From positions 25,708 through 89,707 of the forward strand of contig NZ_LMUT01000015.1 of the NCBI RefSeq assembly GCF_009765785.1: 64,000 nt of DNA, read 5' to 3'. Every line of letters starts with the position of its first letter. Position 1 is the stretch's first letter. Origin of the DNA: Granulicella sp. L46 (GTDB lineage Bacteria > Acidobacteriota > Terriglobia > Terriglobales > Acidobacteriaceae). The notes beneath the pieces are model-generated. The model worked only from the letters and a program-made list of their open reading frames with translations. It ran no database searches and was not told the origin of the DNA. This document shows, one piece after another, positions 1 through 64,000 of the stretch. A program made the translations under genes and the position numbers.

Positions 1-199
1 CCAAAAGGAGGTCTGGAAGTGATCGCAGAGCCGCATAACCATGGTCCTGACCAGCGGTATTTAAGATGTATCCGCAACGTCGGATCGGCTCTTCCGATCA
101 CCGGCATAGGGCCGCTGCGGACTTGGCAAAATTAACCGGCTTCCATGCAACCTGCTTAGACAGTTCATCAGCAATATCGCACCGTTACTACGCTGTTCA
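1..199. other. Left-edge non-coding stretch
   Basis: No convincing gene is visible. One plus-strand frame is open from base 1 to a TAA at 133-135 (44 codons). It could be the tail of a gene starting outside the window, but its translation matches nothing I recognise. The minus-strand hydrolase operon ends at 200, so part of this stretch is probably its 3' untranslated region. I see no clear intrinsic terminator. Confidence 0.3.
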
Positions 200-1711
200 T
201 TACGGGAGTTTGACTACAATCACCGAAAGCCCATTAAAGTGAATTCGCGCGTCCAGCAATTTTGACTCGGCAATTAACTGGGGGGTGGCAGTGTCCACGT
301 GAAATTCCGTCGCTCCAGAACATTCGTCGCAGCGTACGTCCACGGGTAGTAGGCTCTTGTTGATGAGTAATAGCTTGCGGTGGCCTCGAGGATCGATATA
401 ACCCGACGCAGCTACCTCGTGCGATGCGAGGTTGGTCTGGACGATCGAATCTCCCGGACCAAAGTTGTCGTGGAGTAATTGCAGCACTCGATAGCGTGCG
501 TTCGGTTCCCCGTTCTGCCAGTCCAGCAAGCTGACCGAAGGAAATTGAGAGGGATACCCGAGAAGCTGCGAGGCTCCGAGTAATTCGATTCCCTGCGCGG
601 CGAGGTCCTGATAGAGGTAAGCGAACATCGCGCCGCACAAATTCCAGTACTGCGCCGAGGGTGGAAAACCGGTTTGCGCGGCGCCCTGCGCGAGGTCGTC
701 AGCAGCGATGCATCCGGCTTCGTTGATGTGGATTTGGGTGTCGGGCGACAGTCGTCGGCGGATCGCCGCTATGTACCGGACAGAGCTAAGGAATCCATCG
801 GCCCGCGCGAAGAAGGTGTAGGGCTCGGTCTTATCGTCCTCGCCCGGCTCCGCGTCCGAGTAGAAATGGAACGAGATCGCATCCAGAGGCGTTCCAGGTG
901 CGTGATTTTTCGCGTTCAGAAAATACTCGAACTTCTGCGGCGACTTCATCGGTTCAGCCAGAGACATCCCGACGAAGCGGGTCTTGGGACTAACCTTATG
1001 CACCGCGGCAACGATGCTGTCGTACAGCCGCGTGTAGGTCTGGATATCAAGGCCGTGCTCGTACTCCGGCTCGTTCAGCACTTCCCACCATGCGATGTCT
1101 TCATGATGTTGCGAATGGTGTTGCGCGCCGAGTTCATCGACGAATCCTCCCGCGGTATACCAGCCGGCAACCCGTGCGTAGTAGTCTGCTGCTCCCTTTC
1201 CAGTGGGATCGCGGAGTTCCGTTCCAGCCTCATAACCCCAATCGGCTTCGTCGGCCGATGCGGGGACAGGGCTGGGGTTCGCGTCGCGGAACATCCATGT
1301 GGGAAGGGTGCTCATCGTAAAGACGCTGCTATGATCCTTGGTTGCGCGAAAGAAATCGGTGACAATCGGATCGATCGCGTCGAAGTTCCACGACGTGCTG
1401 GTCGCGGTTGGAGGCTGCAGTTCTGCCACTGCGAGACGAGGGTACGGATACCAGAACGCAAGCCTGGTCATGTCCGTATGTAACGCTGCGAGGTTCGCCC
1501 AGACTTTGTCATGGATGGAGGAACCGGGGCGTAGCGGTGGGTTCTCAACCACCTGCAGCGTGATCGTCGTTCGCGTGGTGCCGGTGATTGTTTTCCAGTC
1601 GACGGAGAGCTCGGCGGGCTGATGGCTCTGTGCGAAAGCCGCTGTAGCCGTCAGCAGGACGATGACTGCGCCGAAAGCATGAATGCGATGGCGAACTGCA
1701 AGGAGACTCAT
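200..1711 (-). CDS. Secreted GH39-like glycoside hydrolase
   Basis: A 503-residue protein with an N-terminal signal peptide ending in a typical AFAQ cleavage site. The body looks like a clan GH-A (beta/alpha)8 barrel. WWEVLNEPEY carries the expected acid/base Glu (about E214) and INEAG the expected nucleophile Glu (about E331), an arrangement seen in GH39 beta-xylosidases and related families. A short beta-sandwich-like tail follows. The frame stays open upstream to 1777, but that extension would overlap the preceding gene and bury the signal peptide, so the ATG at 1711 is preferred. It is the last gene of a four-gene operon and starts 10 bases after the previous stop. It probably trims beta-linked oligosaccharides in the periplasm or outside the cell. 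The exact substrate and the choice between GH39 and a neighbouring family are uncertain. Confidence 0.75.
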   Translation of the reverse strand: MSLLAVRHRIHAFGAVIVLLTATAAFAQSHQPAELSVDWKTITGTTRTTITLQVVENPPLRPGSSIHDKVWANLAALHTDMTRLAFWYPYPRLAVAELQPPTATSTSWNFDAIDPIVTDFFRATKDHSSVFTMSTLPTWMFRDANPSPVPASADEADWGYEAGTELRDPTGKGAADYYARVAGWYTAGGFVDELGAQHHSQHHEDIAWWEVLNEPEYEHGLDIQTYTRLYDSIVAAVHKVSPKTRFVGMSLAEPMKSPQKFEYFLNAKNHAPGTPLDAISFHFYSDAEPGEDDKTEPYTFFARADGFLSSVRYIAAIRRRLSPDTQIHINEAGCIAADDLAQGAAQTGFPPSAQYWNLCGAMFAYLYQDLAAQGIELLGASQLLGYPSQFPSVSLLDWQNGEPNARYRVLQLLHDNFGPGDSIVQTNLASHEVAASGYIDPRGHRKLLLINKSLLPVDVRCDECSGATEFHVDTATPQLIAESKLLDARIHFNGLSVIVVKLP

Positions 1712-1721
1712 GGATCGTACC

Positions 1722-3119
1722 TTAGCCGCGACTTTCGCGCACATACATTCTGTATCGCTGGCTGGTGAGTCGGTCAAGAATCATCGTCAGAATTGTTGCT
1801 GACATCCCAAGGCCCGCCACGCCGAGTGGAGCTCCGCTCGCTGAGTTGTAGTGCTCCGAGATGCCAACCTTCAAGGCATTGGCTACGGTTGCGTCCGCGA
1901 TGCGTGCCGCCGTATCGCGATATCCATACAGCGCCAGGCCTGTCGCAACCTGATAGTTCGGTGCCGGCCACACGTCGCCGCGCCAGAATTCATCCGGCTT
2001 ATATTCGCGGTTCATCGCCGAGACAGTGGGAATCGGAAGTGAAGTGTTCCATGCAGACGTATCCAACGCTGCGGCCATCGTCCGTGCTTGCGGCAGCGTC
2101 GGCACGCGCGCCATCAAAGGGATGAAGCCGCCGATCGTCGGCGAGCCGGTTTGTTTCCCGGTCAGTACGTCGACGGCCACAAAGCATCCTGACTCCTGAT
2201 CCCACATCCGTTGCTGCATAGCTTGCACGCCCTTCTGATAGCGAGCGTGGCGTCGCATCGCCATACTGCGATCTCCCAACGAGTTGGCCATGCGTTCAAG
2301 CGCCTGCTCAGAGAGCAACAAGTACGCAGTGTTTGCCGGGATCGCGAGGTTGCCATACCACGCGCCATTGTCTACACCGGCGGCGCGGCCGGGATGTGGA
2401 ATCATTCTGAGGCCATCGAGATCAACCTCTCGGTCGTAGGTCTCGTACCGCGCGTGCTGTAGATCGCCACTATAATCGCCGACGCCGATCAAGCCTACGT
2501 TCGTGATATCGCGTTCGCGCCAGTACCATTCGTGGAAGGCCTCAAGCGCCGGAAGGCCTACCCGCAGCAACTCCCTATCGCCATTGCGAAGATAGACCCG
2601 TTCCATTCCCCAGGCCAACAGCGGCGCCTGCGAGTACGCGGGAAAGTCGCGCCACTGCTTGCCGTCGCGCCAGCCGGGAGCATCAAACGGAGCCATGTAA
2701 TTCGCGACCATGCCGTGCATGGGGAGGGGCTTCGCGGCGTCCCACCGTTGCTGGAAGTCCCAAAAATTCTGGAAGACTCCACGCAGCAATTGCACCTGTC
2801 CAGGCAGCAGCGAAAGCAGGTCCGCGACAAACATCGTGTCCCAAAGCCACTGCGCATAATAACCGCCGCCGGGAACCAGCCAGGCATGCGCCAGCGGCGG
2901 ATCGGCGGCGCGAATCTTGCCCAGGACGCAGGTGGAATATACGTCGACGGCAAACTCATTGAGTCGTTGCGATTCCGAAACGAGCAGTGTTTTGAGGAGT
3001 GCGGTCAGGTCCTGTTTATTCGGCTGCTGGTCCGCCGCGGCTTGCTCTGTTTGGGCGAAGACGCTCTTGAGCAGGAGAGTAGACGCGGCGGCTCCGGCCA
3101 GGAAAGAACGGCGCTGCAT
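1722..3119 (-). CDS. MGH1/trehalase-like (alpha/alpha)6 glycoside hydrolase, exported
   Basis: A 465-residue protein starting with MQRRSFLAGAAAS, a twin-arginine-like export signal. The body has the pattern of (alpha/alpha)6-barrel hydrolases of the MGH1/GH63/trehalase group: YYAQWLWDTMF near the start, and DEFWRGDVWPAPNYQ plus SEHYNSASG near the end, where the catalytic acids of this fold lie. Family members act on trehalose-like, glucosyl- or mannosylglycerate and other small glucosides. The reaction here cannot be fixed by eye. The frame also opens at an ATG at 3164 that overlaps the upstream stop as ATGA, which would add 15 residues and favour translational coupling. Either start keeps the RR motif. 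It lies between the GH3 and GH39-like genes in the receptor-led operon. Confidence 0.72.
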   Translation of the reverse strand: MQRRSFLAGAAASTLLLKSVFAQTEQAAADQQPNKQDLTALLKTLLVSESQRLNEFAVDVYSTCVLGKIRAADPPLAHAWLVPGGGYYAQWLWDTMFVADLLSLLPGQVQLLRGVFQNFWDFQQRWDAAKPLPMHGMVANYMAPFDAPGWRDGKQWRDFPAYSQAPLLAWGMERVYLRNGDRELLRVGLPALEAFHEWYWRERDITNVGLIGVGDYSGDLQHARYETYDREVDLDGLRMIPHPGRAAGVDNGAWYGNLAIPANTAYLLLSEQALERMANSLGDRSMAMRRHARYQKGVQAMQQRMWDQESGCFVAVDVLTGKQTGSPTIGGFIPLMARVPTLPQARTMAAALDTSAWNTSLPIPTVSAMNREYKPDEFWRGDVWPAPNYQVATGLALYGYRDTAARIADATVANALKVGISEHYNSASGAPLGVAGLGMSATILTMILDRLTSQRYRMYVRESRG

Positions 3120-3160
3120 CTTCCGATGCGTGATGCCAGAGATGCGTCCAACTCCGAATG

Positions 3161-5449
3161 TCACCGTTGCACCATGGTCGTGGTCACGTCAAACTGCGCA
3201 TGCTCGACAGCCATCGAACTATCTCCGACCCAGACATCATACGTCGATGCTTCTGTTGCTCGCTGGCGCGTACCCGGAGACCAGAAACTGAGATCTTTGG
3301 CCGCGACGTGCAGGGTGATCGTCTTTGTTTCTCCGGGCTGAAGACTGATGCGGGTGAAGCCTTTGAGTTCGCGCGCCGGTCGTGAAGCGCTGCCGAAACG
3401 CTGGTGTGTATAGAGCTGGACTACTTCTTCCCCAGCGGTCCCACTGGTATTTTTGACGTCGATGGAAACAACGATGCCGTCCGAGGTAAGCGTCGGCGAA
3501 GACAGTTTGAGGTTGGAGAAGGTGAAGCTTGAATAACTCAGCCCGAAGCCGAAGCGGTAGAGAGGAAATTGTGGTTCGTCCCAATAATAGGAGGCGAATT
3601 TCGGCGAGTCCTCATGGACCTGCGAAAGGTTGCGGTTGTAATAAAGGGGCTCTTGCCCAACATTGCGCGGCCACGAGACGGGCAACTTGCCCCCCGGGTT
3701 CGCGTCGCCAAAAAGGAGGTCGGCAATCGCGTTACCACCCTGGGTTCCCGGAAACCACGCTTCCAGAATCGCGGGCACATGGGTTGACGCCCAGGTGATA
3801 TCGAGCGGCCGTCCGTTGACCAATACCAGTGTCACAGGCTTGCCAATCGCAGCAATTGCTTCGAGCAGAAGCTGCTGCTTACCCGGCAAAGCAAGTGAAG
3901 CGCGCGAGGCATATTCGCCGCTCATGTCATCCTTCTCGCCGAGCACCAGGACCACCTGGTCGGACGCCTTCGCTACGGCAACTGCCTCGTTGATGGAAGC
4001 GTCCGGCTCCTGCCCCGCGAGAGACCCCACTCCGGGCGATAGCTTATCAGGATTAAGCGAAGGTTGATCTTCTCGCTGAAGAGTTGTGCCCGCCGCGTAG
4101 TGAACCTCGACCGTGGGTCCCAACTTCGTCCGGATGCCATCGAGCACGGACACGACCTCTTTGGGGTCGCCGCCAAAGGACCACGATCCTTGAATCTCTT
4201 TGTGCGCATCGGCGAGCGGCCCAATCACCGCGATCGAATGTATGTGTTTTGAGAGCGGCAACTGCCCGCCTTCGTTGCGCAGAAGAACGGCACTCCGAAC
4301 CGCGGCCTCGCGGGCAAGCGCACTGTGCTCAGGATTGTGAAGAGCTGCATCCACTTTGCTCTCGTCAACGTAAGGGTGTTCGAACAGCCCAAGCTCAAAC
4401 TTCGTCCGAAGTATCGGGCGCACAGCTGCATCGATTTCCTGTTCCGTCACCTTACCCTCTTCGAGCAACTTCGGAAGATTATGGAGATAGCTGTCTGACC
4501 CCATATCCATGTTCACCCCCGCGGTGATGCCTCGCAGGGCAGCGTCGGATGGATCACTCGCAAAACCGTGGGCGGTAAGGTTGTAGACAGCCCAGGCATC
4601 GGAGACAACGAAGCCGTTGAAATGCCAGTCTCCACGCAAAACGTCATGGAGCAAATAACGATTGCCGCTTGCGGGCACATCGTTGATGTCCATGTAGGCG
4701 CTCATGATGCAGCCAACGCCGGCTTCTACCGCGGCGTGGAATGGCGGCAGGTAGACGTTCTGCAGCTCGGTATCCGAAAGATACACCGCATCATAATCAC
4801 GGCCGCCCACCGCGGCTCCGTAGCCGGCAAAATGTTTGGCGCATGCGAGAACATGGTGAGGGGCGCCAAGAGTGTTTCCCTGAAAACCCTGCACGCGTGC
4901 AGTCGCCATCTTGCTGCCGAGGAATGGGTCTTCACCGGCACCCTCGACCATGCGGCCCCAACGTGCGTCGCGTGCGATGTCGACCATTGGCGCGAAGGCC
5001 CACGTGATGCCAACAGCCGATGCCTCGTCGGCGGCCGCGGCCTGAATCTGGCGATTTAACTCGAGGTCCCAGGATGCCGCCTGCGCGATCGGCACAGGAA
5101 AGATTGTGTGGAAGCCATGAATCACGTCGAAGCCGATGAGCAGCGGAATGTGTAGCCGCGAATGCTCCACAGCTACGTGCTGCACGCGATTGATCTCTTG
5201 CGGATCGGTGAGGAAGAGGTAGGAACCAAGCTCCCCCTTCTCGATACGATCGTCCGGCGCACCTTTGTACCAAAAGATCTGTGAGAGCTGGCCAAGTTTC
5301 TCGTCGAGCGTCATCTGACGCAACAAGGCGTCCGTTCGAGCGTCCAGACCTGGGTTGTTGGAAGTTACGATGGTTGACTGCGCAAAAGCAGCGGACGATA
5401 TCATCAGCGCAGTCACACCCGCGCGGAGTCTGATCAAAAAATGATTCAT
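3161..5449 (-). CDS. bglX: Periplasmic GH3 beta-glucosidase (BglX-like)
   Basis: A 762-residue GH3 enzyme that should remove terminal beta-linked glucose from oligosaccharides. The order is a signal peptide (about 1-23, ending AFAQ), the GH3 N-terminal barrel, the GH3 C-terminal domain and a fibronectin-III-like end domain. Family landmarks are IHGFHTIFPVPIAQAASWD, the substrate-binding KHFAGYG, and the nucleophile in GFVVSDAW (D284). The usual SDW is SDA here, which occurs in BglX-type members. Length and order match E. coli BglX well; the precise substrate (cello-, laminari- or xylo-oligosaccharide) is not readable. It starts 21 bases after the TonB receptor stop and overlaps the possible upstream start of the next gene by 4 bases, so all are probably co-transcribed. 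Confidence 0.92.
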   Translation of the reverse strand: MNHFLIRLRAGVTALMISSAAFAQSTIVTSNNPGLDARTDALLRQMTLDEKLGQLSQIFWYKGAPDDRIEKGELGSYLFLTDPQEINRVQHVAVEHSRLHIPLLIGFDVIHGFHTIFPVPIAQAASWDLELNRQIQAAAADEASAVGITWAFAPMVDIARDARWGRMVEGAGEDPFLGSKMATARVQGFQGNTLGAPHHVLACAKHFAGYGAAVGGRDYDAVYLSDTELQNVYLPPFHAAVEAGVGCIMSAYMDINDVPASGNRYLLHDVLRGDWHFNGFVVSDAWAVYNLTAHGFASDPSDAALRGITAGVNMDMGSDSYLHNLPKLLEEGKVTEQEIDAAVRPILRTKFELGLFEHPYVDESKVDAALHNPEHSALAREAAVRSAVLLRNEGGQLPLSKHIHSIAVIGPLADAHKEIQGSWSFGGDPKEVVSVLDGIRTKLGPTVEVHYAAGTTLQREDQPSLNPDKLSPGVGSLAGQEPDASINEAVAVAKASDQVVLVLGEKDDMSGEYASRASLALPGKQQLLLEAIAAIGKPVTLVLVNGRPLDITWASTHVPAILEAWFPGTQGGNAIADLLFGDANPGGKLPVSWPRNVGQEPLYYNRNLSQVHEDSPKFASYYWDEPQFPLYRFGFGLSYSSFTFSNLKLSSPTLTSDGIVVSIDVKNTSGTAGEEVVQLYTHQRFGSASRPARELKGFTRISLQPGETKTITLHVAAKDLSFWSPGTRQRATEASTYDVWVGDSSMAVEHAQFDVTTTMVQR

Positions 5450-5470
5450 GCCAATCCTTCGTGGGCCGCG

Positions 5471-8400
5471 TTAGAAGACCAGGCGGCCGCCGAATTGCAG
5501 AACGCGCTGTTGACCCCCGCTGCTGGTGATTTGCCCGAACGTGCCCGGGTTTTGTGCCGTTCCGAGATGTGCCATATTTCCATCCGGCTGGCCATAACGA
5601 GAGGTGTTCAAGAGGTTGAAGGCTTCAATGCGAATCTGAAAGCTCATGCCGTGGGGCAATCCGAGCACCTTGAAAATGGAGAGATCTTCATTTGTGTAGC
5701 CGGGGCCATAGAGCAAGTTGCGGGCCAGGTTGCCGGTGATGAGGGTCCCGCCGGGAGCGGTGGATGCTGCCTGACCAGGAGGGATGGTAAATGCATTGCG
5801 GTTGAACCACATCTGGATCGTACGGTGACCTACGTAGGGATTGCCCGTGAGGTTCGGCCGCAACCCCGGATAGGTGGGATTGTTCAAATCCGAGACGATG
5901 TTGAAGGGACGACCACCACGCAACGTTGTAATGCTGTTGAGCTGCCAACCGCCGAGGAAGATGTCGGTGACGCGCCCGGAGTCATGGAGGAAGCGCTTGC
6001 CTTTGCCGAACGGCAGCTCGATTACCTGGCTCGCTACAAAATTGTTGCGCAGGTCGATATCAGAGTTCCCATATTCCGCGCCAATGTTGAATGGGTCCTG
6101 CGGGTAGTCGCCTCCCTTGCCCAGGTTCGGAGGTGCTGGACCGGTGTCCAGGTTATGTGACCACGTGTAGGAGATCAGGGCGCTGTAGCCGTGACTGAAT
6201 TGGCGGTTGATCTTGGCTTGAAGCGAATTATAGTTGCTGAGGCCGACTGGCTCTAGCGCCTGCACCTGTCCAAGCGCGGCAGACAGATGGTCGTTGATGT
6301 TATAGTTCCCGACCTTCTGCGAGAGGTTACGGGTATTTGCGCCGACGTATCCCAACTCGAAGGAAGTCGAGCTTCCTAACTGCTGCTGAATCGTGACGTT
6401 GTAGTTCTTTGAATTAGCGGTTGGGAAGTGGATGGGCTGCGAGTTCACCACCTGCGTACTTGCTCCGGGCACCGTCGTCAGATCGACGTTCGCGACGGTG
6501 GGTGGAACAGGATTGGTGGTGGGGCGTGCGACACCCTCATCAAGGAAATAGCTCAAGTAATAAGGGTTATTTGAAAACTGCTGCTCGGTGTAAAAGGGAT
6601 AATTTTCGGTCAGCAGGATATCGCGCGAATCATTTTCAGGTGAATAGAAGATGCCGAACCCGCCGCGAAGAACAGTTTTGGGTGCGAGCTGATACGCGAA
6701 TCCGACGCGAGGCATGAAGTTTGTCTTGTTGGACTCGACGAGCGAACGAGAGTTTCCCCCACGGCCCGCGATGTTGATATTGAGGGTCGTGAGATTGAAG
6801 TTCGCCTGATCATCGTTGACTTCGACATAGGGCTGCACATACTCGTATCGCAATCCATAGGTGATATTAAGCTTCGGCGTAACTTGCCAGTAGTCCTGGA
6901 AGAAAAACGTCTGCTCATTTGCCGTTGTCTCGGGCGCCTTGAACTGGAGCCCCTGATACACCACCTCGGGCAGCCCCAGCAATATGTCCGCGATTTCCGA
7001 GCCGCCGTTGTAGTAATACGCATTTGAGTCGTAAAAACTGTAATCCGTTGCGCTCGAGAAATTCGATCCGGGGCCAGCGAAATATTCGTACGGTACGGGA
7101 TACAGGGAGTAGTCCGAGTTCGAGTCAATATGCCGGTACTCGTAGCCGAATTTGAAGTCGTGTCTGCCCCGCGTGTAAGTCAGTGAATCCATCAAGCCAT
7201 ACACTTTTTCGCGCGACGTGAGCGGCTTATAGGTTGAGCCGCCGGTTACTGCGCCAGAGCCCACCTGAATCTGCGGAAACCCATCCGTCGTTGGGAACCC
7301 AGGGATGTTGGCATTCTGAATGCCAAACTTTGTGGCCAGATTTGTGCCGTCGACAAGACTCTTTTGCGTTGTAGGCGAGAGGAAATAGGTAGCGCGCGCT
7401 TCATTCAAAAGGGTCTGCGTAAACATATGGTCATAGGTCAAGGCGAGCGCTGTGTTTTCGTAGGCAGTCAGACCACCGGTGTCCGCTCCTCCTCCGCCCT
7501 TGACAGGAATGGCGCCGGCATAGGGATCAGTTGAGTTGTAGGTTCCCTGCTCCGCATCGTAGGTCAAGTACAGCCGATTACTTTGCGAGAAGGTGTAATC
7601 CGTCCGCAGATTCCCAACATTGCTGGTCTGGCTGTAATTCTCCGTGATCGCAAAATTCTGGTAGGGGTTGTTGCTCTGCGGCGCTGGGAAAAGACTTTGG
7701 ACGATATTTCTTCCACCTGTGCTAACGTCCGCGGCGGGAATTATGTTTCCGGGAAACTGTTCACTGTAATAGTTGTTCTCAAAGAAGTAAGGATCGAAGA
7801 TCGGAACCTGATTGCCGGTGTAGGGATCGGTGAGCTTCGAAAGATCCGCGTCTCCCGCGGAATCGAAGGTTACCTGGTTCTGTCCAACCAGGGTCTGACC
7901 AAGGTACGACGCTGAGGAAGTGTTCCGATAACCTTCATAGGCGAGAAACAGGAAGGCCTTATCTTTTTTGATCGGGCCGCCGATGGTTCCGCCGTAGTTT
8001 TTCTGAACGGTGGTTGGCGAGGAACCCGGGACCGCAAACTCGTTGTTCGCCGCAGTTGCCGTGGGCCGGTAAAAGAAGAATCCAGAACCATGAAGGTTGT
8101 TGGTGCCCGCCTTTGTCTGGATCAGAATGGAGCCGCCCGATGCACGTCCGAACTCTGGCGCGTACGTCGAGGTGACGACTTTGAACTCCTGGATCGCATC
8201 AGGGCTAGGACGCACGTTAGTGTCGTTGTTAAGGCCTGTCACTTCGACGCCATTGATCTGATAGGAATTGGAAAATTCGCGTTGACCATCCACAGAGATG
8301 CTGAGATTGTTTCCTCCGCCACCTGGCGCTACGCCGGGGACGAGGAGCAGCAGTGTAGTGAAGTCACGACCCAGGGTCGGAAGATCCGCAATCTCCTTCG

Positions 8401-8842
8401 CGCCAATCACCTGGCCTGTCTCCCCACCCTGCAGCTGCAGGATCGGAGTATTGCTCGTCACCGTAACGGTGGCCGAAGCAGACTCAAGTTTTAAGCCGAT
8501 GCTGAAGCGCGCCCTTTGATCGATGTCGAGTTTGAAGGGTGGAGTGGTTTGGGTAGCGAAGCCCGATTTCTCGATGATGACTTTGTACGTACCGGGCGGA
8601 AGGGCGCTGGCAGTGACCTCGCCCGAATTGTCGGTTGCTTTGGTAGTGATGATTCCAGTGTCGATGCTCTGGATGGACACGCCGGCGTCGGCCACCGCGA
8701 TGCCGGAGGGATCCATAACGCGGATCGAGATCGAGCCACTTGTTGCCTGGCCCCAGGCCACTCCAGGCGTCGAAACAGCTGCCAGAAAGGCGAGGATCAG
8801 CAATCCCACGCGTTTGGAAGAACCAGCAAACATTGCGATCAT
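5471..8842 (-). CDS. TonB-dependent receptor, Oar-like, first gene of glycan operon
   Basis: A 1123-residue outer-membrane receptor. After a signal peptide comes a carboxypeptidase-regulatory-like beta-sandwich (about 35-130, containing SGSISIRVMDPSG and PPGTYKVIIEKSGF), then a plug domain (about 140-250, with QINGVEVTG and FGRASGGSILIQTK) and a long beta-barrel ending in the aromatic GGRLVF typical of outer-membrane insertion. Such Oar-like receptors are abundant in Acidobacteria and often sit beside glycoside hydrolase genes, so import of an oligosaccharide is a reasonable inference. The ligand is unknown. An alternative ATG lies three codons downstream. The upstream gap holds two inverted repeats that may be operators for the LacI protein encoded at 14270. 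Confidence 0.9.
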   Translation of the reverse strand: MIAMFAGSSKRVGLLILAFLAAVSTPGVAWGQATSGSISIRVMDPSGIAVADAGVSIQSIDTGIITTKATDNSGEVTASALPPGTYKVIIEKSGFATQTTPPFKLDIDQRARFSIGLKLESASATVTVTSNTPILQLQGGETGQVIGAKEIADLPTLGRDFTTLLLLVPGVAPGGGGNNLSISVDGQREFSNSYQINGVEVTGLNNDTNVRPSPDAIQEFKVVTSTYAPEFGRASGGSILIQTKAGTNNLHGSGFFFYRPTATAANNEFAVPGSSPTTVQKNYGGTIGGPIKKDKAFLFLAYEGYRNTSSASYLGQTLVGQNQVTFDSAGDADLSKLTDPYTGNQVPIFDPYFFENNYYSEQFPGNIIPAADVSTGGRNIVQSLFPAPQSNNPYQNFAITENYSQTSNVGNLRTDYTFSQSNRLYLTYDAEQGTYNSTDPYAGAIPVKGGGGADTGGLTAYENTALALTYDHMFTQTLLNEARATYFLSPTTQKSLVDGTNLATKFGIQNANIPGFPTTDGFPQIQVGSGAVTGGSTYKPLTSREKVYGLMDSLTYTRGRHDFKFGYEYRHIDSNSDYSLYPVPYEYFAGPGSNFSSATDYSFYDSNAYYYNGGSEIADILLGLPEVVYQGLQFKAPETTANEQTFFFQDYWQVTPKLNITYGLRYEYVQPYVEVNDDQANFNLTTLNINIAGRGGNSRSLVESNKTNFMPRVGFAYQLAPKTVLRGGFGIFYSPENDSRDILLTENYPFYTEQQFSNNPYYLSYFLDEGVARPTTNPVPPTVANVDLTTVPGASTQVVNSQPIHFPTANSKNYNVTIQQQLGSSTSFELGYVGANTRNLSQKVGNYNINDHLSAALGQVQALEPVGLSNYNSLQAKINRQFSHGYSALISYTWSHNLDTGPAPPNLGKGGDYPQDPFNIGAEYGNSDIDLRNNFVASQVIELPFGKGKRFLHDSGRVTDIFLGGWQLNSITTLRGGRPFNIVSDLNNPTYPGLRPNLTGNPYVGHRTIQMWFNRNAFTIPPGQAASTAPGGTLITGNLARNLLYGPGYTNEDLSIFKVLGLPHGMSFQIRIEAFNLLNTSRYGQPDGNMAHLGTAQNPGTFGQITSSGGQQRVLQFGGRLVF

Positions 8843-8872
8843 AGAAATCCTCTTGCGGTTTCAGACTCGTGT

Positions 8873-8885
8873 AGAAACGTTTTCT
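8873..8885. promoter_or_regulatory. Candidate operator, inverted repeat AGAAA-CGT-TTTCT
   Basis: Two perfect 5-base arms flank a three-base centre, 31 bases upstream of the TonB receptor start. LacI-family operators are short, AT-armed palindromes with a CG near the centre, which this resembles. Binding by the LacI protein encoded at 14270-15370 is inferred. Confidence 0.4.
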
Positions 8886-9041
8886 TATCGTGGGCGTATG
8901 CTATGCATTGCACTTTACCTCTGTCAACAAAAATTGTAAAAACACATAAGACGAAGGCTACATGTCAATTCAGGGAAATTTCAAAGAACCTGCCGCCTAC
9001 CGAGAACGCCGCGAGACCATCCGCTCGCGCATTCCTATTTG

Positions 9042-9054
9042 GAAAAACCTTTTC
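9042..9054. promoter_or_regulatory. Second candidate operator, inverted repeat GAAAA-ACC-TTTTC
   Basis: Two perfect 5-base arms lie about 90 bases before the GH42 start. Arm composition resembles the repeat at 8873, but the centre lacks CG. It may be a weaker operator for the rightward transcript or a chance palindrome. Confidence 0.25.
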
Positions 9055-9131
9055 TTGGCCTAAACTGATCCCTCAGTGGGCGACCCGGATCGCTGGGCAT
9101 TCGTTTCGGCCGCAGTCAGTCACCGGATTTG

Positions 9132-9137
9132 AAGGAG
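9132..9137 (+). promoter_or_regulatory. Ribosome binding site AAGGAG selecting a TTG start
   Basis: AAGGAG lies 7 bases before the TTG at 9145. No in-frame ATG nearby keeps the signal peptide, so this site decides the start of the GH42 gene. Confidence 0.75.
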
Positions 9138-9144
9138 ATCGAGC

Positions 9145-11208
9145 TTGAAGAATGCCGCCATTGTTACAGCCGCCCTGTTGTTCCTGGCGCCCTTTGTGCA
9201 CGCGCAAACCACCCCGCCAGCACCGCCTCCCTTACTTCTTGGGTCCGCGTGGTATCCGGAACAGTGGCCCGAGTCGCGTTGGGAATCGGACCTCACCCTA
9301 ATGCAGCAGGCGCACCTGCATGTTGTTCGAGTTGGCGAGTTCGCATGGAGTTCCCTTGAACCGAGCGAAGGAAAGTTCGACCTCGACTGGCTGGAGCGCG
9401 CGATCAATCTGGCGGGAAAACACGGCATTTACACCGTCCTTGGAACGCCCACGGCAACCCCTCCCGCGTGGCTTACCACTCGCTATCCGGAAACTCTGCG
9501 CATCGACGAAAATGGCCATCGTGATGAGCACGGCAACCGCCTCCAGTACAACTGGTCGAATCCCAAATATCGTGAACTGTCGAGAATCATTGCGACCAAA
9601 CTTGCAGAACGATTCGGGCACAATCCTTATGTGATCGGCTGGCAAATCGACAACGAGATTTCGCAAACCTCTACCGATGAGGGAACACAAAAGCAGTTTC
9701 AGAGCTGGCTGCAGAGCCGCTACGGTACGCTCGACAACCTGAACGCGCGTTGGACGACGGCTTACTGGAGCGAGTCATACAGCGATTGGTCGCAGATTCC
9801 GATTCCGAAACATGGCGGTGTCGACAGCGGCAACCCTGGCCTGCTGCTTTGTTGGCGCGAGTTCATCTCGGATACGTGGCGCAGCTATTTTCTGAACCAG
9901 ATCGACGTGATTCGGCCTCTCTCCGATGGCCGACAATTCTTCACGACGAACACCATGGGATTTTTCCAGTATTACGACCATTACGTTACGGAGGCCATTC
10001 TCGACCTGGCTGCGTGGGACGACTACATGCCTGACGGCAAAGTCGATTTCATCGGCAATGGCATGGAGCACGACCTCGCTCGCGGGTTCAAGCGTAAGAA
10101 TTTCTGGGTGATGGAGACGCAGCCCGGAAACGTCAATTGGTCCAGCGTGAATGTTGCGCTCGCGCCTGGCGATGAGCGCGCGCTGGCCTGGCATGACGTT
10201 GCGCACGGTGCCGATGCGGTTAATTTTTGGCAGTGGCGGAGCGCACGCAACGGTCAAGAGCAATATCACGGTACGATTCTTGGCGCTGACGGAACTCCCC
10301 TTCCCCTCTATCCTGAAATTCAACAGATTGGGGCAGAGTTCGAGAAACTCGGGCCGCTCCTCGCCGATACGCATGTCGTCTCCGAGGTGGCGCTACTGCA
10401 TTCGTATGAGAGCCGTTGGGCGATTGAGTGGCAACCGCAGTCGAACAAATTCGACCCCCTGGAAGAGATGCGGCGCTACTATGCCCCCCTGCGACGTCGT
10501 GTTCAGTCGGTAGATATCGTGTCCCCGGACGTTGATCTTTCGGGTTACAAGCTGGTGGTCGCGCCCGCGCTGAACTTGATTACGGAGAGTCAAGCGCAAG
10601 CATTGATCGCATATGTAAAGGGCGGCGGAAACCTGGTGCTCACGCCGCGATCGGGGATGAAGGACGCCGATAACGCGCTGCAACCGGAACGTCAACCGGG
10701 CCCGCTGGCATCGCTGTTGGGTGGACGCGTTGAACAGTTCTACGCGCTTGCTGCACCGGTGGCAGTCAACGGCGAACTCCTTCAAACGCAGGCCACGACG
10801 TGGGGAGAGTTGCTCAGCACCTCCGCGCCCGATACGAAGGTCGTCCTGCGTTATGGCAAAGCGAACGGATGGCTGGATGGGAAGCCGGCGGTGATCACAC
10901 GTCGCGTGGGCAAAGGGAGCATCACCTACATCGGAACCATCTTCGATGCAGCGGCGATGCAGGTCCTGGCGGATTGGCTTTTGAAGCAGGCGAATGTTGC
11001 TGCGGCCTCGCTGATCGTTCCCGACGGCGTAGAAGCCAGCGTTCGTTATGGCAAGGACAAAGCTGTCCACATCATCGTAAACTTCTCCGAAAGGGAGCAG
11101 ACGGTGCACCTGCCAACAGCCATGATCGACGAGTTGAACCAAGGACGAAGCATCCGCGAAGTAACCCTTCCAGTCAGCGGCGTGGCGGTCCTTCGTGAAT
11201 CGCGATAG
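9145..11208 (+). CDS. Exported GH42 beta-galactosidase
   Basis: A 687-residue GH42 enzyme, expected to hydrolyse terminal beta-D-galactosides. A signal peptide ends VHAQ. The barrel opens with GSAWYPEQWPESRW, the usual GH42 beginning. The acid/base is in GWQIDNEIS (E171) and the nucleophile in WVMETQPG (E324). A trimerisation, Rossmann-like domain (about 390-600) and a small C-terminal beta domain complete the family layout and length. A signal peptide is not the rule for GH42, so this copy appears to work in the periplasm. Translation starts at TTG 9145 behind a clear AAGGAG. The next gene overlaps its end by 14 bases, indicating one transcript. It is divergent from the TonB receptor operon, suggesting a galactose-containing plant or microbial glycan. 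Confidence 0.93.
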   Translation: MKNAAIVTAALLFLAPFVHAQTTPPAPPPLLLGSAWYPEQWPESRWESDLTLMQQAHLHVVRVGEFAWSSLEPSEGKFDLDWLERAINLAGKHGIYTVLGTPTATPPAWLTTRYPETLRIDENGHRDEHGNRLQYNWSNPKYRELSRIIATKLAERFGHNPYVIGWQIDNEISQTSTDEGTQKQFQSWLQSRYGTLDNLNARWTTAYWSESYSDWSQIPIPKHGGVDSGNPGLLLCWREFISDTWRSYFLNQIDVIRPLSDGRQFFTTNTMGFFQYYDHYVTEAILDLAAWDDYMPDGKVDFIGNGMEHDLARGFKRKNFWVMETQPGNVNWSSVNVALAPGDERALAWHDVAHGADAVNFWQWRSARNGQEQYHGTILGADGTPLPLYPEIQQIGAEFEKLGPLLADTHVVSEVALLHSYESRWAIEWQPQSNKFDPLEEMRRYYAPLRRRVQSVDIVSPDVDLSGYKLVVAPALNLITESQAQALIAYVKGGGNLVLTPRSGMKDADNALQPERQPGPLASLLGGRVEQFYALAAPVAVNGELLQTQATTWGELLSTSAPDTKVVLRYGKANGWLDGKPAVITRRVGKGSITYIGTIFDAAAMQVLADWLLKQANVAAASLIVPDGVEASVRYGKDKAVHIIVNFSEREQTVHLPTAMIDELNQGRSIREVTLPVSGVAVLRESR

Positions 11209-12910
11209 TCATTCTCGCTGCGCCGGATGGGTCGTCGCCGCGATGTTTTTCTTGTTCGTTCCCTGCGGGCACTGCGCGACGTATCACGTGGACTGCGGGT
11301 CAGCTGCGACGAACAATCCGTCTGCCGAGAAGACCCTGCACACATTGGCCGAGGTAAATGAGCTCGAGCTCAGCCCGGGCGACACCCTACTCTTCAAGCG
11401 CGGCACCACATGCAGAGGCGCGCTTCAACCGCGTGGGTCCGGTACCGAAACTGCACCGATTCGTATTGCAGCATACGGCGAAGGAAGCCTGCCTCGAATC
11501 GTCGATGGCTTCACGGACGCCGCGGCCTTGCGTTTAAATAACCAGCAATTCTGGGAGATCGAGTCGCTCGATATAAGCGGCTCCACGACGTACGGCGTGC
11601 TGGTTGAATCGGCAACCGCCGCAATGCACCACATAGTCTTGCGAGACCTTCTCGTGCACAACGTTCGAGGCACGCTGAAGCATAAGGAGTCAGGCCTTGT
11701 AGTCCTTCACTCGACGGGGAAGGGTGGCAGCTTCGACGGCGTGCTCATCGATGGGGTACAGGCATTCGATACCACCCAGTGGTCGGGCATTTTTGTCTCC
11801 GATGCCGCGCACCTCCAAGTCCTTAACTCCATTGCGCACGATGTTCAGGGCGATGGCATTGTGGTGTTCAGCTCGCATGATGCTGTGATCGCTCACTCGC
11901 TCGCTTGGCATACGGGCATGCAGCACCAGGAGACCATCGGAACCCCCAACGCCATTTGGACATGGCGCTGCACGAACTGCATTGTGGAAGACAACGAGGC
12001 CTTCTTGGCCGATAGTCCGGACGTCGACGGGGGCGCATTTGATATTGACTTCGGGAATAGCCACAACACCGTGCGACGTAATTATGGCCACGACACCGAT
12101 GGCTATTGCGTGTCCGTGTTTGGAGCGTTCGGCCCGACGACGGCCAGCGTGGTCGAGGACAATCTTTGTCGCGCGAACGGACTGGCTCCTCGTCTGGCGC
12201 AACGCCAGGGCGCGATCTTGCTGATGACGTGGCAGGGCGGTTCGATCGATGGCTTGATGGTGAAGAACAATCGTGTCGAGTGGAACCCTCCCGGCGATAC
12301 ACCTGCCGTTCGGGGTGGGGCCGATCTTCAAGCGACCGGTGTTGCGTTTTCCGGGAATCAGATCCGCTCTACAGGAATCAGCTTCATCGATCCGGAACTG
12401 AAGTACGCGGGCGACCACAACATCTACTCGGTCTCGAGCGTAGGTGCCTCCGAGCTTGCTGCCGCGAAGATGCGTTTTCTGAAGCTTCCGGAATCGAATT
12501 CAACGATTCAAGTTTGGAATGGGCCGCAGGTATCCCGAGCGGCTGGTACGTGGTCACTCGTCACGACCGATTCTAGCGATAGCGGGGGGCGCGATCGCAT
12601 GCGCACAACGCTTGTTCAACTGATGAGCGCCTCTCTGCAGTTTGGGCACGCTGGTTTGCGAGTCACACTTGCAGGGGATGCGGATGTACTGGCATTGGCG
12701 ACCGATTGGCAGCTTCCGGAAGCTGGTGTTGTGCTGCAAGCTCGAGCCCCCGGCACGCCGCCGTCGCTCAAGCTCATCTCGCCCGCCGACGAGATCATCA
12801 GAGAGTGGAACAATCCCGGCTGCGTGGAGTTGGGGTCGGCACTCAACGAGCATCTCGGAAGGCCGAACTTCGCGTTTCTCCCCTTCGAATACGTGCGCGC
12901 TACCGATTAA
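11195..12910 (+). CDS. Secreted right-handed parallel beta-helix protein
   Basis: A 571-residue exported protein starting at GTG 11195, inside the end of the GH42 gene. After the signal peptide comes a short module (TYHVDCGS, then PGDTLLFKRGTTCRG) typical of the start of pectate-lyase-like beta-helices. Repeated coils follow, for example QFWEIESLDISG, DGVLIDGVQAFDT and NCIVEDNEAF. The C-terminal 120 residues form a separate, probably beta-rich, domain. Such proteins can be polysaccharide lyases, GH28-like hydrolases or carbohydrate-binding proteins. No recognisable catalytic triad was found, so enzymatic activity is not claimed. The overlap with the beta-galactosidase gene implies a shared function in glycan breakdown. 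Confidence 0.75.
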   Translation: MNRDSHSRCAGWVVAAMFFLFVPCGHCATYHVDCGSAATNNPSAEKTLHTLAEVNELELSPGDTLLFKRGTTCRGALQPRGSGTETAPIRIAAYGEGSLPRIVDGFTDAAALRLNNQQFWEIESLDISGSTTYGVLVESATAAMHHIVLRDLLVHNVRGTLKHKESGLVVLHSTGKGGSFDGVLIDGVQAFDTTQWSGIFVSDAAHLQVLNSIAHDVQGDGIVVFSSHDAVIAHSLAWHTGMQHQETIGTPNAIWTWRCTNCIVEDNEAFLADSPDVDGGAFDIDFGNSHNTVRRNYGHDTDGYCVSVFGAFGPTTASVVEDNLCRANGLAPRLAQRQGAILLMTWQGGSIDGLMVKNNRVEWNPPGDTPAVRGGADLQATGVAFSGNQIRSTGISFIDPELKYAGDHNIYSVSSVGASELAAAKMRFLKLPESNSTIQVWNGPQVSRAAGTWSLVTTDSSDSGGRDRMRTTLVQLMSASLQFGHAGLRVTLAGDADVLALATDWQLPEAGVVLQARAPGTPPSLKLISPADEIIREWNNPGCVELGSALNEHLGRPNFAFLPFEYVRATD

Positions 12911-12916
12911 CGCTGC

Positions 12917-14194
12917 TTATCTCCTGCGGAGTTCAAAGTTGTGAGATTTAGGGGCAGCTTGTTTGTAGATGGTCGTGGCAAGCTCGTTTTCAGCCGCTTG
13001 CAAACGCACTTCCGCCGCTGCCGGATCAGGCTGCTGGGCAGTTTCCGCACTCAGGATAAAACGTGACTCGTCCAGCGTCGCTCGGCGGTTTTCTTCCCAA
13101 TCGATACCGCGCGCCTGATCAAGCATTGGCGTCTTGAGAAGAGCCAGATTCACGCCTTGCTCCAGCGTCTCGGCGGAAAAGCTCGCTATCATCTTTCGAT
13201 CGATCCAAAGATCGTAGCTCCCTGCAGGCAGTCCACGGACACGTATCATTTGGCGATCGAGCTTCTCGATTTCGGACTCCTTGAGGAGCACGGCTGTCAT
13301 TGCATCATTAAGATCGAGCGGAAGCGGCAACGCCTCGTCGAGCTGGGTCCAACGCAACCCAGTGGGCGTCTTTTGCAGATCAGATATTTTTGTCCGCGCC
13401 GCAGCGGATACCTTCGCGTCCTCTGCCGTAATGGTGACGTCGCTGACCACGGGATCGACCTGCCACGCCTCCATCACGGCGGCCGCCATGATCCATTGAG
13501 CGCCGGGGCCAGGATGGATTCGGTCTGGAATCAACAATGGAGCGAGAGTCGGGAAGTCGGTCGCTGCATGACTCAGAGCGCCTGCCAGCCGGTGATGAAA
13601 ATCTACGATGAACACCGGTGCTTCGCTGTGCGCCTTCCTCTGCGCTGCGAGCTCTGCGACGTCGTCGGCAATCGCATCGATTGTTTTTGAGTACCCAGGG
13701 AACTCCGTTCCGTGCGTGATTTCATCGTACGGCGTCGGCAGAATTAACGTGAGGGCCGCTTTGGGGTTCTCTCGCGTCAGTGTATCCAGCAGATCGTTGT
13801 AGCCTTTCCGAAATGCCGAGTCGATTTGCGGTGTCATGGACACATACCCGCCGTCATTCATCCCGAGCATCACGGTAATCATTGCAGGATGAAACGCAGT
13901 TACGTCGCGCTGGACACGCTGCTGCATGGTCCCCGCATAGCCGCCCCAGGTGGCATCGCCAGGAACGCCGGCATTGACAAATCGAACGCGCATGGTGGGA
14001 TAACGGGTGAGAGTAAACTCTTCCACAAACCTTGTATAAAGGTGCAGCGCGGTGATGCTGTCCCCATAGAACACGACGGTATCGCCGTCTTTGATTGCCA
14101 GACCTCGCACGGCGGGATCCTGTGCTTTTAGATGGGCGCTCGAGCCAACGATCAGGCACAGAACAATCGCGCTTAGGACGTACCAATACTTCAT
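12917..14194 (-). CDS. Exported SGNH/GDSL hydrolase, probable carbohydrate acetylesterase
   Basis: A 425-residue secreted esterase. The SGNH blocks are present in order: FYGDSIT (nucleophile Ser), NAGVPGDATWGG (Gly), MLGMNDGG (Asn) and DRIHPGPGAQW (Asp and His). The N-terminal 270 residues form the hydrolase, and a C-terminal extension found in secreted relatives follows. ATG 14194 is chosen because a signal peptide begins there; an in-frame ATG at 14233 would add 13 residues and intrude on the LacI promoter. It is convergent with the beta-helix gene (6 bases apart) and divergent from the LacI gene. De-acetylation of a decorated polysaccharide is the likely job, inferred from context. Confidence 0.82.
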   Translation of the reverse strand: MKYWYVLSAIVLCLIVGSSAHLKAQDPAVRGLAIKDGDTVVFYGDSITALHLYTRFVEEFTLTRYPTMRVRFVNAGVPGDATWGGYAGTMQQRVQRDVTAFHPAMITVMLGMNDGGYVSMTPQIDSAFRKGYNDLLDTLTRENPKAALTLILPTPYDEITHGTEFPGYSKTIDAIADDVAELAAQRKAHSEAPVFIVDFHHRLAGALSHAATDFPTLAPLLIPDRIHPGPGAQWIMAAAVMEAWQVDPVVSDVTITAEDAKVSAAARTKISDLQKTPTGLRWTQLDEALPLPLDLNDAMTAVLLKESEIEKLDRQMIRVRGLPAGSYDLWIDRKMIASFSAETLEQGVNLALLKTPMLDQARGIDWEENRRATLDESRFILSAETAQQPDPAAAEVRLQAAENELATTIYKQAAPKSHNFELRRR

Positions 14195-14254
14195 AGAAGT
14201 GAAGCCCTCCGCCAAACCACCTATCATCCTCATTTAGAGTAGTTCTGTAAAGAT

Positions 14255-14259
14255 GGAGG
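14255..14259 (+). promoter_or_regulatory. Ribosome binding site GGAGG before GTG start of LacI gene
   Basis: GGAGG lies 10 bases before the GTG at 14270 and supports that start, because no ATG lies in frame before the HTH motif. Confidence 0.6.
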
Positions 14260-14269
14260 CCGTACGCGC

Positions 14270-15370
14270 GTGGTTACGAAAGCAACAGCATCGCGGGACA
14301 AGGGCAAAGCGTCGAAGCCTTTGAAACGTAAACGCGGAATCCATGCGGTGGCTGAGCTCGCGGGCGTGTCCATCTCCACTGTCTCGCGGGTGATGAACGG
14401 TGCGACCAACGTTGACATCAAGATCAGCCGGAGGGTCTGGAAGGCGGTTTCCGAAACATCCTACGTTCCGAACCGACACGCTCAGGCGCTCATCTCGGGC
14501 CGCACTCGATTGATCGGGCTGCTGGTACCGGACATCATGAATCCGTTCTTCCCTGAGCTCATTCACGGCTTTGAACAAGCGGCAGCGGAGGAGGGATTCG
14601 GCATCCTGATCGGTTCCACGCATGACCACTCGAACGAGACGGCGGAGTGGGTGCGCCGGATGTTGCAGCACGGAATCGAAGGCCTCGCGCTGCTGACCTT
14701 CAAGGAGGAGAGCGCCGAAGTTTACGCGCTGCTCCGAAAGATTCCGTGGGTCCAGCTTGAAATCAGCGCGAAGGCAAAGGGCCCCGGGACAGTTTCAATC
14801 GACTATGAGACCGGGATTCGGCAGGCTGTCCAACACCTCGCCGCGTTGGGCCATCGCGATATCGTATTTGCTGCGGGCGCTGCTAACGATTTCACCGCCG
14901 AGCTTCGACGGAAAGCCTTCCGAAAGTCCATACGCGAGATCGGCATCGAACCGAACATATACAACGAAGATCACACGCTGGAAGGTGGCATCTCGGCGGC
15001 GCAGAAGATCCTCGAGCGCGAGGTTTTACCGACGGCCATTATTTGTTCGAACGACCTGATGGCGATTGGTGCGCTGAAAATCCTGCATTCGGCGGCCCTG
15101 CAGGTTCCCGGCGATGTATCGGTAATTGGACTTGATGATATTCATCTGGCCCAGTTCACTTCCCCGCCGCTGAGCACCATCCGACTGCCCCGAACGCAAC
15201 TCGCCGAAACGTGCTTCGAGGCCCTCTTCCAGATGCTTCGGCCGAACGCTCGACCACCGCGTGGAGAGCGCGTCTCTACAGATTTAATCGTCCGCGAATC
15301 GACAGGCTTCCCTCCCCATGCTTTGCAATCGAAGGCAAGAGCGAGCAAAACGAAGCCCCGCTCCGCATAA
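14270..15370 (+). CDS. LacI-family transcriptional regulator
   Basis: A 366-residue DNA-binding repressor or activator. The N-terminal helix-turn-helix (AVAELAGVSISTVSRVMNG, about 26-45) and hinge are followed by a periplasmic-binding-protein-like sugar domain with the family signatures GLLVPDIMNPFF and VIGLDDIHLAQFTSPPLSTI. The extra basic N-terminus (KRKRG) is slightly long for the family. Translation starts at GTG with a GGAGG site. It is divergent from the SGNH esterase and lies between the hydrolases and the sugar symporter, so it probably senses a breakdown product and controls the surrounding cluster. The inverted repeats at 8873 and 9042 are candidate targets. Confidence 0.93.
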   Translation: MVTKATASRDKGKASKPLKRKRGIHAVAELAGVSISTVSRVMNGATNVDIKISRRVWKAVSETSYVPNRHAQALISGRTRLIGLLVPDIMNPFFPELIHGFEQAAAEEGFGILIGSTHDHSNETAEWVRRMLQHGIEGLALLTFKEESAEVYALLRKIPWVQLEISAKAKGPGTVSIDYETGIRQAVQHLAALGHRDIVFAAGAANDFTAELRRKAFRKSIREIGIEPNIYNEDHTLEGGISAAQKILEREVLPTAIICSNDLMAIGALKILHSAALQVPGDVSVIGLDDIHLAQFTSPPLSTIRLPRTQLAETCFEALFQMLRPNARPPRGERVSTDLIVRESTGFPPHALQSKARASKTKPRSA

Positions 15371-15393
15371 GAACGGATTATCCCCTTGGCACC

Positions 15394-17022
15394 TCACCAC
15401 CAAAGAACATTCACAACCACGCAGACAACGAGCAGCGTGCCCGCGAGACACCAGACTGTAACAGAAGCCTTCGGCGGGGAGGGTCTCATGGCCTCGATGT
15501 TCACCGGCTGGATCTGCGAACGTCTGAGTAGCGACAACAAGTGGGCCGCATTACATACCAGGGCGGCTGCGGCAAAGCTGACGATCGCCGAATAAAAATT
15601 TGCGCTAAGCCTGCTGCCACTGGGAAGCCATCTCTCCGCGAACGCTAGTTGGATGCCGGCACCTGCGAGGATTCCCGCGCCCGCGCCGGTGATCGCGCTG
15701 GCGGCGGCTGTTTGCCGCGAAATCATGCCAGTAAGCAAGACGGCGAAGAATGGAATGACGAACAGGGAGAAGATCAGCAATACGAACGCGGAGAGATTTT
15801 CGAAGCTCCGCGTCCACAGCGCGACAACAATACCGATGGCAACACAGCAAACACTGGCGGCTCGACCGACGTTCCGATAATGCGACTCCGTCCGGCGAGA
15901 ACTCAAAAATGGACGATAGATTTCTCCTGTCCACAGCGAGGAGAAAGCGGAGATATTTGCAGCAAGGCTGTTGAGTAAGCCGGCAATCAACGCGGCAATG
16001 CCCACCCCGAGCAGACGCCGTCCATAGAGAGTGGCGATGAGCGCCGGTGAGGTTTCGTCCAGTGCGGTGCCGGGTTGGGCCTGAATGTGCCCACTCATGA
16101 GAATCACAGGGACGACCACAACGATCGCGAACAGTAACTTGCCAAACCCGGCAATCAGCGGCACTTTGCGTGCCGATTCAAGATCGCGTGCGGTGAGGGC
16201 TCGCTGCACCAAACCATAATCCGTACACCAGTAGGAGAAGCTGATCACCCCGCCAAGCCCTACCAGCACACCCACTAAATCCAGTTGCGATGTGCTCGAA
16301 ACAATGGGTGTCTCTCGCCACATGTGCCAATACTGACCAGTGTGTATGAGTCCTCCGTAATGAGCCTTATGGCTGAAGTAGAGAAGCGGCAGCAGGCCTG
16401 CGAACATAAAAAGAAATTGCAGAACTTCGTTATATACAGTCGCGCGAAAGCCGCCAATTAAAACGTAAGCAAGAACAATTGATCCGAAGACAAGAATCGC
16501 CAAAAGAAATGGCCAGTCCATGGTGATGTGGGTTACTTCAGCCAGGCCGTACAGACTAATGCCCGTGTACAGCGTAGACGCAATCAGAATCGCGACCGCG
16601 TTCAATAGCCGCACGTTCGGTCCGAACCGCTGGCCGAAATACTCCGGCATGCTGCGCGCGCCACTTTGCACGTACGCTGGAATCATCACAAGGCTTAGGA
16701 AAATCAGCGCCGGAATCGCGCCGATCCAGTAAAAGTTAAACGCTTGCACACCATAGCGAAAAGCGATTCCACTCAACCCAAGAACCTCCAGCGCCCCACA
16801 GTTGCACGCCAAAAAGGAGATGGAAGCGACCCAGGTGGGCAGAGATCCAGTCGCATTTAAATAGTCATTGGAACTGCGATGAAAGCGGGCGGACGCGTAC
16901 GCTATGCAGATCGAAACACAGCAATACAACGAAACAATTGTGAATGTCACCACTATCGAGAATGCCAATGAAACTCCGGCCTGCCAATCGAATCGGAACT
17001 CATCTGATCCTAACTGGGCCAA
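15394..17022 (-). CDS. Sodium:solute symporter (SSS family), probable sugar transporter
   Basis: A 542-residue inner-membrane protein with about 13-14 hydrophobic segments and the SSS hallmark ARSMPEYFGQRFGPNVRLL. Such transporters use the sodium gradient to bring sugars or related solutes into the cytoplasm. The lack of a signal peptide and the even spread of membrane helices fit SglT/PanF-type permeases. The chosen start is TTG 17022; a GGAGGG lies upstream at a somewhat long distance, and a shorter start near residue 19 is also possible. It converges on the LacI gene (22 bases between stops). Context suggests import of the monosaccharide released by the neighbouring hydrolases. Confidence 0.88.
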   Translation of the reverse strand: MAQLGSDEFRFDWQAGVSLAFSIVVTFTIVSLYCCVSICIAYASARFHRSSNDYLNATGSLPTWVASISFLACNCGALEVLGLSGIAFRYGVQAFNFYWIGAIPALIFLSLVMIPAYVQSGARSMPEYFGQRFGPNVRLLNAVAILIASTLYTGISLYGLAEVTHITMDWPFLLAILVFGSIVLAYVLIGGFRATVYNEVLQFLFMFAGLLPLLYFSHKAHYGGLIHTGQYWHMWRETPIVSSTSQLDLVGVLVGLGGVISFSYWCTDYGLVQRALTARDLESARKVPLIAGFGKLLFAIVVVVPVILMSGHIQAQPGTALDETSPALIATLYGRRLLGVGIAALIAGLLNSLAANISAFSSLWTGEIYRPFLSSRRTESHYRNVGRAASVCCVAIGIVVALWTRSFENLSAFVLLIFSLFVIPFFAVLLTGMISRQTAAASAITGAGAGILAGAGIQLAFAERWLPSGSRLSANFYSAIVSFAAAALVCNAAHLLSLLRRSQIQPVNIEAMRPSPPKASVTVWCLAGTLLVVCVVVNVLWW

Positions 17023-17131
17023 AGCTCAATCGTACCCTCCGAAAGAGCGTGGTCGCGGCAAGTTCAGGCTGTCTGGCATTTCCGCTTGTCGAATTGTCTG
17101 AAATGTTCGGCATGCGGCAACATCGAATTGC

Positions 17132-17659
17132 TTAAAAGTGGCAGTTCCCCGGCTCAGCCGCTTCGATCCGGCGCGAGGCATTCGCGGGAACAATCTGTAC
17201 AGCAACCGTCCGTGCCTCCACACTCCCTTCGTTTCGAAGAACGTGGACGTGATCCCCGCCGGGATCAACAAACCCCATACCTGCTTTGTAAACATGGCCC
17301 TTGCAGCCAGGATCGTGCTCTTCATAATCGGTCACCGTTCCTGCCGTGACGATAATCAGGCTGTGCCCGGGATGCGAGTGCCAGCCGCTACTGCCGCCCG
17401 GTGCCCAAACATTTTCCTGCACATACATGTCGGACTTCCCCCAAGTCTCTTGCAGCGACAGCCAGAGTTGATCATTCCCCCGCGCTTTCAGTCCGTGCGG
17501 AGACGAACTAGAGACGTTGATTTCGCCAAACCGACCCACGGCGATCAATCGAGTCCCATACCCTTCCGGTGGTTTCCCCAACACTCTTCCGGGATAAGAG
17601 GAACCTGTCGCCGCAATCGAGATGCCCAACAAGATCAGGCACGTTTGGCTCGTTCGCAT
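17132..17659 (-). CDS. Exported cupin-domain protein
   Basis: A 175-residue protein with a short hydrophobic N-terminus and one cupin beta-barrel. GWHSHPGHSLIIVTAGT supplies the first metal-binding motif, and GGDHVHVLRNEG the second, conserved His-containing motif. Cupins of this size can be isomerases, dioxygenases or sugar-binding proteins. The sequence does not reveal which. It lies 109 bases upstream of the symporter in the same direction and may share its transcript. Confidence 0.7.
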   Translation of the reverse strand: MRTSQTCLILLGISIAATGSSYPGRVLGKPPEGYGTRLIAVGRFGEINVSSSSPHGLKARGNDQLWLSLQETWGKSDMYVQENVWAPGGSSGWHSHPGHSLIIVTAGTVTDYEEHDPGCKGHVYKAGMGFVDPGGDHVHVLRNEGSVEARTVAVQIVPANASRRIEAAEPGNCHF

Positions 17660-17784
17660 GTCAACCTGCTTTCCTCAAAATGCCCGGACACCTATGCATT
17701 GAGATGGCGACCACTTGCTGCAAGACGCCCCACACGGAAACGTGAACGGGGCGCCCCTTCGAGCACGGCATCGATCGTGTGGAT

Positions 17785-18432
17785 CTATCGACCTCTATGG
17801 TCAAAGTCCCAATATTTGTCGTCCGGATCGCTTGCCGCCATCTTGACGACGCCGTGGATCGGCTGCGGCCCGAAGTGGGATGTCGCATCGCCGGTGAACA
17901 CCAGCGTGATGTTTGCATTCGCGACCGAGTACGGTGCGTTGTCCACTCCGGTAACGCACACCTGCAGAACGGAGGACGGCGGCTTCGTCTCGAAGGGCGC
18001 GTTGTTTCCATTCCCCGTCAACAGGCTGACCGTGCCACTTATCTGAAAGCCGCTGGTGGGGACAGGGGTCGCGTACGTGGGGCAACCGATCATGTCCCAG
18101 CTGATCTTAATCTTGGTCAGCCGAATGTGGTGGGTGTGGGGGTTCACCAGGGGCTGTGTCGGATCAACCGCGCCCTCCGCCGTCCTTCCAAAGCCAGACA
18201 TCGTCATGTCCGCCGAGAAGTCGGCCGTCTCCCGGTCCGGCCCGAGTTCCATGGACCATTGGCCATGCATCTCCCATGGGCTGCCTTTGACGTTCGCGCT
18301 CAATGGCGAATAGTCGTTGATCAGGCCGCTCAAGTGGACCGACTTACGCTCCTGGCCCAAAGCGAAGGTGACCGGAAGCAATAAAAGCAGGGCAAGTACG
18401 GGTACCGCGGAATTCAGGATATGGCGTTTCAT
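17785..18432 (-). CDS. Secreted protein of unknown function
   Basis: A 215-residue protein with a clear signal peptide ending ALGQ. ATG 18432 follows an AGAGG-type binding site; the frame runs on upstream to 18930 but that part looks non-coding. The mature part is beta-rich (VHLSGLINDYSP, WEMHGQWSMELG, GFQISGTVSLLTGNG) with two cysteines, resembling exported lipocalin- or jelly-roll-like proteins. I do not recognise the family. It is divergent from the propeller regulator at 18639 with a 206-base gap, so it is a possible target of that regulator. Confidence 0.65.
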   Translation of the reverse strand: MKRHILNSAVPVLALLLLLPVTFALGQERKSVHLSGLINDYSPLSANVKGSPWEMHGQWSMELGPDRETADFSADMTMSGFGRTAEGAVDPTQPLVNPHTHHIRLTKIKISWDMIGCPTYATPVPTSGFQISGTVSLLTGNGNNAPFETKPPSSVLQVCVTGVDNAPYSVANANITLVFTGDATSHFGPQPIHGVVKMAASDPDDKYWDFDHRGR

Positions 18433-18638
18433 GAAAAACCTCTGTCGTGGCGATTGACGTCCAAACTCACGGACACCATCCGCCATGCGGGCGTACACGT
18501 TCAAGAGGTAAAGCGCAGAAGTGGCGCCGTTTCCCCGCTTTGCTATGCAATGCCGTCCTTTGCCGCCCCGTAGTAAAGCAGCGGTACAATTTGGGTTCCC
18601 GCATTCGGCACGACAGCGGACCCAACCTGGAGCGCGCG

Positions 18639-20684
18639 ATGGGCGAACAACCCCTTGGTTCACCGCCGGCCGACACACTGCCGAAAGACCGGTTGGACTC
18701 GTGGAAGGAAATCGCCGCCTACCTCGAGCGCGATGTGACCACGGTCCAGCGCTGGGAGAAGCGCGAGGGAATGCCGGTCCATCGCCACCTGCATGACAAG
18801 GCAGGTTCGGTCTACGCTTCCCGGGCCGAGCTGGACGCATGGGTGCGCAGCCGAAATCCCCTCGCCGAGGAGGAGAGTGGGAACGGTGTTGTACCACCCG
18901 CACCGATCGCCCCACCACAGCCGGCGGCATCGACCATTGGCGGCGCGTGGAAATTCATCATCCCGCTGGCAGTACTCGCCCTGCTGGCAATTTCCGCAAC
19001 CATATGGCTGCGGAAGACGGAGCACTTCTGGCGAAATCCCATCGCCGACGCACGCTTTCAAACGGTGACGGACTTCGATGGATTGGAGCAGGCTGCAGCC
19101 ATCTCGCGCGATGGCCACCTGGTCGCGTTTCTCTCCAACCGCGGCGGACCGATGGATGTCTGGATCACCCAGGTCGGTTCCGGCGAGTTCCACAACCTTA
19201 CCCATGGAAGTGTCAGCGAACTCGTGAATCCATCGATTCGAACGCTGGGGTTCTCGCCCGACGGATCGCTGGTCACATTTTGGGTTCGCAGGCCTGGCGG
19301 TTCCAGCGGCGATGCGATCGACACCTGGGCCGTGCCTACGCTCGGCGGCGAGCCCAGACCCTATTTGGAAGGCGCAGCCGAGTACGACTGGTCGCATGAT
19401 GCATCCCGTCTCGCCTACCATACCCCCGGTCCAGGAGACCCCCTGTTCGTGACCGATGGCAGCGTACGACCACGAGACCGGCCCATCTTCACTGCCTCTG
19501 CCGGACTCCACGGCCACTTTCCGCTCTGGGCACCCGACGCGGCCTTCCTCTACTTCGTCCTTGGCGAATTGCCGGACAAACTGGACATCTGGCGCATTCG
19601 TCCCACCGGCGGAACTCCGGAACGGATCACGTCACAGAATGGCCAGATCACGTACCCGGTCCTGCTGGATCGGCGCACCCTCTTGTATCTCGCCGCCGAT
19701 CCAGACGGTTCAGGGCCGTCGCTCTACAGCATGGATGTCGAGCACCGGATTCCACACCGATTAACTTCGGGCCTCGACCGCTACACATCGGTGGCCGCCA
19801 CCGCGGATGGACATCGTCTCGTGGCAACGCGAACCACTCCTCACGGAACGCTCTTTCGAATCCGCATTGGCGATTCCCCTGCACAAGTCTCCTCGGCTGA
19901 TCAGATTCCGCTGACCACCAGCTCCGGTTTCTCCCCGCGGCTCGGCCCCGACTATCTTCTCTATGTCTCCGCGACCGGCGCAGGCGAGAGCATCTGGAAG
20001 CTAGCCAACGGCGAGAGCACGGAGTTGTGGCGCAGCGAGGGAGCGCGAGTCTTCGGCGGCCCCGCCATCTCACCCGACGGCCGATCCATCGCATTCTCTG
20101 CCCGGCAGAACGGTAAAGCGCTCCTGTACGTTATGCAAGTGGACGGCACCAGCGCGCATATCCTGGCTGACTCGCTCGATTTGCAGGGCTCTCCTGCTTG
20201 GTCGCCCGACGGTCGATCCATTGTCTCGGCGGCCGACGATCACGGCGTCCCACACCTCTTCCGTATTCCCACGGACGGCCACGCGCCTGCGTCCTTCGTC
20301 CGCGATTATTCCCTCGATCCCGCTTTGTCCCCCGACGGCAGCCTGGTTGTCTACTCCGGACCCGACATCGGCACCACCTTCTCACTCAAAGCGGTGACAG
20401 CCGAAGCAGCCCCACACCCGCTGCCGGCCCTCACCCTCACACGCGGTGCTCGTCACATCACCTTCCTGTCCGGAGGCCGATCCCTCGTCTTCCTCAGGGG
20501 AGAGATTCAACACAAGGATCTGTGGCTGGTCGATCTCGACACCGGAGCCGAGCGGCAGCTGACGAGCCTCCCTGCCGACTTCGACGTGCGCGACTTCGAT
20601 CTCTCTCCCGACGGCCGCGAGGTTGTCCTCGAGCGAGTCCAGGAGCGCTCCGACCTGGTACTGCTCGATCTATCCCGACCGTAG
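18639..20684 (+). CDS. Membrane-tethered HTH regulator with C-terminal beta-propeller
   Basis: A 681-residue protein with three parts: an N-terminal helix-turn-helix of MerR/excisionase type (about 20-72, SWKEIAAYLERDVTTVQRWE and GSVYASRAELDAWV), one membrane span (about 104-124), and a large set of TolB/WD40-like blades with repeated SPDG motifs (LGFSPDGSLV, AISPDGRSIA, AWSPDGRSIV, LSPDGREVV). This mirrors CadC/ToxR-type one-component regulators, with a cytoplasmic DNA-binding head and an extracytoplasmic sensor. The ATG at 18639 was chosen because the 64 upstream codons look non-coding and fall in the gap shared with the divergent secreted protein. The signal sensed is unknown; a propeller could bind a glycan, peptide or protein. 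Confidence 0.78.
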   Translation: MGEQPLGSPPADTLPKDRLDSWKEIAAYLERDVTTVQRWEKREGMPVHRHLHDKAGSVYASRAELDAWVRSRNPLAEEESGNGVVPPAPIAPPQPAASTIGGAWKFIIPLAVLALLAISATIWLRKTEHFWRNPIADARFQTVTDFDGLEQAAAISRDGHLVAFLSNRGGPMDVWITQVGSGEFHNLTHGSVSELVNPSIRTLGFSPDGSLVTFWVRRPGGSSGDAIDTWAVPTLGGEPRPYLEGAAEYDWSHDASRLAYHTPGPGDPLFVTDGSVRPRDRPIFTASAGLHGHFPLWAPDAAFLYFVLGELPDKLDIWRIRPTGGTPERITSQNGQITYPVLLDRRTLLYLAADPDGSGPSLYSMDVEHRIPHRLTSGLDRYTSVAATADGHRLVATRTTPHGTLFRIRIGDSPAQVSSADQIPLTTSSGFSPRLGPDYLLYVSATGAGESIWKLANGESTELWRSEGARVFGGPAISPDGRSIAFSARQNGKALLYVMQVDGTSAHILADSLDLQGSPAWSPDGRSIVSAADDHGVPHLFRIPTDGHAPASFVRDYSLDPALSPDGSLVVYSGPDIGTTFSLKAVTAEAAPHPLPALTLTRGARHITFLSGGRSLVFLRGEIQHKDLWLVDLDTGAERQLTSLPADFDVRDFDLSPDGREVVLERVQERSDLVLLDLSRP

Positions 20685-20817
20685 TCTCGCGTGCTGCTAG
20701 GACGCAGAAAGTTCATCGATGTATACGGAAAACCATTGGTAGACCTTTTCAGCATCACACCTGATTCGTGCGACGCAATAAAGTTGGAGTAGCCTCTTTC
20801 TCAAACTCGGAGGATTC

Positions 20818-22476
20818 ATGAAGAAGTCGGTCAAAATCGGTCTGGCTGCAGCCATAGCACTACCCATACTCGCCGTAGCCGCCATTCCCCTCTTCGTGGA
20901 CGCCAACACCTTCCGTCCAATCATCGAGAGCCGTCTTACCGCAGCCCTTTCCCGCAAGGTCACCCTCGGCGACCTGAGCCTCTCCCTCAGGACAGGAGCA
21001 CTGGTGGCCAACGATCTCTCCATAGCCGAAGACCCGAAGTTCGGCCAGACCCCATTCTTCACCGCGAAACAATTGCGCATTGGCGTTGAGATGAAGCCGC
21101 TCATCTTGCACAAGCAGCTGATCGTGCGGAGTTTTGAGGTCGATGCTCCCCAAATCCATCTCATCCGCGCCGAGGATGGCACCTGGAACTTCTCCACCCT
21201 GAGCCACGTCGCCGCTCCCCAGAACACCGCGAAACCGGCCGCCTTACCCGATCTCCCCGTCGGTCTCGTCACCATCCAGGACGGCAACGCCACGATCGAA
21301 ACCCTGCCCTCGCAAAAAAATCCCCAGGTCTACGACCACCTCAACGTCAAGCTGGAGAACGTCTCCCTGGCGAAGGCCTTTCCCTTCACGGTCAGCGCCT
21401 CGCTACCCGGCGACGGCAAGGTAGCGGTCTCCGGAACCGTCGGCCCCATCAATCCGCAAGACGCGGCCTCCACGAGCTTCGACGCCCACGTCACCATTGA
21501 ACACCTGGACCCCGTCGTCGCCGGGTACGTCGACCCCGCGGACGGAATCTCCATGATCGGCGGCCTCGACGCCCACATCGTCTCAGACGGCATCAATGTA
21601 ACGAGCGATGGCAAAGTCCACGCCGAGCACCTCATCCTCCTCAAAGGCGGCAAGGCCGCGCCGTATCCTCTCGATGTCAGCTATCAGATTCGTCACTCCC
21701 TCCAAGGCAACAGTGGCGAAGTCTCCGATCTCGCCCTTCAGACTGGCAAGGTCGCTATCCACATCAAAGGCACCTATCAAATCGCCGCAAACGTACCCGT
21801 CTTTGACCTCAAGCTGCTCGCCCAAAGTGTCCCCATCGACGGTCTGCAGGCGCTTATGCCCGCCGTCGGCGTAAAGCTCCCCAACAACGCCACCCTCAAG
21901 GGCGGAACGTTGTCGGCCAACTTCGCCATCAAGGGCTCGCCAACCGACAACGTCATCGTCGGCTCCTACGAGATCAGGAATACGAAGCTGGTAGGGTACG
22001 ACCTCGGGTCGAAGATCGTTGGCATTGCTGCGATGGGTGGCATCAAGACGGGGAACACGGTTGACATCACGATCTCGCGCGCGAATATGCGAGCGACCAA
22101 AGCCGGCAGCCAGACGACGAATATTTATTCGGTGCTGCCGGCGTTAGGGGAGTCTACGGGCAGCGGAACTGTTTCGCCTTCCGGCCAGCTCAACTTCCAC
22201 TTGATTTCGAAGGTGACGAGCGCGAAGGGACTGAATAAGGTGGGCGTGAATATTCTGACAAGCCTGAACAACTCGTCGGCTTCGAAGAAGCCTTCGAATG
22301 CCCAGGGTATCCCGATTAACATTACAGGCACGGCGGAGAACCCGGTCATCACCGCGGATGTAGGGAGCGTGATGAAAGGCAATGCCACGGCGATAAAGAA
22401 CAAAACCACCGGCGTCTTTAATAAGATTTTCGGCAAGAAAAAAAAGGATTCCAGCTCAACCACGCCGAAGAAGTAA
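20818..22476 (+). CDS. AsmA-family envelope protein
   Basis: A 552-residue protein anchored by one N-terminal membrane helix. The typical AsmA opening follows: DANTFRPIIESRL, then VTLGDLSLSLRTGALVANDLSIAEDP and IGVEMKPLILHKQLIVRSFEVDAPQI. AsmA-like proteins form long, grooved beta structures in the periplasm and are thought to move phospholipids between membranes or affect outer-membrane assembly. The C-terminal AsmA segment (about 360-500) is also present. Translation starts behind a strong GGAGG. It is not obviously linked to its neighbours. The lysine-rich tail (KKKKDSSS) is unusual. Confidence 0.83.
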   Translation: MKKSVKIGLAAAIALPILAVAAIPLFVDANTFRPIIESRLTAALSRKVTLGDLSLSLRTGALVANDLSIAEDPKFGQTPFFTAKQLRIGVEMKPLILHKQLIVRSFEVDAPQIHLIRAEDGTWNFSTLSHVAAPQNTAKPAALPDLPVGLVTIQDGNATIETLPSQKNPQVYDHLNVKLENVSLAKAFPFTVSASLPGDGKVAVSGTVGPINPQDAASTSFDAHVTIEHLDPVVAGYVDPADGISMIGGLDAHIVSDGINVTSDGKVHAEHLILLKGGKAAPYPLDVSYQIRHSLQGNSGEVSDLALQTGKVAIHIKGTYQIAANVPVFDLKLLAQSVPIDGLQALMPAVGVKLPNNATLKGGTLSANFAIKGSPTDNVIVGSYEIRNTKLVGYDLGSKIVGIAAMGGIKTGNTVDITISRANMRATKAGSQTTNIYSVLPALGESTGSGTVSPSGQLNFHLISKVTSAKGLNKVGVNILTSLNNSSASKKPSNAQGIPINITGTAENPVITADVGSVMKGNATAIKNKTTGVFNKIFGKKKKDSSSTTPKK

Positions 22477-22521
22477 TTGCCGCCCACACCCACCGACGCC
22501 TTCGTCGTACCTGCTCAACCC

Positions 22522-23970
22522 TTAATCGTGCATCGAACCGGTGGAGTTATACAGATTGGGATAGGGTGCCGTCGCGGTGATGGCGTCGTCTGCCGTGGCC
22601 TGCGTGAGAGTCACATGATTGCGCGCGAGGCTGAAGTGAGGCGCAGGCCCGGGAGTTAGCGGGAGTTGGAGATCATTGGAGCCGGCGGGGAGAGTGACAG
22701 TCATCGTGGTCGCGCCGAGAATTACGGTAAGGTCAGCAGGAGCGGTGAGATTCGCCGTGATGTAGAGAGTGTCGGCGACGGGCCCGTAGAGCTTGATGGC
22801 CGGCTGGTGCTCGGTCGAAAGGACCGTGCGATAGGCCCAATAGATCGCGTCGTTGTGGATCTCAGGTTGATGTCCACTCTTGTACCACGCGATGAAGTAA
22901 GCGAGGAGATCGGTGACCCCGCGGTGTGAGTGGAAGAAGTGCAGGGTGTCGGCGGGAGCGATGCTAGGCCCGAGGTCATTGGCACCAGGATATTTCGCGG
23001 GATCATCAATGGGCGAGACGTAAGTGCCCTCGATAAAATCATTCCATGTGAGGATTTCTACCCACTCAGGATGGGTCGCCTGGATAGCCTGCATCCAAAG
23101 GCGCCGCATCCCCTCGTAACCGCTGTACTCGTAGTAGCGGCCAGCGTTGGCGCCCCAAAACTGGAAGCAGATGGGTGCGACATACAGCTTCTGCGCGCCG
23201 TGGAGAGTGGCAGCGTAAGCGGCGGAAGACGGAAGCTGATCAGGCGCGTGGCCGAGGCCCGGAGAGCCAGCGATCCCCCAGTAGAAGGCTCCGTCGATAA
23301 CGTGCTGGTAGAGCGCGAGGCCGGAGGCAACGCCATCGGCGGTGGGAGTTTCGCCCCCCCAGAAGAAAGACGGCACTAAGAAAATGCGAATAGGTGCGCT
23401 GGACGGAACGCTGCGGACCCACGACAGGGCGTCGGGTGCGGCGAGAAGCGAAGGCGCTGTGCCATGCTCGAGATTCGAGCGAAGCTGTTGCCAAAACTCC
23501 GGCCCGTGGCTGGAGCCGGAGAAGGTGGTGAGGACAAACCGGCCGTCGTGCTGGAAGTAAACGCCGGCGTAGCGAGGATTATTGGCGAAGCGCCGGACCA
23601 TGTCCATCACATCGGTTGCATCGTTGGAACAGCACATGTCGGCAGAGAACATGAGTTTGAAGCCGGAGTGCAGCCGGTAAGCAGCTTCAAACATTTCTGA
23701 GGCGCGGCGAATGTAGCGCGGCTCTTTGGACCAGCCACCGGCGTTAAGCGCAAAGCCGTCGATGCCGATGGCTTGGGCTTGCTGAATCTCGTGTTGGTAG
23801 GCGGCGATGTTGGGCTCGCCGGTAGCGTCGTCGGCCACCGTGCCCTGGTTGGCAAGCATGTAGTGCGCGAAGACGAGGCGCTGGGCGGGTGCCGAGATAG
23901 CGAACAGGAAACAGAAAAGAACCAGAAGATGCGGGAGTGCTCGACGGGTGCGCTGCTTGCTGCGTTGCAT
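22522..23970 (-). CDS. Secreted GH71 endo-alpha-1,3-glucanase (mutanase-like)
   Basis: A 482-residue exported enzyme. The mature part begins with the GH71 hallmark LVFAHYMLANQG and continues with IGIDGFALNAGGW, FKLMFSADMCC, a VYFQHDGRFVLTTFSG strand and VEILTWNDFIEGTYVSP. Known GH71 enzymes, mostly fungal with some bacterial members, cut alpha-1,3-glucan of fungal cell walls or dextran-like polymers. A C-terminal beta domain (about 390-482) may aid binding. The start at ATG 23970 keeps the signal peptide and lies 10 bases after the stop of the upstream regulator; a longer reading frame to 24132 would overlap that gene. Activity on alpha-1,3-glucan is inferred from the family. Confidence 0.82.
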   Translation of the reverse strand: MQRSKQRTRRALPHLLVLFCFLFAISAPAQRLVFAHYMLANQGTVADDATGEPNIAAYQHEIQQAQAIGIDGFALNAGGWSKEPRYIRRASEMFEAAYRLHSGFKLMFSADMCCSNDATDVMDMVRRFANNPRYAGVYFQHDGRFVLTTFSGSSHGPEFWQQLRSNLEHGTAPSLLAAPDALSWVRSVPSSAPIRIFLVPSFFWGGETPTADGVASGLALYQHVIDGAFYWGIAGSPGLGHAPDQLPSSAAYAATLHGAQKLYVAPICFQFWGANAGRYYEYSGYEGMRRLWMQAIQATHPEWVEILTWNDFIEGTYVSPIDDPAKYPGANDLGPSIAPADTLHFFHSHRGVTDLLAYFIAWYKSGHQPEIHNDAIYWAYRTVLSTEHQPAIKLYGPVADTLYITANLTAPADLTVILGATTMTVTLPAGSNDLQLPLTPGPAPHFSLARNHVTLTQATADDAITATAPYPNLYNSTGSMHD

Positions 23971-23980
23971 GCAAATCAAC

Positions 23981-25237
23981 TTACCAGAAGTAGGTCGCGA
24001 CCACCTTGGGCGGCGAGGAGATCCCGTCGATGATTTCGGTGCTAAGAACCATCTCCATATTCTTCTGGTCCCAGTCCTTGGGAAGATAGCCCTTGATAGC
24101 CTCCATCTCGCCGGGCTGTGTGAGGAATTCACCGGCGGCTACCGTGCCACCGCGAGCAATGCCGGCGGCGACGATGGCAAGCTTACCAGTGTTAGCGTCG
24201 CGGAACCGGGCGACGATCGCGTAGTCGCGGTAGTTGTGGGTAGCCTGCTGGACTTGGCGGTCGATGCTCCAGCGAAGCTGATTGTGCGACTGGGTGTCCT
24301 CAATCCAGAAATGAGACATATCGGGATCGTTGCCGAACCGGTAGCGAAGATCGCGCGTCATACGCAACGTCCAGGTGTTATCGAAGGCGCCAAGAAAAAT
24401 GGTAGGGCCCTGGCGCAGATCGGTAAGCGTCGCAGTGTCTTCGCCGAGAAGAGTGTAGTGACGGTGCCGCATCTCGAGCAGGCCTGAGAAGCTCATCAGC
24501 GGCTGCAGGTCGTCGAGGACGACGCCGCGCATATGCTCGTCCAGATGACGAACCTGGCTGGGAGTGGACGCATCCAGGAGCGTTTGACCGGTGAACATGC
24601 TCTGCGGAAAGCAAAGCGAGATTGGCTCGCTGGATCCGAAGATAGGAGCCCAGAATTTATCGAGCGTGGAGGGACGCGAGCTAAGCCAGACCGAGCTCCC
24701 CGCTGCAGCCGCAATCAACAAGACCGATGCCAGAACCCCCCACCAGGCGCGGGATCGACCATGCGCATGGACAGCAAGAGTCTCTGGGATGGACTCGACC
24801 GGATGAGTCGTGGTGGAGAACTCGTTCAGCGAGACGGGGTTCGTGGGACTGAGCGGTGAGGAGGCTGGCTGGGGCCACTCAAAGTGTGGAATATAAGAGC
24901 CCGGGGGTAGCGAGATGCGCAGCTCGTCAGGGCTCTCGGAATCTTGGTAGTACTGGGCGATGCGCTTGCGAATCTCGGCGGCGGTGACACGAACAATCGG
25001 GTCCGTGGTAGTGTCGTAGCCGGCATCGCGACCGAAAACCTCGATGCCGAGGGTGCGTTCCTTAAGCTGGTCGCCACGCCCCTCAAGCTCTTCGTGGATG
25101 ATGTAGCGGAGGAAGCTCGGAAATCGTTTGCTGTGGGAAAAGTGGGGGTTATCAAGCAGGCGATCCAGCTGTCGCAGGATGTCTGCCTTCTCCGCATCGC
25201 CGTAAACGGCTGCCGAAACGCCCCCATAGTCAGTCAT
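23981..25237 (-). CDS. Transmembrane one-component regulator of the alpha-glucan locus
   Basis: A 418-residue protein. Residues about 20-120 match an N-terminal domain common in Acidobacteria and rhizobia and often labelled adenylate-cyclase-like, with RFPSFLRYIIHEELEGRG, ERTLGIEVFGR and DPIVRVTAAEIRKRIAQYY, then PPGSYIPHF. It has a winged-helix character and probably binds DNA. A single membrane span follows (about 165-186). The C-terminal 230 residues would lie outside the membrane and form an unclassified sensor domain. No cyclase catalytic motif is visible. It is the first gene of a two-gene unit with GH71 and is divergent from the TonB receptor at 25476, which suggests it controls both. 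That role is inferred from position and topology. Confidence 0.68.
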   Translation of the reverse strand: MTDYGGVSAAVYGDAEKADILRQLDRLLDNPHFSHSKRFPSFLRYIIHEELEGRGDQLKERTLGIEVFGRDAGYDTTTDPIVRVTAAEIRKRIAQYYQDSESPDELRISLPPGSYIPHFEWPQPASSPLSPTNPVSLNEFSTTTHPVESIPETLAVHAHGRSRAWWGVLASVLLIAAAAGSSVWLSSRPSTLDKFWAPIFGSSEPISLCFPQSMFTGQTLLDASTPSQVRHLDEHMRGVVLDDLQPLMSFSGLLEMRHRHYTLLGEDTATLTDLRQGPTIFLGAFDNTWTLRMTRDLRYRFGNDPDMSHFWIEDTQSHNQLRWSIDRQVQQATHNYRDYAIVARFRDANTGKLAIVAAGIARGGTVAAGEFLTQPGEMEAIKGYLPKDWDQKNMEMVLSTEIIDGISSPPKVVATYFW

Positions 25238-25475
25238 AATTGTCCGTTAGACGCGGATTATACCGTCTGGACCAGGGCTTTGTCGCGGACGAAAATTGGC
25301 CGATTTTCCCAACAAATTGCCGATTCTTATCGGGATAAGAGCCTGTACTTTACCGCAAGGCCCTAGACAGTCTCGGAGGCGGACCCTATAACCGGGCGAC
25401 ACTCAAAGTCGACTTTAGTTCTTCATATGGGTAAACCCGTCCTCGCGAGAGGCCGGTTCAAATTTTGGAGGCAAC
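25238..25475. promoter_or_regulatory. Divergent control region of the alpha-glucan locus
   Basis: The 238-base gap between the regulator and the TonB receptor holds several symmetric sequences. AGACG at 25249 and CGTCT at 25264 are complementary. A directly repeated AAATTG(G)CCGATT begins at 25293 and 25314, 21 bases apart. A hairpin CCGAT-TCTT-ATCGG covers 25320-25333. These are good places for regulator binding. The TonB receptor has a clear GGAGG before ATG 25476. Confidence 0.5.
25293..25325. repeat. Direct repeat AAATTG(G)CCGATT, two copies 21 bases apart
   Basis: The copies start at 25293 and 25314, on the same helix face at two turns' spacing, in the gap between divergent genes. This is typical of paired sites for a dimeric activator. 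The second copy overlaps the small hairpin at 25320-25333. Confidence 0.4.
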
Positions 25476-28400
25476 ATGAAGCGCAATCTTATAGAGGTGG
25501 AAACCGCTCGCCCGTGGTTCGTATGTAGAGGCCGGGGCTTCCTCAATCTTTCCGTCTGTTTAATACTGCTGGCGATGCTGAGCAGCCCGGCGCATGCACA
25601 GGTGGGCGCGGCATCTCTGAGCGGCACCGTCGAAGATACGACCGGCGCAAGCGTTCCGGGCGCAACGGTCACGATCCAGAACACAGCCAGTGGTTTGCAG
25701 CGGCATCTGCAGAGCAATAGCGCCGGTGAGTTCTCGTTCTCGGCAGTTCCCAGCGGCGACTACAAAGTGACCATCGAACACGCCGGATTCAAGCAGTTGG
25801 TGCGCCCCGCAATCCACCTGAACGCGGGCGACAGTATCGCGCTGACGGACCTGCAACTTACCGTCGGGGATGTGAGCCAGAGCGTCACGGTCAGCACGAC
25901 AACCGCGGGTTTGCCGCTGGACAGCGGCCAGTTGAGCTCGACGATCACGGCCGGCGACCTGGATAGGTTGTCCATCGTTGGGCGCGATGCGACCGAGTTG
26001 GAAAGCATTCTGCCAGGGTTTGCAATCCGCAATCTGGGGTCGACCAACGCGGCACCGGACTTCAGCCAGGTACAAATAGGCCAGCCAACGCCCTATGCAT
26101 CGAACGGCTCACCGGTAGCAGGCATCACCCTCAAGCTGGATGGCGCAAGTCTGACGGACGCTGGAAACTTTGGCGCGGCGCTGATGAATATAGACGATGC
26201 CTTTGTGAGCGAGGTGCAGGTGCAGACCTCGAACTTCGGCGCAGATCAGTCAAATGGTCCCGTGATCATTCAGGGTGTGACGAAGTCGGGCACGGACAAG
26301 TATCACGGAAGCGTCTATACGTATGCACGCACCTATCAGCTGGACGCGAACGACTGGCTGGCGAATTACAACGGTCTGGCGCGGCCGGAAGATCGCTACA
26401 TCTATCCGGGCGGCACGATCAGCGGACCGATTCCCCACACCAAGAAGGTGACGTTCTTTGCAGGCGCCGAGTATGACGCGCAGCGCAATATCTACGCGTA
26501 CGGCAGCTCCGGCAGCGCGATTATTCATGCGCTGGTTCCGACACAGGCGCTGCGCAATGGCGACTTCAGCCAGGCCGCACTGGACAATTTCCTTGGGCCG
26601 GAAGCAACGAACGGAAATTATGGCACGTTCAATGTGGCGCCTACCTATGGCGACGATCGCACGCCTTTGACCAACGGCAATATCGCGCCCTGGCTTGACC
26701 CCGGCGCCATGGCGCTCGTGAATGGCACACTCCCGTTGCCGACCCGGACGCAGACGGGTACGGATGGATTCAACTGGGACCAACAGAACCTGGTAAATAA
26801 CAATGTCAGTCAATTTGTCGGGCGCGTGGATTACAACATCACCCCACGCAATATTTTCTTTGCGCGCTACAGCTTTGAAAAGCAAAAGCAGGGGCAGCCG
26901 GAGGTTCCGTATTACTCGCCCGCGTCGTCGAGCGTGATGGGCGGCGTCAACACACCCGGCTACGGCGTAAATAACGACGTGTGGGTACACAGCGGTTCGA
27001 TCAACTATGTAACCCAATTCACGCCGACGCTGACCAATGAGATGTATGCAACCATCACGTCGTTCCTGCAGTCCTTTGACGCACGCGACATCTCTGCACT
27101 GCAGAAGGGCGCGATCGATTATCCATACAACGGTGCGTTCGCCAATAACGACACGCAGTATCCGCAGCTCGGCACGTATACGACCTACGGCGGCTTGCCG
27201 TTGGGCTTGTGGCCGGACTACTCAGAAAATCCGCTCGAGCTGAAGAAGCTGCAACCGAATATAGGCGATAACCTGACCAAGGTCTGGGGCAAGCATGTGG
27301 TGAAGATCGGCATCTTCAGCCAACGCACCAGCAACAACCAGACCGCGACCAATCCATCCACCAACGGCATCATCCAGAATTATTACTACGGACCTGCCGG
27401 AACCTACTTTGCGGATTACAACGGGACGTATCCGGATGGATCGCCGGCGTACGGCAATCCGCACTTCAACAGCGGCAATGCTTTGGCGAACTTCTTTGAA
27501 GGCCAGATCCAGGACTGGCATCAGCAGAACTTCAATCCATATACTGACCTGTATTTCTGGAACACTGACTTCTACGCCCAGGACACCTGGCGCGTAGCAT
27601 CGAACTTTGTGCTGACGTATGGCGCGCGCATCAGCAAACTTGGTGCGTGGCAGGATGCACATGGGATTGGTGCATCGGTCTGGATCCCGTCGCTGTATAC
27701 CTCGGAATACAACGCAACAACGAACCCGCTGCCAGGCCTCACGTGGCACGGAAATAATCCTTCCATCCCGAACTCCGGCGTAGGCACCCCCCCGGTTTAT
27801 TTTGAGCCGCGGTTCGGGTTCTCATTCGATGTCTTCAAAACCGGCAAGACGGTGATACGTGGCGGTGCCGGCGTCTACCGCTTCCATGATTCGGTAACGG
27901 ACGTGGCCAACGAGTTCGCTCTGGCAGAGAATGTTCGATACACCGATCTGCAAGGCTTTGGCGGCAACACGCTGAAAGGCGTCAGCTCGCTCCAACTGGA
28001 TCCTTACACGTACGGCAACACCGGCCCGGGCAGCACGGAAACTTATATCTCGCCGTCGACAATCTATGGCCTCGACCCGAGCGACAACAACGAACCGGTA
28101 ACGAATAACTACAGTCTGAGTGTGGCGCAACAGCTGCCCGGCCGCTGGATTCTGCAGATCTCCTACGCCGGCAATAACACCAACTCGATGATGAATAACG
28201 GCACGACGCAGGCGGTTGTACTCAACAATGTGAACGCTATTCCAGTGGGCACCCTGTTTACCCCAACCGCAGCAGCGGCCATCAATGCGGGCGCTGGCTA
28301 TAACGCCTGCGATCCGACAGGCTGCACACCGCAACAGGCAGCAAGTCTGGATAACATCTATAACTACCCGGGCGATAAGGCGGTGCAGAAGGCGCGACCG

Positions 28401-29264
28401 TTCCCAAACTACAGCCAAATCCTGGTCCCGCGTCATAACACCTTCGCGAACTATAACGGCCTGCAGATCGTGGCAGTCAAGCAGATCGGGAGGCTGAACT
28501 TCAATGTGAACTATTCATACTCCAAAGCGCTCGGCATTCTCGGGTCGGCGGCCGACTTCAACTGGACTGCCGGTATGGATCCATTCAATTTACTGAATAA
28601 CTACGGGCCGCTGAACTTCGACCGTTCGCAAATTCTCAACCTGAGCTATTCGTATCAAACTGGCAGGTTCACGGATAAGCGTGTGCTGGGCGCGCTCATT
28701 AACGGGTGGCTGATCTCAGGCATCACGAACCTCCAGAGTGGACCGAACATGCAGACGGGCGTCAGCGCCTCGCCGGGTTACTACCTCCAGGGAAACATCG
28801 GCCAGGGAGCGACTGCCTATCCAGTCGAGTCGCAGTCGATCCTTGGAACGCCCGACGTCAACCTGCAGCCGAGGCTAACCTGCAATCCGGCAAAGGGACT
28901 GGTGGCGCATCAGTATCTCAACCCGAACTGCTTTGCGCTGCCGTCGATTGGAACCAACGGCCAGTACATTGAGCCCTACGCTCACGGACCGGGATTCTTC
29001 AATACGGACCTGACTCTGGAGAAGACCTTCCATATCGGTGGAACCAGGACTCTGCGTCTGCGCTACGCGGCGTTCAACTTCATCAACCACCCGCTGAACA
29101 GCTTTGGCACCGGATACGCATCGCAGACCACACTGCAGTTGAGCGATACGTCTCCGAATGGAACGCCTGAAACGGCAACGTATGACCCGAGCGAAGGCTT
29201 CGGGTCGGCTCCGCTCAAGCTTGGACGGCGCATCTCTGAAGTGTCATTAGTGTTCAGCTTCTAA
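25476..29264 (+). CDS. TonB-dependent receptor, Oar-like, alpha-glucan locus
   Basis: A 1262-residue outer-membrane receptor with an extended N-terminus before the signal peptide core, which ends AHAQ. A carboxypeptidase-regulatory-like domain follows (about 42-130, AASLSGTVEDTTGASVPGA, SGDYKVTIEHAGFK), then a plug (about 140-290) and a beta-barrel ending EVSLVFSF. It is longer than the receptor at 5471 and clearly a different paralogue. ATG 25476 has a strong GGAGG. The GH31 gene follows in the same direction after a GC-rich hairpin. With GH71 on the other side, the likely cargo is an alpha-linked gluco-oligosaccharide. Confidence 0.9.
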   Translation: MKRNLIEVETARPWFVCRGRGFLNLSVCLILLAMLSSPAHAQVGAASLSGTVEDTTGASVPGATVTIQNTASGLQRHLQSNSAGEFSFSAVPSGDYKVTIEHAGFKQLVRPAIHLNAGDSIALTDLQLTVGDVSQSVTVSTTTAGLPLDSGQLSSTITAGDLDRLSIVGRDATELESILPGFAIRNLGSTNAAPDFSQVQIGQPTPYASNGSPVAGITLKLDGASLTDAGNFGAALMNIDDAFVSEVQVQTSNFGADQSNGPVIIQGVTKSGTDKYHGSVYTYARTYQLDANDWLANYNGLARPEDRYIYPGGTISGPIPHTKKVTFFAGAEYDAQRNIYAYGSSGSAIIHALVPTQALRNGDFSQAALDNFLGPEATNGNYGTFNVAPTYGDDRTPLTNGNIAPWLDPGAMALVNGTLPLPTRTQTGTDGFNWDQQNLVNNNVSQFVGRVDYNITPRNIFFARYSFEKQKQGQPEVPYYSPASSSVMGGVNTPGYGVNNDVWVHSGSINYVTQFTPTLTNEMYATITSFLQSFDARDISALQKGAIDYPYNGAFANNDTQYPQLGTYTTYGGLPLGLWPDYSENPLELKKLQPNIGDNLTKVWGKHVVKIGIFSQRTSNNQTATNPSTNGIIQNYYYGPAGTYFADYNGTYPDGSPAYGNPHFNSGNALANFFEGQIQDWHQQNFNPYTDLYFWNTDFYAQDTWRVASNFVLTYGARISKLGAWQDAHGIGASVWIPSLYTSEYNATTNPLPGLTWHGNNPSIPNSGVGTPPVYFEPRFGFSFDVFKTGKTVIRGGAGVYRFHDSVTDVANEFALAENVRYTDLQGFGGNTLKGVSSLQLDPYTYGNTGPGSTETYISPSTIYGLDPSDNNEPVTNNYSLSVAQQLPGRWILQISYAGNNTNSMMNNGTTQAVVLNNVNAIPVGTLFTPTAAAAINAGAGYNACDPTGCTPQQAASLDNIYNYPGDKAVQKARPFPNYSQILVPRHNTFANYNGLQIVAVKQIGRLNFNVNYSYSKALGILGSAADFNWTAGMDPFNLLNNYGPLNFDRSQILNLSYSYQTGRFTDKRVLGALINGWLISGITNLQSGPNMQTGVSASPGYYLQGNIGQGATAYPVESQSILGTPDVNLQPRLTCNPAKGLVAHQYLNPNCFALPSIGTNGQYIEPYAHGPGFFNTDLTLEKTFHIGGTRTLRLRYAAFNFINHPLNSFGTGYASQTTLQLSDTSPNGTPETATYDPSEGFGSAPLKLGRRISEVSLVFSF

Positions 29265-29274
29265 CCTGGGCTCT

Positions 29275-29304
29275 GGCCGCGGCGGTGGAGACACCGTCGC
29301 GGCC
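29275..29304 (+). terminator. Strong hairpin after TonB receptor, terminator or attenuator
   Basis: A 13-base stem (GGCCGCGGCGGTG with CACCGTCGCGGCC, one G-T pair) closed by a GAGA tetraloop, 10 bases after the receptor stop and about 70 bases before the GH31 start. The following bases are only moderately T-rich, so partial termination or mRNA stabilisation is possible. Confidence 0.6.
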
Positions 29305-29377
29305 CTTGCTTCCTTGATTGGCAACGCCGCAGCTCGGCGGCGCCTCGGTAGACCTGTTGGATTTTGTGGAGAAGCAA

Positions 29378-31936
29378 ATGCCCGGACGAAGAGTCACCGG
29401 TTCGTTCAGTTCGCTCTTTCTCTGTGCTACGGTCGCAGGTTTTTGCGTGTCGGCGCAAACCCGTCCGGCAACCCCGTCGGGAATTGCTTCGTTTTCGTCG
29501 ATCACCAGCGCATCACCACTTCCGAACGGAGTCGAGTTGCATCATGGCGATCTGGTGATGCAAATTACAGCGCTGCGAGAAGATGTGTTGCGTATTCGCG
29601 CCTCAAATACGGGCGCACTGCCTGAAGATGCGAGTTGGGCAGTTCTGGCTGAGGCCCGAGCCGCGTCGGTAAACGTGACCCAGGATAGCGACGAGAACAC
29701 CGTGACATTTCACACTGCCGCGTTGCATGTCTCCATCAATCGCGCTACGGGACTTATGACGTTGACGGATTCGACGGGTACAGTTTTGCGGCAGGATGCA
29801 GAGCCGATGCAGTTCGATGGCAACGGCTTTCGTCTCGCGGATACGATGCCCGCAGACGAGCATTACTTCGGTCTCGGTGACAAGACGGGAGCCTTCGATC
29901 ATCGCGAGGCGGCCTTTCGTTTATGGAATACCGATGCATATGGTTGGCAGGAGTCGACCGACCCGCTCTACAAAAGCATTCCGTTTTATCTGACGTATCG
30001 CGCGGGGGTATCGCTCGGCGTGCTGATCGATAACACCTGGCCGTCATCATTCGACTTTGGCAAGACGGTCGGTAATACGGTGCAGTATCGCGCAGAAGGC
30101 GGCCCGGCGAACATCTACATTCTGTACGGGCCTTCCGCAAAGGAAGTGCTAAAGAGCTATGCATGGCTGACTGGGCCGACTCCGCTTCCGCCCCTATGGA
30201 CATTGGGTTTCCAGCAGTCGCGCTACAGCTACATGACGCAGGATCGCGTGCTGCAGGTCGCCGAGCAGCTGCGTAAAGACAAGATTCCTTCCGACGCCGT
30301 ATACCTTGACATTGATTACCAGGAGAAGAACCGTCCCTTCACGATTAACAAGGACGCGTTTCCGGACATGGCAGCAATGGTGAAGACACTCCATGCGGAA
30401 AAGTTCCACGTGGTCGCAATCACGGATCTACATATCCCGTTCCTCCCCGGACAGGATTATCCGCCCTTCAATAGTGGCGTCGCCGGCGATGAGTTTGTAA
30501 AAAACTCGGACGGAACGACGTTCGTGGGCAAGGTTTGGCCCGGGCCCAGCGTGTTTCCGGATTTCACGAGGGCGCAGACGCGTGCATGGTGGGGAACGCT
30601 CTACAAGAACCTTGCACAGATTGGGATCGACGGATTCTGGAATGACATGAATGAGCCTTCAGTGTTCAACGATCTCAAAACTATGCCATGCTCGGCGGTG
30701 CATCGCATCGACGAACCAGGCTTTGCGATACGCACGGCGACGCATTGCGAGATCCATAACGTATACGGAATGGAAAACTCGCGTGCAACATTCGAAGGCC
30801 AACTTGCCCTGAAGCCAGACGTCCGGCCGTTCGTCCTGACACGAGCTTCGTATGCAGGAGGACAGCGGTATGCGGCGACATGGACCGGCGACAACTCCGC
30901 CACCTGGAATCATTTGCGTCTGACGACATCGATGCTAAAAAATCTGGGGCTCAGCGGATTTGCCCTTGCCGGAGCCGATGTAGGAGGCTACGCGGGAACG
31001 CCCACGCCCGAGCTGCTCACCAAGTGGCTTGAAATCGCAGCGTTTCAGCCGATCGATCGCGACCATGCGGAGAAGGGCACGGGAGATCACGAAGTGTGGG
31101 CCAACGGACCAGCGCAGGAAGACATCCGGCGCCGCTTCATCGAAACTCGCTACCGGCTCCTTCCCTACCTTTACACCGTGACGGAAGAAGATACGCATAC
31201 GGGACTGCCGCTGTTGAGGCCGCTGTTTCTCGAGTTTCCAGATGCGGCTGCAGATCGGCATCCGCTGGACGTTGATCTCAATACGTCAGGGGAGTTCATG
31301 GTGGGACCGGATCTGTTGGTTGCTGCGCCAGCTTTTGAAGACCAGTCCGGTGATTACGAGGCAACACTTCCCTCCCGTGGCTGGTATGACTTTTGGACCG
31401 GCCGACAGGTGGCGGAGGGCCTGGAAAAGGTGCAGGCCGGTGGGCTCCAGCCCGAGTCCGCGCTGGGGCCGGTCCTGCTGGCAGTGCGCGTTCATCGCGA
31501 CTTGTCCACGCTCCCGGTCTTCGTCAGGCCGGGAACAATCCTTCCGATCGAGCCGCTTGTGCAGAGCACCGAAGAGCAGCCCTCCGGTCCACTGACGTTG
31601 CGTGTATTTCCGGGCCCGAACTGCGGCGGACATCTCTATCAGGATGATGGAACGAGCTTCGCCTACAAACGGGGTGAATTTCTGCAGATGGCCTTTTCCT
31701 GTCAAACCTCGGAAAATCAAACCGGGATAACCATACACATCGGAAAACATGCTGGAAGCTATCCGGCGTGGTGGAACGAGATCGCGGTGCAGGTGAACGG
31801 GTTGTCAACCAGACCCTCATCCGTGACCGTGAATGGAAAACCTGCAAACTTCACCTATGCGGACACCTCGGCCACCATCGTAGCGAAGGACAGCGGGGAT
31901 GGCATCGACGTTGTCGTGGAGTCCACTGCCCATTAG
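29378..31936 (+). CDS. Exported GH31 alpha-glucosidase
   Basis: An 852-residue GH31 enzyme that should release terminal alpha-glucose (or alpha-xylose) from oligosaccharides. A signal peptide is followed by an N-terminal beta-sandwich (FGLGDKTGAFDHR), a (beta/alpha)8 barrel and two C-terminal beta domains. The nucleophile Asp is in DGFWNDMNEPSVF and the acid/base Asp in ATWTGDNSATW, both intact. ATG 29378 is preferred over an upstream in-frame TTG at 29318, because GGAG lies six bases before it and the signal peptide starts there. It lies directly downstream of the TonB receptor. With secreted GH71 as the endo-enzyme, it probably completes alpha-1,3-glucan breakdown in the periplasm. Confidence 0.92.
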   Translation: MPGRRVTGSFSSLFLCATVAGFCVSAQTRPATPSGIASFSSITSASPLPNGVELHHGDLVMQITALREDVLRIRASNTGALPEDASWAVLAEARAASVNVTQDSDENTVTFHTAALHVSINRATGLMTLTDSTGTVLRQDAEPMQFDGNGFRLADTMPADEHYFGLGDKTGAFDHREAAFRLWNTDAYGWQESTDPLYKSIPFYLTYRAGVSLGVLIDNTWPSSFDFGKTVGNTVQYRAEGGPANIYILYGPSAKEVLKSYAWLTGPTPLPPLWTLGFQQSRYSYMTQDRVLQVAEQLRKDKIPSDAVYLDIDYQEKNRPFTINKDAFPDMAAMVKTLHAEKFHVVAITDLHIPFLPGQDYPPFNSGVAGDEFVKNSDGTTFVGKVWPGPSVFPDFTRAQTRAWWGTLYKNLAQIGIDGFWNDMNEPSVFNDLKTMPCSAVHRIDEPGFAIRTATHCEIHNVYGMENSRATFEGQLALKPDVRPFVLTRASYAGGQRYAATWTGDNSATWNHLRLTTSMLKNLGLSGFALAGADVGGYAGTPTPELLTKWLEIAAFQPIDRDHAEKGTGDHEVWANGPAQEDIRRRFIETRYRLLPYLYTVTEEDTHTGLPLLRPLFLEFPDAAADRHPLDVDLNTSGEFMVGPDLLVAAPAFEDQSGDYEATLPSRGWYDFWTGRQVAEGLEKVQAGGLQPESALGPVLLAVRVHRDLSTLPVFVRPGTILPIEPLVQSTEEQPSGPLTLRVFPGPNCGGHLYQDDGTSFAYKRGEFLQMAFSCQTSENQTGITIHIGKHAGSYPAWWNEIAVQVNGLSTRPSSVTVNGKPANFTYADTSATIVAKDSGDGIDVVVESTAH

Positions 31937-32116
31937 AGAAACGAAAGTCACGTCTCACGGCGCTTAGGTCTGCAAAACATGGCATGCCTGCAGGCAAAGC
32001 TTCCGCGGCCGGTGTGCGACGAATCTGCCAAACACCGAAAAAGAATTGGGCGCGTACACCGATATGCCTCTACAATTCGTATCTGCGTGTAATCGCCAAG
32101 ACTGAGGGACCTGAAA

Positions 32117-32488
32117 ATGGCCGAGAAAACGATCATCGAAAAAGCCGCTATGGCAGTTGGCTACGGAATTGCCATGGCAGAAGATGTGGCTGGCGCGGCC
32201 AAAACGGCGGTTGGCGCGGCGGTGACGACAGTGACAGAAGTCTTGCATAAAGCCCCTGCCGCGAAGGCTCCGGTTAAGCAGGCCGTCAAAAAAGCGCCCA
32301 CAAAGAAGGTCGCAAAGAAGGCCGCAAAGAAAGCACCCGTCAAGAAAACCATCAAGAAACCCGTGGCCAAAACGGCGGGTAAGAAGTCAACCCCGAAGAA
32401 TGCTGCCAAAAAGGTTGCCGCCAAGAAGACGCCGGCGAAGAAAGCCGTAAAGAAAGCCGTAAAGAAGACTGCCCAACGGCGGAAATAA
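32117..32488 (+). CDS. Histone H1-like lysine/alanine-rich protein
   Basis: A 123-residue, very basic protein. The first 45 residues are Ala-rich and amphipathic (AEDVAGAAKTAVGAAVTTV). From about residue 48 to the end it is built of short KKA/KKAP/AAKK units, like the tails of eukaryotic histone H1, Bordetella BpH1 and Pseudomonas AlgP. Such proteins bind DNA through charge and condense the nucleoid or modulate transcription. It starts 180 bases after the GH31 stop and 12 bases before a second, related small gene. The repeat-rich tail may vary in length between strains. Function is inferred from composition only. Confidence 0.68.
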   Translation: MAEKTIIEKAAMAVGYGIAMAEDVAGAAKTAVGAAVTTVTEVLHKAPAAKAPVKQAVKKAPTKKVAKKAAKKAPVKKTIKKPVAKTAGKKSTPKNAAKKVAAKKTPAKKAVKKAVKKTAQRRK

Positions 32489-32500
32489 CTGTGAGGAACT

Positions 32501-32695
32501 ATGGCGAACGATAAGGCAAAGAAGAAGGCTGTGAAGAAGGTTGAAAAGGCCGTCAGAAAAGCCGTTAAAAAGGGCGTAACCGAGAATGCAGTAGAGGAAG
32601 CGGTCGGCCTTGGCTTATCTAAACCCCCCATCAAGAAAAAGGCAGTCGGCAAAGCGGCAGTAGCTGAGGATACGCAGGCTGCAAAAAGAGCCTGA
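32501..32695 (+). CDS. Small lysine-rich protein paired with the histone-like gene
   Basis: A 64-residue basic protein (MANDKAKKKAVKKVEKAVRK, then PPIKKKAVGKAAVAED). GAGG lies before the ATG. It shares the KKA composition of the preceding gene but has an acidic patch in the middle (TENAVEEAVG). With a gap of 12 bases, the two are very likely co-transcribed and co-translated. It may be a partner or a degenerate duplicate of the histone-like protein. No domain is recognised. Confidence 0.6.
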   Translation: MANDKAKKKAVKKVEKAVRKAVKKGVTENAVEEAVGLGLSKPPIKKKAVGKAAVAEDTQAAKRA

Positions 32696-32816
32696 CACTG
32701 TACCTGCTTCTTCCCTTCAGTTGCGCCAACTCAAGGAACTCCTCCCGCAATGCCGGATTCTCGAGCGCGCATTCGTCAGCGCGCGCCCCTACCCGTGTAA
32801 CACCCAATCCCACTAT

Positions 32817-32834
32817 CGCCGTCCGCGCAGGACC
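32817..32834. repeat. 18-bp element CGCCGTCCGCGCAGGACC, copy 1
   Basis: A perfect copy of an interspersed element with a GTCC/GGAC inverted repeat around GCGCA. It lies 34 bases upstream of the pfkA start and could affect that gene's leader. Confidence 0.7.
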
Positions 32835-32868
32835 GTTATCATCTTCAAGGTCGACTTGGAGGTATGAA

Positions 32869-33906
32869 ATGCGTATTGGAATGCTCACCGGTGGTGGAGA
32901 TTGCCCCGGACTCAACGCCGTCATCCGCGCCGTAGTGCGCAAAGGCATCCTCCACTACAACGACGAATTCATCGGCTTCCTCGAAGGCTGGCGCGGCGTC
33001 ATCGACGACCGAACCATGCCCCTCGACCTCGTCACCACCACCGGCATCCTGCAGCGCGGTGGCACCATCCTCCGCTCCTCCCGCACCAACGTCAAAAAAA
33101 TCGAAGGCGGCTTCGAGCGCTGTCTCGAAGTCATCGCCCTCCACAAGCTCGACGCCCTCATCGCCATGGGCGGCGACGACACCCAGTCCATCTCGGTCGA
33201 ACTCGCCAAGCGAAACATCAACGTAGTCGGCGTCCCCAAGACCATCGACAACGACCTCTCCGGCACCGACGCCTGCTTCGGATTCGACACCGCCGTCACC
33301 ATTGCCACCGAAGCCATCGACCGCCTCCACTCCACCACCGAAGCCCACAGCCGCGTCCAGGTTGTCGAAGTCATGGGCCGCGACGCCGGCTGGATCGCCG
33401 TCACCTCCGGCATCGCCGGCGGCGCCGACGTCATCCTCGCCCCCGAAAATCCCATCGACATCGACGACGTAGTCCGCCTCCTCCGCGCCCGCTGGGAAAG
33501 CGGCAAGCGCTTCGCCATCGTCGTCGTCGCCGAAGGCGCGAAGCTCCCCGAACACACCGGCCAAACCTCCGTCGGCACCAAGCTCGACTCCTTCGGCCAC
33601 GTCCGCCTCAGCGGCATCGGCCAGGTCCTCGCCGAAGAAATAGAAAAGCGCACCGGCTACGAAACCCGCAGCGTCAACCTCGGCCACACCCAGCGCGGCG
33701 GAACCCCCACGGCCTACGACCGCATGCTAGCCACCCGCTACGGCATCGCCGCCATCGACCTCGTCCACCAAGGCAAATTCGGCCAACTCGTCGTCCTAAA
33801 AGGCACGCAAATTTCCACCATCCCCATCGCCGACGCCATCGCCAAAACCCGCACCGTCACCCCCGACCTCTTCGAAGTAATCAAAAGCCTCCAGCCCCAA
33901 CCCTGA
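32869..33906 (+). CDS. pfkA: 6-phosphofructokinase, residues of the pyrophosphate-dependent type
   Basis: A 345-residue phosphofructokinase, phosphorylating fructose 6-phosphate in glycolysis. Family motifs are GMLTGGGDCPGLNAVIRA, PKTIDNDLSGTD, VEVMGRDAGWIA and LGHTQRGGTP. The numbering coincides with E. coli PfkA. At the specificity positions this protein has Asp104 (GGDDT, bases 33178-33180) and Lys124 (VPKTIDND, 33238-33240). ATP enzymes such as E. coli's have Gly at both sites, whereas Asp104 with Lys124 is the established signature of pyrophosphate-dependent PFK. It is therefore more likely to use PPi and work reversibly, despite the ATP-PFK label such genes often carry. GGAGG lies before ATG 32869. 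Confidence 0.93.
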   Translation: MRIGMLTGGGDCPGLNAVIRAVVRKGILHYNDEFIGFLEGWRGVIDDRTMPLDLVTTTGILQRGGTILRSSRTNVKKIEGGFERCLEVIALHKLDALIAMGGDDTQSISVELAKRNINVVGVPKTIDNDLSGTDACFGFDTAVTIATEAIDRLHSTTEAHSRVQVVEVMGRDAGWIAVTSGIAGGADVILAPENPIDIDDVVRLLRARWESGKRFAIVVVAEGAKLPEHTGQTSVGTKLDSFGHVRLSGIGQVLAEEIEKRTGYETRSVNLGHTQRGGTPTAYDRMLATRYGIAAIDLVHQGKFGQLVVLKGTQISTIPIADAIAKTRTVTPDLFEVIKSLQPQP

Positions 33907-33926
33907 CCCGCAACATGTCAGCCGCC

Positions 33927-33956
33927 CCACCCGTACGCGCTTTTGCGGACGGGTGG
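33927..33956 (+). terminator. Hairpin after pfkA
   Basis: An 8-base perfect stem (CCACCCGT with ACGGGTGG), extended by CGC/GCG across one mismatch, 20 bases after the pfkA stop. There is no T-tract on the plus strand, so termination would be Rho-assisted, or the hairpin protects the mRNA end. Confidence 0.45.
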
Positions 33957-34001
33957 AAAACGGTGCATGTCTTCTCCACCAATCACCACCAAATTAATTC
34001 T

Positions 34002-34019
34002 CGCCGTCCGCGCAGGACC
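34002..34019. repeat. 18-bp element CGCCGTCCGCGCAGGACC, copy 2
   Basis: A perfect copy in the pfkA-34089 gap, preceded by CT as in copies 3 and 5. It lies 69 bases before the next start codon. Confidence 0.7.
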
Positions 34020-34088
34020 TGTTAACCAAAGCCCTCCCCAGCCGTTGTACAGAGTGAACACCTACTCATCGGTTAAACAAGGAGCGCC

Positions 34089-34538
34089 ATGAATAACGCC
34101 ATCGACTCGATCGCTACCGGCTTTACGATCTGCTGGATCATCTGGGTCGTCTTCACCAACGTCCGTCGCTTCCTGATCGCCAAAACCAAGGCCAGCCTCC
34201 AGGAAAAAGTTCTCCAACGCATCGACTCCTCCGACGCCCTCACCTCCCTAGCCGCCAACGAATCCGGCCGCCGCTTCCTCGAGTCCATCACCGTCGAAGA
34301 AAACAAAGTCAGCTCCCCCTTCGGCCGCATCCTCTTCGGCGTCCAGGCCGGCCTCGTCCTGCTCTGCTTCGGCGTCGCCATTCTCACCCTCCACCGCCAC
34401 ATCTACGATCCCGCCGGAGGCTTTATCATCGTAGGCACTGGAGGCATCGGTCTTGGACTCGGCTTTCTCACTGCTTCGGCTGCCAGCCTCTTCGTATCCC
34501 GCAAGCTCGGGCTCATCAGCCGTGAATCGCGCGGTTGA
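34089..34538 (+). CDS. Small inner-membrane protein of unknown function
   Basis: A 149-residue protein with three hydrophobic segments: residues about 8-24 (TGFTICWIIWVVFT), about 80-98 and about 108-132. The middle (about 30-75) is a charged cytoplasmic or periplasmic loop. AAGGAG lies before the ATG. No family is recognised. It precedes and slightly overlaps the possible long form of the ECF sigma factor gene, so it may belong to the same unit and serve as its membrane-linked partner. Confidence 0.62.
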   Translation: MNNAIDSIATGFTICWIIWVVFTNVRRFLIAKTKASLQEKVLQRIDSSDALTSLAANESGRRFLESITVEENKVSSPFGRILFGVQAGLVLLCFGVAILTLHRHIYDPAGGFIIVGTGGIGLGLGFLTASAASLFVSRKLGLISRESRG

Positions 34539-34554
34539 TCCCACCACCGCAGCC

Positions 34555-35079
34555 ATGCCCAGCTCGCTAGAGCACGCTGCCGCCCCGGCCGCCGTTCTCA
34601 GCGAGCTGGCCTTTCAGCGTCTCTACGACACCAACGCCACCTCCATCCACAGCTACCTCCTCGCCGTCTCCGCCCGCCGCGATGTAGCCGACGACCTCCT
34701 GCAAGAAACCTTCTGCCGCCTCCTCCTCCACCCAAAATCCACCGCCCATCTCGACACCCTCGAGCTCCGCCGCTACCTCTTCCGCATCGCCACCAACCTC
34801 CTCCGCGACCGCCACCGCTCTGGCGATACCACCCCCTTCGCCGACCCGCCCGAGCCCACCACGCATCCCTCCCTCGACAACACAATCGACATCCGCACCA
34901 TGCTCCAACACCTCAAGCCCCGCGACCGCGAGCTCCTCTGGCTCGCTTACGTCGAAGGCATGGACCACACAGAAATCTCCCAAGCCACCGGCCTCAACCG
35001 CCTCAGCGTGCGAACCCTCCTCTTCCGCGCCCGCAACAAAGCAAAACAATTCCTAACTCCCGCGAGAGCTTCCCTATGA
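34555..35079 (+). CDS. ECF-type RNA polymerase sigma factor
   Basis: A 174-residue sigma factor with region 2 (FQRLYDTNATSIHSYLLAVSA, then DDLLQETFCRLLL) and region 4 (LKPRDRELLWLAYVEGMDHT and the recognition helix NRLSVRTLLFRARNKAKQFL). It directs RNA polymerase to a specific promoter set. The start is uncertain: ATG 34555 gives a normal length, while an in-frame GTG at 34522 overlaps the previous stop and the frame extends to 34453. None has a strong binding site. Its stop overlaps the next gene as ATGA, implying tight coupling with a possible anti-sigma protein. Confidence 0.85.
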   Translation: MPSSLEHAAAPAAVLSELAFQRLYDTNATSIHSYLLAVSARRDVADDLLQETFCRLLLHPKSTAHLDTLELRRYLFRIATNLLRDRHRSGDTTPFADPPEPTTHPSLDNTIDIRTMLQHLKPRDRELLWLAYVEGMDHTEISQATGLNRLSVRTLLFRARNKAKQFLTPARASL

Positions 35080-35447
35080 CCCCCCACGACCAGTCCCCCA
35101 ACCCCACCAACCCAGCGCCCAACGACGACCAACTCCGTCGCGTCTTCCGCACCTACGCCGCCGCCCTCTCCGCCGAGCACACCCCGCCGCCCGCCACCGC
35201 CATCCTCTTCCGCGCCGAACGCCGCCGCCGCCGCGCCGCCATCCAGCGCGCCGAGCGCCCCCTCCTCATCATGCAGACCCTCGGTGTCCTCTCCGCAGTC
35301 TTCGCCGCCGCGTGGCTCCTCTACCGCTTCGCCCCACACACCTTTCCCACACTCAACTCCACAACCCTCGCCCTTTCCATCGCCTGCACCACCCTGGTCC
35401 TCGCCGGCTGCTGGACCATGCTCCGCGCCAGCCGTCCCTCCGCTTAG
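35076..35447 (+). CDS. Small membrane protein, probable anti-sigma factor
   Basis: A 123-residue protein coupled to the sigma gene by a 4-base ATGA overlap. The N-terminal 75 residues are hydrophilic and Arg-rich (RAERRRRRAAIQRAE). Two hydrophobic spans follow (about 70-87 and 95-112). The topology, a soluble N-terminal region with a membrane tail directly after an ECF sigma gene, fits an anti-sigma factor. The zinc-finger HXXXCXXC motif of the common class is absent. The role is inferred from gene order. Confidence 0.62.
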   Translation: MTPHDQSPNPTNPAPNDDQLRRVFRTYAAALSAEHTPPPATAILFRAERRRRRAAIQRAERPLLIMQTLGVLSAVFAAAWLLYRFAPHTFPTLNSTTLALSIACTTLVLAGCWTMLRASRPSA

Positions 35448-35489
35448 CTCACCTGGAACTTCGGGTGCCCATTCATGAAGGCCCCATCG

Positions 35490-37556
35490 TCATGAGTGGG
35501 ATTGCACAACATCATCGTCATCACGCGAAGCCTCTCGCCGTCCGCGCAGGACCCGCGTCAGCGTGAGCACGGTAATATCGTCATCCTGCCCAAATCCCTC
35601 TGCAGCCTCTGCAACCACCTCAGCCGACTCCACACTCAGCGCCGTCGTCCGCTCAAACCCCAGCAGCGTACCCGACGCATCGCGTGCCTCCACCACCCCA
35701 TCCGTCACCATCGTCAACTGCTCTCCGACCGCAATCTTAAACGTCGTCTCCGCATAAGCCGGTGACCAAACAATCCCCAGCGGCAGTCCCGTCTCGAGCA
35801 CAAGTTCCCTACCCGCAAGATACGGCGAAATGTGTCCAGCATTCGCCATCGTCAAACTCCCATCCGGATCCGCGCGCAACACCAGGCACGTCGTAAATCC
35901 TCCGTTACTTCTCCCAATCAATCGCTGATTCATCGCCGCCATCATCGCGCCCGGACTCCGCGTGTAATGCGCCAGCGTACGCAGCGTCCCTACCAGTAGC
36001 GACACCAGCATCGCCGCCGGCATGCCCTTGCCGCTCACATCGCCAACCACCACCAGCACACTCCCATCCGCCAGCGGAATCACCTGAAAGAAATCTCCAC
36101 CCACCTCCCCATACGGCTTGTACACCGACTGGATCGCATACCCCGGAATGTCCGGCGCATTCTCCGGAATCAACACCTGCTGCACCGCGCGCGCATTCCG
36201 ATACTCCTGCAGCATCACGCCCTGCCGCTGCCCCTGCTCCACCATGTACTCATACAGCGCATACACAATCGCGCACACCAACAGCAGCGACAGCACCGCC
36301 GGCATCGACACCTCAACGCCCGCAATCGTGAACATCGGATTCATCATTCGGTCGCCAAACGTCAGCCGCGTAAACCGCTCGCCCTGCACCGCCGTGTGAT
36401 GCACCACGAAATACATATCCGACAAAAACGCCGCGATCGCCACAAACTTCCGCGCCGGATTCATCTTCTTCCGGAATGCAAGTGCGATCAGCACAAAAGG
36501 AAACACCGCCGGCGCCGAGAATCCAAGCGTAGCCAACGCATCCAGCACCTCAAACAGCAGGATGTGCGCACCTCGATGCGGCATGTCGAACACCAGGCCA
36601 TCGCCGATCACAGAGCACAACGTGATCCACGCAAGAACCTTCGTCCACTTCACCAGCGTGGGATATTGATCCAGGTCAAGCAGATACAGCAGCAGAAACC
36701 ACAGCGCCACATCTTCCATCGAGTGAAACGTCGGCCCATAGAAACCAGCGATCAGCGGCCAATTCAGCAGCCACGGAAACAGCGTCTGGTCCAGCGCGAT
36801 CCAAAGCGTCGACGACAACAGAAACGCGAACATCCAGAACAGCACCTTGCGGTCGCGAAACCGCAGCCACACCACCAAAGCCAGCAACGACAGCTGCCCG
36901 TACATCACAATCTGCGCAATGGTCAGCAGCCTGCTCCTCAACAGCACCGCCCGTTCCCTGGCAGCCAAATCGCCGATCGCCTCTGTGCTCCCAATCCGCG
37001 GCACCGCCACTAACCCAATTTGGTTTCCGGGCGACGTCGAATCCATCGGTTCCGTCGAAGCGCGAAACGCCAACACCCCACGCTCCGGCTTTCCCAATCG
37101 AAAAACCGCTGCCCCCGACGAGTTGATCATTGTCGGCGCGGGCATAGCATCCGTCCGCCCAATCAACCGCCCGTTCCAATACACCTCGTACGCGCACGAC
37201 GTGTCCGGCACATACACGGCCACATCCTCAATCGCCCCACTCAAATCCTTAAAGTCGATCGTCCGCCGATACCATGCCCGCCCCGCATAGGCCCAGTGCC
37301 CCTGATCGCCCCACGCCCGGCTGACATCAATCGTCTCCCACCCCGAATCATCAAACCCCGGCGCCGCCCACGCCAAATCATCGCCCGCACGAAACTGCCA
37401 AGGCCCATCCACAGCAACCGTCCCGCGCCCCAGCCCCTCCGCCACGAACGCGCCATGCGCAGCGCCAGCACCAGCCTGCGCCCGCAACTCACCCACACCA
37501 AACAATAAAAGGGCAACCACGCAAAATGCGCGAAACACTCGACCACTGGGAGACAT
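35490..37556 (-). CDS. Membrane SpoIIE/PP2C-type serine phosphatase (RsbU-like)
   Basis: A 688-residue signalling protein. After a signal peptide comes a galactose-binding-like beta-sandwich (about 50-180, FDDSGWETIDVSRAWGD), several membrane helices (about 205-415, a 7TM-DISM-like set), and a C-terminal phosphatase (about 440-670) with VGGDFFQVI, VVGDVSGKGMPAAMLV, NAGHISPYL and GFGQDDDITVLTLTR, the metal-binding pattern of SpoIIE/RsbU phosphatases. It likely dephosphorylates an anti-sigma antagonist on an external cue. ATG 37556 keeps the signal peptide; the frame runs to 37625. An 18-bp repeat copy is read through near the C-terminus (VLRGRRE), just after the phosphatase domain ends. Confidence 0.87.
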   Translation of the reverse strand: MSPSGRVFRAFCVVALLLFGVGELRAQAGAGAAHGAFVAEGLGRGTVAVDGPWQFRAGDDLAWAAPGFDDSGWETIDVSRAWGDQGHWAYAGRAWYRRTIDFKDLSGAIEDVAVYVPDTSCAYEVYWNGRLIGRTDAMPAPTMINSSGAAVFRLGKPERGVLAFRASTEPMDSTSPGNQIGLVAVPRIGSTEAIGDLAARERAVLLRSRLLTIAQIVMYGQLSLLALVVWLRFRDRKVLFWMFAFLLSSTLWIALDQTLFPWLLNWPLIAGFYGPTFHSMEDVALWFLLLYLLDLDQYPTLVKWTKVLAWITLCSVIGDGLVFDMPHRGAHILLFEVLDALATLGFSAPAVFPFVLIALAFRKKMNPARKFVAIAAFLSDMYFVVHHTAVQGERFTRLTFGDRMMNPMFTIAGVEVSMPAVLSLLLVCAIVYALYEYMVEQGQRQGVMLQEYRNARAVQQVLIPENAPDIPGYAIQSVYKPYGEVGGDFFQVIPLADGSVLVVVGDVSGKGMPAAMLVSLLVGTLRTLAHYTRSPGAMMAAMNQRLIGRSNGGFTTCLVLRADPDGSLTMANAGHISPYLAGRELVLETGLPLGIVWSPAYAETTFKIAVGEQLTMVTDGVVEARDASGTLLGFERTTALSVESAEVVAEAAEGFGQDDDITVLTLTRVLRGRREASRDDDDVVQSHS
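35536..35553. repeat. 18-bp element CGCCGTCCGCGCAGGACC, copy 3, inside 3' coding end
   Basis: A perfect copy lying within the last codons of the SpoIIE-type phosphatase gene. The preceding bases (CACGCGAAGCCTCT) match those before copy 5 with one difference and the variant at 55330 with two, so the full repeat is about 31-33 bases. Confidence 0.75.
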
Positions 37557-37724
37557 GCGGAAAGCATACCCCAGCCACCGTATCCAGGCAGTCGAAAATG
37601 TCTTCCCAGGAAACCCCTCGGTCATCGATCACCACAACACCCACGCAGCCAATCTGCGCCACTAAGCCCTAATCTCGGATGAGCGACAATCTCCACCAAA
37701 CTGAAGCATAATCAGAAGAACAAC

Positions 37725-38531
37725 ATGGGAACCCTCTCCATCGACGTAAAAGAAACCGGCCTCGAGGTCATCGACCTCCTCGACGACCCCGCCTTCGTGG
37801 CCCGGCGCATCCACTCACGCGACGCCCTCGCCCAGATGGCTGGCATGCGTCGCCTCGCGCACGCCTTCGTCGAGCATCCCGACGACATCCTCCAGGAACT
37901 CGTCCGCGCCGCCATCGATCTCTGCGGTGCCGACAGCGCCGCCATCAGCGTAGTCAAAGAAAATGGCACCGACGCCGAGTTCTACCACTGGGTCGCCAGC
38001 GCCGGTGTCTACGCCGGCTTCCTCAACGCCATGCTCCCCCGCTACCCCAGCGCCTGCGGCATCTGCCTCGAGCGCGGCCGCCCCCAAGTCATTCGCGTCC
38101 TTCCAAAATTCTTCGAGCTCCTCGGCGTCGAGGCCCCGCCCGTCACCGACGGCCTCCTCCTTCCCTGGCACGTCGAAGGCGTTCAGGGCACCATCTTCGT
38201 CATGGCCCACCAACGCACCCAGGCCTTCGACATGGAAGATCTCCGCATGATGGAAACCCTCGCCGACTTCGCCGCCATGGCCATGCTGCAACTAAAGCAG
38301 CGCGCTCAACTCCTCGAAAAATCCTCTGCAGCCGCTGCCGCCACCATGGCCAACGATCTCGCTCACCAGATCAACAATCCCCTCCAGGCCCTCACCAACA
38401 TCCTCTTCCTAGCGCAACAGCAGCCCGAAACAAGCGGCGAACGCACTCTCGCCACCGAGCTAGCCCCAGACTTCCAGCGCCTCTCCACCTTGGTCCAGAA
38501 ACTTCTAGCTCTCCCCGTCACCAAGTCCTAG
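37725..38531 (+). CDS. GAF-domain protein with an orphan histidine-kinase H-box
   Basis: A 268-residue soluble protein. Residues about 55-195 form a GAF domain (ILQELVRAAIDLCGADSAAI, AGFLNAMLPRYPSACGICLE, DLRMMETLADFAAMAMLQL). The C-terminal 65 residues contain a HisKA-like dimerisation segment with NDLAHQINNPLQALTNIL (H214). The ATP-binding HATPase domain expected next is absent; the gene ends within 55 codons. It could accept phosphate from another kinase or be a truncated kinase. ATG 37725 follows an AGAAC-rich leader without a clear binding site. Its stop overlaps the stop of the convergent DUF1801 gene by 4 bases. Confidence 0.8.
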   Translation: MGTLSIDVKETGLEVIDLLDDPAFVARRIHSRDALAQMAGMRRLAHAFVEHPDDILQELVRAAIDLCGADSAAISVVKENGTDAEFYHWVASAGVYAGFLNAMLPRYPSACGICLERGRPQVIRVLPKFFELLGVEAPPVTDGLLLPWHVEGVQGTIFVMAHQRTQAFDMEDLRMMETLADFAAMAMLQLKQRAQLLEKSSAAAAATMANDLAHQINNPLQALTNILFLAQQQPETSGERTLATELAPDFQRLSTLVQKLLALPVTKS

Positions 38532-38929
38532 CCGTTCTCCACCCGCGCCTTAATATCCGCATACGCCGCCGCAATCAGCGTACGCAGCGCAACCTCGTGC
38601 GCATCCCCTCCCGGCCGCAGCTTCACATGCCGCATGAACTTACCCGTCCCCTGCAACAACCCACCCGGATCCTTCAACCCCGCGCCCTGAAAGAACCCCA
38701 CATTCACATGCGCCGTAAACACGTTCACATACGCAAACGGCACATCCCCCAAACACGCCACCGGACATCCATCGTGCAGGACTTCCCGCACCTCATCCCC
38801 ACATCGCCGCATCAGCTCAAACCACCGCCGCGCAATCTCCCCCAGCTCCCCCGCATGCGCTAGCAACCACGCATCAATCGCAGGATCGTGCTCCACCGTC
38901 CCATCCAATCGCAGCAGCTCCGTCTTCAT
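38528..38929 (-). CDS. DUF1801-domain protein
   Basis: A 133-residue cytoplasmic protein of the DUF1801/YdhG-like family, with LLAHAGELGEIARRWFELMR, EVLHDGCPVACLGDVPFAYVNV and a GTGKFMRHVKLRPG stretch. The biochemical role is unknown. The start codon overlaps the DinB gene stop as ATGA, so the two are translationally coupled. The stop overlaps that of the convergent GAF gene. Confidence 0.8.
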   Translation of the reverse strand: MKTELLRLDGTVEHDPAIDAWLLAHAGELGEIARRWFELMRRCGDEVREVLHDGCPVACLGDVPFAYVNVFTAHVNVGFFQGAGLKDPGGLLQGTGKFMRHVKLRPGGDAHEVALRTLIAAAYADIKARVENG

Positions 38930-39486
38930 CGCACGTCCATCACCTGCAGATCCACCGAGCTAATCCGCAGCCGCTCTAACTGAAATTGATGATGATACAA
39001 ATGCCCCGAGAAATGATTCAGCACGTCTCCCACCGTCATCCACCCTGCAAACGGATGATGAAACACCCCGCAACGAACATCCTCAGGCCCCAACCCTTCT
39101 AACACCCCACGCAAATCCGCCCGCGCCGCTTCCCAACGTCCCGCGATCTCCGCCAGCGTAGTCTGTGTATCCGGAAGGATCATCTCCGCACCAGCCGGCA
39201 CCTTGAAACTTTGATCCGAACGTAGTGCCCGGTCCAGCGCGGCAATCCCCGGCCGCCCCTCATCCCCCAGTGCATACGGATCCCGCAACCCAGCCCGCAC
39301 ATCCTCAATCGTCCCAGCCTCCGCTCGCACCACGTGATCCAGCACCTCCACCGCTGACCACGCACCCGCCACCGGCCGAAAGCCCAACCGCCCCGACGGC
39401 CACTCCCCAAGTTCCACGATCAACTCCGCGCGTTCCCTCTCCAACTCATAAAACATACGAGAACACTCCACGAGCTCGATAGCCAT
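38926..39486 (-). CDS. DinB-family four-helix metalloprotein
   Basis: A 186-residue protein of the DinB/YfiT superfamily, small four-helix bundles that bind a divalent metal through three histidines. Candidate ligands are seen in WSAVEVLDHVVRAE and in VLNHFSGHLYHHQFQL. Members act as thiol transferases or have unknown roles; in Bacillus some are DNA-damage-inducible. It is the first gene of a two-gene unit with DUF1801. Specific chemistry cannot be read. Confidence 0.8.
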   Translation of the reverse strand: MAIELVECSRMFYELERERAELIVELGEWPSGRLGFRPVAGAWSAVEVLDHVVRAEAGTIEDVRAGLRDPYALGDEGRPGIAALDRALRSDQSFKVPAGAEMILPDTQTTLAEIAGRWEAARADLRGVLEGLGPEDVRCGVFHHPFAGWMTVGDVLNHFSGHLYHHQFQLERLRISSVDLQVMDVR

Positions 39487-39619
39487 AACCCGCGTCCTCC
39501 CCCAATCCTCGTTACACCCGAAATTCTACGGTCACCAACCTGCCGCCGTATAGCCTCCATCACCCAAGGCTAAATCTGTGATTCTCAACATCCAATAAAC
39601 CCCACTTGCAAACAATCGG

Positions 39620-39654
39620 GTATACGGTGTATACAGTGGTTAGTATACGGTGTA
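39620..39654. promoter_or_regulatory. Duplicated operator-like motif GTATACGGTGTA upstream of TetR gene
   Basis: GTATACGGTGTATAC at 39620-39634 and GTATACGGTGTA at 39643-39654 are direct repeats 23 bases apart. Each starts with the self-complementary GTATAC. The second ends 5 bases before the TetR start codon, where a repressor would block both promoter and ribosome access. Autoregulation is inferred. Confidence 0.6.
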
Positions 39655-39659
39655 GACCT

Positions 39660-40265
39660 ATGAGCCGATCAACCAAACCCGCTACCCCAAAGCCAACCAC
39701 TTCCGACGCTATCCTCGCGGCCGCGCGAGACCTCCTCGATCGCAAAGGGGTTGCCGCCGTCGCCATGCGTCCCGTCGCCGAAAAAGTCGGCATTACCCCC
39801 ATGGCCATCTATCGCCACTTTGCCGACCGCGCCAGCCTCCTCAACGCCGTCGCCGACGACGGCTTCCAGGCCCTCGCCGCCCAGCTCCAGTCCATCCACC
39901 TCAAGGGCGACGTCGAACATCGCCTCATGCAGGTGGGCGAAGTCTTCCTCGACGCCGCGCTGCAATCCCCCAACCTCTACGAGCTCATGTTCCTCGTCCC
40001 CCGCGAAGGCGCGCGCGTCTATCCCCGGGACTTCAAGGCCCGCCGCTCCCCGACCTTCAACCCCACTGTAACCATCCTCGAACAGGCCATGCGCGCCGGC
40101 GAGCTGCAAACCGACGACGCGGTAGAGATTGCCTTCGAGCTAAGCGCGCTCTCGCATGGCCTCATCGTGCTTTATCTAGGCGACCGTATTGCCCAGACCG
40201 AAAAGCAATTCCGCAAGCTTTACCAACGTTGTTTCAGGAGATACCTCAATGGTCTTCGTCCATAA
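39660..40265 (+). CDS. TetR-family transcriptional regulator
   Basis: A 201-residue regulator. The N-terminal HTH is SDAILAAARDLLDRKG followed by MRPVAEKVGITPMAIYRHFADRASLLNAV; the C-terminal ligand domain contains LMFLVPREGARVYPRDF. ATG 39660 is preferred over the frame opening at 39606, because the earlier codons lie in the duplicated operator motif. The Lnt-like gene starts inside its 3' end (17-base overlap), so it heads an operon and probably represses it. The inducer is unknown, possibly a lipid or an envelope-stress compound. Confidence 0.9.
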   Translation: MSRSTKPATPKPTTSDAILAAARDLLDRKGVAAVAMRPVAEKVGITPMAIYRHFADRASLLNAVADDGFQALAAQLQSIHLKGDVEHRLMQVGEVFLDAALQSPNLYELMFLVPREGARVYPRDFKARRSPTFNPTVTILEQAMRAGELQTDDAVEIAFELSALSHGLIVLYLGDRIAQTEKQFRKLYQRCFRRYLNGLRP

Positions 40266-41688
40266 ACGTCCCATCCTCGCCGCGACTTTCACTGTCCTCA
40301 CCACGACCGCTCTGCTTCTCGTCGGCAATGGTATGAACCCCGTATGGCCCGTGATGTGGATAGCCTTCATCCCCGTACTGGTGCTCGCCGCAGAGACAAC
40401 CTCGTGGCGCATCGCCGCCGCCGCCGCCGCTCTCTCCATCTTTTTAAGCAGCTTCACCATGCTCTACTACCTCTATTTCGTGCTGGGCGCCCCGCTAAGG
40501 GCATGGCTCATACCGTTTTCGATCGCCTCGCTGCTCTTCGCCGCAGGCGTCCTTCTTTTCCGCGTACTGCTCCATCGCGGCGCCGTCTTCAGCGCAGTCA
40601 TCGCCCTGCCAGCGTTCTGGTCCGTCGTCGAATATCTCGCCAGCTTCGCCCCCACCAACGGCACAGCCGGCAGCCTCGCCTACACGCAGGAACACTTTTT
40701 GCCCATCCTGCAAGTCGCGTCGCTCACTGGCCCGTGGGGCATCAGCTTTTTGCTGCTTCTGTTTCCGACCGCCATCGCCACCGCTCTGTATCTCCACCGC
40801 CGAAGCCTGCCGCACGCAACGCTCATCACAGGATCGACCTTCGCCATTCTTGCCGCGGCGATCATCTTCGGCGCCATCCGCCTCGCCACACCAACCTCGA
40901 AGCAGACCATCAAGGTAGGTCTCCTCGACACCGACACCGTAGTCTTCGCGCAACAGCCCACCGAAATGCAAGCCCTCGCCCAAAGCTACGCTGACCACGC
41001 CGAGAGCCTCGCCCGCCAGGGCGCAACCATCATCGTAATGCCTGAGAAGACCGGCCTTCTGCTCAGCAGCAACACGCAGACCATCGACCCAATCCTGCAG
41101 TCTGTAGCCAACCGCACCGGCGCAACGCTCATCCTCGGCGTCCTCCATGTAGTCGCTCCCGACTCTTTCAACGAGGCGCGCATATACACCCCGAACCAGC
41201 CCATCACCACCTACGACAAGCAGCACATGCTCCCGCCATTTGAATCGGACCTCAAGCCCGGCACCGCGCTCACCCTGCTCTCGAACTCACCAGCGCCCAT
41301 CGGCGTCGCCATCTGCAAAGACATGGACTTCATCTACCCAGCGCTCGACTACGGACGCGCCGGCATCGACCTGCTACTCGATCCAGCCTGGGACTTCAAC
41401 ATCGACCGCGCCTGGCACGGCCACATCGCCATCATGCGTGGCGTAGAAGGCGGATACGCCATCGCGCACGCAGCCAAGAGTGGATTCCTCACCGTCACCG
41501 ACGATCGCGGCCGCATCCTCGGCGAGACTCGAACCAACACCGCGCCCTTCGCCTCGCTACTCGTCGACGTCCCGCTGCATCATGACCGCACTCTGTTCGA
41601 CCGCTACGGCGCATGGTTCCCCCGGCTCGCAGCTCTGCTCCTCCTCGCCGCCGTCATACGCTTATGGTCTACACCTCGTTCGGCATAA
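40249..41688 (+). CDS. Apolipoprotein N-acyltransferase-like membrane protein (nitrilase superfamily)
   Basis: A 479-residue inner-membrane protein with about seven hydrophobic spans before residue 220 and one at the end, flanking a periplasmic nitrilase-type domain (about 225-455). The catalytic triad of Lnt enzymes is complete: E266 (IVMPEKTG), K324 (TYDKQHMLP) and C356 (GVAICKDMDF). Lnt transfers an acyl chain from phospholipid to the N-terminal cysteine of lipoproteins. The membrane part diverges from housekeeping Lnt, and control by a TetR regulator is unusual for an essential enzyme, so this may be a paralogue with a special substrate. ATG 40249 follows AGGAGA. Confidence 0.8.
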   Translation: MVFVHKRPILAATFTVLTTTALLLVGNGMNPVWPVMWIAFIPVLVLAAETTSWRIAAAAAALSIFLSSFTMLYYLYFVLGAPLRAWLIPFSIASLLFAAGVLLFRVLLHRGAVFSAVIALPAFWSVVEYLASFAPTNGTAGSLAYTQEHFLPILQVASLTGPWGISFLLLLFPTAIATALYLHRRSLPHATLITGSTFAILAAAIIFGAIRLATPTSKQTIKVGLLDTDTVVFAQQPTEMQALAQSYADHAESLARQGATIIVMPEKTGLLLSSNTQTIDPILQSVANRTGATLILGVLHVVAPDSFNEARIYTPNQPITTYDKQHMLPPFESDLKPGTALTLLSNSPAPIGVAICKDMDFIYPALDYGRAGIDLLLDPAWDFNIDRAWHGHIAIMRGVEGGYAIAHAAKSGFLTVTDDRGRILGETRTNTAPFASLLVDVPLHHDRTLFDRYGAWFPRLAALLLLAAVIRLWSTPRSA

Positions 41689-41763
41689 ACACGCCCCATT
41701 GAAGCGACACCAAAACTTCCTGCTATCTATCCGCATGTGTCGCCTCATCACCCTCACCCGCCA

Positions 41764-41983
41764 CTAGCATTTGCAGTTGCCGTTGCCGTGGTCTTGTCTT
41801 TTGCCTTGGCTTTGCTTTTGCCTTTGCTTTCTGGCTGTCATCCCGTAGGGATCTGCTTCTTCTTTTGTTGTTGCTGTTGCCGTTGCCGCTGCTTTTGCTT
41901 TTCTGGTTGTCATCCCGCAGGGATCTACTTCTTCTTTTGCGGCTGCCTTAGTCTTTGCTCGAAGCTCTATTCGCCGAGTCCAA
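41764..41983. repeat. Pyrimidine-rich TTGCC tract with two 40-bp GTCATCCC elements
   Basis: After the Lnt-like gene (stop 41688) there is no coding sequence until 41984. From 41764 the plus strand is a T/C-rich tract of TTGCC-like hexamers. It contains two nearly identical 40-base units (41828-41867 and 41900-41939), each with GTCATCCCG(T/C)AGGGATCT, a small inverted repeat TCCC/GGGA, followed by a CTTCTTC tail. The same units occur at 49391, 51547 and 54789. Confidence 0.7.
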
Positions 41984-43081
41984 TCAATTCCCGCCGTCCG
42001 CGCAGGACCGAAGATACTCCTCCACCTCCGTCTTCCCCGCATGCGCCGCCCAGTCCGCCGGAGTTCCACCGAACATCGTGTCTTTCCAATCCAGCCGAGC
42101 GCCCCGTCCCACCAACAACCGCACCACCTCCTCATGCCCCGCCAGCGCCGCCTGGTGCAGAGGCGTCGCATGAACATGTCCGCCCGACGGATTGTAGCGA
42201 TTCGGATCTTCCCCCGCCTCTAGCAGCGCGCGCACGATCTCGGTGTGACCAAACTGAGCAGCCACCGCAAGCGCCAGCCAACGATCGTCCGCGGTCGCTG
42301 TTTTAAGTTTTCGACCAAACTCATCCGCACGCCCAAGCGCAGCCGCGACCACCGCGTCCACCTTCGCCCCTTGGTCCATCAACGCCAGCACCGCATCATG
42401 TTCGTCGAGAATCGCAGCCGGCCGAATCGCCTCGTCCGGATCCGCTCCATACTCACAGAGCAACGCAATCAACTCGCGCGTCATCTTGCACTCCCGCGCA
42501 ACGCTACCCGTAGCCACCAGCATCAGCGTCTCATCGCGCGCCGCCTTGTCTGCTCCCACCTCCAATAGCACCCGAGTCACCTCGACAATGTTCGGCGGCA
42601 GCTTGCCATGCCGCACGGGATTCTCCGCGACAAACTCAAGCAGCGTAGGCGACCGGAAATAATTCTTCCCTTCAAACAGCACATGTTGTTTCACCAGCTT
42701 CGGATGAGCTTGCAACAGTCTTCTCAAACCGACCGCATCGCCAGCATCCAGCAGATCCACCGCCCGACGAAACGTCGGATCCTCAATACGCTCGTGATGC
42801 GGCAAGTCGAGCCGATCAGCCAGGGTCGGCCTCTCCACATGCCGCTTCAGCCGTGCCCAAGTCGCGAACCCATGCGAACGCGCAACCGTAAGCTGTGCAT
42901 CGCTCAGGCGGAAGCTAGCATTAAAAATCTCCGCATCCCCACAAGGTTCGAACCGCGGATGAAACTCGCGAATCCTATGCGCAGCTTCCGGCAGACGCGC
43001 CGCACGCTGCTTCAGCAGATCTTTAGCTTGATGTTTCAAATGTTCGAGGTTTGGCTTCGGAGGGAGAACGCGTACCGGCAT
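41984..43081 (-). CDS. Ankyrin-repeat protein
   Basis: A 365-residue soluble protein. The N-terminal 80 residues form a small helical module (PNLEHLKHQAKDLLK, HGFATWARLKRHVE) that recurs in acidobacterial ankyrin proteins. About five to six ankyrin repeats follow, clearest at LALAVAAQFGHTEIVRALLEAG and ATPLHQAALAGHEEVVRLLVG. Ankyrin proteins mediate protein-protein contacts; the partner is unknown. ATG 43081 follows AAGGAAG, while the frame extends to 43159. The last codons run through an 18-bp repeat (copy 4), so the natural end may have been altered by that element. Confidence 0.85.
   Translation of the reverse strand: MPVRVLPPKPNLEHLKHQAKDLLKQRAARLPEAAHRIREFHPRFEPCGDAEIFNASFRLSDAQLTVARSHGFATWARLKRHVERPTLADRLDLPHHERIEDPTFRRAVDLLDAGDAVGLRRLLQAHPKLVKQHVLFEGKNYFRSPTLLEFVAENPVRHGKLPPNIVEVTRVLLEVGADKAARDETLMLVATGSVARECKMTRELIALLCEYGADPDEAIRPAAILDEHDAVLALMDQGAKVDAVVAAALGRADEFGRKLKTATADDRWLALAVAAQFGHTEIVRALLEAGEDPNRYNPSGGHVHATPLHQAALAGHEEVVRLLVGRGARLDWKDTMFGGTPADWAAHAGKTEVEEYLRSCADGGN
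41992..42009. repeat. 18-bp element CGCCGTCCGCGCAGGACC, copy 4, inside 3' coding end
   Basis: A perfect copy that encodes the CADG part of the C-terminus of the ankyrin protein on the minus strand, close to the stop codon. Confidence 0.7.
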
Positions 43082-43392
43082 AACGAACTTCCTTTCGCTC
43101 GCCCGGGTCCGCTTACGATGGGCAGAAAGTGAGTTCGTCGTCGACGCGCTGCAAAACAACCAGGTGGACTTCTGTCCTTCCCGCGGACCGGATGCGCCCT
43201 TAGCGCACCCTCAGACTAGCACGCAGCAAACCAGCCCGCACTCGCTCCATCTGTCCCGAAATGGGCGCGCAACTGCGCCAAATGACCCACGTAAAGGAAA
43301 CTTGACTGCCAGTCTCCAAAACCATCGAAATCCGCTATCCGAAACCAGGCTAAAGCAGCCGCTGCGTAACCCGAAACCCACCTAAGCCGCGC
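43082..43392. other. Gap upstream of ankyrin gene
   Basis: Apart from the ankyrin leader (43082-43110) I see no supported gene. ACTGCCAGTC occurs at about 43308 and again at 43424. A 73-codon plus-strand frame (43164-43385) has no binding site or recognisable motif. Confidence 0.4.
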
Positions 43393-43422
43393 AAAAAAGA
43401 TCGCCCCAGCGGGGCGATCTTT
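43393..43422 (-). terminator. Intrinsic terminator of the DUF427 gene
   Basis: A perfect 12-base stem (AAAGATCGCCCC at 43396-43407 with GGGGCGATCTTT at 43411-43422) and a three-base loop. On the minus strand it is followed by six T residues, the classical Rho-independent layout, 40 bases after the DUF427 stop. Confidence 0.88.
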
Positions 43423-43462
43423 GTACTGCCAGTCCAGAATAACTTTCGCTACCGGCCCGCAA

Positions 43463-43750
43463 CTAACTGGGGATAATCTCAACTCCGCGCCAGAACGCCA
43501 CATGATGCTTGACGGTCTTCGCCGCAGATTTTGGATTCGGGTAATACCATGCCGCATCCGGGTTTTCCTGTCCATCCACAAGCACCGTGTAATACCGTGC
43601 CATACCCTTCCATGGGCAGTTCGAACTAGTCGAACTGGGACGCAGAAATGCCCTGTTTACAGTCTCTTCCGGGAAATAAATGTTCCCTTCAACGGTCTCT
43701 ACCTTGTCGCTTTCAGCAATCGTCTGTCCGTTCCAAATCGCCTTTGCCAT
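43463..43750 (-). CDS. DUF427-domain protein
   Basis: A 95-residue protein with the DUF427 pattern: MAKAIWNGQTIAES, EGNIYFPEETV, CPWKGMARYYTV and NPDAAWYYPNPKSAAK. The family forms a small beta-barrel of unknown function. ATG 43750 gives the normal family start; the reading frame extends to 43915 but that part is not family-like. It is a single gene ended by a strong terminator. Confidence 0.88.
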   Translation of the reverse strand: MAKAIWNGQTIAESDKVETVEGNIYFPEETVNRAFLRPSSTSSNCPWKGMARYYTVLVDGQENPDAAWYYPNPKSAAKTVKHHVAFWRGVEIIPS

Positions 43751-43938
43751 ATACGCCCTTCCAATAGTTTCAGTCAGTTGCAGCGACCAGACGTCCTCGC
43801 ACATGCGAAGCAGTAGAAAGCGTCCAAGTCGCAGTTGGAGCCGCGTGCCTCTACCTTTATACCATAAACCTACTGGAAACGGGAAGTCCTCTGCGCGATT
43901 CCTCCAGAACCCCATATCCTTTCGTGCAAACTAGAGTT

Positions 43939-46875
43939 CTACGCTACCGCCTCCACCACCGCACGCGTCTTCTCCGGATCCGGACGATGCCGTTCCGGCG
44001 CCTCCTCCTTCACCTTTGGAGGTCCTATCTTCTTCTCATAGCCGCAGTTAGGAGCAGTCGCAACATCCTCTTCCTTCGCCCCCTTACGCGGCCGCCGCTT
44101 CGGCAACGCCTCACGATTATTCGGGCAAATCAGGAACGTCCCCTCAGCATTCGCATACTCCACCAAATAAGCCGAATCGCACTTCGGGCAAGTCTCATTC
44201 ACCAGCTTCTGATTGCTGGTAAAGTCGCACTTCGGATACCGCGTGCACCCATAGAACGTGTCGCCACGCTTGTTCTTGCGCACCGCAACCTCGCCGCCGC
44301 ACTTCGGACAAGGCACCTCTAACAGCTCTTGTTTCACATACTTGCACTTCGGATACCCCGAGCAAGCAATGAACTCCCCATACTGCCCATCGCGTTGGAG
44401 CAATGGCTTTCCGCATTTGGGGCAAGGCTCTTCCAAGACTACCGGCGGCTTCGACTGCACCTTCTGCGTCAGCTTCCGAATCGTCTTGCACGGCGGATCC
44501 TCGTTATACCCGGGGCAAGCCATAAACGGCCCCCACGGCCCATTCCGCAGCACCATCGTCCGTCCGCAGTTATCGCAAAACTCCTCTTCCTGCTCCGCAT
44601 CCTGAGCCTCAGGCGAGTTCAAATCCGGCTTAGCCGCAAAATTCTCCTTGGTAAAGTCGCAGCTCTCCGGCTCCACGACCAGCTTATTCCCCTGCCCAGC
44701 AGCCGCCTGCAGCGCCGCAATCAGCTCCGCCTTGTCCCCAACCTTGGTGCTCGACTCAGTCGTATCCTCATTCATTGCCTTCACATACATCGGGAACTCG
44801 AATGTATCCAGCACCTTCTTCACCGCCGCCTTGGGGTCCTTCTTCAGCGGCCCCTGCGCCACGGTAATGGGCTTCACCTTGGTAAAGTTCGAGCACGAAT
44901 AGAAGCTCCCAAACTTGCCCCACTTCAAAATCAACGGAGCTCCGCACTTCTCGCATATCTCATCGGTAGCCTGCTCCATCGCCTTGATGTCTTCCATCCC
45001 CGTCTCGGCGACCTTCAGCTCCTTCTCAAAGTGCGTATAGAACCCATTCAGCAGGTCCGTCCACTTCTCCGTCCCCTCTTCCACTGCATCCAGCTCGCTC
45101 TCCAGCTGAGCCGTATAGCCGGTCTCAAAGATGTACGGAAAGTTCTTCACCAGCAGCTCCGTTACGACCATCCCAATCTCGGTCGGAACCAGCTTCTGCG
45201 CGAGCTTCTTCACATAATCGCGCTCCTGGATAGTATTGATAATGGACGCATACGTCGACGGCCGCCCAATCCCCTTCTCCTCCAGCGTCTTCACCAAACT
45301 CGCCTCATTGAACCGCGGCGGAGGCTGCGTAAACTTCTGCTGCGGATCCAGCCGCACCCGCTCCAAACCCTGCCCATCCTTTAACTCCGGCAGCCGCCGA
45401 TCCGCCGAGCTCTCCTCCGACGTCGAATCCTTCGCCCCCTCGGCATCCTCCGCATCCGCGCTCTGCGAGATCTGCTTCTTCTCCGCAGCCTCCGCCTTCG
45501 CCTCTGCAGCCGCTCGCAAGGCCTTCGCCTTCTTCGTCTCTTCCTCAAACCGCAGCCAGCCATCGAACTTCAGAATGCTGCCCGTCGTCCGGAAGTCATA
45601 CGTCGCCTCGGCCTTAGCCTCAATCTCCACGGTCGTCTGGTCGAACACCGCAGCCGTCATCTGGCTCGTGACCGCGCGCTCCCAGATCAGCTTATACAGC
45701 CGATATTGTTCATCCGAAAGATACTTCCGCACCTCATCCGGAACGAAGCTAACGTTCGTCGGACGAATGGCCTCGTGGGCCTCCTGCGCATCCTTCTTGC
45801 TCTTATAAATATTCGCTTTTTCGGGTAAATATTTCCCGCCAAACTTCTTATTCACCCACTCGCGAATCTCCTTCACTGCATCCGCGCTCATGTTGGTAGA
45901 GTCGGTTCGCATGTAGGTAATAAGTCCAACCGTGCCTTCACTTCCCAGCTCGATGCCCTCATACAGCCGTTGCGCCACGCCCATCGTGCGCCGCACATTG
46001 AAGCCCAGCCGCCCCGCCGCCTGCTGCTGCAACTGGCTAGTCGTAAAAGGAGCACGCGGGTTCTGCCGCCGCTCCTTCTTCTCAATCGACTTCACCCGCC
46101 ACGTCGCGCGCTCCAGCTGCTCCATCACCTCATCGACAGCGCCCTTATCCGGCAGCGCATTCGACAGGAAAACCTCTTTCCCATCCGCATCCGTGCCATT
46201 CGACACGCGAATCGGCAACCCCTGCACGCCCACCATGCGCGCTGTAAACTCCTGGCCGCCCTTCGACGGAGAAAGCACCGCATCTATATTCCAGTACTCC
46301 ACCGCCTGGAACGCATTAATCTCCCGCTCGCGCTCCACGATCAGCCGCAGCGCCACAGTCTGCACACGCCCTGCGCTCAGCCCGCGTTTCACCTTGTCCC
46401 AGAGCAGCGGAGAGATCTGATAACCCACCAACCGATCTAGCACCCGCCGCGTCTGCTGCGCATCCACCAAATTCTCGTCCACATCCCGCGTATGCCCAAA
46501 CGCAGCCGTAACCGCCTTCTTCGTAATCTCGTTGAACGTCACCCGCCGCATGTTGCTCTTATTTCGAATAGCCGGCAGCAGCTGGAACTTCAAGTGCGCA
46601 GCAATTGCCTCGCCCTCGCGATCAGGATCGGCCGCCAGAAACACAAAGTCACTCTTCGCCGCCAGCTTCTTCAGACGGTCCACCACCTTCTCTTTGCCTG
46701 GAGACACGATCAGCGTCGGCTCAAACGTCCGATGCTTCAGCTCCACGCCAATATCGTTCTTGGGCAGGTCCATGATGTGCCCAATCGAGGCCTCCACCAC
46801 GTAGTCGCTGCCGAGATACTTCCCGATCGTCTTCGCCTTCGCCGGCGACTCAACGATCACCAGATTCTTTGCCAT
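43939..46875 (-). CDS. topA: DNA topoisomerase I
   Basis: A 978-residue type IA topoisomerase that relaxes negative supercoils. The TOPRIM domain is at the start (LVIVESPAKAKTIGKYLG, AADPDREGEAIA). The active-site Tyr is in GLITYMRTDSTNM (Y321). Landmarks such as EKGIGRPSTYASI follow. The C-terminus holds five tetracysteine zinc ribbons, including CDNCGRTMV, CPKCGKPLL, CPKCGGEVAV and CPKCDSAYL, more than E. coli's three. An acidic, low-complexity insert (about 475-500, SADAEDAEGAKDSTSEESS) interrupts the central part. ATG 46875 is used; an in-frame start at 46905 is less typical. It lies downstream of dprA, a common order in bacteria. Confidence 0.97.
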   Translation of the reverse strand: MAKNLVIVESPAKAKTIGKYLGSDYVVEASIGHIMDLPKNDIGVELKHRTFEPTLIVSPGKEKVVDRLKKLAAKSDFVFLAADPDREGEAIAAHLKFQLLPAIRNKSNMRRVTFNEITKKAVTAAFGHTRDVDENLVDAQQTRRVLDRLVGYQISPLLWDKVKRGLSAGRVQTVALRLIVEREREINAFQAVEYWNIDAVLSPSKGGQEFTARMVGVQGLPIRVSNGTDADGKEVFLSNALPDKGAVDEVMEQLERATWRVKSIEKKERRQNPRAPFTTSQLQQQAAGRLGFNVRRTMGVAQRLYEGIELGSEGTVGLITYMRTDSTNMSADAVKEIREWVNKKFGGKYLPEKANIYKSKKDAQEAHEAIRPTNVSFVPDEVRKYLSDEQYRLYKLIWERAVTSQMTAAVFDQTTVEIEAKAEATYDFRTTGSILKFDGWLRFEEETKKAKALRAAAEAKAEAAEKKQISQSADAEDAEGAKDSTSEESSADRRLPELKDGQGLERVRLDPQQKFTQPPPRFNEASLVKTLEEKGIGRPSTYASIINTIQERDYVKKLAQKLVPTEIGMVVTELLVKNFPYIFETGYTAQLESELDAVEEGTEKWTDLLNGFYTHFEKELKVAETGMEDIKAMEQATDEICEKCGAPLILKWGKFGSFYSCSNFTKVKPITVAQGPLKKDPKAAVKKVLDTFEFPMYVKAMNEDTTESSTKVGDKAELIAALQAAAGQGNKLVVEPESCDFTKENFAAKPDLNSPEAQDAEQEEEFCDNCGRTMVLRNGPWGPFMACPGYNEDPPCKTIRKLTQKVQSKPPVVLEEPCPKCGKPLLQRDGQYGEFIACSGYPKCKYVKQELLEVPCPKCGGEVAVRKNKRGDTFYGCTRYPKCDFTSNQKLVNETCPKCDSAYLVEYANAEGTFLICPNNREALPKRRPRKGAKEEDVATAPNCGYEKKIGPPKVKEEAPERHRPDPEKTRAVVEAVA

Positions 46876-47072
46876 ACCGCACACCCATTCATAGACGTAC
46901 GGCAAAAGCCGCGTCTATGTTTCCAATTCCCTTGCAACCTATCACGTTTAGCCAAGTCGAAGTCAAACCGCACCCCGATATCCATCGGCCTGCGAGCTAA
47001 CTTGCTTGTCCTGTTGGACGCAAAAACTTTCGAATCAGCGCCACCTCTCGCTCAATCTAGCGGAGGAACTTT

Positions 47073-48302
47073 TTAGAAGCACCGTACATATTGTTTGCCT
47101 GGCATCTGCTTCACTCTACCGCTAAGTTCCAATTCAAACAACGCGGTAAAGATTTCACCCGAGACCATCTTGAGCTCCAGCCGCTCAATCAACTCATCAA
47201 GTTGCAGCGTCTCATCCTGCCGCAACTCCTGCATCACCAGGCGCTCATGCTCGCTCATGGGAGGGCTCGTCTGGTGGTCGTTAAATAAAGATGCACTTCC
47301 CTCCACAGAAGATTCATTCCTCCCCGCCTGCGCCTCCGCTGCCGCCTCCAACTCCATTCGCACCTGCGACGGCAGATCCTCCCACACATCCTCCCAGGTC
47401 GCCGTCAACTTCGCGCCCTGCTTGATCAATGTATTCGGACCCCACGCATTCTTATTGGTCGCATTACCCGGCACCGCATACACATCGCGCCCCTGATCCA
47501 GCGCACATCGCGCCGTAATCCTCGTGCCCGAATATTCCCCACCCTCCACCACCAGCACGCCGACACTCATCCCGCTCAGCGTCCGATTCCGTATAGGAAA
47601 ATTCTGCGGCGCCGGAAACGTCCCCAGCGGAAACTCACTCACAATCGCTCCACCCTGTGCGACAATCTGCTCTGCCAGCCGCTTGTTCTCCTTGGGATAA
47701 ATCACGTCGATCCCCGTCCCCCAAACCGCAACCGTCGCACCTCCAGCCTCCAGCGCGCCCTTGTGCGCACACGAGTCCACACCCCGCGCCATGCCGCTCA
47801 TGATCACCATCCCGCGCCGCGCCAAATCGCGACTCAACATCTCCGCCATGCCCGATCCATACGGCGTCGGCTGTCGGGTCCCCACCACCGCAATCCCCGC
47901 ACGACTCAGCAGCGCTGCGTTACCCCGCACCCAAAGCACCGACGGCGGATCATATATCTCCAACAGCCTATCCGGATACGCCGCATCCTCAGGCGTCAGA
48001 AAGCTCGCCTGCTGCTCCTGGACACGCGCCGCTTCTTCAACCGCCGCAGCCCGCGCTCGTCCATCGAAACAGAACTGCGCTGACTCCGCCGGCATCCCTA
48101 CACCTTCCAGCTCAGTCAGGCTCGCATGAAACAAACGCCCCGCAGCTCCCAGCCGACGCACCGCACGCCCACATCGAGTCGGCCCCATTCCGGGCGTCAA
48201 AGTCAACGCCAGCCACGCCAGCCTCGCTTCTTGAACCTCACTCGACAGCGTCTCTGGAGAAACTGCCGCGCCCGCCCGTTCCTCAATCCCATCCATCATC
48301 AC
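47073..48302 (-). CDS. dprA: DNA-processing protein DprA/Smf
   Basis: A 409-residue DprA. In competent bacteria DprA binds incoming single-stranded DNA and loads RecA. The order is an N-terminal helical SAM-like region (about 25-85), the Rossmann fold (about 110-320, IAVVGTRQPTPYGSGMAEML, GMARGVDSCAHKGAL, GGAIVSEFPLG, FPIRNRTLSGMS, EGGEYSGTRITA) and a C-terminal winged helix (about 345-405, LQLDELIERLELKMVSGEIF). It is about 200 bases upstream of topA in the same direction. With comF (56050) and ssb (62477) in the window, natural transformation capacity is plausible, but pilus genes are not seen. Confidence 0.95.
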   Translation of the reverse strand: MMMDGIEERAGAAVSPETLSSEVQEARLAWLALTLTPGMGPTRCGRAVRRLGAAGRLFHASLTELEGVGMPAESAQFCFDGRARAAAVEEAARVQEQQASFLTPEDAAYPDRLLEIYDPPSVLWVRGNAALLSRAGIAVVGTRQPTPYGSGMAEMLSRDLARRGMVIMSGMARGVDSCAHKGALEAGGATVAVWGTGIDVIYPKENKRLAEQIVAQGGAIVSEFPLGTFPAPQNFPIRNRTLSGMSVGVLVVEGGEYSGTRITARCALDQGRDVYAVPGNATNKNAWGPNTLIKQGAKLTATWEDVWEDLPSQVRMELEAAAEAQAGRNESSVEGSASLFNDHQTSPPMSEHERLVMQELRQDETLQLDELIERLELKMVSGEIFTALFELELSGRVKQMPGKQYVRCF

Positions 48303-48387
48303 GCGTACCTCTCAGCTGCGTCGTGCTCGCATCCTACATCAACCGCGCGCCAACCGCTGTGTCGCACGCTTCTTCTAAAATCAAACT

Positions 48388-49260
48388 GTGCCTCTACGCG
48401 TCTCCACCATCGCTTTCCTGAACCCAGCTCCACTGCTCTACAACTTCGAGCACGAACCCACCGCCACAACCCTCCGCGAGCACTACGACGTCCACTACAC
48501 CTCGCCCGCCATCTGCGCCGAGGAACTCAACGCCGGTACCGCCGACCTCGGCCTCATCCCCATTGCTTCTCTCACGCCAGATCTCGCTATCGTCCCCGGC
48601 TGCGCCATCGCCAGCCGCGACGAAGTCCGCAGCATCCTTCTACTCGTCAAAAATCCCGACTGGCTCTCTCCCGCCGAAGCCCTCAAACAAGTCCGCACCG
48701 TCGCCACCGACACCGCCAGCCGCAGCTCCGTCACCTACACCCGCATCCTCTTCGAGCACTTCCACCACACCTACCCAACCTTCGTCGACTTCCCTGCCGA
48801 CCTCGCCACCATGCTCCCCGGCTCCGACGCCGCGCTCCTCATCGGCGACCCTGCACTCCTCGCCCGGGAGCAGCGCACCGCCATCGACAACGCCACCAAA
48901 ACCCCTCTCCTCTGGCTCGACCTCGCCCACCTCTGGCGCGAGCTCACCGGCCTCCCCTGGGTAGCCGCCGTCTGGGCCCTCCGCCCCGAATCCCTGGCCC
49001 CCGCAGGCCTCTCCCCCCAACAACTCATCGCCGACCTTACCGCCAGCCGCGACGCCGGCCTAGCCCACACCGAGCAGATCGTCGACGAGTGGACACCGAA
49101 ACTAGCCCTCTCCCCCAACACCATCCGCACCTACCTCCGCCACAACATCCACTACACGCTAGACCCCGACTGCCTCCGCGCCATAGAACTCTTCCGCACC
49201 CTGGCCACTCAGATCAACGCCCTACCACCCCTACCCACCCTAAACCTCCTAACCCCCTAG
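48388..49260 (+). CDS. mqnA: Chorismate dehydratase MqnA, futalosine menaquinone pathway
   Basis: A 290-residue protein of the MqnA/MqnD family with a periplasmic-binding-protein-like fold. It should convert chorismate to 3-[(1-carboxyvinyl)oxy]benzoate, the first step of futalosine-dependent menaquinone synthesis. Motifs are STIAFLNPAPLLYNF, the substrate loop GTADLGLIPIAS, VATDTASRSSVTYTRI and AALLIGDPAL. The start is GTG 48388. No other mqn gene is near. It is divergent from dprA with an 85-base gap. Confidence 0.92.
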   Translation: MPLRVSTIAFLNPAPLLYNFEHEPTATTLREHYDVHYTSPAICAEELNAGTADLGLIPIASLTPDLAIVPGCAIASRDEVRSILLLVKNPDWLSPAEALKQVRTVATDTASRSSVTYTRILFEHFHHTYPTFVDFPADLATMLPGSDAALLIGDPALLAREQRTAIDNATKTPLLWLDLAHLWRELTGLPWVAAVWALRPESLAPAGLSPQQLIADLTASRDAGLAHTEQIVDEWTPKLALSPNTIRTYLRHNIHYTLDPDCLRAIELFRTLATQINALPPLPTLNLLTP

Positions 49261-49266
49261 CCGCCC

Positions 49267-49310
49267 CTGCCTTTGCCTTTGCCTTTGCGTTTGCGTTTGC
49301 GTTTGCCTTT
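49267..49310. repeat. Hexamer tract (TTTGCC/TTTGCG)n
   Basis: Seven or so TTTGCC or TTTGCG hexamers directly after mqnA. It forms the left module of a composite intergenic element, matching the tracts at 41764 and 54742. Confidence 0.75.
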
Positions 49311-49314
49311 CTTC

Positions 49315-49425
49315 GACAATTTCTGAAAGAAATTGTCATTCCGAGCGTAGCGAGTGAACCTGCTGTCTCCCGTTCTTGCCCTTGCCTTTCTTTCTGTCAT
49401 TCCCTCTGGGAATCTGCTTCTTCTG
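49315..49425. repeat. GTCATTCC-type hairpin elements, two copies
   Basis: It begins with a perfect hairpin (GACAATTTC at 49315, GAAATTGTC at 49329). GTCATTCCGAGCGTAGCGAG (49335-49354) follows, and a second unit GTCATTCCCTCTGGGAATCT (49397-49416), whose ATTCCC/GGGAAT arms pair, with a GCTTCTTC tail. No gene is present. Confidence 0.75.
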
Positions 49426-49442
49426 TTCTCGCTTCTACGTAC

Positions 49443-49507
49443 CCCAAGGCTTCAGCCTTGGGTCTCATGCATTACGAACAGCGGGGCTTTAGCCCCTGGG
49501 GCATGAG
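49443..49507. repeat. Paired hairpin element (CTTCAG and CTTTAG loops)
   Basis: Hairpin 1 is CCCAAGGCT-TC-AGCCTTGGG (49443-49462). Hairpin 2 is GGGGCT-TT-AGCCCC (49483-49496), enclosed by an outer 7-base stem CTCATGC (49464-49470) with GCATGAG (49501-49507). The same pair with different stem bases recurs at 54856-54906. Confidence 0.75.
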
Positions 49508-49521
49508 CTCCCACAATACCC

Positions 49522-50439
49522 TCAAACCTCCGGCGCCCAAGTCCATCCCTCAATCCCACACAGCGGATCCCGCGGCATCGGCAGCCGCGCAAACGTCTCC
49601 CTCCGTTCCGCCATCACCATCGTGCTAACCAGCGCATCAAACGCATCCTCCCCACCGCGCGCCTTCTGCATCACCCCACGAGACAACGCCGCATACCCCG
49701 CATCCTCCCGCCGCTTCTTCAACAAATAAGCCGCCCGCGCAGCCGCATTCGACTTCTTCACCGCCCCCGTATTCAACCGCGTATACATCTCCACCACCAA
49801 CGGACGAGCATCCCGCCCAACCAGCGACGGCGCATCAAACGGCCACACCCGAAACCCCGCCTCCCTCAGCCTCAGCAACACCGCAAACCCGCGCAGCGAC
49901 GCCGTACCCACGCTTCCCGACCCGCCAATCTGAAACACACTCTTCGGCGTAATCCCCTTCACCCGAGCCTGCCGTTCGGCCTCAGGAATCTCCGCCACAA
50001 TCTTGCAATCAATATCGGTAGCCCGCAACATCCGATGCAGATGCTCCCCAGAAAACTCCGCCGGCCGCTCGCCCCGATGACCCACACCCGGCTTCCCCCA
50101 AAACCGCCGATCCTCTGCCCCCCGCATCAACCACCTCTCCGCATGTCCTTCGTCAACAACGCGCCTCCAAAACTCCGGCGCACTCCCGACTCCATGCTCA
50201 TCCCTGACAAACCACGCCGGAAAGCTAAAGCAAAAATCAAACCCTACCACCATCCGCGGCGTCTCCTTCGCCATCTCGATCAGCCACTCCGCAATCTCCG
50301 CGCGCGTCCTCCCCGCCTCCAACCGCACGCTCACTTTTCCTCGCGGATCCTCCGTCCAAACTCCCGCCCAGATATGCCGCCGCTGCCCGGCCGCATCCAC
50401 CCTCCCCGACCAATCAATCCCCACCACCCGCTGCACCAT
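49522..50439 (-). CDS. DUF429-domain protein (predicted RNase H-like fold)
   Basis: A 305-residue cytoplasmic protein with the DUF429 opening VVGIDWSGRVD, VVGFDFCFSFPAWFV, the central FWGKPGVG segment and the end motif GEDAFDALVSTMVMAERRE. The pattern of spaced acidic residues (D in GIDWSG, D in GFDFCF, ED..DA) fits an RNase H-like nuclease fold, but activity is untested in most members. ATG 50439 is well placed. It follows recX by 31 bases and is probably co-transcribed. Confidence 0.82.
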   Translation of the reverse strand: MVQRVVGIDWSGRVDAAGQRRHIWAGVWTEDPRGKVSVRLEAGRTRAEIAEWLIEMAKETPRMVVGFDFCFSFPAWFVRDEHGVGSAPEFWRRVVDEGHAERWLMRGAEDRRFWGKPGVGHRGERPAEFSGEHLHRMLRATDIDCKIVAEIPEAERQARVKGITPKSVFQIGGSGSVGTASLRGFAVLLRLREAGFRVWPFDAPSLVGRDARPLVVEMYTRLNTGAVKKSNAAARAAYLLKKRREDAGYAALSRGVMQKARGGEDAFDALVSTMVMAERRETFARLPMPRDPLCGIEGWTWAPEV

Positions 50440-50470
50440 ACGTTTTTCCCTACACTCTATCCTCTATCCC

Positions 50471-51034
50471 CTACTCACTGTCCTCGACATCCACCTCTTC
50501 CACCTCCGCACCCCAACTCCTCAGCACCTTCCAAATCGTCTTAGTAGAAAACCCCGCCCCCATCAGCCGCCGCATCGCGCGCGCGATCTCTTTATCTCCC
50601 TCCGGCTTCTTCATCCGCTTGCGCGCGACATACTCCTTCGCCAGCGCCACCTCATCCACCTCGTCATACGCAGTAGCCAGCGTAGACTGCGTCAGCTCCT
50701 GCGCAATCCCCTTCTGCATCAACCCCTGCTGCACTCTCCGCTTGCCGTATTTCTCATTCTCCTTACGCAGCCGCGTGTAGTCCGCCGCAAACCGCTCATC
50801 GCTCAGATACCCCAGCTCCTTCAACTTCAAAATCACCGCGTCCATCGCTGCTTCACCCTCCTCGCCAGGCTCCGCACGCGTACTCATCTTCCGCCGCAGA
50901 TCGCGCACACTCTTCATCTGCGAGCTCAACGAGCGCACCGCAAACTCCAGCAACCCCGCCACATCCAGCGGAGGCTTCGGCTTCTTCACTTTGAAGCCCC
51001 CCGCCCCATAACTCTTTGCCTTCCCAAAACTCAT
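50471..51034 (-). CDS. recX: RecX regulatory protein
   Basis: A 187-residue RecX, which binds RecA filaments and limits recombination. It has the family three-helix repeats: LEFAVRSLSSQMKSVRDLRRKM, then LKELGYLSDERFAADYTRLR, YGKRRVQQGLMQKGI and AMRRLMGAGFSTKTIWKVL. The basic N-terminus (KPKPPLD) is an ordinary extension. GGAG precedes ATG 51034. recA is not in the window. Confidence 0.9.
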   Translation of the reverse strand: MSFGKAKSYGAGGFKVKKPKPPLDVAGLLEFAVRSLSSQMKSVRDLRRKMSTRAEPGEEGEAAMDAVILKLKELGYLSDERFAADYTRLRKENEKYGKRRVQQGLMQKGIAQELTQSTLATAYDEVDEVALAKEYVARKRMKKPEGDKEIARAMRRLMGAGFSTKTIWKVLRSWGAEVEEVDVEDSE

Positions 51035-51056
51035 TGTTGCTCCTCTAACTGCACAA

Positions 51057-51157
51057 CTCTGTCATCTCGACCGAACCATCACGCTCTTGTCGTGATGCGT
51101 AGCGGAGAGACCTGCAGCCCTGCCTACCATTGCACTCCCATTCGCAGCTTCCAGCCA
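51057..51157. repeat. GTCATCTCGACC-type intergenic element
   Basis: Between recX and the S9 peptidase lies GTCATCTCGACC (from 51061) followed by GCGTAGCGGAGAGACCTGC (to about 51115). It contains the inverted repeat CATCACGCTCTTGTCGTGATG. It is a third variety of the same GTCAT...CTGC class of short repeats. Confidence 0.6.
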
Positions 51158-53456
51158 CTACTTCTCTCGCGCCTCTAACGGATTCTTCTCCGGCCCCACC
51201 GCCGCATACTTACCCATCCCCGTCCACCGATCGCACCAGTCATCGACAGTCTCCCACCACAACTGCGCGTTCTGCGGCTTCAACACCCAGTGCCCCTCAT
51301 CCGAAAAAATAAAGCATCTTCGACGGCACACCCAGCAACTGCAGCGCCGTAAACAACTGCAACCCCTGGCTAACATCCAGCCGATAATCCCTCTGCGAAT
51401 GCACCACCAGCGTAGGCGTCCGCGCATCCTTAATAAACATCATCGGAGACCACTTCCGAAACGGATCCTCCCCCGCCGGCTTCCCATAAAAATCCCAAGG
51501 CCGCGCCGCCTTCCCCTGCTCTACAACATCGTCGTTGCCGTTACTTTTCTTCCTGTCATTCCCTCCGGGAATCTGCTTCTCTACCCCCGCCGCCAACGGC
51601 CGAAACTCCCACTCGTTAAACCACAACTCCTCAGTCGCACCAAACGCACTCACCGGGTCATACATCCCATCATGCGTCACGATGCACTTGAACCGATCTG
51701 TATGCGTGAGCACCCAATTCGCCATGAACCCGCCATAGCTAGCCCCCAGCGCACACTCCCGCGTCTTGTCGATGAACGAAAACTTAGCCTCCGCCGCATC
51801 CAGCCCCTTCATCAAATCCACATACGGCCGCCCACCCCAATCCCCCGACACCTCATCCACAAACTGCTGCCCATACCCCGTCGACCCCCGCGGATTCACC
51901 ATCACCACCACATACCCACTAGCCGCAAACAGCTCCGGATTCCACCGATACGACCACGCATCTCCCCAACTCCCCTGCGGCCCCCCATGAATCAAAAACT
52001 TCACCGGATACTTCTTCCCCGCATCAAAATGAGGCGGCCGCACCACAAACCCCTCCACCTTCGTCCCATTCGCACCAGCAAACCAATACGACTCCATCTT
52101 CGGAAGATCAAGCTTCGATACCAGCACATCATTCAAGTGCGTGATCGCGACTTCACCACCCCACTCCGACGCACCTCTCGCGTGCTCCTTCGGCAAACGA
52201 ACAATCTCCGCTGGATGTTCGACCGACACACGTACAGCAATCAGGACGCTCCCACCGCTGCTGCTCCCTGCGCGTGGCAGAACGAGGATATCGCTAAACT
52301 CACCCTCCCCCTCTAAAAACCCTAGTTTGTTACCAGCTATGCCGACGAAATCAATATTCTCGTTCCCGGCTAACGGCGTCGTGTAAAAGAGGCCCTCTGA
52401 CTCGGGTGTCCAAGCAAACTCATCCACCCAATTTTCAAGCGTCCCAGTCAAATCCCGAATCGCCCCTGTCCCCCGATCCATCACCACTAAATCAAACTTG
52501 TCGCTCTCAAACCCATTCCTCTTCTGCGACCGCCAAGCCAGCCACTTCCCATCCGGCGAATACGCCGGCCCATCATCACTCCCCGCGCTCGTCGACACCT
52601 TCTTCGCCGACGAAGGCACCGCCCCCACCTGCAACACAAAAATATCGTTGTTGGTCGACTCCGCCGGCACCTTATCCAAATTCACGACATACGCAATCTC
52701 CTTCCCATCCGGAGAAATCGCATACCCCACCGGCGCACTCAACGAAAACGTAGGCGCCTCATGATCCCCCACCACACTAGCCGGCGTGACATCCTCAGGC
52801 GCCCCACCCTCTACGCTCCCCCAAAAAATATGCGACCGCTTCTCCCCCAAATAATGATCCCAATGCCGATACAGCAAGTCCGTAAAAATCATCGCCTTCA
52901 CCGGACTCTTAGCCGCCGCCGCATCCTTCTCCGCATTACACTTCGCCTCAGCGTCAGCCCTCCCCGCCCCCACAGCCGCCTCGCACCCCGGATACACATC
53001 CGACACAAATAAAAAATGTTTCGAGTCCGGAGCCCAAACTCCACCATCGGCCCCCGTCTCCAACGACGTCACCGCCCGCCCCGTCCCGATCGTCCCAGCC
53101 GCATCATCCCAAGCCGCCACCACCAACTGCCCATCCGCCGCATACATCACAGCCTTCCCATCCCGCGAAAGCCGTCCCCCACTCTCCCCACTGCCCGTAG
53201 TCACCTGCCGCTCTTTCGCAGCGCCATCAACCGGCACCACCCAAAGATGATTCGTCTTCGTATTCTTCTCCAGCGAAACATCCGTAACCGAAAACAGCAC
53301 CCACTTCCCACTCACCGAAACCTGCGGATCGCTAACCCGCTTCATCGCCATCAAATCCGCAAACGTCATCGGCCTCTTCGCCGAACCCACCTGCCCACCC
53401 GCAGCACAAACCATCCCCACCAATAAACTCGCAGCACAAATCGTCCGGATCTTCAT
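51158..53456 (-). pseudogene. S9-family serine peptidase, frameshifted before the catalytic His
   Basis: An exported prolyl-oligopeptidase-family peptidase: signal peptide, N-terminal TolB-like propeller (about 30-440) and alpha/beta-hydrolase domain. The nucleophile is intact in CALGASYGGF (S573), and the catalytic Asp is in VVHSQRDYRLD. The reading frame then breaks: a run of six A (51304-51309; T on the coding strand) shifts it, giving LYFFG and a stop at 51297. Removing one base restores FSDEGHWVLKPQNAQLWWETV, with the catalytic His, ending at 51158. As sequenced, the 719-residue product lacks the His and should be inactive. A homopolymer sequencing error, a true mutation or slippage are all possible. 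A repeat-derived insert of about 34 codons lies at about 51501-51602. Confidence 0.85.
51530..51585. repeat. GTCATTCC element inserted in frame in the S9 peptidase gene
   Basis: The plus strand reads a TTGCCG/pyrimidine tract followed by GTCATTCCCTCCGGGAATCT (51555-51574) and GCTTCTC, the same module as at 49391. On the coding strand it yields KQIPGGNDRKKSNGN, a low-complexity insert between EWEF and PWDFYGKP that relatives are not expected to have. Confidence 0.75.
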
Positions 53457-53765
53457 CGCGCCAGTTTACGCCCAGACCTAATTCCTACCAGTGACCGCAG
53501 ACATGAACCGACCACGCGAAGCCCCTCGCCGTCCGCGCAGGACTGCCCCATATCTCGATTCTGAGATGTGGGCATCGCGCGCCACGCGCGACCGCCCCCG
53601 CCCCTCTCCACCCTCCCTAAAATCTGTCATCCTGAGCGAAGGGCGCAGCCCGAAGCCGAAGGACCCCGAAGAACTCACCCTCACCCATACCCTCAACCCT
53701 TTCTCACCCAAAGCCCTAACCCCCGCCCCCACGCAGGACCCGTCTATCCTGTAGCAAGCACCATC
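53457..53765. other. Divergent gap with repeats, upstream of S9 peptidase and 53766 gene
   Basis: A 309-base gap without a supported gene. It holds the 18-bp repeat (copy 5, 53527-53543), the element GTCATCCTGAGCGAAGG at 53627 ending AAGCCGAAGGACCCC at about 53669, and a partial CGCAGGACC at 53733. Promoters for both divergent genes should lie here. Confidence 0.6.
53527..53543. repeat. 18-bp element, copy 5 (17 of 18 bases)
   Basis: CGCCGTCCGCGCAGGAC, with T replacing the next C. It is preceded by CCACGCGAAGCCCCT, nearly as in copy 3. Confidence 0.72.
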
Positions 53766-54602
53766 ATGACCCGAACCCTCCTCCTCTTCGCCACGATTCT
53801 CACCTCCACCCAAGCCCAACAAGGCTTCGGCCCTCTCGACCCCACGCCCCCCGCCGCCCCCATCCCACAAATCCTCACCCACATGGCCCAGCAAGAATCC
53901 GCCTTCGCGAACGCGCGCGACCACTACACCTTCCGCCAGGACGTCACCTTCGAAACCCTCGCCCCCGACACCAACCAACCCGACGGCGCCTACCACCAGC
54001 TCACCGACATCTCCTTCGACGACGCCGGCCGCCGCCAGGAGCACGTCGTCTTCGCCCCCGCCAACACCCTCCAGCGCGTCACCCTCACCGAAGCCGACCT
54101 CGACGACGTAGCCCACCGCCTACCCTTCATCCTCACCACCCCCGAGCTACCCGACTATACCCTCACCTACCTCGGCCGCCAACGTGTCGACCAGCTCGAC
54201 ACCTACGTCTTCGACTGCACCCCCCGCGAGATATTAAAAGATCACCGATCCTTGCAAGTAGAAGATCACCGTTACTTCCAAGGCCGCATCTGGCTCTCAC
54301 AGCAGGACCACCAGATCGTCCTAATCCACGGCCAGGCCGTCCCGCAAGACACGCGCCCCGGCCACGAAAACCTCTCCCCGCCCTTCACCACGTACTACCA
54401 GCAGATCGACGGCAAGTACTGGTTCCCCATCTACACCCGCGCCGACGGCACCCTCCACTTCCCAGCCCACGCCGACGCCCTCTCCCAAACCGTCCATGTC
54501 CGCACCACGGTCCGCTACACCGACTACAAGCGCTTCCACGCCACCGTCACCCTCCACTATGGCACCGAAGTCCCCACCACCCCCAACCCACCCCAGCCAT
54601 AA
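53766..54602 (+). CDS. Exported protein of unknown function, possibly LolA-like fold
   Basis: A 278-residue protein with a short signal peptide (MTRTLLLFATILTSTQAQ). The body is beta-rich: HYTFRQDVTFETLAP, LTYLGRQRVDQLDTYVFD, RIWLSQQDHQIVLIHGQ and YWFPIYTRADGTLHF. This pattern of strands carrying aromatic residues resembles outer-membrane lipoprotein-sorting (LolA-like) domains found in many acidobacterial secreted proteins. The assignment is by impression. The frame extends upstream to 53568 through repeats, so ATG 53766 is preferred. It is a single gene followed by a long repeat region. Confidence 0.68.
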   Translation: MTRTLLLFATILTSTQAQQGFGPLDPTPPAAPIPQILTHMAQQESAFANARDHYTFRQDVTFETLAPDTNQPDGAYHQLTDISFDDAGRRQEHVVFAPANTLQRVTLTEADLDDVAHRLPFILTTPELPDYTLTYLGRQRVDQLDTYVFDCTPREILKDHRSLQVEDHRYFQGRIWLSQQDHQIVLIHGQAVPQDTRPGHENLSPPFTTYYQQIDGKYWFPIYTRADGTLHFPAHADALSQTVHVRTTVRYTDYKRFHATVTLHYGTEVPTTPNPPQP

Positions 54603-54855
54603 CCCCCGAACCCATCAGCACGTTTGTCATCCTGCTACCCACCCGGATTTGTCATCCTTCGCCAAAGGTGGAGGATCTGTTTCTAGTCTTGCGGTTGCTC
54701 GTTTTTCGCCGTCATCCTGAGGCGCAGCCGAAGGACCCCCGCATTGGTTGTTGCCGTTGTCGTGGCTGTTGCTCTTGCCTTTCTGTCTGTCATTCCGAGC
54801 GCAGCGAGGAACCTGCTTCTCGCTTGCAGAGCAAGCGCCCGTTCTGGCGGATTAG

Positions 54856-54906
54856 CAGGGGGCTTCAGCCCCCTGAATCCCCCAGACCGGAAGCGGGCTT
54901 TAGCCC
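54856..54906. repeat. Paired hairpin element, second copy with compensated stems
   Basis: Hairpin 1 is CAGGGGGCT-TC-AGCCCCCTG (54856-54875) and hairpin 2 is GGGCT-TT-AGCCC (54895-54906). Compared with 49443-49496, the loop-proximal GGCTTCAGCC and GGGCTTTAGCCC are kept. The outer stem bases of hairpin 1 differ on both arms and remain fully paired. Confidence 0.75.
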
Positions 54907-55145
54907 CGAGCCCTCCCAAACCTGTCAAGCCCCCAGACCGCCCAAAAATCGCCAAACCCCCTATAAACACTGGCGATATATATTTCCAAAACCTGGCATA
55001 ATCACCCCCACCAACCCGCTACAATTTAACTAGACCCTTCCCACGCCTCAATCCCATCGCAACCCAAAAGCCTACAAATCAAACAGGGCCAACGGTCCGA
55101 CATATACCTGGCGGGTCATGCGTTCCCACCCAACAAGCCGCGCAA

Positions 55146-55275
55146 GGGGTACCTTGCCACCTAACCCATCTGATTGAACCACTTTACAGCCAAAGTCATA
55201 TCCAGAGGGGGGATACTTTGCCGTCTAACCCGCCTGAATGGACTACTTTACAGCCCAAGTCATACCCAAAGGGGG
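55146..55275. repeat. Tandem repeat, two degenerate copies of about 63 bases
   Basis: Copy 1 starts with GGTACCTTGCC at 55148 and copy 2 with GGATACTTTGCC at 55211. Both continue CTAACCC, TGAA, ACTTTACAGCC and AAGTCATA, each ending in a run of G. A third start may be the GGTACC at about 55283. Confidence 0.7.
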
Positions 55276-55329
55276 GGAGGGGGGTACCCCCCATGCCGAC
55301 GCCCTGAATAGCAGCCACGCTAAGCCTCC

Positions 55330-55347
55330 CGCCGTCCGTACCGGACC
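55330..55347. repeat. Variant of the 18-bp element, CGCCGTCCGTACCGGACC
   Basis: Both ends match the 18-bp element, while the middle is changed so that GTCCG-TAC-CGGAC becomes a perfect 5-base stem. Preceding bases (CCACGCTAAGCCTCC) resemble copies 3 and 5. It ends in the stop codon of the HNH gene. Confidence 0.65.
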
Positions 55348-56009
55348 TACGCCGCCGGCTCCGACTCAAAGTAAAGATACTTCCGCCAATTCGCATCCGC
55401 GCTGCCAATCATCCGCATAATATGTCGCGAAGTATGCAGCGAAAACGGCCGCGGCTCGCGCAGCAGCTTCATCTCCGTCAGCTCATGCAGCATCAGGCTC
55501 CCTTTGCGCCGATTGCAATCCCGGCAGCAAGCCACCAGATTCTCCCACGTCGACAAACCGCCGCGGCAACGCGGCACCACATGATCCAACGTCAGCTCGG
55601 AAGCAATCAAAACCTTCTGGCAATACTGGCAAGTGTTCCGGTCGCGCAGCAAAATATTTTTCCGGCTCAGCGCCCGCGTCTGGTGCGGAATCCGCCGATA
55701 CTCCAGCAGCCGAATCACGCTAGGCATCTGCAGGTTCATCCGATGGGAATGCAACACGGCACCCTGCTCCTCCTCAGTTCGCGCCACGCCCTTCAGCACC
55801 AGCACCAGCGCCCGCCGCGCCCCGCAGATATTGATCGGCTCATAGCTCGCATTCAGCACAAGCACCGGCGTCTGCATGGCCGGCTGCCGAAACACACCCA
55901 TGCGTATGTCAATCGCCTCAGCCCGCGCCGTCCCCGCCACAGGATGCGTCGTATGGTGTCGATTGCCCGACCGCTTGTTTCTCGCCCCACTAGATTTGCC
56001 AGCCTGCAT
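55347..56009 (-). CDS. HNH endonuclease-domain protein
   Basis: A 220-residue protein with a typical HNH nuclease domain (about 125-175): zinc cysteines in CQYC and [10 protein letters not shown] and the catalytic core [13 protein letters not shown]. The preceding segment [28 protein letters not shown] is the usual start of this widespread, stand-alone HNH family, whose cellular role is unknown. ATG 56009 is chosen because GGAGG (56016-56020) lies 6 bases upstream. A shorter start at 55877 would match many homologues. It follows comF by 40 bases in the same direction. Its stop codon overlaps the variant 18-bp element. Confidence 0.88.
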
Positions 56010-56015
56010 CCCTGC

Positions 56016-56020
56016 CCTCC
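56016..56020 (-). promoter_or_regulatory. Ribosome binding site GGAGG deciding the HNH start
   Basis: GGAGG on the minus strand, six bases before ATG 56009. The alternative start at 55877 has no such site. Confidence 0.65.
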
Positions 56021-56049
56021 GGTTCTATTGGTCCTTCGAAATTCCGCTG

Positions 56050-56937
56050 CTAAAAACTAACCCGTCTTCCAACCTCCGGCTCAATCACCCGAGCCGGAAC
56101 TGCATCCCAAATCGCAAAGCTCTCATCGTCATGCTGAGCCGTACTGAGAACGCTCTCCGGCTGCGCCCGCGCCGCCGTCACCACCCAGACCTTCGCCGCG
56201 CCTGCGCGCTTCAACACGCGAGCACACTCCCGCGCGGTAGCTCCGGTAGTCATAATGTCGTCGATCAGCAACACCTCGCGCCCGCGCACAGCCTCCGCAT
56301 CGGCCACGCGAAACGCGCCCTTTAAACTTGCTCGCCGCTGCGTGGGATTGAGCGAATACAGCGCCCGCGTGTCCTTCACCCGGCTCAGCGCTTGTCCCTG
56401 CAGAGACAACGTCCACCGCGGATCGAGCTTACGTAGCCGCTTGATCATCACCTCAGCCAGCACCTTCGCCTGGTTGAACCCGCGCGCCTTCTCCCGAGCG
56501 GCAAACAAAGGAACCGGAACCACCACCAACTCATCGGCCGCATCGCCCCGCAGCTTCTGCGCCGCAGCAGCCATAGCGTCGCCGAGCACGTATTCCGCAA
56601 CGCCGCGCATGCCCTCAAACTTCAGCAGGTGCAGCATCCTGCGCATCTCGTCTTCGTAATTTGCATGGGCCACAGCCCGATCGAACTGCGGGGGAGCCAG
56701 CCGGCACATCGTGCACTCGCCCACGCCCATCGCCGCCGCAAAGCGTGCCGACTCCATCCCCAAGGCGTCGCCGCAGCGCGTGCACAACACATCCTGTTCT
56801 GTCGCAGCCTGCGTTCCCACCCGCGCAACGCAAGCCTCACAAACCCTCACCGGCGCCAGCGCAGCCATAGCGGCCCCGCATACCCGGCAATCGGAAGGCA
56901 TCAAAATGTTGGTGAAATCAGCGACCGTCCACTTCAT
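56050..56937 (-). CDS. comF: ComF-family phosphoribosyltransferase-like protein
   Basis: A 295-residue protein with an N-terminal zinc module (CRVCG, CEACVARVG, CTRCGDALG, CTMCRLAPP) and a C-terminal PRTase fold containing VPVPLFAAREKARGFNQAKVLAE and the PRPP loop VLLIDDIMTTGAT. ComF proteins are needed for DNA uptake in competent bacteria and are also widespread elsewhere as GntX-like proteins. ATG 56937 is chosen because the zinc module begins just after; the frame is open to 57072 but that part is not family-like. It is divergent from the heme O synthase gene. Confidence 0.92.
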   Translation of the reverse strand: MKWTVADFTNILMPSDCRVCGAAMAALAPVRVCEACVARVGTQAATEQDVLCTRCGDALGMESARFAAAMGVGECTMCRLAPPQFDRAVAHANYEDEMRRMLHLLKFEGMRGVAEYVLGDAMAAAAQKLRGDAADELVVVPVPLFAAREKARGFNQAKVLAEVMIKRLRKLDPRWTLSLQGQALSRVKDTRALYSLNPTQRRASLKGAFRVADAEAVRGREVLLIDDIMTTGATARECARVLKRAGAAKVWVVTAARAQPESVLSTAQHDDESFAIWDAVPARVIEPEVGRRVSF

Positions 56938-57198
56938 CGCCGTGCTGCAACTTCGAAGCACGCGTGTCACCGCGCGCCATCCGGACTCGCCGGCATACCT
57001 ACCAGGCGGCCCACCATTCCCGAGCTGGACATCCCTCACGCTTGGGCTGAAGACGAACCTCACTCGCGGCACAGCAAGAAAAACACCAGCTCTGCCAATA
57101 ACCGCAGTATAACGTTGCCTCCGTTTCAGTGCAATGAATGCCGGCGAACCAATCAGGATGCTGCGCCTACCAGAAACCCATTACGTCCCGAAGGATCA

Positions 57199-58200
57199 AT
57201 GCCCTGCATAGCCTGCCCAATCGCGATATCCTTTAAGTTCGACGTGTCCATCACAGCCACATCTACCGTAGAGACCTTGCGCACCCGCAGCCACTCGCTG
57301 CTCAGCGACTACGCTGTGCTCGTCAAACCGCGCGTCTCACTGATGGTCATCATCTATGCCGCGGCAAGCTTCTACCTAGGCTCGCTCGCCTCGGGCATCT
57401 CGCCCTTCCACCTCGGACTCGTCAAAGCCCTGTTCGGGATCAGTCTCGTCACAGCCGGCTCCAGCGTCCTCAACCAGGCTCTCGAGCGCACCACCGATCG
57501 CCGCATGCCTCGCACCGCGGATCGTCCCATGGCGCAGCACCGCATCGGTCTCGCCCACGGCCTCATCCTCGGCTTCCTCCTCGTCTTCGGAGGATCCATC
57601 TACCTCACGCTGGTGACCAATCCCATCACCGGCATGCTGACCCTGCTCACCGCGGTCAGCTATGTAGCGATATACACCCCGCTCAAGCGCATCACGTCGC
57701 TCAACACCTTCATCGGAGCCTTCCCCGGAGCAGTTCCGGGCCTCATCGGCTGGACCGCCGCCCGCGGCGTCATCGAGTGGCCCGCCGTCGCCCTCTTCGC
57801 CATCCTCTTCGTCTGGCAATTCCCCCACTTCATGGCCATCGGCTGGCTCTATCGTGCCGACTACGCCCACGCCGGCATCCGCCTCGCCGCCACCCAACAA
57901 CCCTCAAGCGAAGCCGCCCGATCCTCCGCCCTCCAGGCCCTCTTCTACGCCGTCCTCATGATCCCCGCCAGCCTCTGGCCCACCTGGCTCCACGTCACCG
58001 GCATACCCTACGCCGTAGCTGCCATAGTTCTCGACGCCGGCTATCTCGCCGCCACCATCCGTTTCCTACGCATCACCCGCGCCCCCGACGACCCCGAGAA
58101 CCGCATCCTCGCCCGTCAACTACTCAAAGTCTCGGTCATCTACTTGCCTCTGCTCCTGCTCGCCATGATCGTCGACGCCAAAGGCCGCCTCATCTTCTGA
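57199..58200 (+). CDS. ctaB: Protoheme IX farnesyltransferase (heme O synthase)
   Basis: A 333-residue membrane enzyme that attaches a farnesyl group to heme B to make heme O for terminal oxidases. About eight hydrophobic spans are present. The UbiA-type Asp-rich motifs are LNQALERTTDRRMPRTADRP and, in loop 6/7, FPHFMAIGWLYRADYAHAGI. The first motif has NQALE instead of the usual NNxxD, but the later Asp and Arg residues are kept. ATG 57199 follows AAGGA; the frame is open upstream without coding character. The DUF420 gene follows 47 bases later, as in many cytochrome-oxidase loci. Confidence 0.95.
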   Translation: MPCIACPIAISFKFDVSITATSTVETLRTRSHSLLSDYAVLVKPRVSLMVIIYAAASFYLGSLASGISPFHLGLVKALFGISLVTAGSSVLNQALERTTDRRMPRTADRPMAQHRIGLAHGLILGFLLVFGGSIYLTLVTNPITGMLTLLTAVSYVAIYTPLKRITSLNTFIGAFPGAVPGLIGWTAARGVIEWPAVALFAILFVWQFPHFMAIGWLYRADYAHAGIRLAATQQPSSEAARSSALQALFYAVLMIPASLWPTWLHVTGIPYAVAAIVLDAGYLAATIRFLRITRAPDDPENRILARQLLKVSVIYLPLLLLAMIVDAKGRLIF

Positions 58201-58247
58201 CCTTGCCTCACTAGCAACCCAGAACCATCAGTCCATCAGGAACATTC

Positions 58248-58808
58248 ATGCCCGCCATCGCCGCACCCAATCCGAACTACCGCACGCCCACCTCAATCAT
58301 CGCCGCCATCATCGGAATCTCCGCCGTGGCCTCGATCTTCCTGGCCTGGCTGGTCTACTACCATCCCCCCGTCGACGCAGCCGGAACACACCTCACGTTT
58401 CTCCCAGCGCTAGACGCCATCCTCAATGCACTCTGCGCTATCTTCCTGATCCTCGGCTTCCGTTACATCAAGCTCCGCAAGATCACCGCGCATCGCAACA
58501 GCATGTTCGCGGCCTTCACCGTCTCGAGCGCCTTCCTCGTCGCCTACATCGCCAACCACGTTCTGCACGGCGACATGCTCTTCCCGACCGCGCATCCCAC
58601 CGCGCGTTTCATCTATCTCTGGATTCTCCTCCTCCCCCACATCTTCCTTGCCGTCGTCGCTCTCCCAATGATCCTGATCACGTTCTTCCTCTCCCTCACA
58701 GGCCGCTTCCCAGCCCACCGCAAGCTTGCGCGCTGGACCTTCCCCATCTGGCTCTACGTCTCAGTCAGCGGAGTCGTGGTCTACGCCATGCTCGCAGCCT
58801 ACCGCTAA
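58248..58808 (+). CDS. DUF420 membrane protein, cytochrome oxidase assembly (CtaM-like)
   Basis: A 186-residue membrane protein with five hydrophobic spans and conserved histidines in ITAHRNSMFAAF, YIANHVLHGD and HIFLAVVALPMILI, the DUF420 pattern. In Staphylococcus and Bacillus the related CtaM/YozB is needed to assemble heme-A-type oxidases. Its place after ctaB supports the same role. Confidence 0.88.
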   Translation: MPAIAAPNPNYRTPTSIIAAIIGISAVASIFLAWLVYYHPPVDAAGTHLTFLPALDAILNALCAIFLILGFRYIKLRKITAHRNSMFAAFTVSSAFLVAYIANHVLHGDMLFPTAHPTARFIYLWILLLPHIFLAVVALPMILITFFLSLTGRFPAHRKLARWTFPIWLYVSVSGVVVYAMLAAYR

Positions 58809-58884
58809 CCGTCATCCTTCGCCGCAACCGGAGGGTCTGCTGCTTTCTCTATCCTCTATCCCCTACTCTCTATCCCCTGTCCCT
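58809..58884. repeat. Short GTCATCCTTCGCC element
   Basis: GTCATCCTTCGCC with a following GGAGGGTCTGCTGC and a CTATCCTCTATCCCC pyrimidine tract, between the DUF420 gene and the next small gene. It belongs to the same repeat class as 54646. Confidence 0.5.
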
Positions 58885-59115
58885 ATGCAGTCAGACACCC
58901 GCAAGCTCCTCACCACCGGCACCACCATCCTCCTCGTCGGAGCGATCGCCACCCTGCTTATCTTCACCGTCTTCGGCGGAGTCACCCGTGAAGGCCCCCA
59001 CACCAACGGCGGTTGGCTCGCCTTGGTCGTCGCCCTTGGCTGCTTGCCCACCAGCGCCTTCACCCTATTTCTCGGCCTCGCCAAACTCCTCGGCGACATG
59101 CGCCACCGCTCATGA
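58885..59115 (+). CDS. Small two-helix membrane protein
   Basis: A 76-residue protein with two membrane spans (about 9-30 and 42-64) and short charged ends (QSDTRK, GDMRHRS). No family is recognised. The start at ATG 58885 excludes an upstream open frame inside the DUF420 gene and the repeat. Its position after ctaB and DUF420 suggests a minor role in respiratory-complex assembly, but this is only context. Confidence 0.55.
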   Translation: MQSDTRKLLTTGTTILLVGAIATLLIFTVFGGVTREGPHTNGGWLALVVALGCLPTSAFTLFLGLAKLLGDMRHRS

Positions 59116-59122
59116 CGGATAG

Positions 59123-60178
59123 CTACTTCGGTGGCAGCGCAATCATCAAACCACCATGTTCGCGCAACTCGTTCTCCCCGCGTGGCAGCTTAAACGCCGA
59201 CCCGCTCCCCAGATCGCGCTCATAGATCTCCCCATAATTTCCCGTCGCCTCGACCACCTTCACAACCCAATCGTTCGCAAGCCCCAACCCGCTCCCGATC
59301 TGCTGTGATCCTCCCAGCAGAAACCACAGCACCGGATCGCCCCCACCCGCCTTCCCAACCTCAGCCCCCCTCGACGCCGCATTCGCCTTCGCCACACCGC
59401 TCTCCTCAGCCTGCACCAACGCCTCCATCACCCAGCTCACAATCGCGGCCCACTGCGCATCGTCATCCCGTACAGCAGCAGCCAGTGGATCCTTCGAGAT
59501 AGTCTCCGGAAGCAGTCGCGTGGGCTTTCCATGCTGCCCCAGCAACGCCCGCGTCCCCGCCAGGCGCGTCCGATCTCCAGCCAGCGCACCACAGTTCCCC
59601 GTAGCGAACGCCGCTTCCATCTCTCCCTCCTCCTGAAAAGGAAACGGAACATAATCCAGATGCTCGCGCGCAAACCACGACCGTACGCTCTCCTCCACCG
59701 CAGTCTCAGCGATGAAGCAGATCTTCTTGCCGCTCAACTGCCGTGCCCGCATGACCGGGCTCGAGCCGAGCACCAGAAACCCAACCCCATCCCACAGCAC
59801 AGGCCGCATAAATTCCAAATGCGTTCCCACTGAGTGCGTAAAGTCGTCGCTAAGCGTAGGCACCATGTCCACAACTCCCGACTTCAGCGCCTCCATCGCC
59901 GCTCGATCATCCGGATAGTTCACCATCCGAACCAGCGCATGCTCCCCCAGCACTGCCACAGCTACGGCTCGACACAGATCCTCATCAAACGCCTGGCGCC
60001 CACCGTGATCATCCGCCGTCGAATACTCCGGCTCCTCCTGATCAATCCCACAGCCAAGCACGCCGGCAGCGCGCACCCGCTCCAACGTAGAGGCTCCCTG
60101 TGTAATCTGCGCGTGGCCAACCATGTATCCCATCGATAGCACGCCAGCCACCACCCACCCGCGCGCTATGGCGTCCAC
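59123..60178 (-). CDS. AapJ-like amino-acid-binding protein (solute-binding family 3)
   Basis: A 351-residue exported binding protein. A signal peptide is followed by the family pattern TLERVRAAGVLGCGID, FDEDLCRAVAVAVLG, VVDMVPTLSDDFTHSVG and FCFIAETAVEESV-like hinge segments, ending with VVEATGNYGEIYERDLG, which is typical of the AapJ/BztA general L-amino-acid group. The start is GTG 60178, inside the end of the phosphoesterase gene. The ABC permease and ATPase genes normally next to it are absent, so it is an orphan that may feed a distant transporter or act as a sensor. Confidence 0.85.
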   Translation of the reverse strand: MDAIARGWVVAGVLSMGYMVGHAQITQGASTLERVRAAGVLGCGIDQEEPEYSTADDHGGRQAFDEDLCRAVAVAVLGEHALVRMVNYPDDRAAMEALKSGVVDMVPTLSDDFTHSVGTHLEFMRPVLWDGVGFLVLGSSPVMRARQLSGKKICFIAETAVEESVRSWFAREHLDYVPFPFQEEGEMEAAFATGNCGALAGDRTRLAGTRALLGQHGKPTRLLPETISKDPLAAAVRDDDAQWAAIVSWVMEALVQAEESGVAKANAASRGAEVGKAGGGDPVLWFLLGGSQQIGSGLGLANDWVVKVVEATGNYGEIYERDLGSGSAFKLPRGENELREHGGLMIALPPK

Positions 60179-62187
60179 CCTCCAGCGGTGGGAATACCCG
60201 GCGTTGAATCCGGCCGCGGATTAAAGTCGCTCGGCACCGGATTAGGCAACCCGCTATCCGTCGGCGTAATCCCCAACACCCGGCACCCGCGGCCCTGATC
60301 ATGCGGGAACGCATCAATCTCGGTCTTCGGAATGATCGCGTACGCCGCGTCCAACGGAGCCCTCTTGCCCTCAAGTCGCAAGACATCAAACGCCGAACTC
60401 ATGTCCCCAACACCCGGAACCTTATCGTCCGCTGGCCCCAGGTGTTCTTGCCCAAACTTCTCTTTACCAATCTCTCGCCCGCGCTCTTCATCGGGAAGAT
60501 CGGCCAGCGGGATCAGCGTAAATACCTCATCAACAAACTTGATCACCGAGCTATGCTCCGTCGGCACATGCGAAACGCCATGCGCCACCGCATAAGGCGA
60601 GATCACGAGCGCAGGAATTCGCGGCCCCTGCTCCAGCGGCAAGCCCGCCGCATCCTGCGAACGTATCTTCGGCCGCGCATGGTCATACTCGCCATCGGAC
60701 TCGTCATACGTAATGATGATCGCGCTCTGGCTCCAGTAAGGGCTTGCGGCGATCGCATTAATCTCCTCCGCCAGCAAGGCCTCACTCACCTGAGAATCCG
60801 AGTATCCCGGATGATCGTCGTTACCATTAAACACAGTCGCCAGCCTCGGATTCGGATCCTGTGGCTTCCACCCTTCAATGTTCCCGTAACCCCCGCGAAC
60901 ATAAAACACTCCCGATGCCGGTAGCCGCTTTGCCGCCAAATCCCGAAAGAAATCGCTCAGCCCATGCAGATGCGTCGACGCGAGCGGGTTGTTCGCGACA
61001 TACCCAAAATATTGCGGTGCGTTATGGTGCGCGACATATCCATCATGCGTCGCCTTTGCATCTGGATCGTTCTTCTCACGGTCATACCCCTGCTGGTACC
61101 AGCCCCAGTTCACGGCACTCACCCCGTGCCCCGCAATCTTTTCGATATCTTCCTGCACATCCGGCAGATCAAATGCCGGGTCATAATCCCGTGCCGTCGT
61201 CTTCTTGATCGCGCTGCCCATAAACGAGAGCGGCAGACTCGCAAACGTAAGGTTCTTCGAAACGCCTCCGAACGTATGCAGAGCTTGCGGCTGCTTTAAC
61301 TGAGCCGCCGTGTCCAGCGCCGATCCCCAGTAAGGCTGAGGATCGGACAGCATCGGAACCGTAGCCCCCACCCCTATCCCACCCGTAGCCGCGGCATCCG
61401 GATGCAGCATCCACTGCGTCTCGCCGCCCTGCCCCGCAATCATCGCAATGGCATTCGGCGTCGACGGACCAACGATCGTATCCATGAAGTGATCGAACAG
61501 CGTAAACCGATCCGCATACCGCCACAAAAACGGCACCGTGTCGCAGTCCACATGGCTCATCACGAGCTCACCAAACTGCTTGCGCTCCAGCGTAGGAACG
61601 TTGGAAAGTTTTCCACCCACCAGCGTCACACCCTCTTCGGTCAGCGCATACTCCGAGTTCTGCGCCACCCCATTCGCATCCAGCGCAATCTTCCGCACCA
61701 TCGCCACATGCGAGTGGTTCACCGAAGCAATATCCGCTGGATAAAGCGGCACCGTCTTCCCTGCCGCATCCGTCACCGTCGCTGGAATCCTGAAGGGCGT
61801 CACCTTCCCCAACGTTCCATCCGTATTCACAATCGTCTGCGTAAACCTCGCCACCTGTCCCTGCGCATAAGGGCCGTTCGGCCCGGCATAAAGTCCGTCC
61901 GCGCCCGGATAGCTCCCGAAATAAAAATCGAACGAGCGGTTCTCCTGAAACAAAACAAACACGTACTTGATGTGCTGCCGAATCAATTGCAGCTTCTCTT
62001 CAGCCGAAATCGCCGGCTCACTCGCCGCATCGATCACCCGCGCACTCACCGCCGCGCTCGACTTCGGTGCAATCGTCACCTCCGGTACCGCGCTCTCCGC
62101 CGTTCCCTGCGCCCGCCCCCTCCCAAACCCCAACCCGCAAGCAGCGATCAGCAACGCCCACCGACACACAGCACTCAATTTCGCCAT
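60166..62187 (-). CDS. Exported phosphoesterase (phospholipase C / acid phosphatase family)
   Basis: A 673-residue secreted enzyme of the alkaline-phosphatase-like phosphoesterase family (PF04185). After the signal peptide come the nucleophile region VFVLFQENRSFDFYFG, NHSHV, FTLFDHFMDTIVGPSTPN, IIITYDESDGEYDH and HTEHSSVIKF-like metal-ligand motifs near the C-terminus (PTEHSSVIKFVDEVF). Family members hydrolyse phospholipids or phosphomonoesters, often under phosphate limitation. The 13-base overlap with the amino-acid-binding protein gene suggests co-expression. The exact substrate is unknown. Confidence 0.88.
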   Translation of the reverse strand: MAKLSAVCRWALLIAACGLGFGRGRAQGTAESAVPEVTIAPKSSAAVSARVIDAASEPAISAEEKLQLIRQHIKYVFVLFQENRSFDFYFGSYPGADGLYAGPNGPYAQGQVARFTQTIVNTDGTLGKVTPFRIPATVTDAAGKTVPLYPADIASVNHSHVAMVRKIALDANGVAQNSEYALTEEGVTLVGGKLSNVPTLERKQFGELVMSHVDCDTVPFLWRYADRFTLFDHFMDTIVGPSTPNAIAMIAGQGGETQWMLHPDAAATGGIGVGATVPMLSDPQPYWGSALDTAAQLKQPQALHTFGGVSKNLTFASLPLSFMGSAIKKTTARDYDPAFDLPDVQEDIEKIAGHGVSAVNWGWYQQGYDREKNDPDAKATHDGYVAHHNAPQYFGYVANNPLASTHLHGLSDFFRDLAAKRLPASGVFYVRGGYGNIEGWKPQDPNPRLATVFNGNDDHPGYSDSQVSEALLAEEINAIAASPYWSQSAIIITYDESDGEYDHARPKIRSQDAAGLPLEQGPRIPALVISPYAVAHGVSHVPTEHSSVIKFVDEVFTLIPLADLPDEERGREIGKEKFGQEHLGPADDKVPGVGDMSSAFDVLRLEGKRAPLDAAYAIIPKTEIDAFPHDQGRGCRVLGITPTDSGLPNPVPSDFNPRPDSTPGIPTAGGWTP

Positions 62188-62476
62188 ATCGCTAACTTAT
62201 GCCGTCCTGCAGCGCCGTGGCAACACAATGCCCAATCGCAGCAGCCGCCATCTGCCCAGGCTCACATCGCCGGATCGCAACGCTATAGTATGATTTTGGT
62301 TGCGTACCGGGCAGATGCAACCCATCCATCCACAATCGAAGGACAGCCCCGGCATCACATTTCATTTACCCGCCGCTGGCAAATGATCGCGATGGTATTC
62401 AACCAAAACGGTCGAGCTCACCCCCGACTGAGTCCAGTGATCGGCAAAAATTAGATCAAGAACAACGGAGTGCACC
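62188..62476. other. Gap upstream of ssb
   Basis: No gene is supported. It should contain the ssb promoter and that of the divergent phosphoesterase gene. ATAGTATGAT at about 62283 is a possible -10-like site. CGGAG lies a few bases before the ssb start. Confidence 0.4.
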
Positions 62477-62947
62477 ATGGCAAAAGGCGTCAACAAAGTT
62501 TTCCTTCTCGGTAACGTCGGCAAAGACCCCGAGATTCGCACTACAGCCGGCGGTATGACGGTAGCCTCTTTTTCTCTCGCGACCGCCGAGCGCGCCAAGG
62601 ATGCTCAGGGAAACTGGGCCGACAAGACGGAGTGGCACAATTTGGTCGCATTTCAGCGCACCGCCGAAATCGTGCGCGATTACGTGAAAAAAGGCACGCA
62701 GGTTTTTATTGAAGGCAAGATCCAGACTCGCTCCTGGGACGACAAGGAATCCGGCCAGAAGAAATATCGCACCGAGATTCTCATCAACGAACTCTCTCTG
62801 CTGGGTGGTGGCGCTGGCCGTAGTGAGGGCGCAAGCAGCTCCTCCGGCGGATATTCCAGCTCACGCTCGTCATCCTCTGCCCCTGCCTCCACGCCCTCAA
62901 ACGACTATGCCGACCAGGGAATTACGGACGAGGACATTCCCTTCTAG
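62477..62947 (+). CDS. ssb: Single-stranded DNA-binding protein
   Basis: A 156-residue SSB that coats single-stranded DNA in replication and repair. The OB fold (about 1-112) has NKVFLLGNVGKDPEIR, FSLATAER, DKTEWHNLVAFQRTAEI, YVKKGTQVFIEGKIQTRSW and KYRTEILINEL. A flexible Ser/Gly-rich linker follows, then the acidic tip DEDIPF that recruits partner proteins. CGGAG precedes ATG 62477. Confidence 0.97.
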   Translation: MAKGVNKVFLLGNVGKDPEIRTTAGGMTVASFSLATAERAKDAQGNWADKTEWHNLVAFQRTAEIVRDYVKKGTQVFIEGKIQTRSWDDKESGQKKYRTEILINELSLLGGGAGRSEGASSSSGGYSSSRSSSSAPASTPSNDYADQGITDEDIPF

Positions 62948-63057
62948 CGGAAGTTATCTTGTTGAAAAGTGGCACTTCTACAAAACCCATAGAATACTGA
63001 AATAAGCGCACCTCACTCTTCTTGCTATTTCTTAAAGTATTCTCTGGACCAATATCC

Positions 63058-64000
63058 ATGCACCTTTTTCGATCATTTGCCGCTCTTCCCGTTGCGCTAC
63101 TCTGCATCGTTTGCCCAGCCTCGGCTCAGAAGCACGATCTGGGATCCTCGCCGCCAACGGCTCCGCCCTCAAAGCAGATAGCAGCGCCCCAGGCCGCACC
63201 GCTCGCCACTCCAAGCCTCGGTACCCTGCAATTTTCCACCGTGAATCTAGCGGTCTCCGCGCCACAATCGCTTGCAACCCAACTCCAAACCTCTGACGAC
63301 CGTACACGGGCAGCTGCCCTTGCTGCCATTGGCGCACCGGAGACGTACCTTGACCATGGCCATGCCCCGTTCCCGCACTCCGTGCGCCTCGATCTGCTGG
63401 CTCTCGGCACCTCCAACGAACTAGACGCAATCCTCACCGTAGAGCTTGACCAGCACCTGGTAAGTGCCATCTTCATGCCGGAAGACGAACAATGGCACCG
63501 CATCGCGACCGTCATTTACCCAACCAGCTTCACCAATACGTCCACCACCCCGTCCACCTTCCTCCGCGCCGACCGCGCGCTCCGCGAACCGCAGCATTAC
63601 ACTGCCGTCTTTCACTCCACCGCCCCAGGCGCTAACGGAGACTTCACGGAGACCGAAGTTCACCTCCAGATCCTCAACGGCCGTCCCACTATCACCACCG
63701 GCTTCGCCTCGAGCGAACGCACCTGCGACCCCACCCATCAGCATCCCTGTGACATTACGCAGCGCTGGCTCCAGCCAGATGGCACCGACCCTGAACATCG
63801 CTTCCTTCTCGTCACCGCTACGGGCCACGACAAGCCCAACGTAGCTGGCGACCCCATCGCTCACGCGGAGACCTTCGAGGAATCCCGCCTCCGCGACTTT
63901 TCCTGCCAGCCGTTCGCCTTCTCAGATACCACACTGCACTTCGAACCCAGTGGACCCCCAGCCCCCTGTGTCACCGCCCACGACCAGCAGCACGAGCAAC
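63058..64000 (+). CDS. Secreted protein of unknown function, truncated by window end
   Basis: An open frame of 314 codons runs from ATG 63058 to the last base without a stop. It starts with a clear signal peptide (MHLFRSFAALPVALLC, cleaved after PASAQ), followed by a Pro/Ala/Ser-rich linker (about 25-60). A beta-rich body contains FSTVNLAVSAPQ, VRLDLLALGTSNELDAILTV, EDEQWHRIATVIYP and HRFLLVTATGHDKPN. Four or more cysteines (ERTCDPTHQHPCD, FSCQPF, APCVT) suggest disulphides. No family is recognised. It starts 111 bases after ssb and lacks a strong ribosome site. Confidence 0.7.
   Translation, partial: MHLFRSFAALPVALLCIVCPASAQKHDLGSSPPTAPPSKQIAAPQAAPLATPSLGTLQFSTVNLAVSAPQSLATQLQTSDDRTRAAALAAIGAPETYLDHGHAPFPHSVRLDLLALGTSNELDAILTVELDQHLVSAIFMPEDEQWHRIATVIYPTSFTNTSTTPSTFLRADRALREPQHYTAVFHSTAPGANGDFTETEVHLQILNGRPTITTGFASSERTCDPTHQHPCDITQRWLQPDGTDPEHRFLLVTATGHDKPNVAGDPIAHAETFEESRLRDFSCQPFAFSDTTLHFEPSGPPAPCVTAHDQQHEQ

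Follow-up and report, generated by a model that had tools for sequence, protein, structure and literature searches.

Four adjacent genes at positions 22522 to 31936 of the window (the whole stretch of DNA that was analysed, 64,000 nucleotides), encoding a GH71 glycoside hydrolase, a predicted transmembrane regulator (REG), an Oar-like TonB-type outer-membrane receptor (TBDR), and a GH31 enzyme, probably constitute a unit for alpha-glucan utilisation, with which a soil bacterium would degrade and take up a glucan like the one in the cell walls of fungi. Judged from its sequence, REG looks like an apparently undescribed kind of membrane-anchored gene switch, and comparison with relatives supports a common, conserved bipartite control element predicted for the two divergent operons. 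REG represents a single branch within a larger family whose members often occur beside TonB-type receptors.

Gene content and organisation of the locus

The original prediction described a compact group of genes, and with a purpose-built caller indeed zero further genes were called between GH71, REG, TBDR, and GH31. REG and GH71 are closely packed into one operon, with the likely GH71 start at 23973 following the REG stop by 8 nt; divergent from it is the operon TBDR-GH31 (Table 1). The likely true starts of GH71 (23973) and GH31 (29375) were picked by eye. Pfam assigned the same families as proposed originally, namely PF03659 for GH71, PF25183 for TBDR, and PF01055 for GH31.

Table 1. Coordinates of genes and predicted control sequences in the window.
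Feature	Position	Strand	Remarks
GH71 glycoside hydrolase	22522..23973	-	ORF to 24132; signal peptide of the Sec type (by eye)
REG, predicted transmembrane one-component regulator	23981..25237	-	
Sigma-70-like promoter of REG-GH71	25257..25286	-	GCGACA-18-TATAAT
7-2-7 palindrome TCTTATCGGGATAAGA	25325..25340	.	proposed REG operator
Second half-element CCGCAAGG	25353..25360	+	some two turns of the helix away from the palindrome
Promoter-like sequence of the TBDR-GH31 operon	25364..25392	+	TAGACA-17-TATAAC
Oar-like TonB-type outer-membrane receptor (TBDR)	25476..29264	+	CarboxypepD_reg and OMP_b-brl_4
GH31 alpha-glucosidase-like enzyme	29375..31936	+	ORF from 29318; signal peptide by eye
ECF sigma factor gene	34522-35079		beyond GH31 and a phosphofructokinase (PFK) gene, across the GC-skew boundary

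GH71 occurs as a single copy in the window's own genome (5.48 Mb) and matches PF03659 over profile positions 1-373 of 375 (E 4.8e-53; 180.7 bits against a cut-off of 34). Its DxxE dyad, D365 and E368 of protein P0002, is located within TWNDFIE and is kept in 12 of 12 GH71 loci; in two Aspergillus members of GH71 it is reported as crucial for activity (PMC12394665, accessible portion). GH31 matches PF01055 with an E value of 1.6e-110, N and C domains are present, and the best PDB matches are general alpha-glucosidases. In the GH31 protein P0003, D443 lies in WNDMNE and D525 in TGDN, motifs which we take to have catalytic roles in GH31; of 11 homologues, 10 contain WNDMNE and 8 contain TGDN according to a pattern search. 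Due to the signal-peptide-like segments at the N-termini of GH71 and GH31 (by eye and hydropathy), both enzymes should act outside the cytoplasm. TBDR carries PF25183 (OMP_b-brl_4, E 9e-121) and PF13620 (CarboxypepD_reg, E 2e-20) and is 63-83% identical to its counterparts at nine other loci.

For REG, neither a Pfam nor an NCBIfam match was found. The predicted layout comprises a winged-helix-like N-domain at about residues 14-120, a transmembrane segment at 167-185, and a periplasmic alpha/beta domain at 188-418, which is predicted to be BcsB-like and whose fold resembles glycan-handling proteins. Exactly one hydrophobic segment was observed in the window REG, at 167-185, and in 69 of 73 REG proteins, and thus the suggestion of a membrane-spanning regulator agrees with one predicted span. 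A search for Trans_reg_C gave no Pfam match for the window REG and one match at a weak E value of 0.2 among 20 family members; in hhalign, the probability of the N-domain against Trans_reg_C was 35, and 0 of 100 column shuffles scored equally well. The model of the N-domain fold is of low confidence, and Foldseek and VIA-align yielded nothing usable for it.

The supposed lack of SusD extends to the genome as a whole, in which PF07980 has no match, while the control gave matches in Bacteroides; that of an HTCS is in agreement with a window REG devoid of any Pfam domain. The statement that there is no ECF/anti-sigma pair stands as far as the receptor is concerned, whose neighbours are REG and GH31, but an ECF sigma factor gene is situated nearby. 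This gene was dropped as a regulator of the locus, since it lies beyond GH31, PFK, and a sharp GC-skew boundary that adjoins the gene set at about 32.8 kb; the other loci showed no homologue of it in their flanks at E 1e-20, a strict cut for a short ECF protein. PFK was dropped as a member of the unit, as no homologue occurs in those flanks at the same cut.

Occurrence and gene order in relatives

The relatives that share these genes belong to the acidobacteria and include Granulicella sp., Acidobacteriaceae, and Bryocella elongata, of which strain DSM 22489 carries the set L024. Matches to PF03659 were observed in 14 of 61 genomes (the own genome and 60 relatives), at 8 places in full length. 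A close GH71 homologue occurs in 8 of 300 genomes of the family, the own one included; its distribution in the family is patchy. Pooling of all searches, L062 included, gave 12 distinct loci that contain a close GH71. As required by the original prediction, the four genes are conserved together: 8 of these 12 loci (the window, L019, L020, L021, L023, L024, L035, and L062) carry all four, which argues for a grouping beyond chance. In case of L022, three of the four genes are present and the contig starts inside TBDR; that of L025 starts inside GH71; and in L036 and L037 (genomes G009 and G022) GH71 occurs without the other three genes in about 20 kb. Flanks are short for L019, L022, and L025.

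Two gene orders were observed, with GH71 located after REG in five sets and after GH31 in three (likewise in L022). Two orders combined with a constant parts list speak for a joint function. Flanking genes beyond the four are common to L023 and L025, and homologues of the window genes at 3161-5449 and of the LacI-type gene at 14270-15370 lie at a distance of 7-9 kb from the L020 and L024 sets; for the other window genes, no homologue outside the TBDR family was found in the flanks of other loci (E 1e-20). A REG-TBDR-GH31 set without GH71 in the stretch examined was observed at L097 and L146 (genomes G009 and G148). Ten further GH71-like places are partial matches of 21-44 bits, and in the neighbourhoods of eight of them (L039-L045) no GH71, REG, TBDR, or GH31 was detected at the cut applied.

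Predicted promoters and conserved bipartite element

In the alignment of REG-TBDR intergenic regions, a conserved block consists of the palindrome, followed by CCGCAAGG and TAGACA-17-TATAAC. The palindrome TCTTATCGGGATAAGA is centred at about -67 from the predicted TBDR transcription start. In the intergenic alignment A2, ATTATA, the reverse of the TATAAT of the REG-GH71 promoter, is aligned in 7 of 10 sequences, and the -10 part of the putative TBDR-GH31 promoter is conserved as well; a stricter consensus scan missed this promoter-like sequence.

The palindrome is exact at L019, L020, L097, and the window locus; the remaining sets have degenerate versions of it. At no more than one mismatch, the own genome contains two sites, one at this locus and one upstream of a REG paralogue of 78% identity. 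The 7-bp-arm palindrome alone is unremarkable in the region, being equalled in 4 of 20 shuffles. In 200 genomes of the family it was found exactly in three, namely twice in the own genome, once inside an ORF, and once before a TBDR without REG; exact copies therefore also arise elsewhere. A looser bipartite pattern was observed at 11 distinct places in 1.38 Mb compared to 0.4 per mononucleotide-shuffled set, the pattern being fitted to its own 11 places, all of which precede a REG gene, a TBDR gene, or both, from this clade. Except for L021, a full four-gene set without a match, the four-gene sets (7 out of 8) match this one element.

As a held-out test, 20 new REG windows were scanned, of which one, L148, gave a bipartite match and the other 19 none. 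The match is located about 100 bp upstream of a REG with the top full-length identity to the window REG (43%) among called REGs, a ranking that comprises the 16 windows with a called REG gene and leaves out the 4 of 20 without one; no TBDR occurs within the 9.8 kb of L148. The held-out test succeeded, in a single case. A palindrome common to all REG loci was dropped as an explanation, since the pattern of this branch is absent from the windows of other branches. The best palindrome was unequalled in 20 shuffles for only 6 of 34 divergent pairs, L019 and L097 of this branch and L069, L076, L084, and L091 of others.

The wider REG family

Eight REG genes were identified in the own genome, six with a TBDR next door and seven with one within 6 kb. 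Among 40 REG windows of seven other genomes, hand-picked among the matches listed, a TBDR is adjacent in 28 and within 6 kb in 38; the adjacent pairs are predominantly divergent (20 out of 28), with 7 in tandem and 1 convergent. The control counts are 5 of 152 mutually non-independent genes and 4 of 20 windows. REG and TBDR divergence is correlated across 34 pairs (r 0.62; the largest value of 2000 permutations was 0.30).

A second type of locus, represented by L047 and L146, combines a REG of this branch with an unrelated TBDR, a TPR gene (recognised by Pfam in L047 and by eye in L146), and GH31. Its receptors are 22% identical to the window TBDR (pair alignment) and 62-64% identical to each other. 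Since these loci keep GH31 and swap the TBDR, the regulator stays with the glycosidase and not with the receptor.

Hand-chosen neighbours, given as examples only, of other REG-TBDR loci in the own genome encode GH2 and GH30 (L048), GH28, GH127, and alpha-galactosidase (L049), GH2 (L050, whose REG carries a malectin domain), or a PI-PLC-like or MmgE-like protein (L051 and L052). An enrichment of CAZymes around the whole REG family was dropped, as no clear difference from controls was observed: carbohydrate-active genes numbered 6 in a random 20 of 120 REG neighbours compared to 3 in 20 of 127 controls, by our own classification and with a weak AXE1-like esterase left out of the count.

REG-like proteins occur in at least 26 of 199 genomes of the phylum, a lower bound because at most 8 candidates per genome were scored. 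We see an even chance that Acidobacteriota run many Oar-like TonB receptors via an undescribed family of transmembrane regulators with a divergent winged-helix-like DNA-binding domain, one transmembrane segment, an interchangeable periplasmic sensor (often BcsB-like, once malectin), and an own operator per branch, of which the present locus would represent the alpha-glucan branch. If so, the REG family would play the part in this phylum that HTCS and SusR play elsewhere. Should REG prove to be a glycan-sensing switch, the regulator branch would offer a way to match receptors and their enzymes with substrates in one genome after another. Acidobacteriota are abundant in soils, and their sensing and import of polysaccharides is little described.

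Proposed mechanism and alternative explanations

Starting from the four genes, their joint conservation, and the conserved element, all of which are read directly from the sequence, we infer the molecular actions as follows, and we regard this mechanism, including sensing and activation by REG, as the best explanation and on balance a probable one. REG would be anchored in the inner membrane, bind the bipartite element with its cytoplasmic winged-helix-like domain, and sense an alpha-gluco-oligosaccharide with its periplasmic domain. Once ligand-bound, it would activate the divergent operons REG(-GH71) and TBDR-GH31(-GH71) from the element, which lies some 40-75 bases ahead of the predicted start of TBDR transcription and also upstream of the promoter of REG itself. 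Secreted GH71 would cut a glucan, most likely an alpha-1,3-linked one, the fragments would cross the outer membrane into the periplasm through TBDR, and GH31 would trim them to glucose there. The REG family would thereby do the job performed elsewhere by HTCS or ECF/anti-sigma pairs. The locus is ready for testing, as it combines a bacterial GH71 and its predicted partners with a candidate regulator and a predicted operator of 36 bp.

Judged from the enzymes, alpha-1,3-glucan is the likeliest substrate. It may be of fungal origin, and the locus may serve mycophagy, as suggested originally. A possible, clearly less probable reading is that the same machinery serves another substrate, e.g., bacterial exopolysaccharides resembling mutan, alternan, or nigeran, alpha-glucans of a glycogen-like or mixed kind, or another activity of the GH71/GH99 superfamily such as endo-alpha-mannosidase. 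In the accessible portions of the two sources, the activities of bacterial GH71 are still to be investigated (PMC12394665) and no bacterial member was characterised as of July 2026 (PMC13421300), which leaves room for this reading, as do the affinity of GH31 to general alpha-glucosidases and the REG-TBDR-GH31 sets without nearby GH71. Furthermore, a soil metagenome supplied with a Granulicella exopolysaccharide of seven sugars was enriched in GH71 genes (PMC7265232, available part), and a GH99-like Prevotella enzyme also possesses the GH71-type DYGE motif (PMC13421300, same portion); the activity therefore does not follow from the dyad by itself. Nevertheless, all 12 loci have DxxE and not the ExxE typical of GH99 (motifs after the same portions of PMC12394665 and PMC13421300), and the characterised GH71 enzymes are, in the part of PMC13421300 at hand, all alpha-1,3-glucanases.

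Sensing of the loaded TBDR by REG (trans-envelope, FecR-like signalling) instead of a periplasmic sugar would fit their frequent adjacency and correlated divergence; we consider it unlikely, since REGs of about 78% identity are located beside TBDRs of only 22% identity in the same genome with GH31 kept, and since the REG fold resembles glycan-handling proteins. Similarly improbable is a REG that represses until sugar releases it: such a REG could bind this element as well, but the element is positioned off the predicted -10 and -35 boxes, in the usual place of an activator. Very unlikely, finally, is an island on which the four genes travel jointly without working together. The patchy GH71 and the adjoining GC-skew boundary are compatible with it, but the set reappears in two arrangements, its flanks differ for the most part between loci, and 7 of the 8 sets match one element.

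Comparison with known systems

Similar to the polysaccharide utilisation loci (PULs) of Bacteroidota, the locus unites an endo-enzyme, a TonB-type importer, a finishing glycosidase, and a linked regulator, the latter being present in PULs in general. Unlike these, it has an Oar-like receptor, no SusD in locus or genome, and no HTCS or SusR; it works like a PUL and is not a Bacteroidota PUL. In the predicted GH87/GH97 PUL of Prevotella melaninogenica, as described in the available text of PMC13421300, GH87 takes the place of GH71.

REG would work like the regulators of the ToxR/CadC type, to which it may belong. It shares with them a putative N-terminal DNA-binding-like part, one transmembrane segment, and a predicted periplasmic sensor, but it differs in the frequent TBDR pairing, the BcsB-like periplasmic domain, and the lack of a recognised Pfam DNA-binding domain. 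Due to the latter, REG would be missed by a survey of transmembrane transcription regulators that, according to its accessible part, used Pfam DNA-binding models (PMC10269533). No prior account of acidobacterial regulators of TonB receptors was found in the open-access literature as far as it was accessible, nor by term search in the available text of PMC3174227, PMC5900883, and PMC6252331.

The fungal GH71 alpha-1,3-glucanases (Agn1, AnGH71C) have the profile and the DxxE dyad in common with the window enzyme, whose nearest solved structure by sequence is Agn1 of S. pombe (PDB 8yfh, E 1.1e-24; aligned across residues 109-524), whereas the window enzyme belongs to an uncharacterised bacterial branch and is situated within a transport locus. 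The alpha-1,3-glucosidase LlGH31_u1 is of the same family as the window GH31, branch placement aside, and the accessible part of the work on it contains the proposal that GH71 and the fungal relatives of LlGH31_u1 act jointly on alpha-1,3-glucan (PMC9061262).

A second copy of the predicted regulator and a boundary beside the four genes

In the genome of strain L46, a second copy of REG, the predicted transmembrane one-component regulator of the window locus, was found at L047 (78% against the window REG). It is preceded by the same palindrome as the window locus, and TBDR2, the TonB-type receptor (TBDR) of L047, has a bipartite element of its own. Judged from these sequences, L047 and the window locus probably form a single regulon.

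An abrupt GC-skew boundary is situated at approximately 32750–32900 of the window. On its left, the side of the four genes, the skew is mostly near 0, as it is at the own-genome REG-TBDR loci L047–L052, unlike L053, which is mostly skewed. On its right, GC skew ranges from -0.2 to -0.46 independent of gene direction, with third-position skew down to -0.8. The segment with the four genes thus reads as acquired or moved, adjoining native strand-skewed chromosome.

The low-skew segment also holds a further receptor, of the OMP_b-brl_4 type (5471–8842 of the window), with no REG match beside it.

Variants and other contexts of REG and GH71

Features at the comparison loci
Locus	Coordinates	Feature
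L036	9174–12011	GH71, 945 aa, without the rest of the four-gene set
L047	8664–16150	REG copy, ASPIC/UnbV FG-GAP gene, TBDR2, TPR gene, GH31 (in this order)
L050	11735–13261	REG-type N-domain, TM, malectin domain
L053	7699–9633	REG-type N-domain, TM, TPR-like C-terminal part (by eye)
L148	5752–7175	REG with the bipartite element upstream

The malectin-type protein of L050, a candidate carbohydrate-binding one-component regulator by its domains, is encoded next to a TBDR (called as two fragments), on the far side of which a GH2 gene is located. No TBDR occurs in the 20-kb stretch around the REG-type gene of L053, nor in the 9.8-kb stretch containing REG in L148, which is bounded by the contig end; the latter is possibly an orphan regulator. 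Since REG genes are situated near RND efflux pump genes in L074 and L081, and near a two-component system in L067, glycans are not the theme of every REG locus.

The REG-TBDR intergenic regions of L084 and L091 contain strong palindromes of their own, AGGTAAAGAGCCTCTTTACCT and TTCTAACCGTTAGAA, matched in strength by none of 20 shuffles; both are candidate operators of other branches (subgroups) of the REG family.

The GH71 enzyme of L036 (945 aa vs. about 450–530 aa in other GH71 enzymes) carries C-terminal repeated parts which by eye are carbohydrate-binding-module-like.
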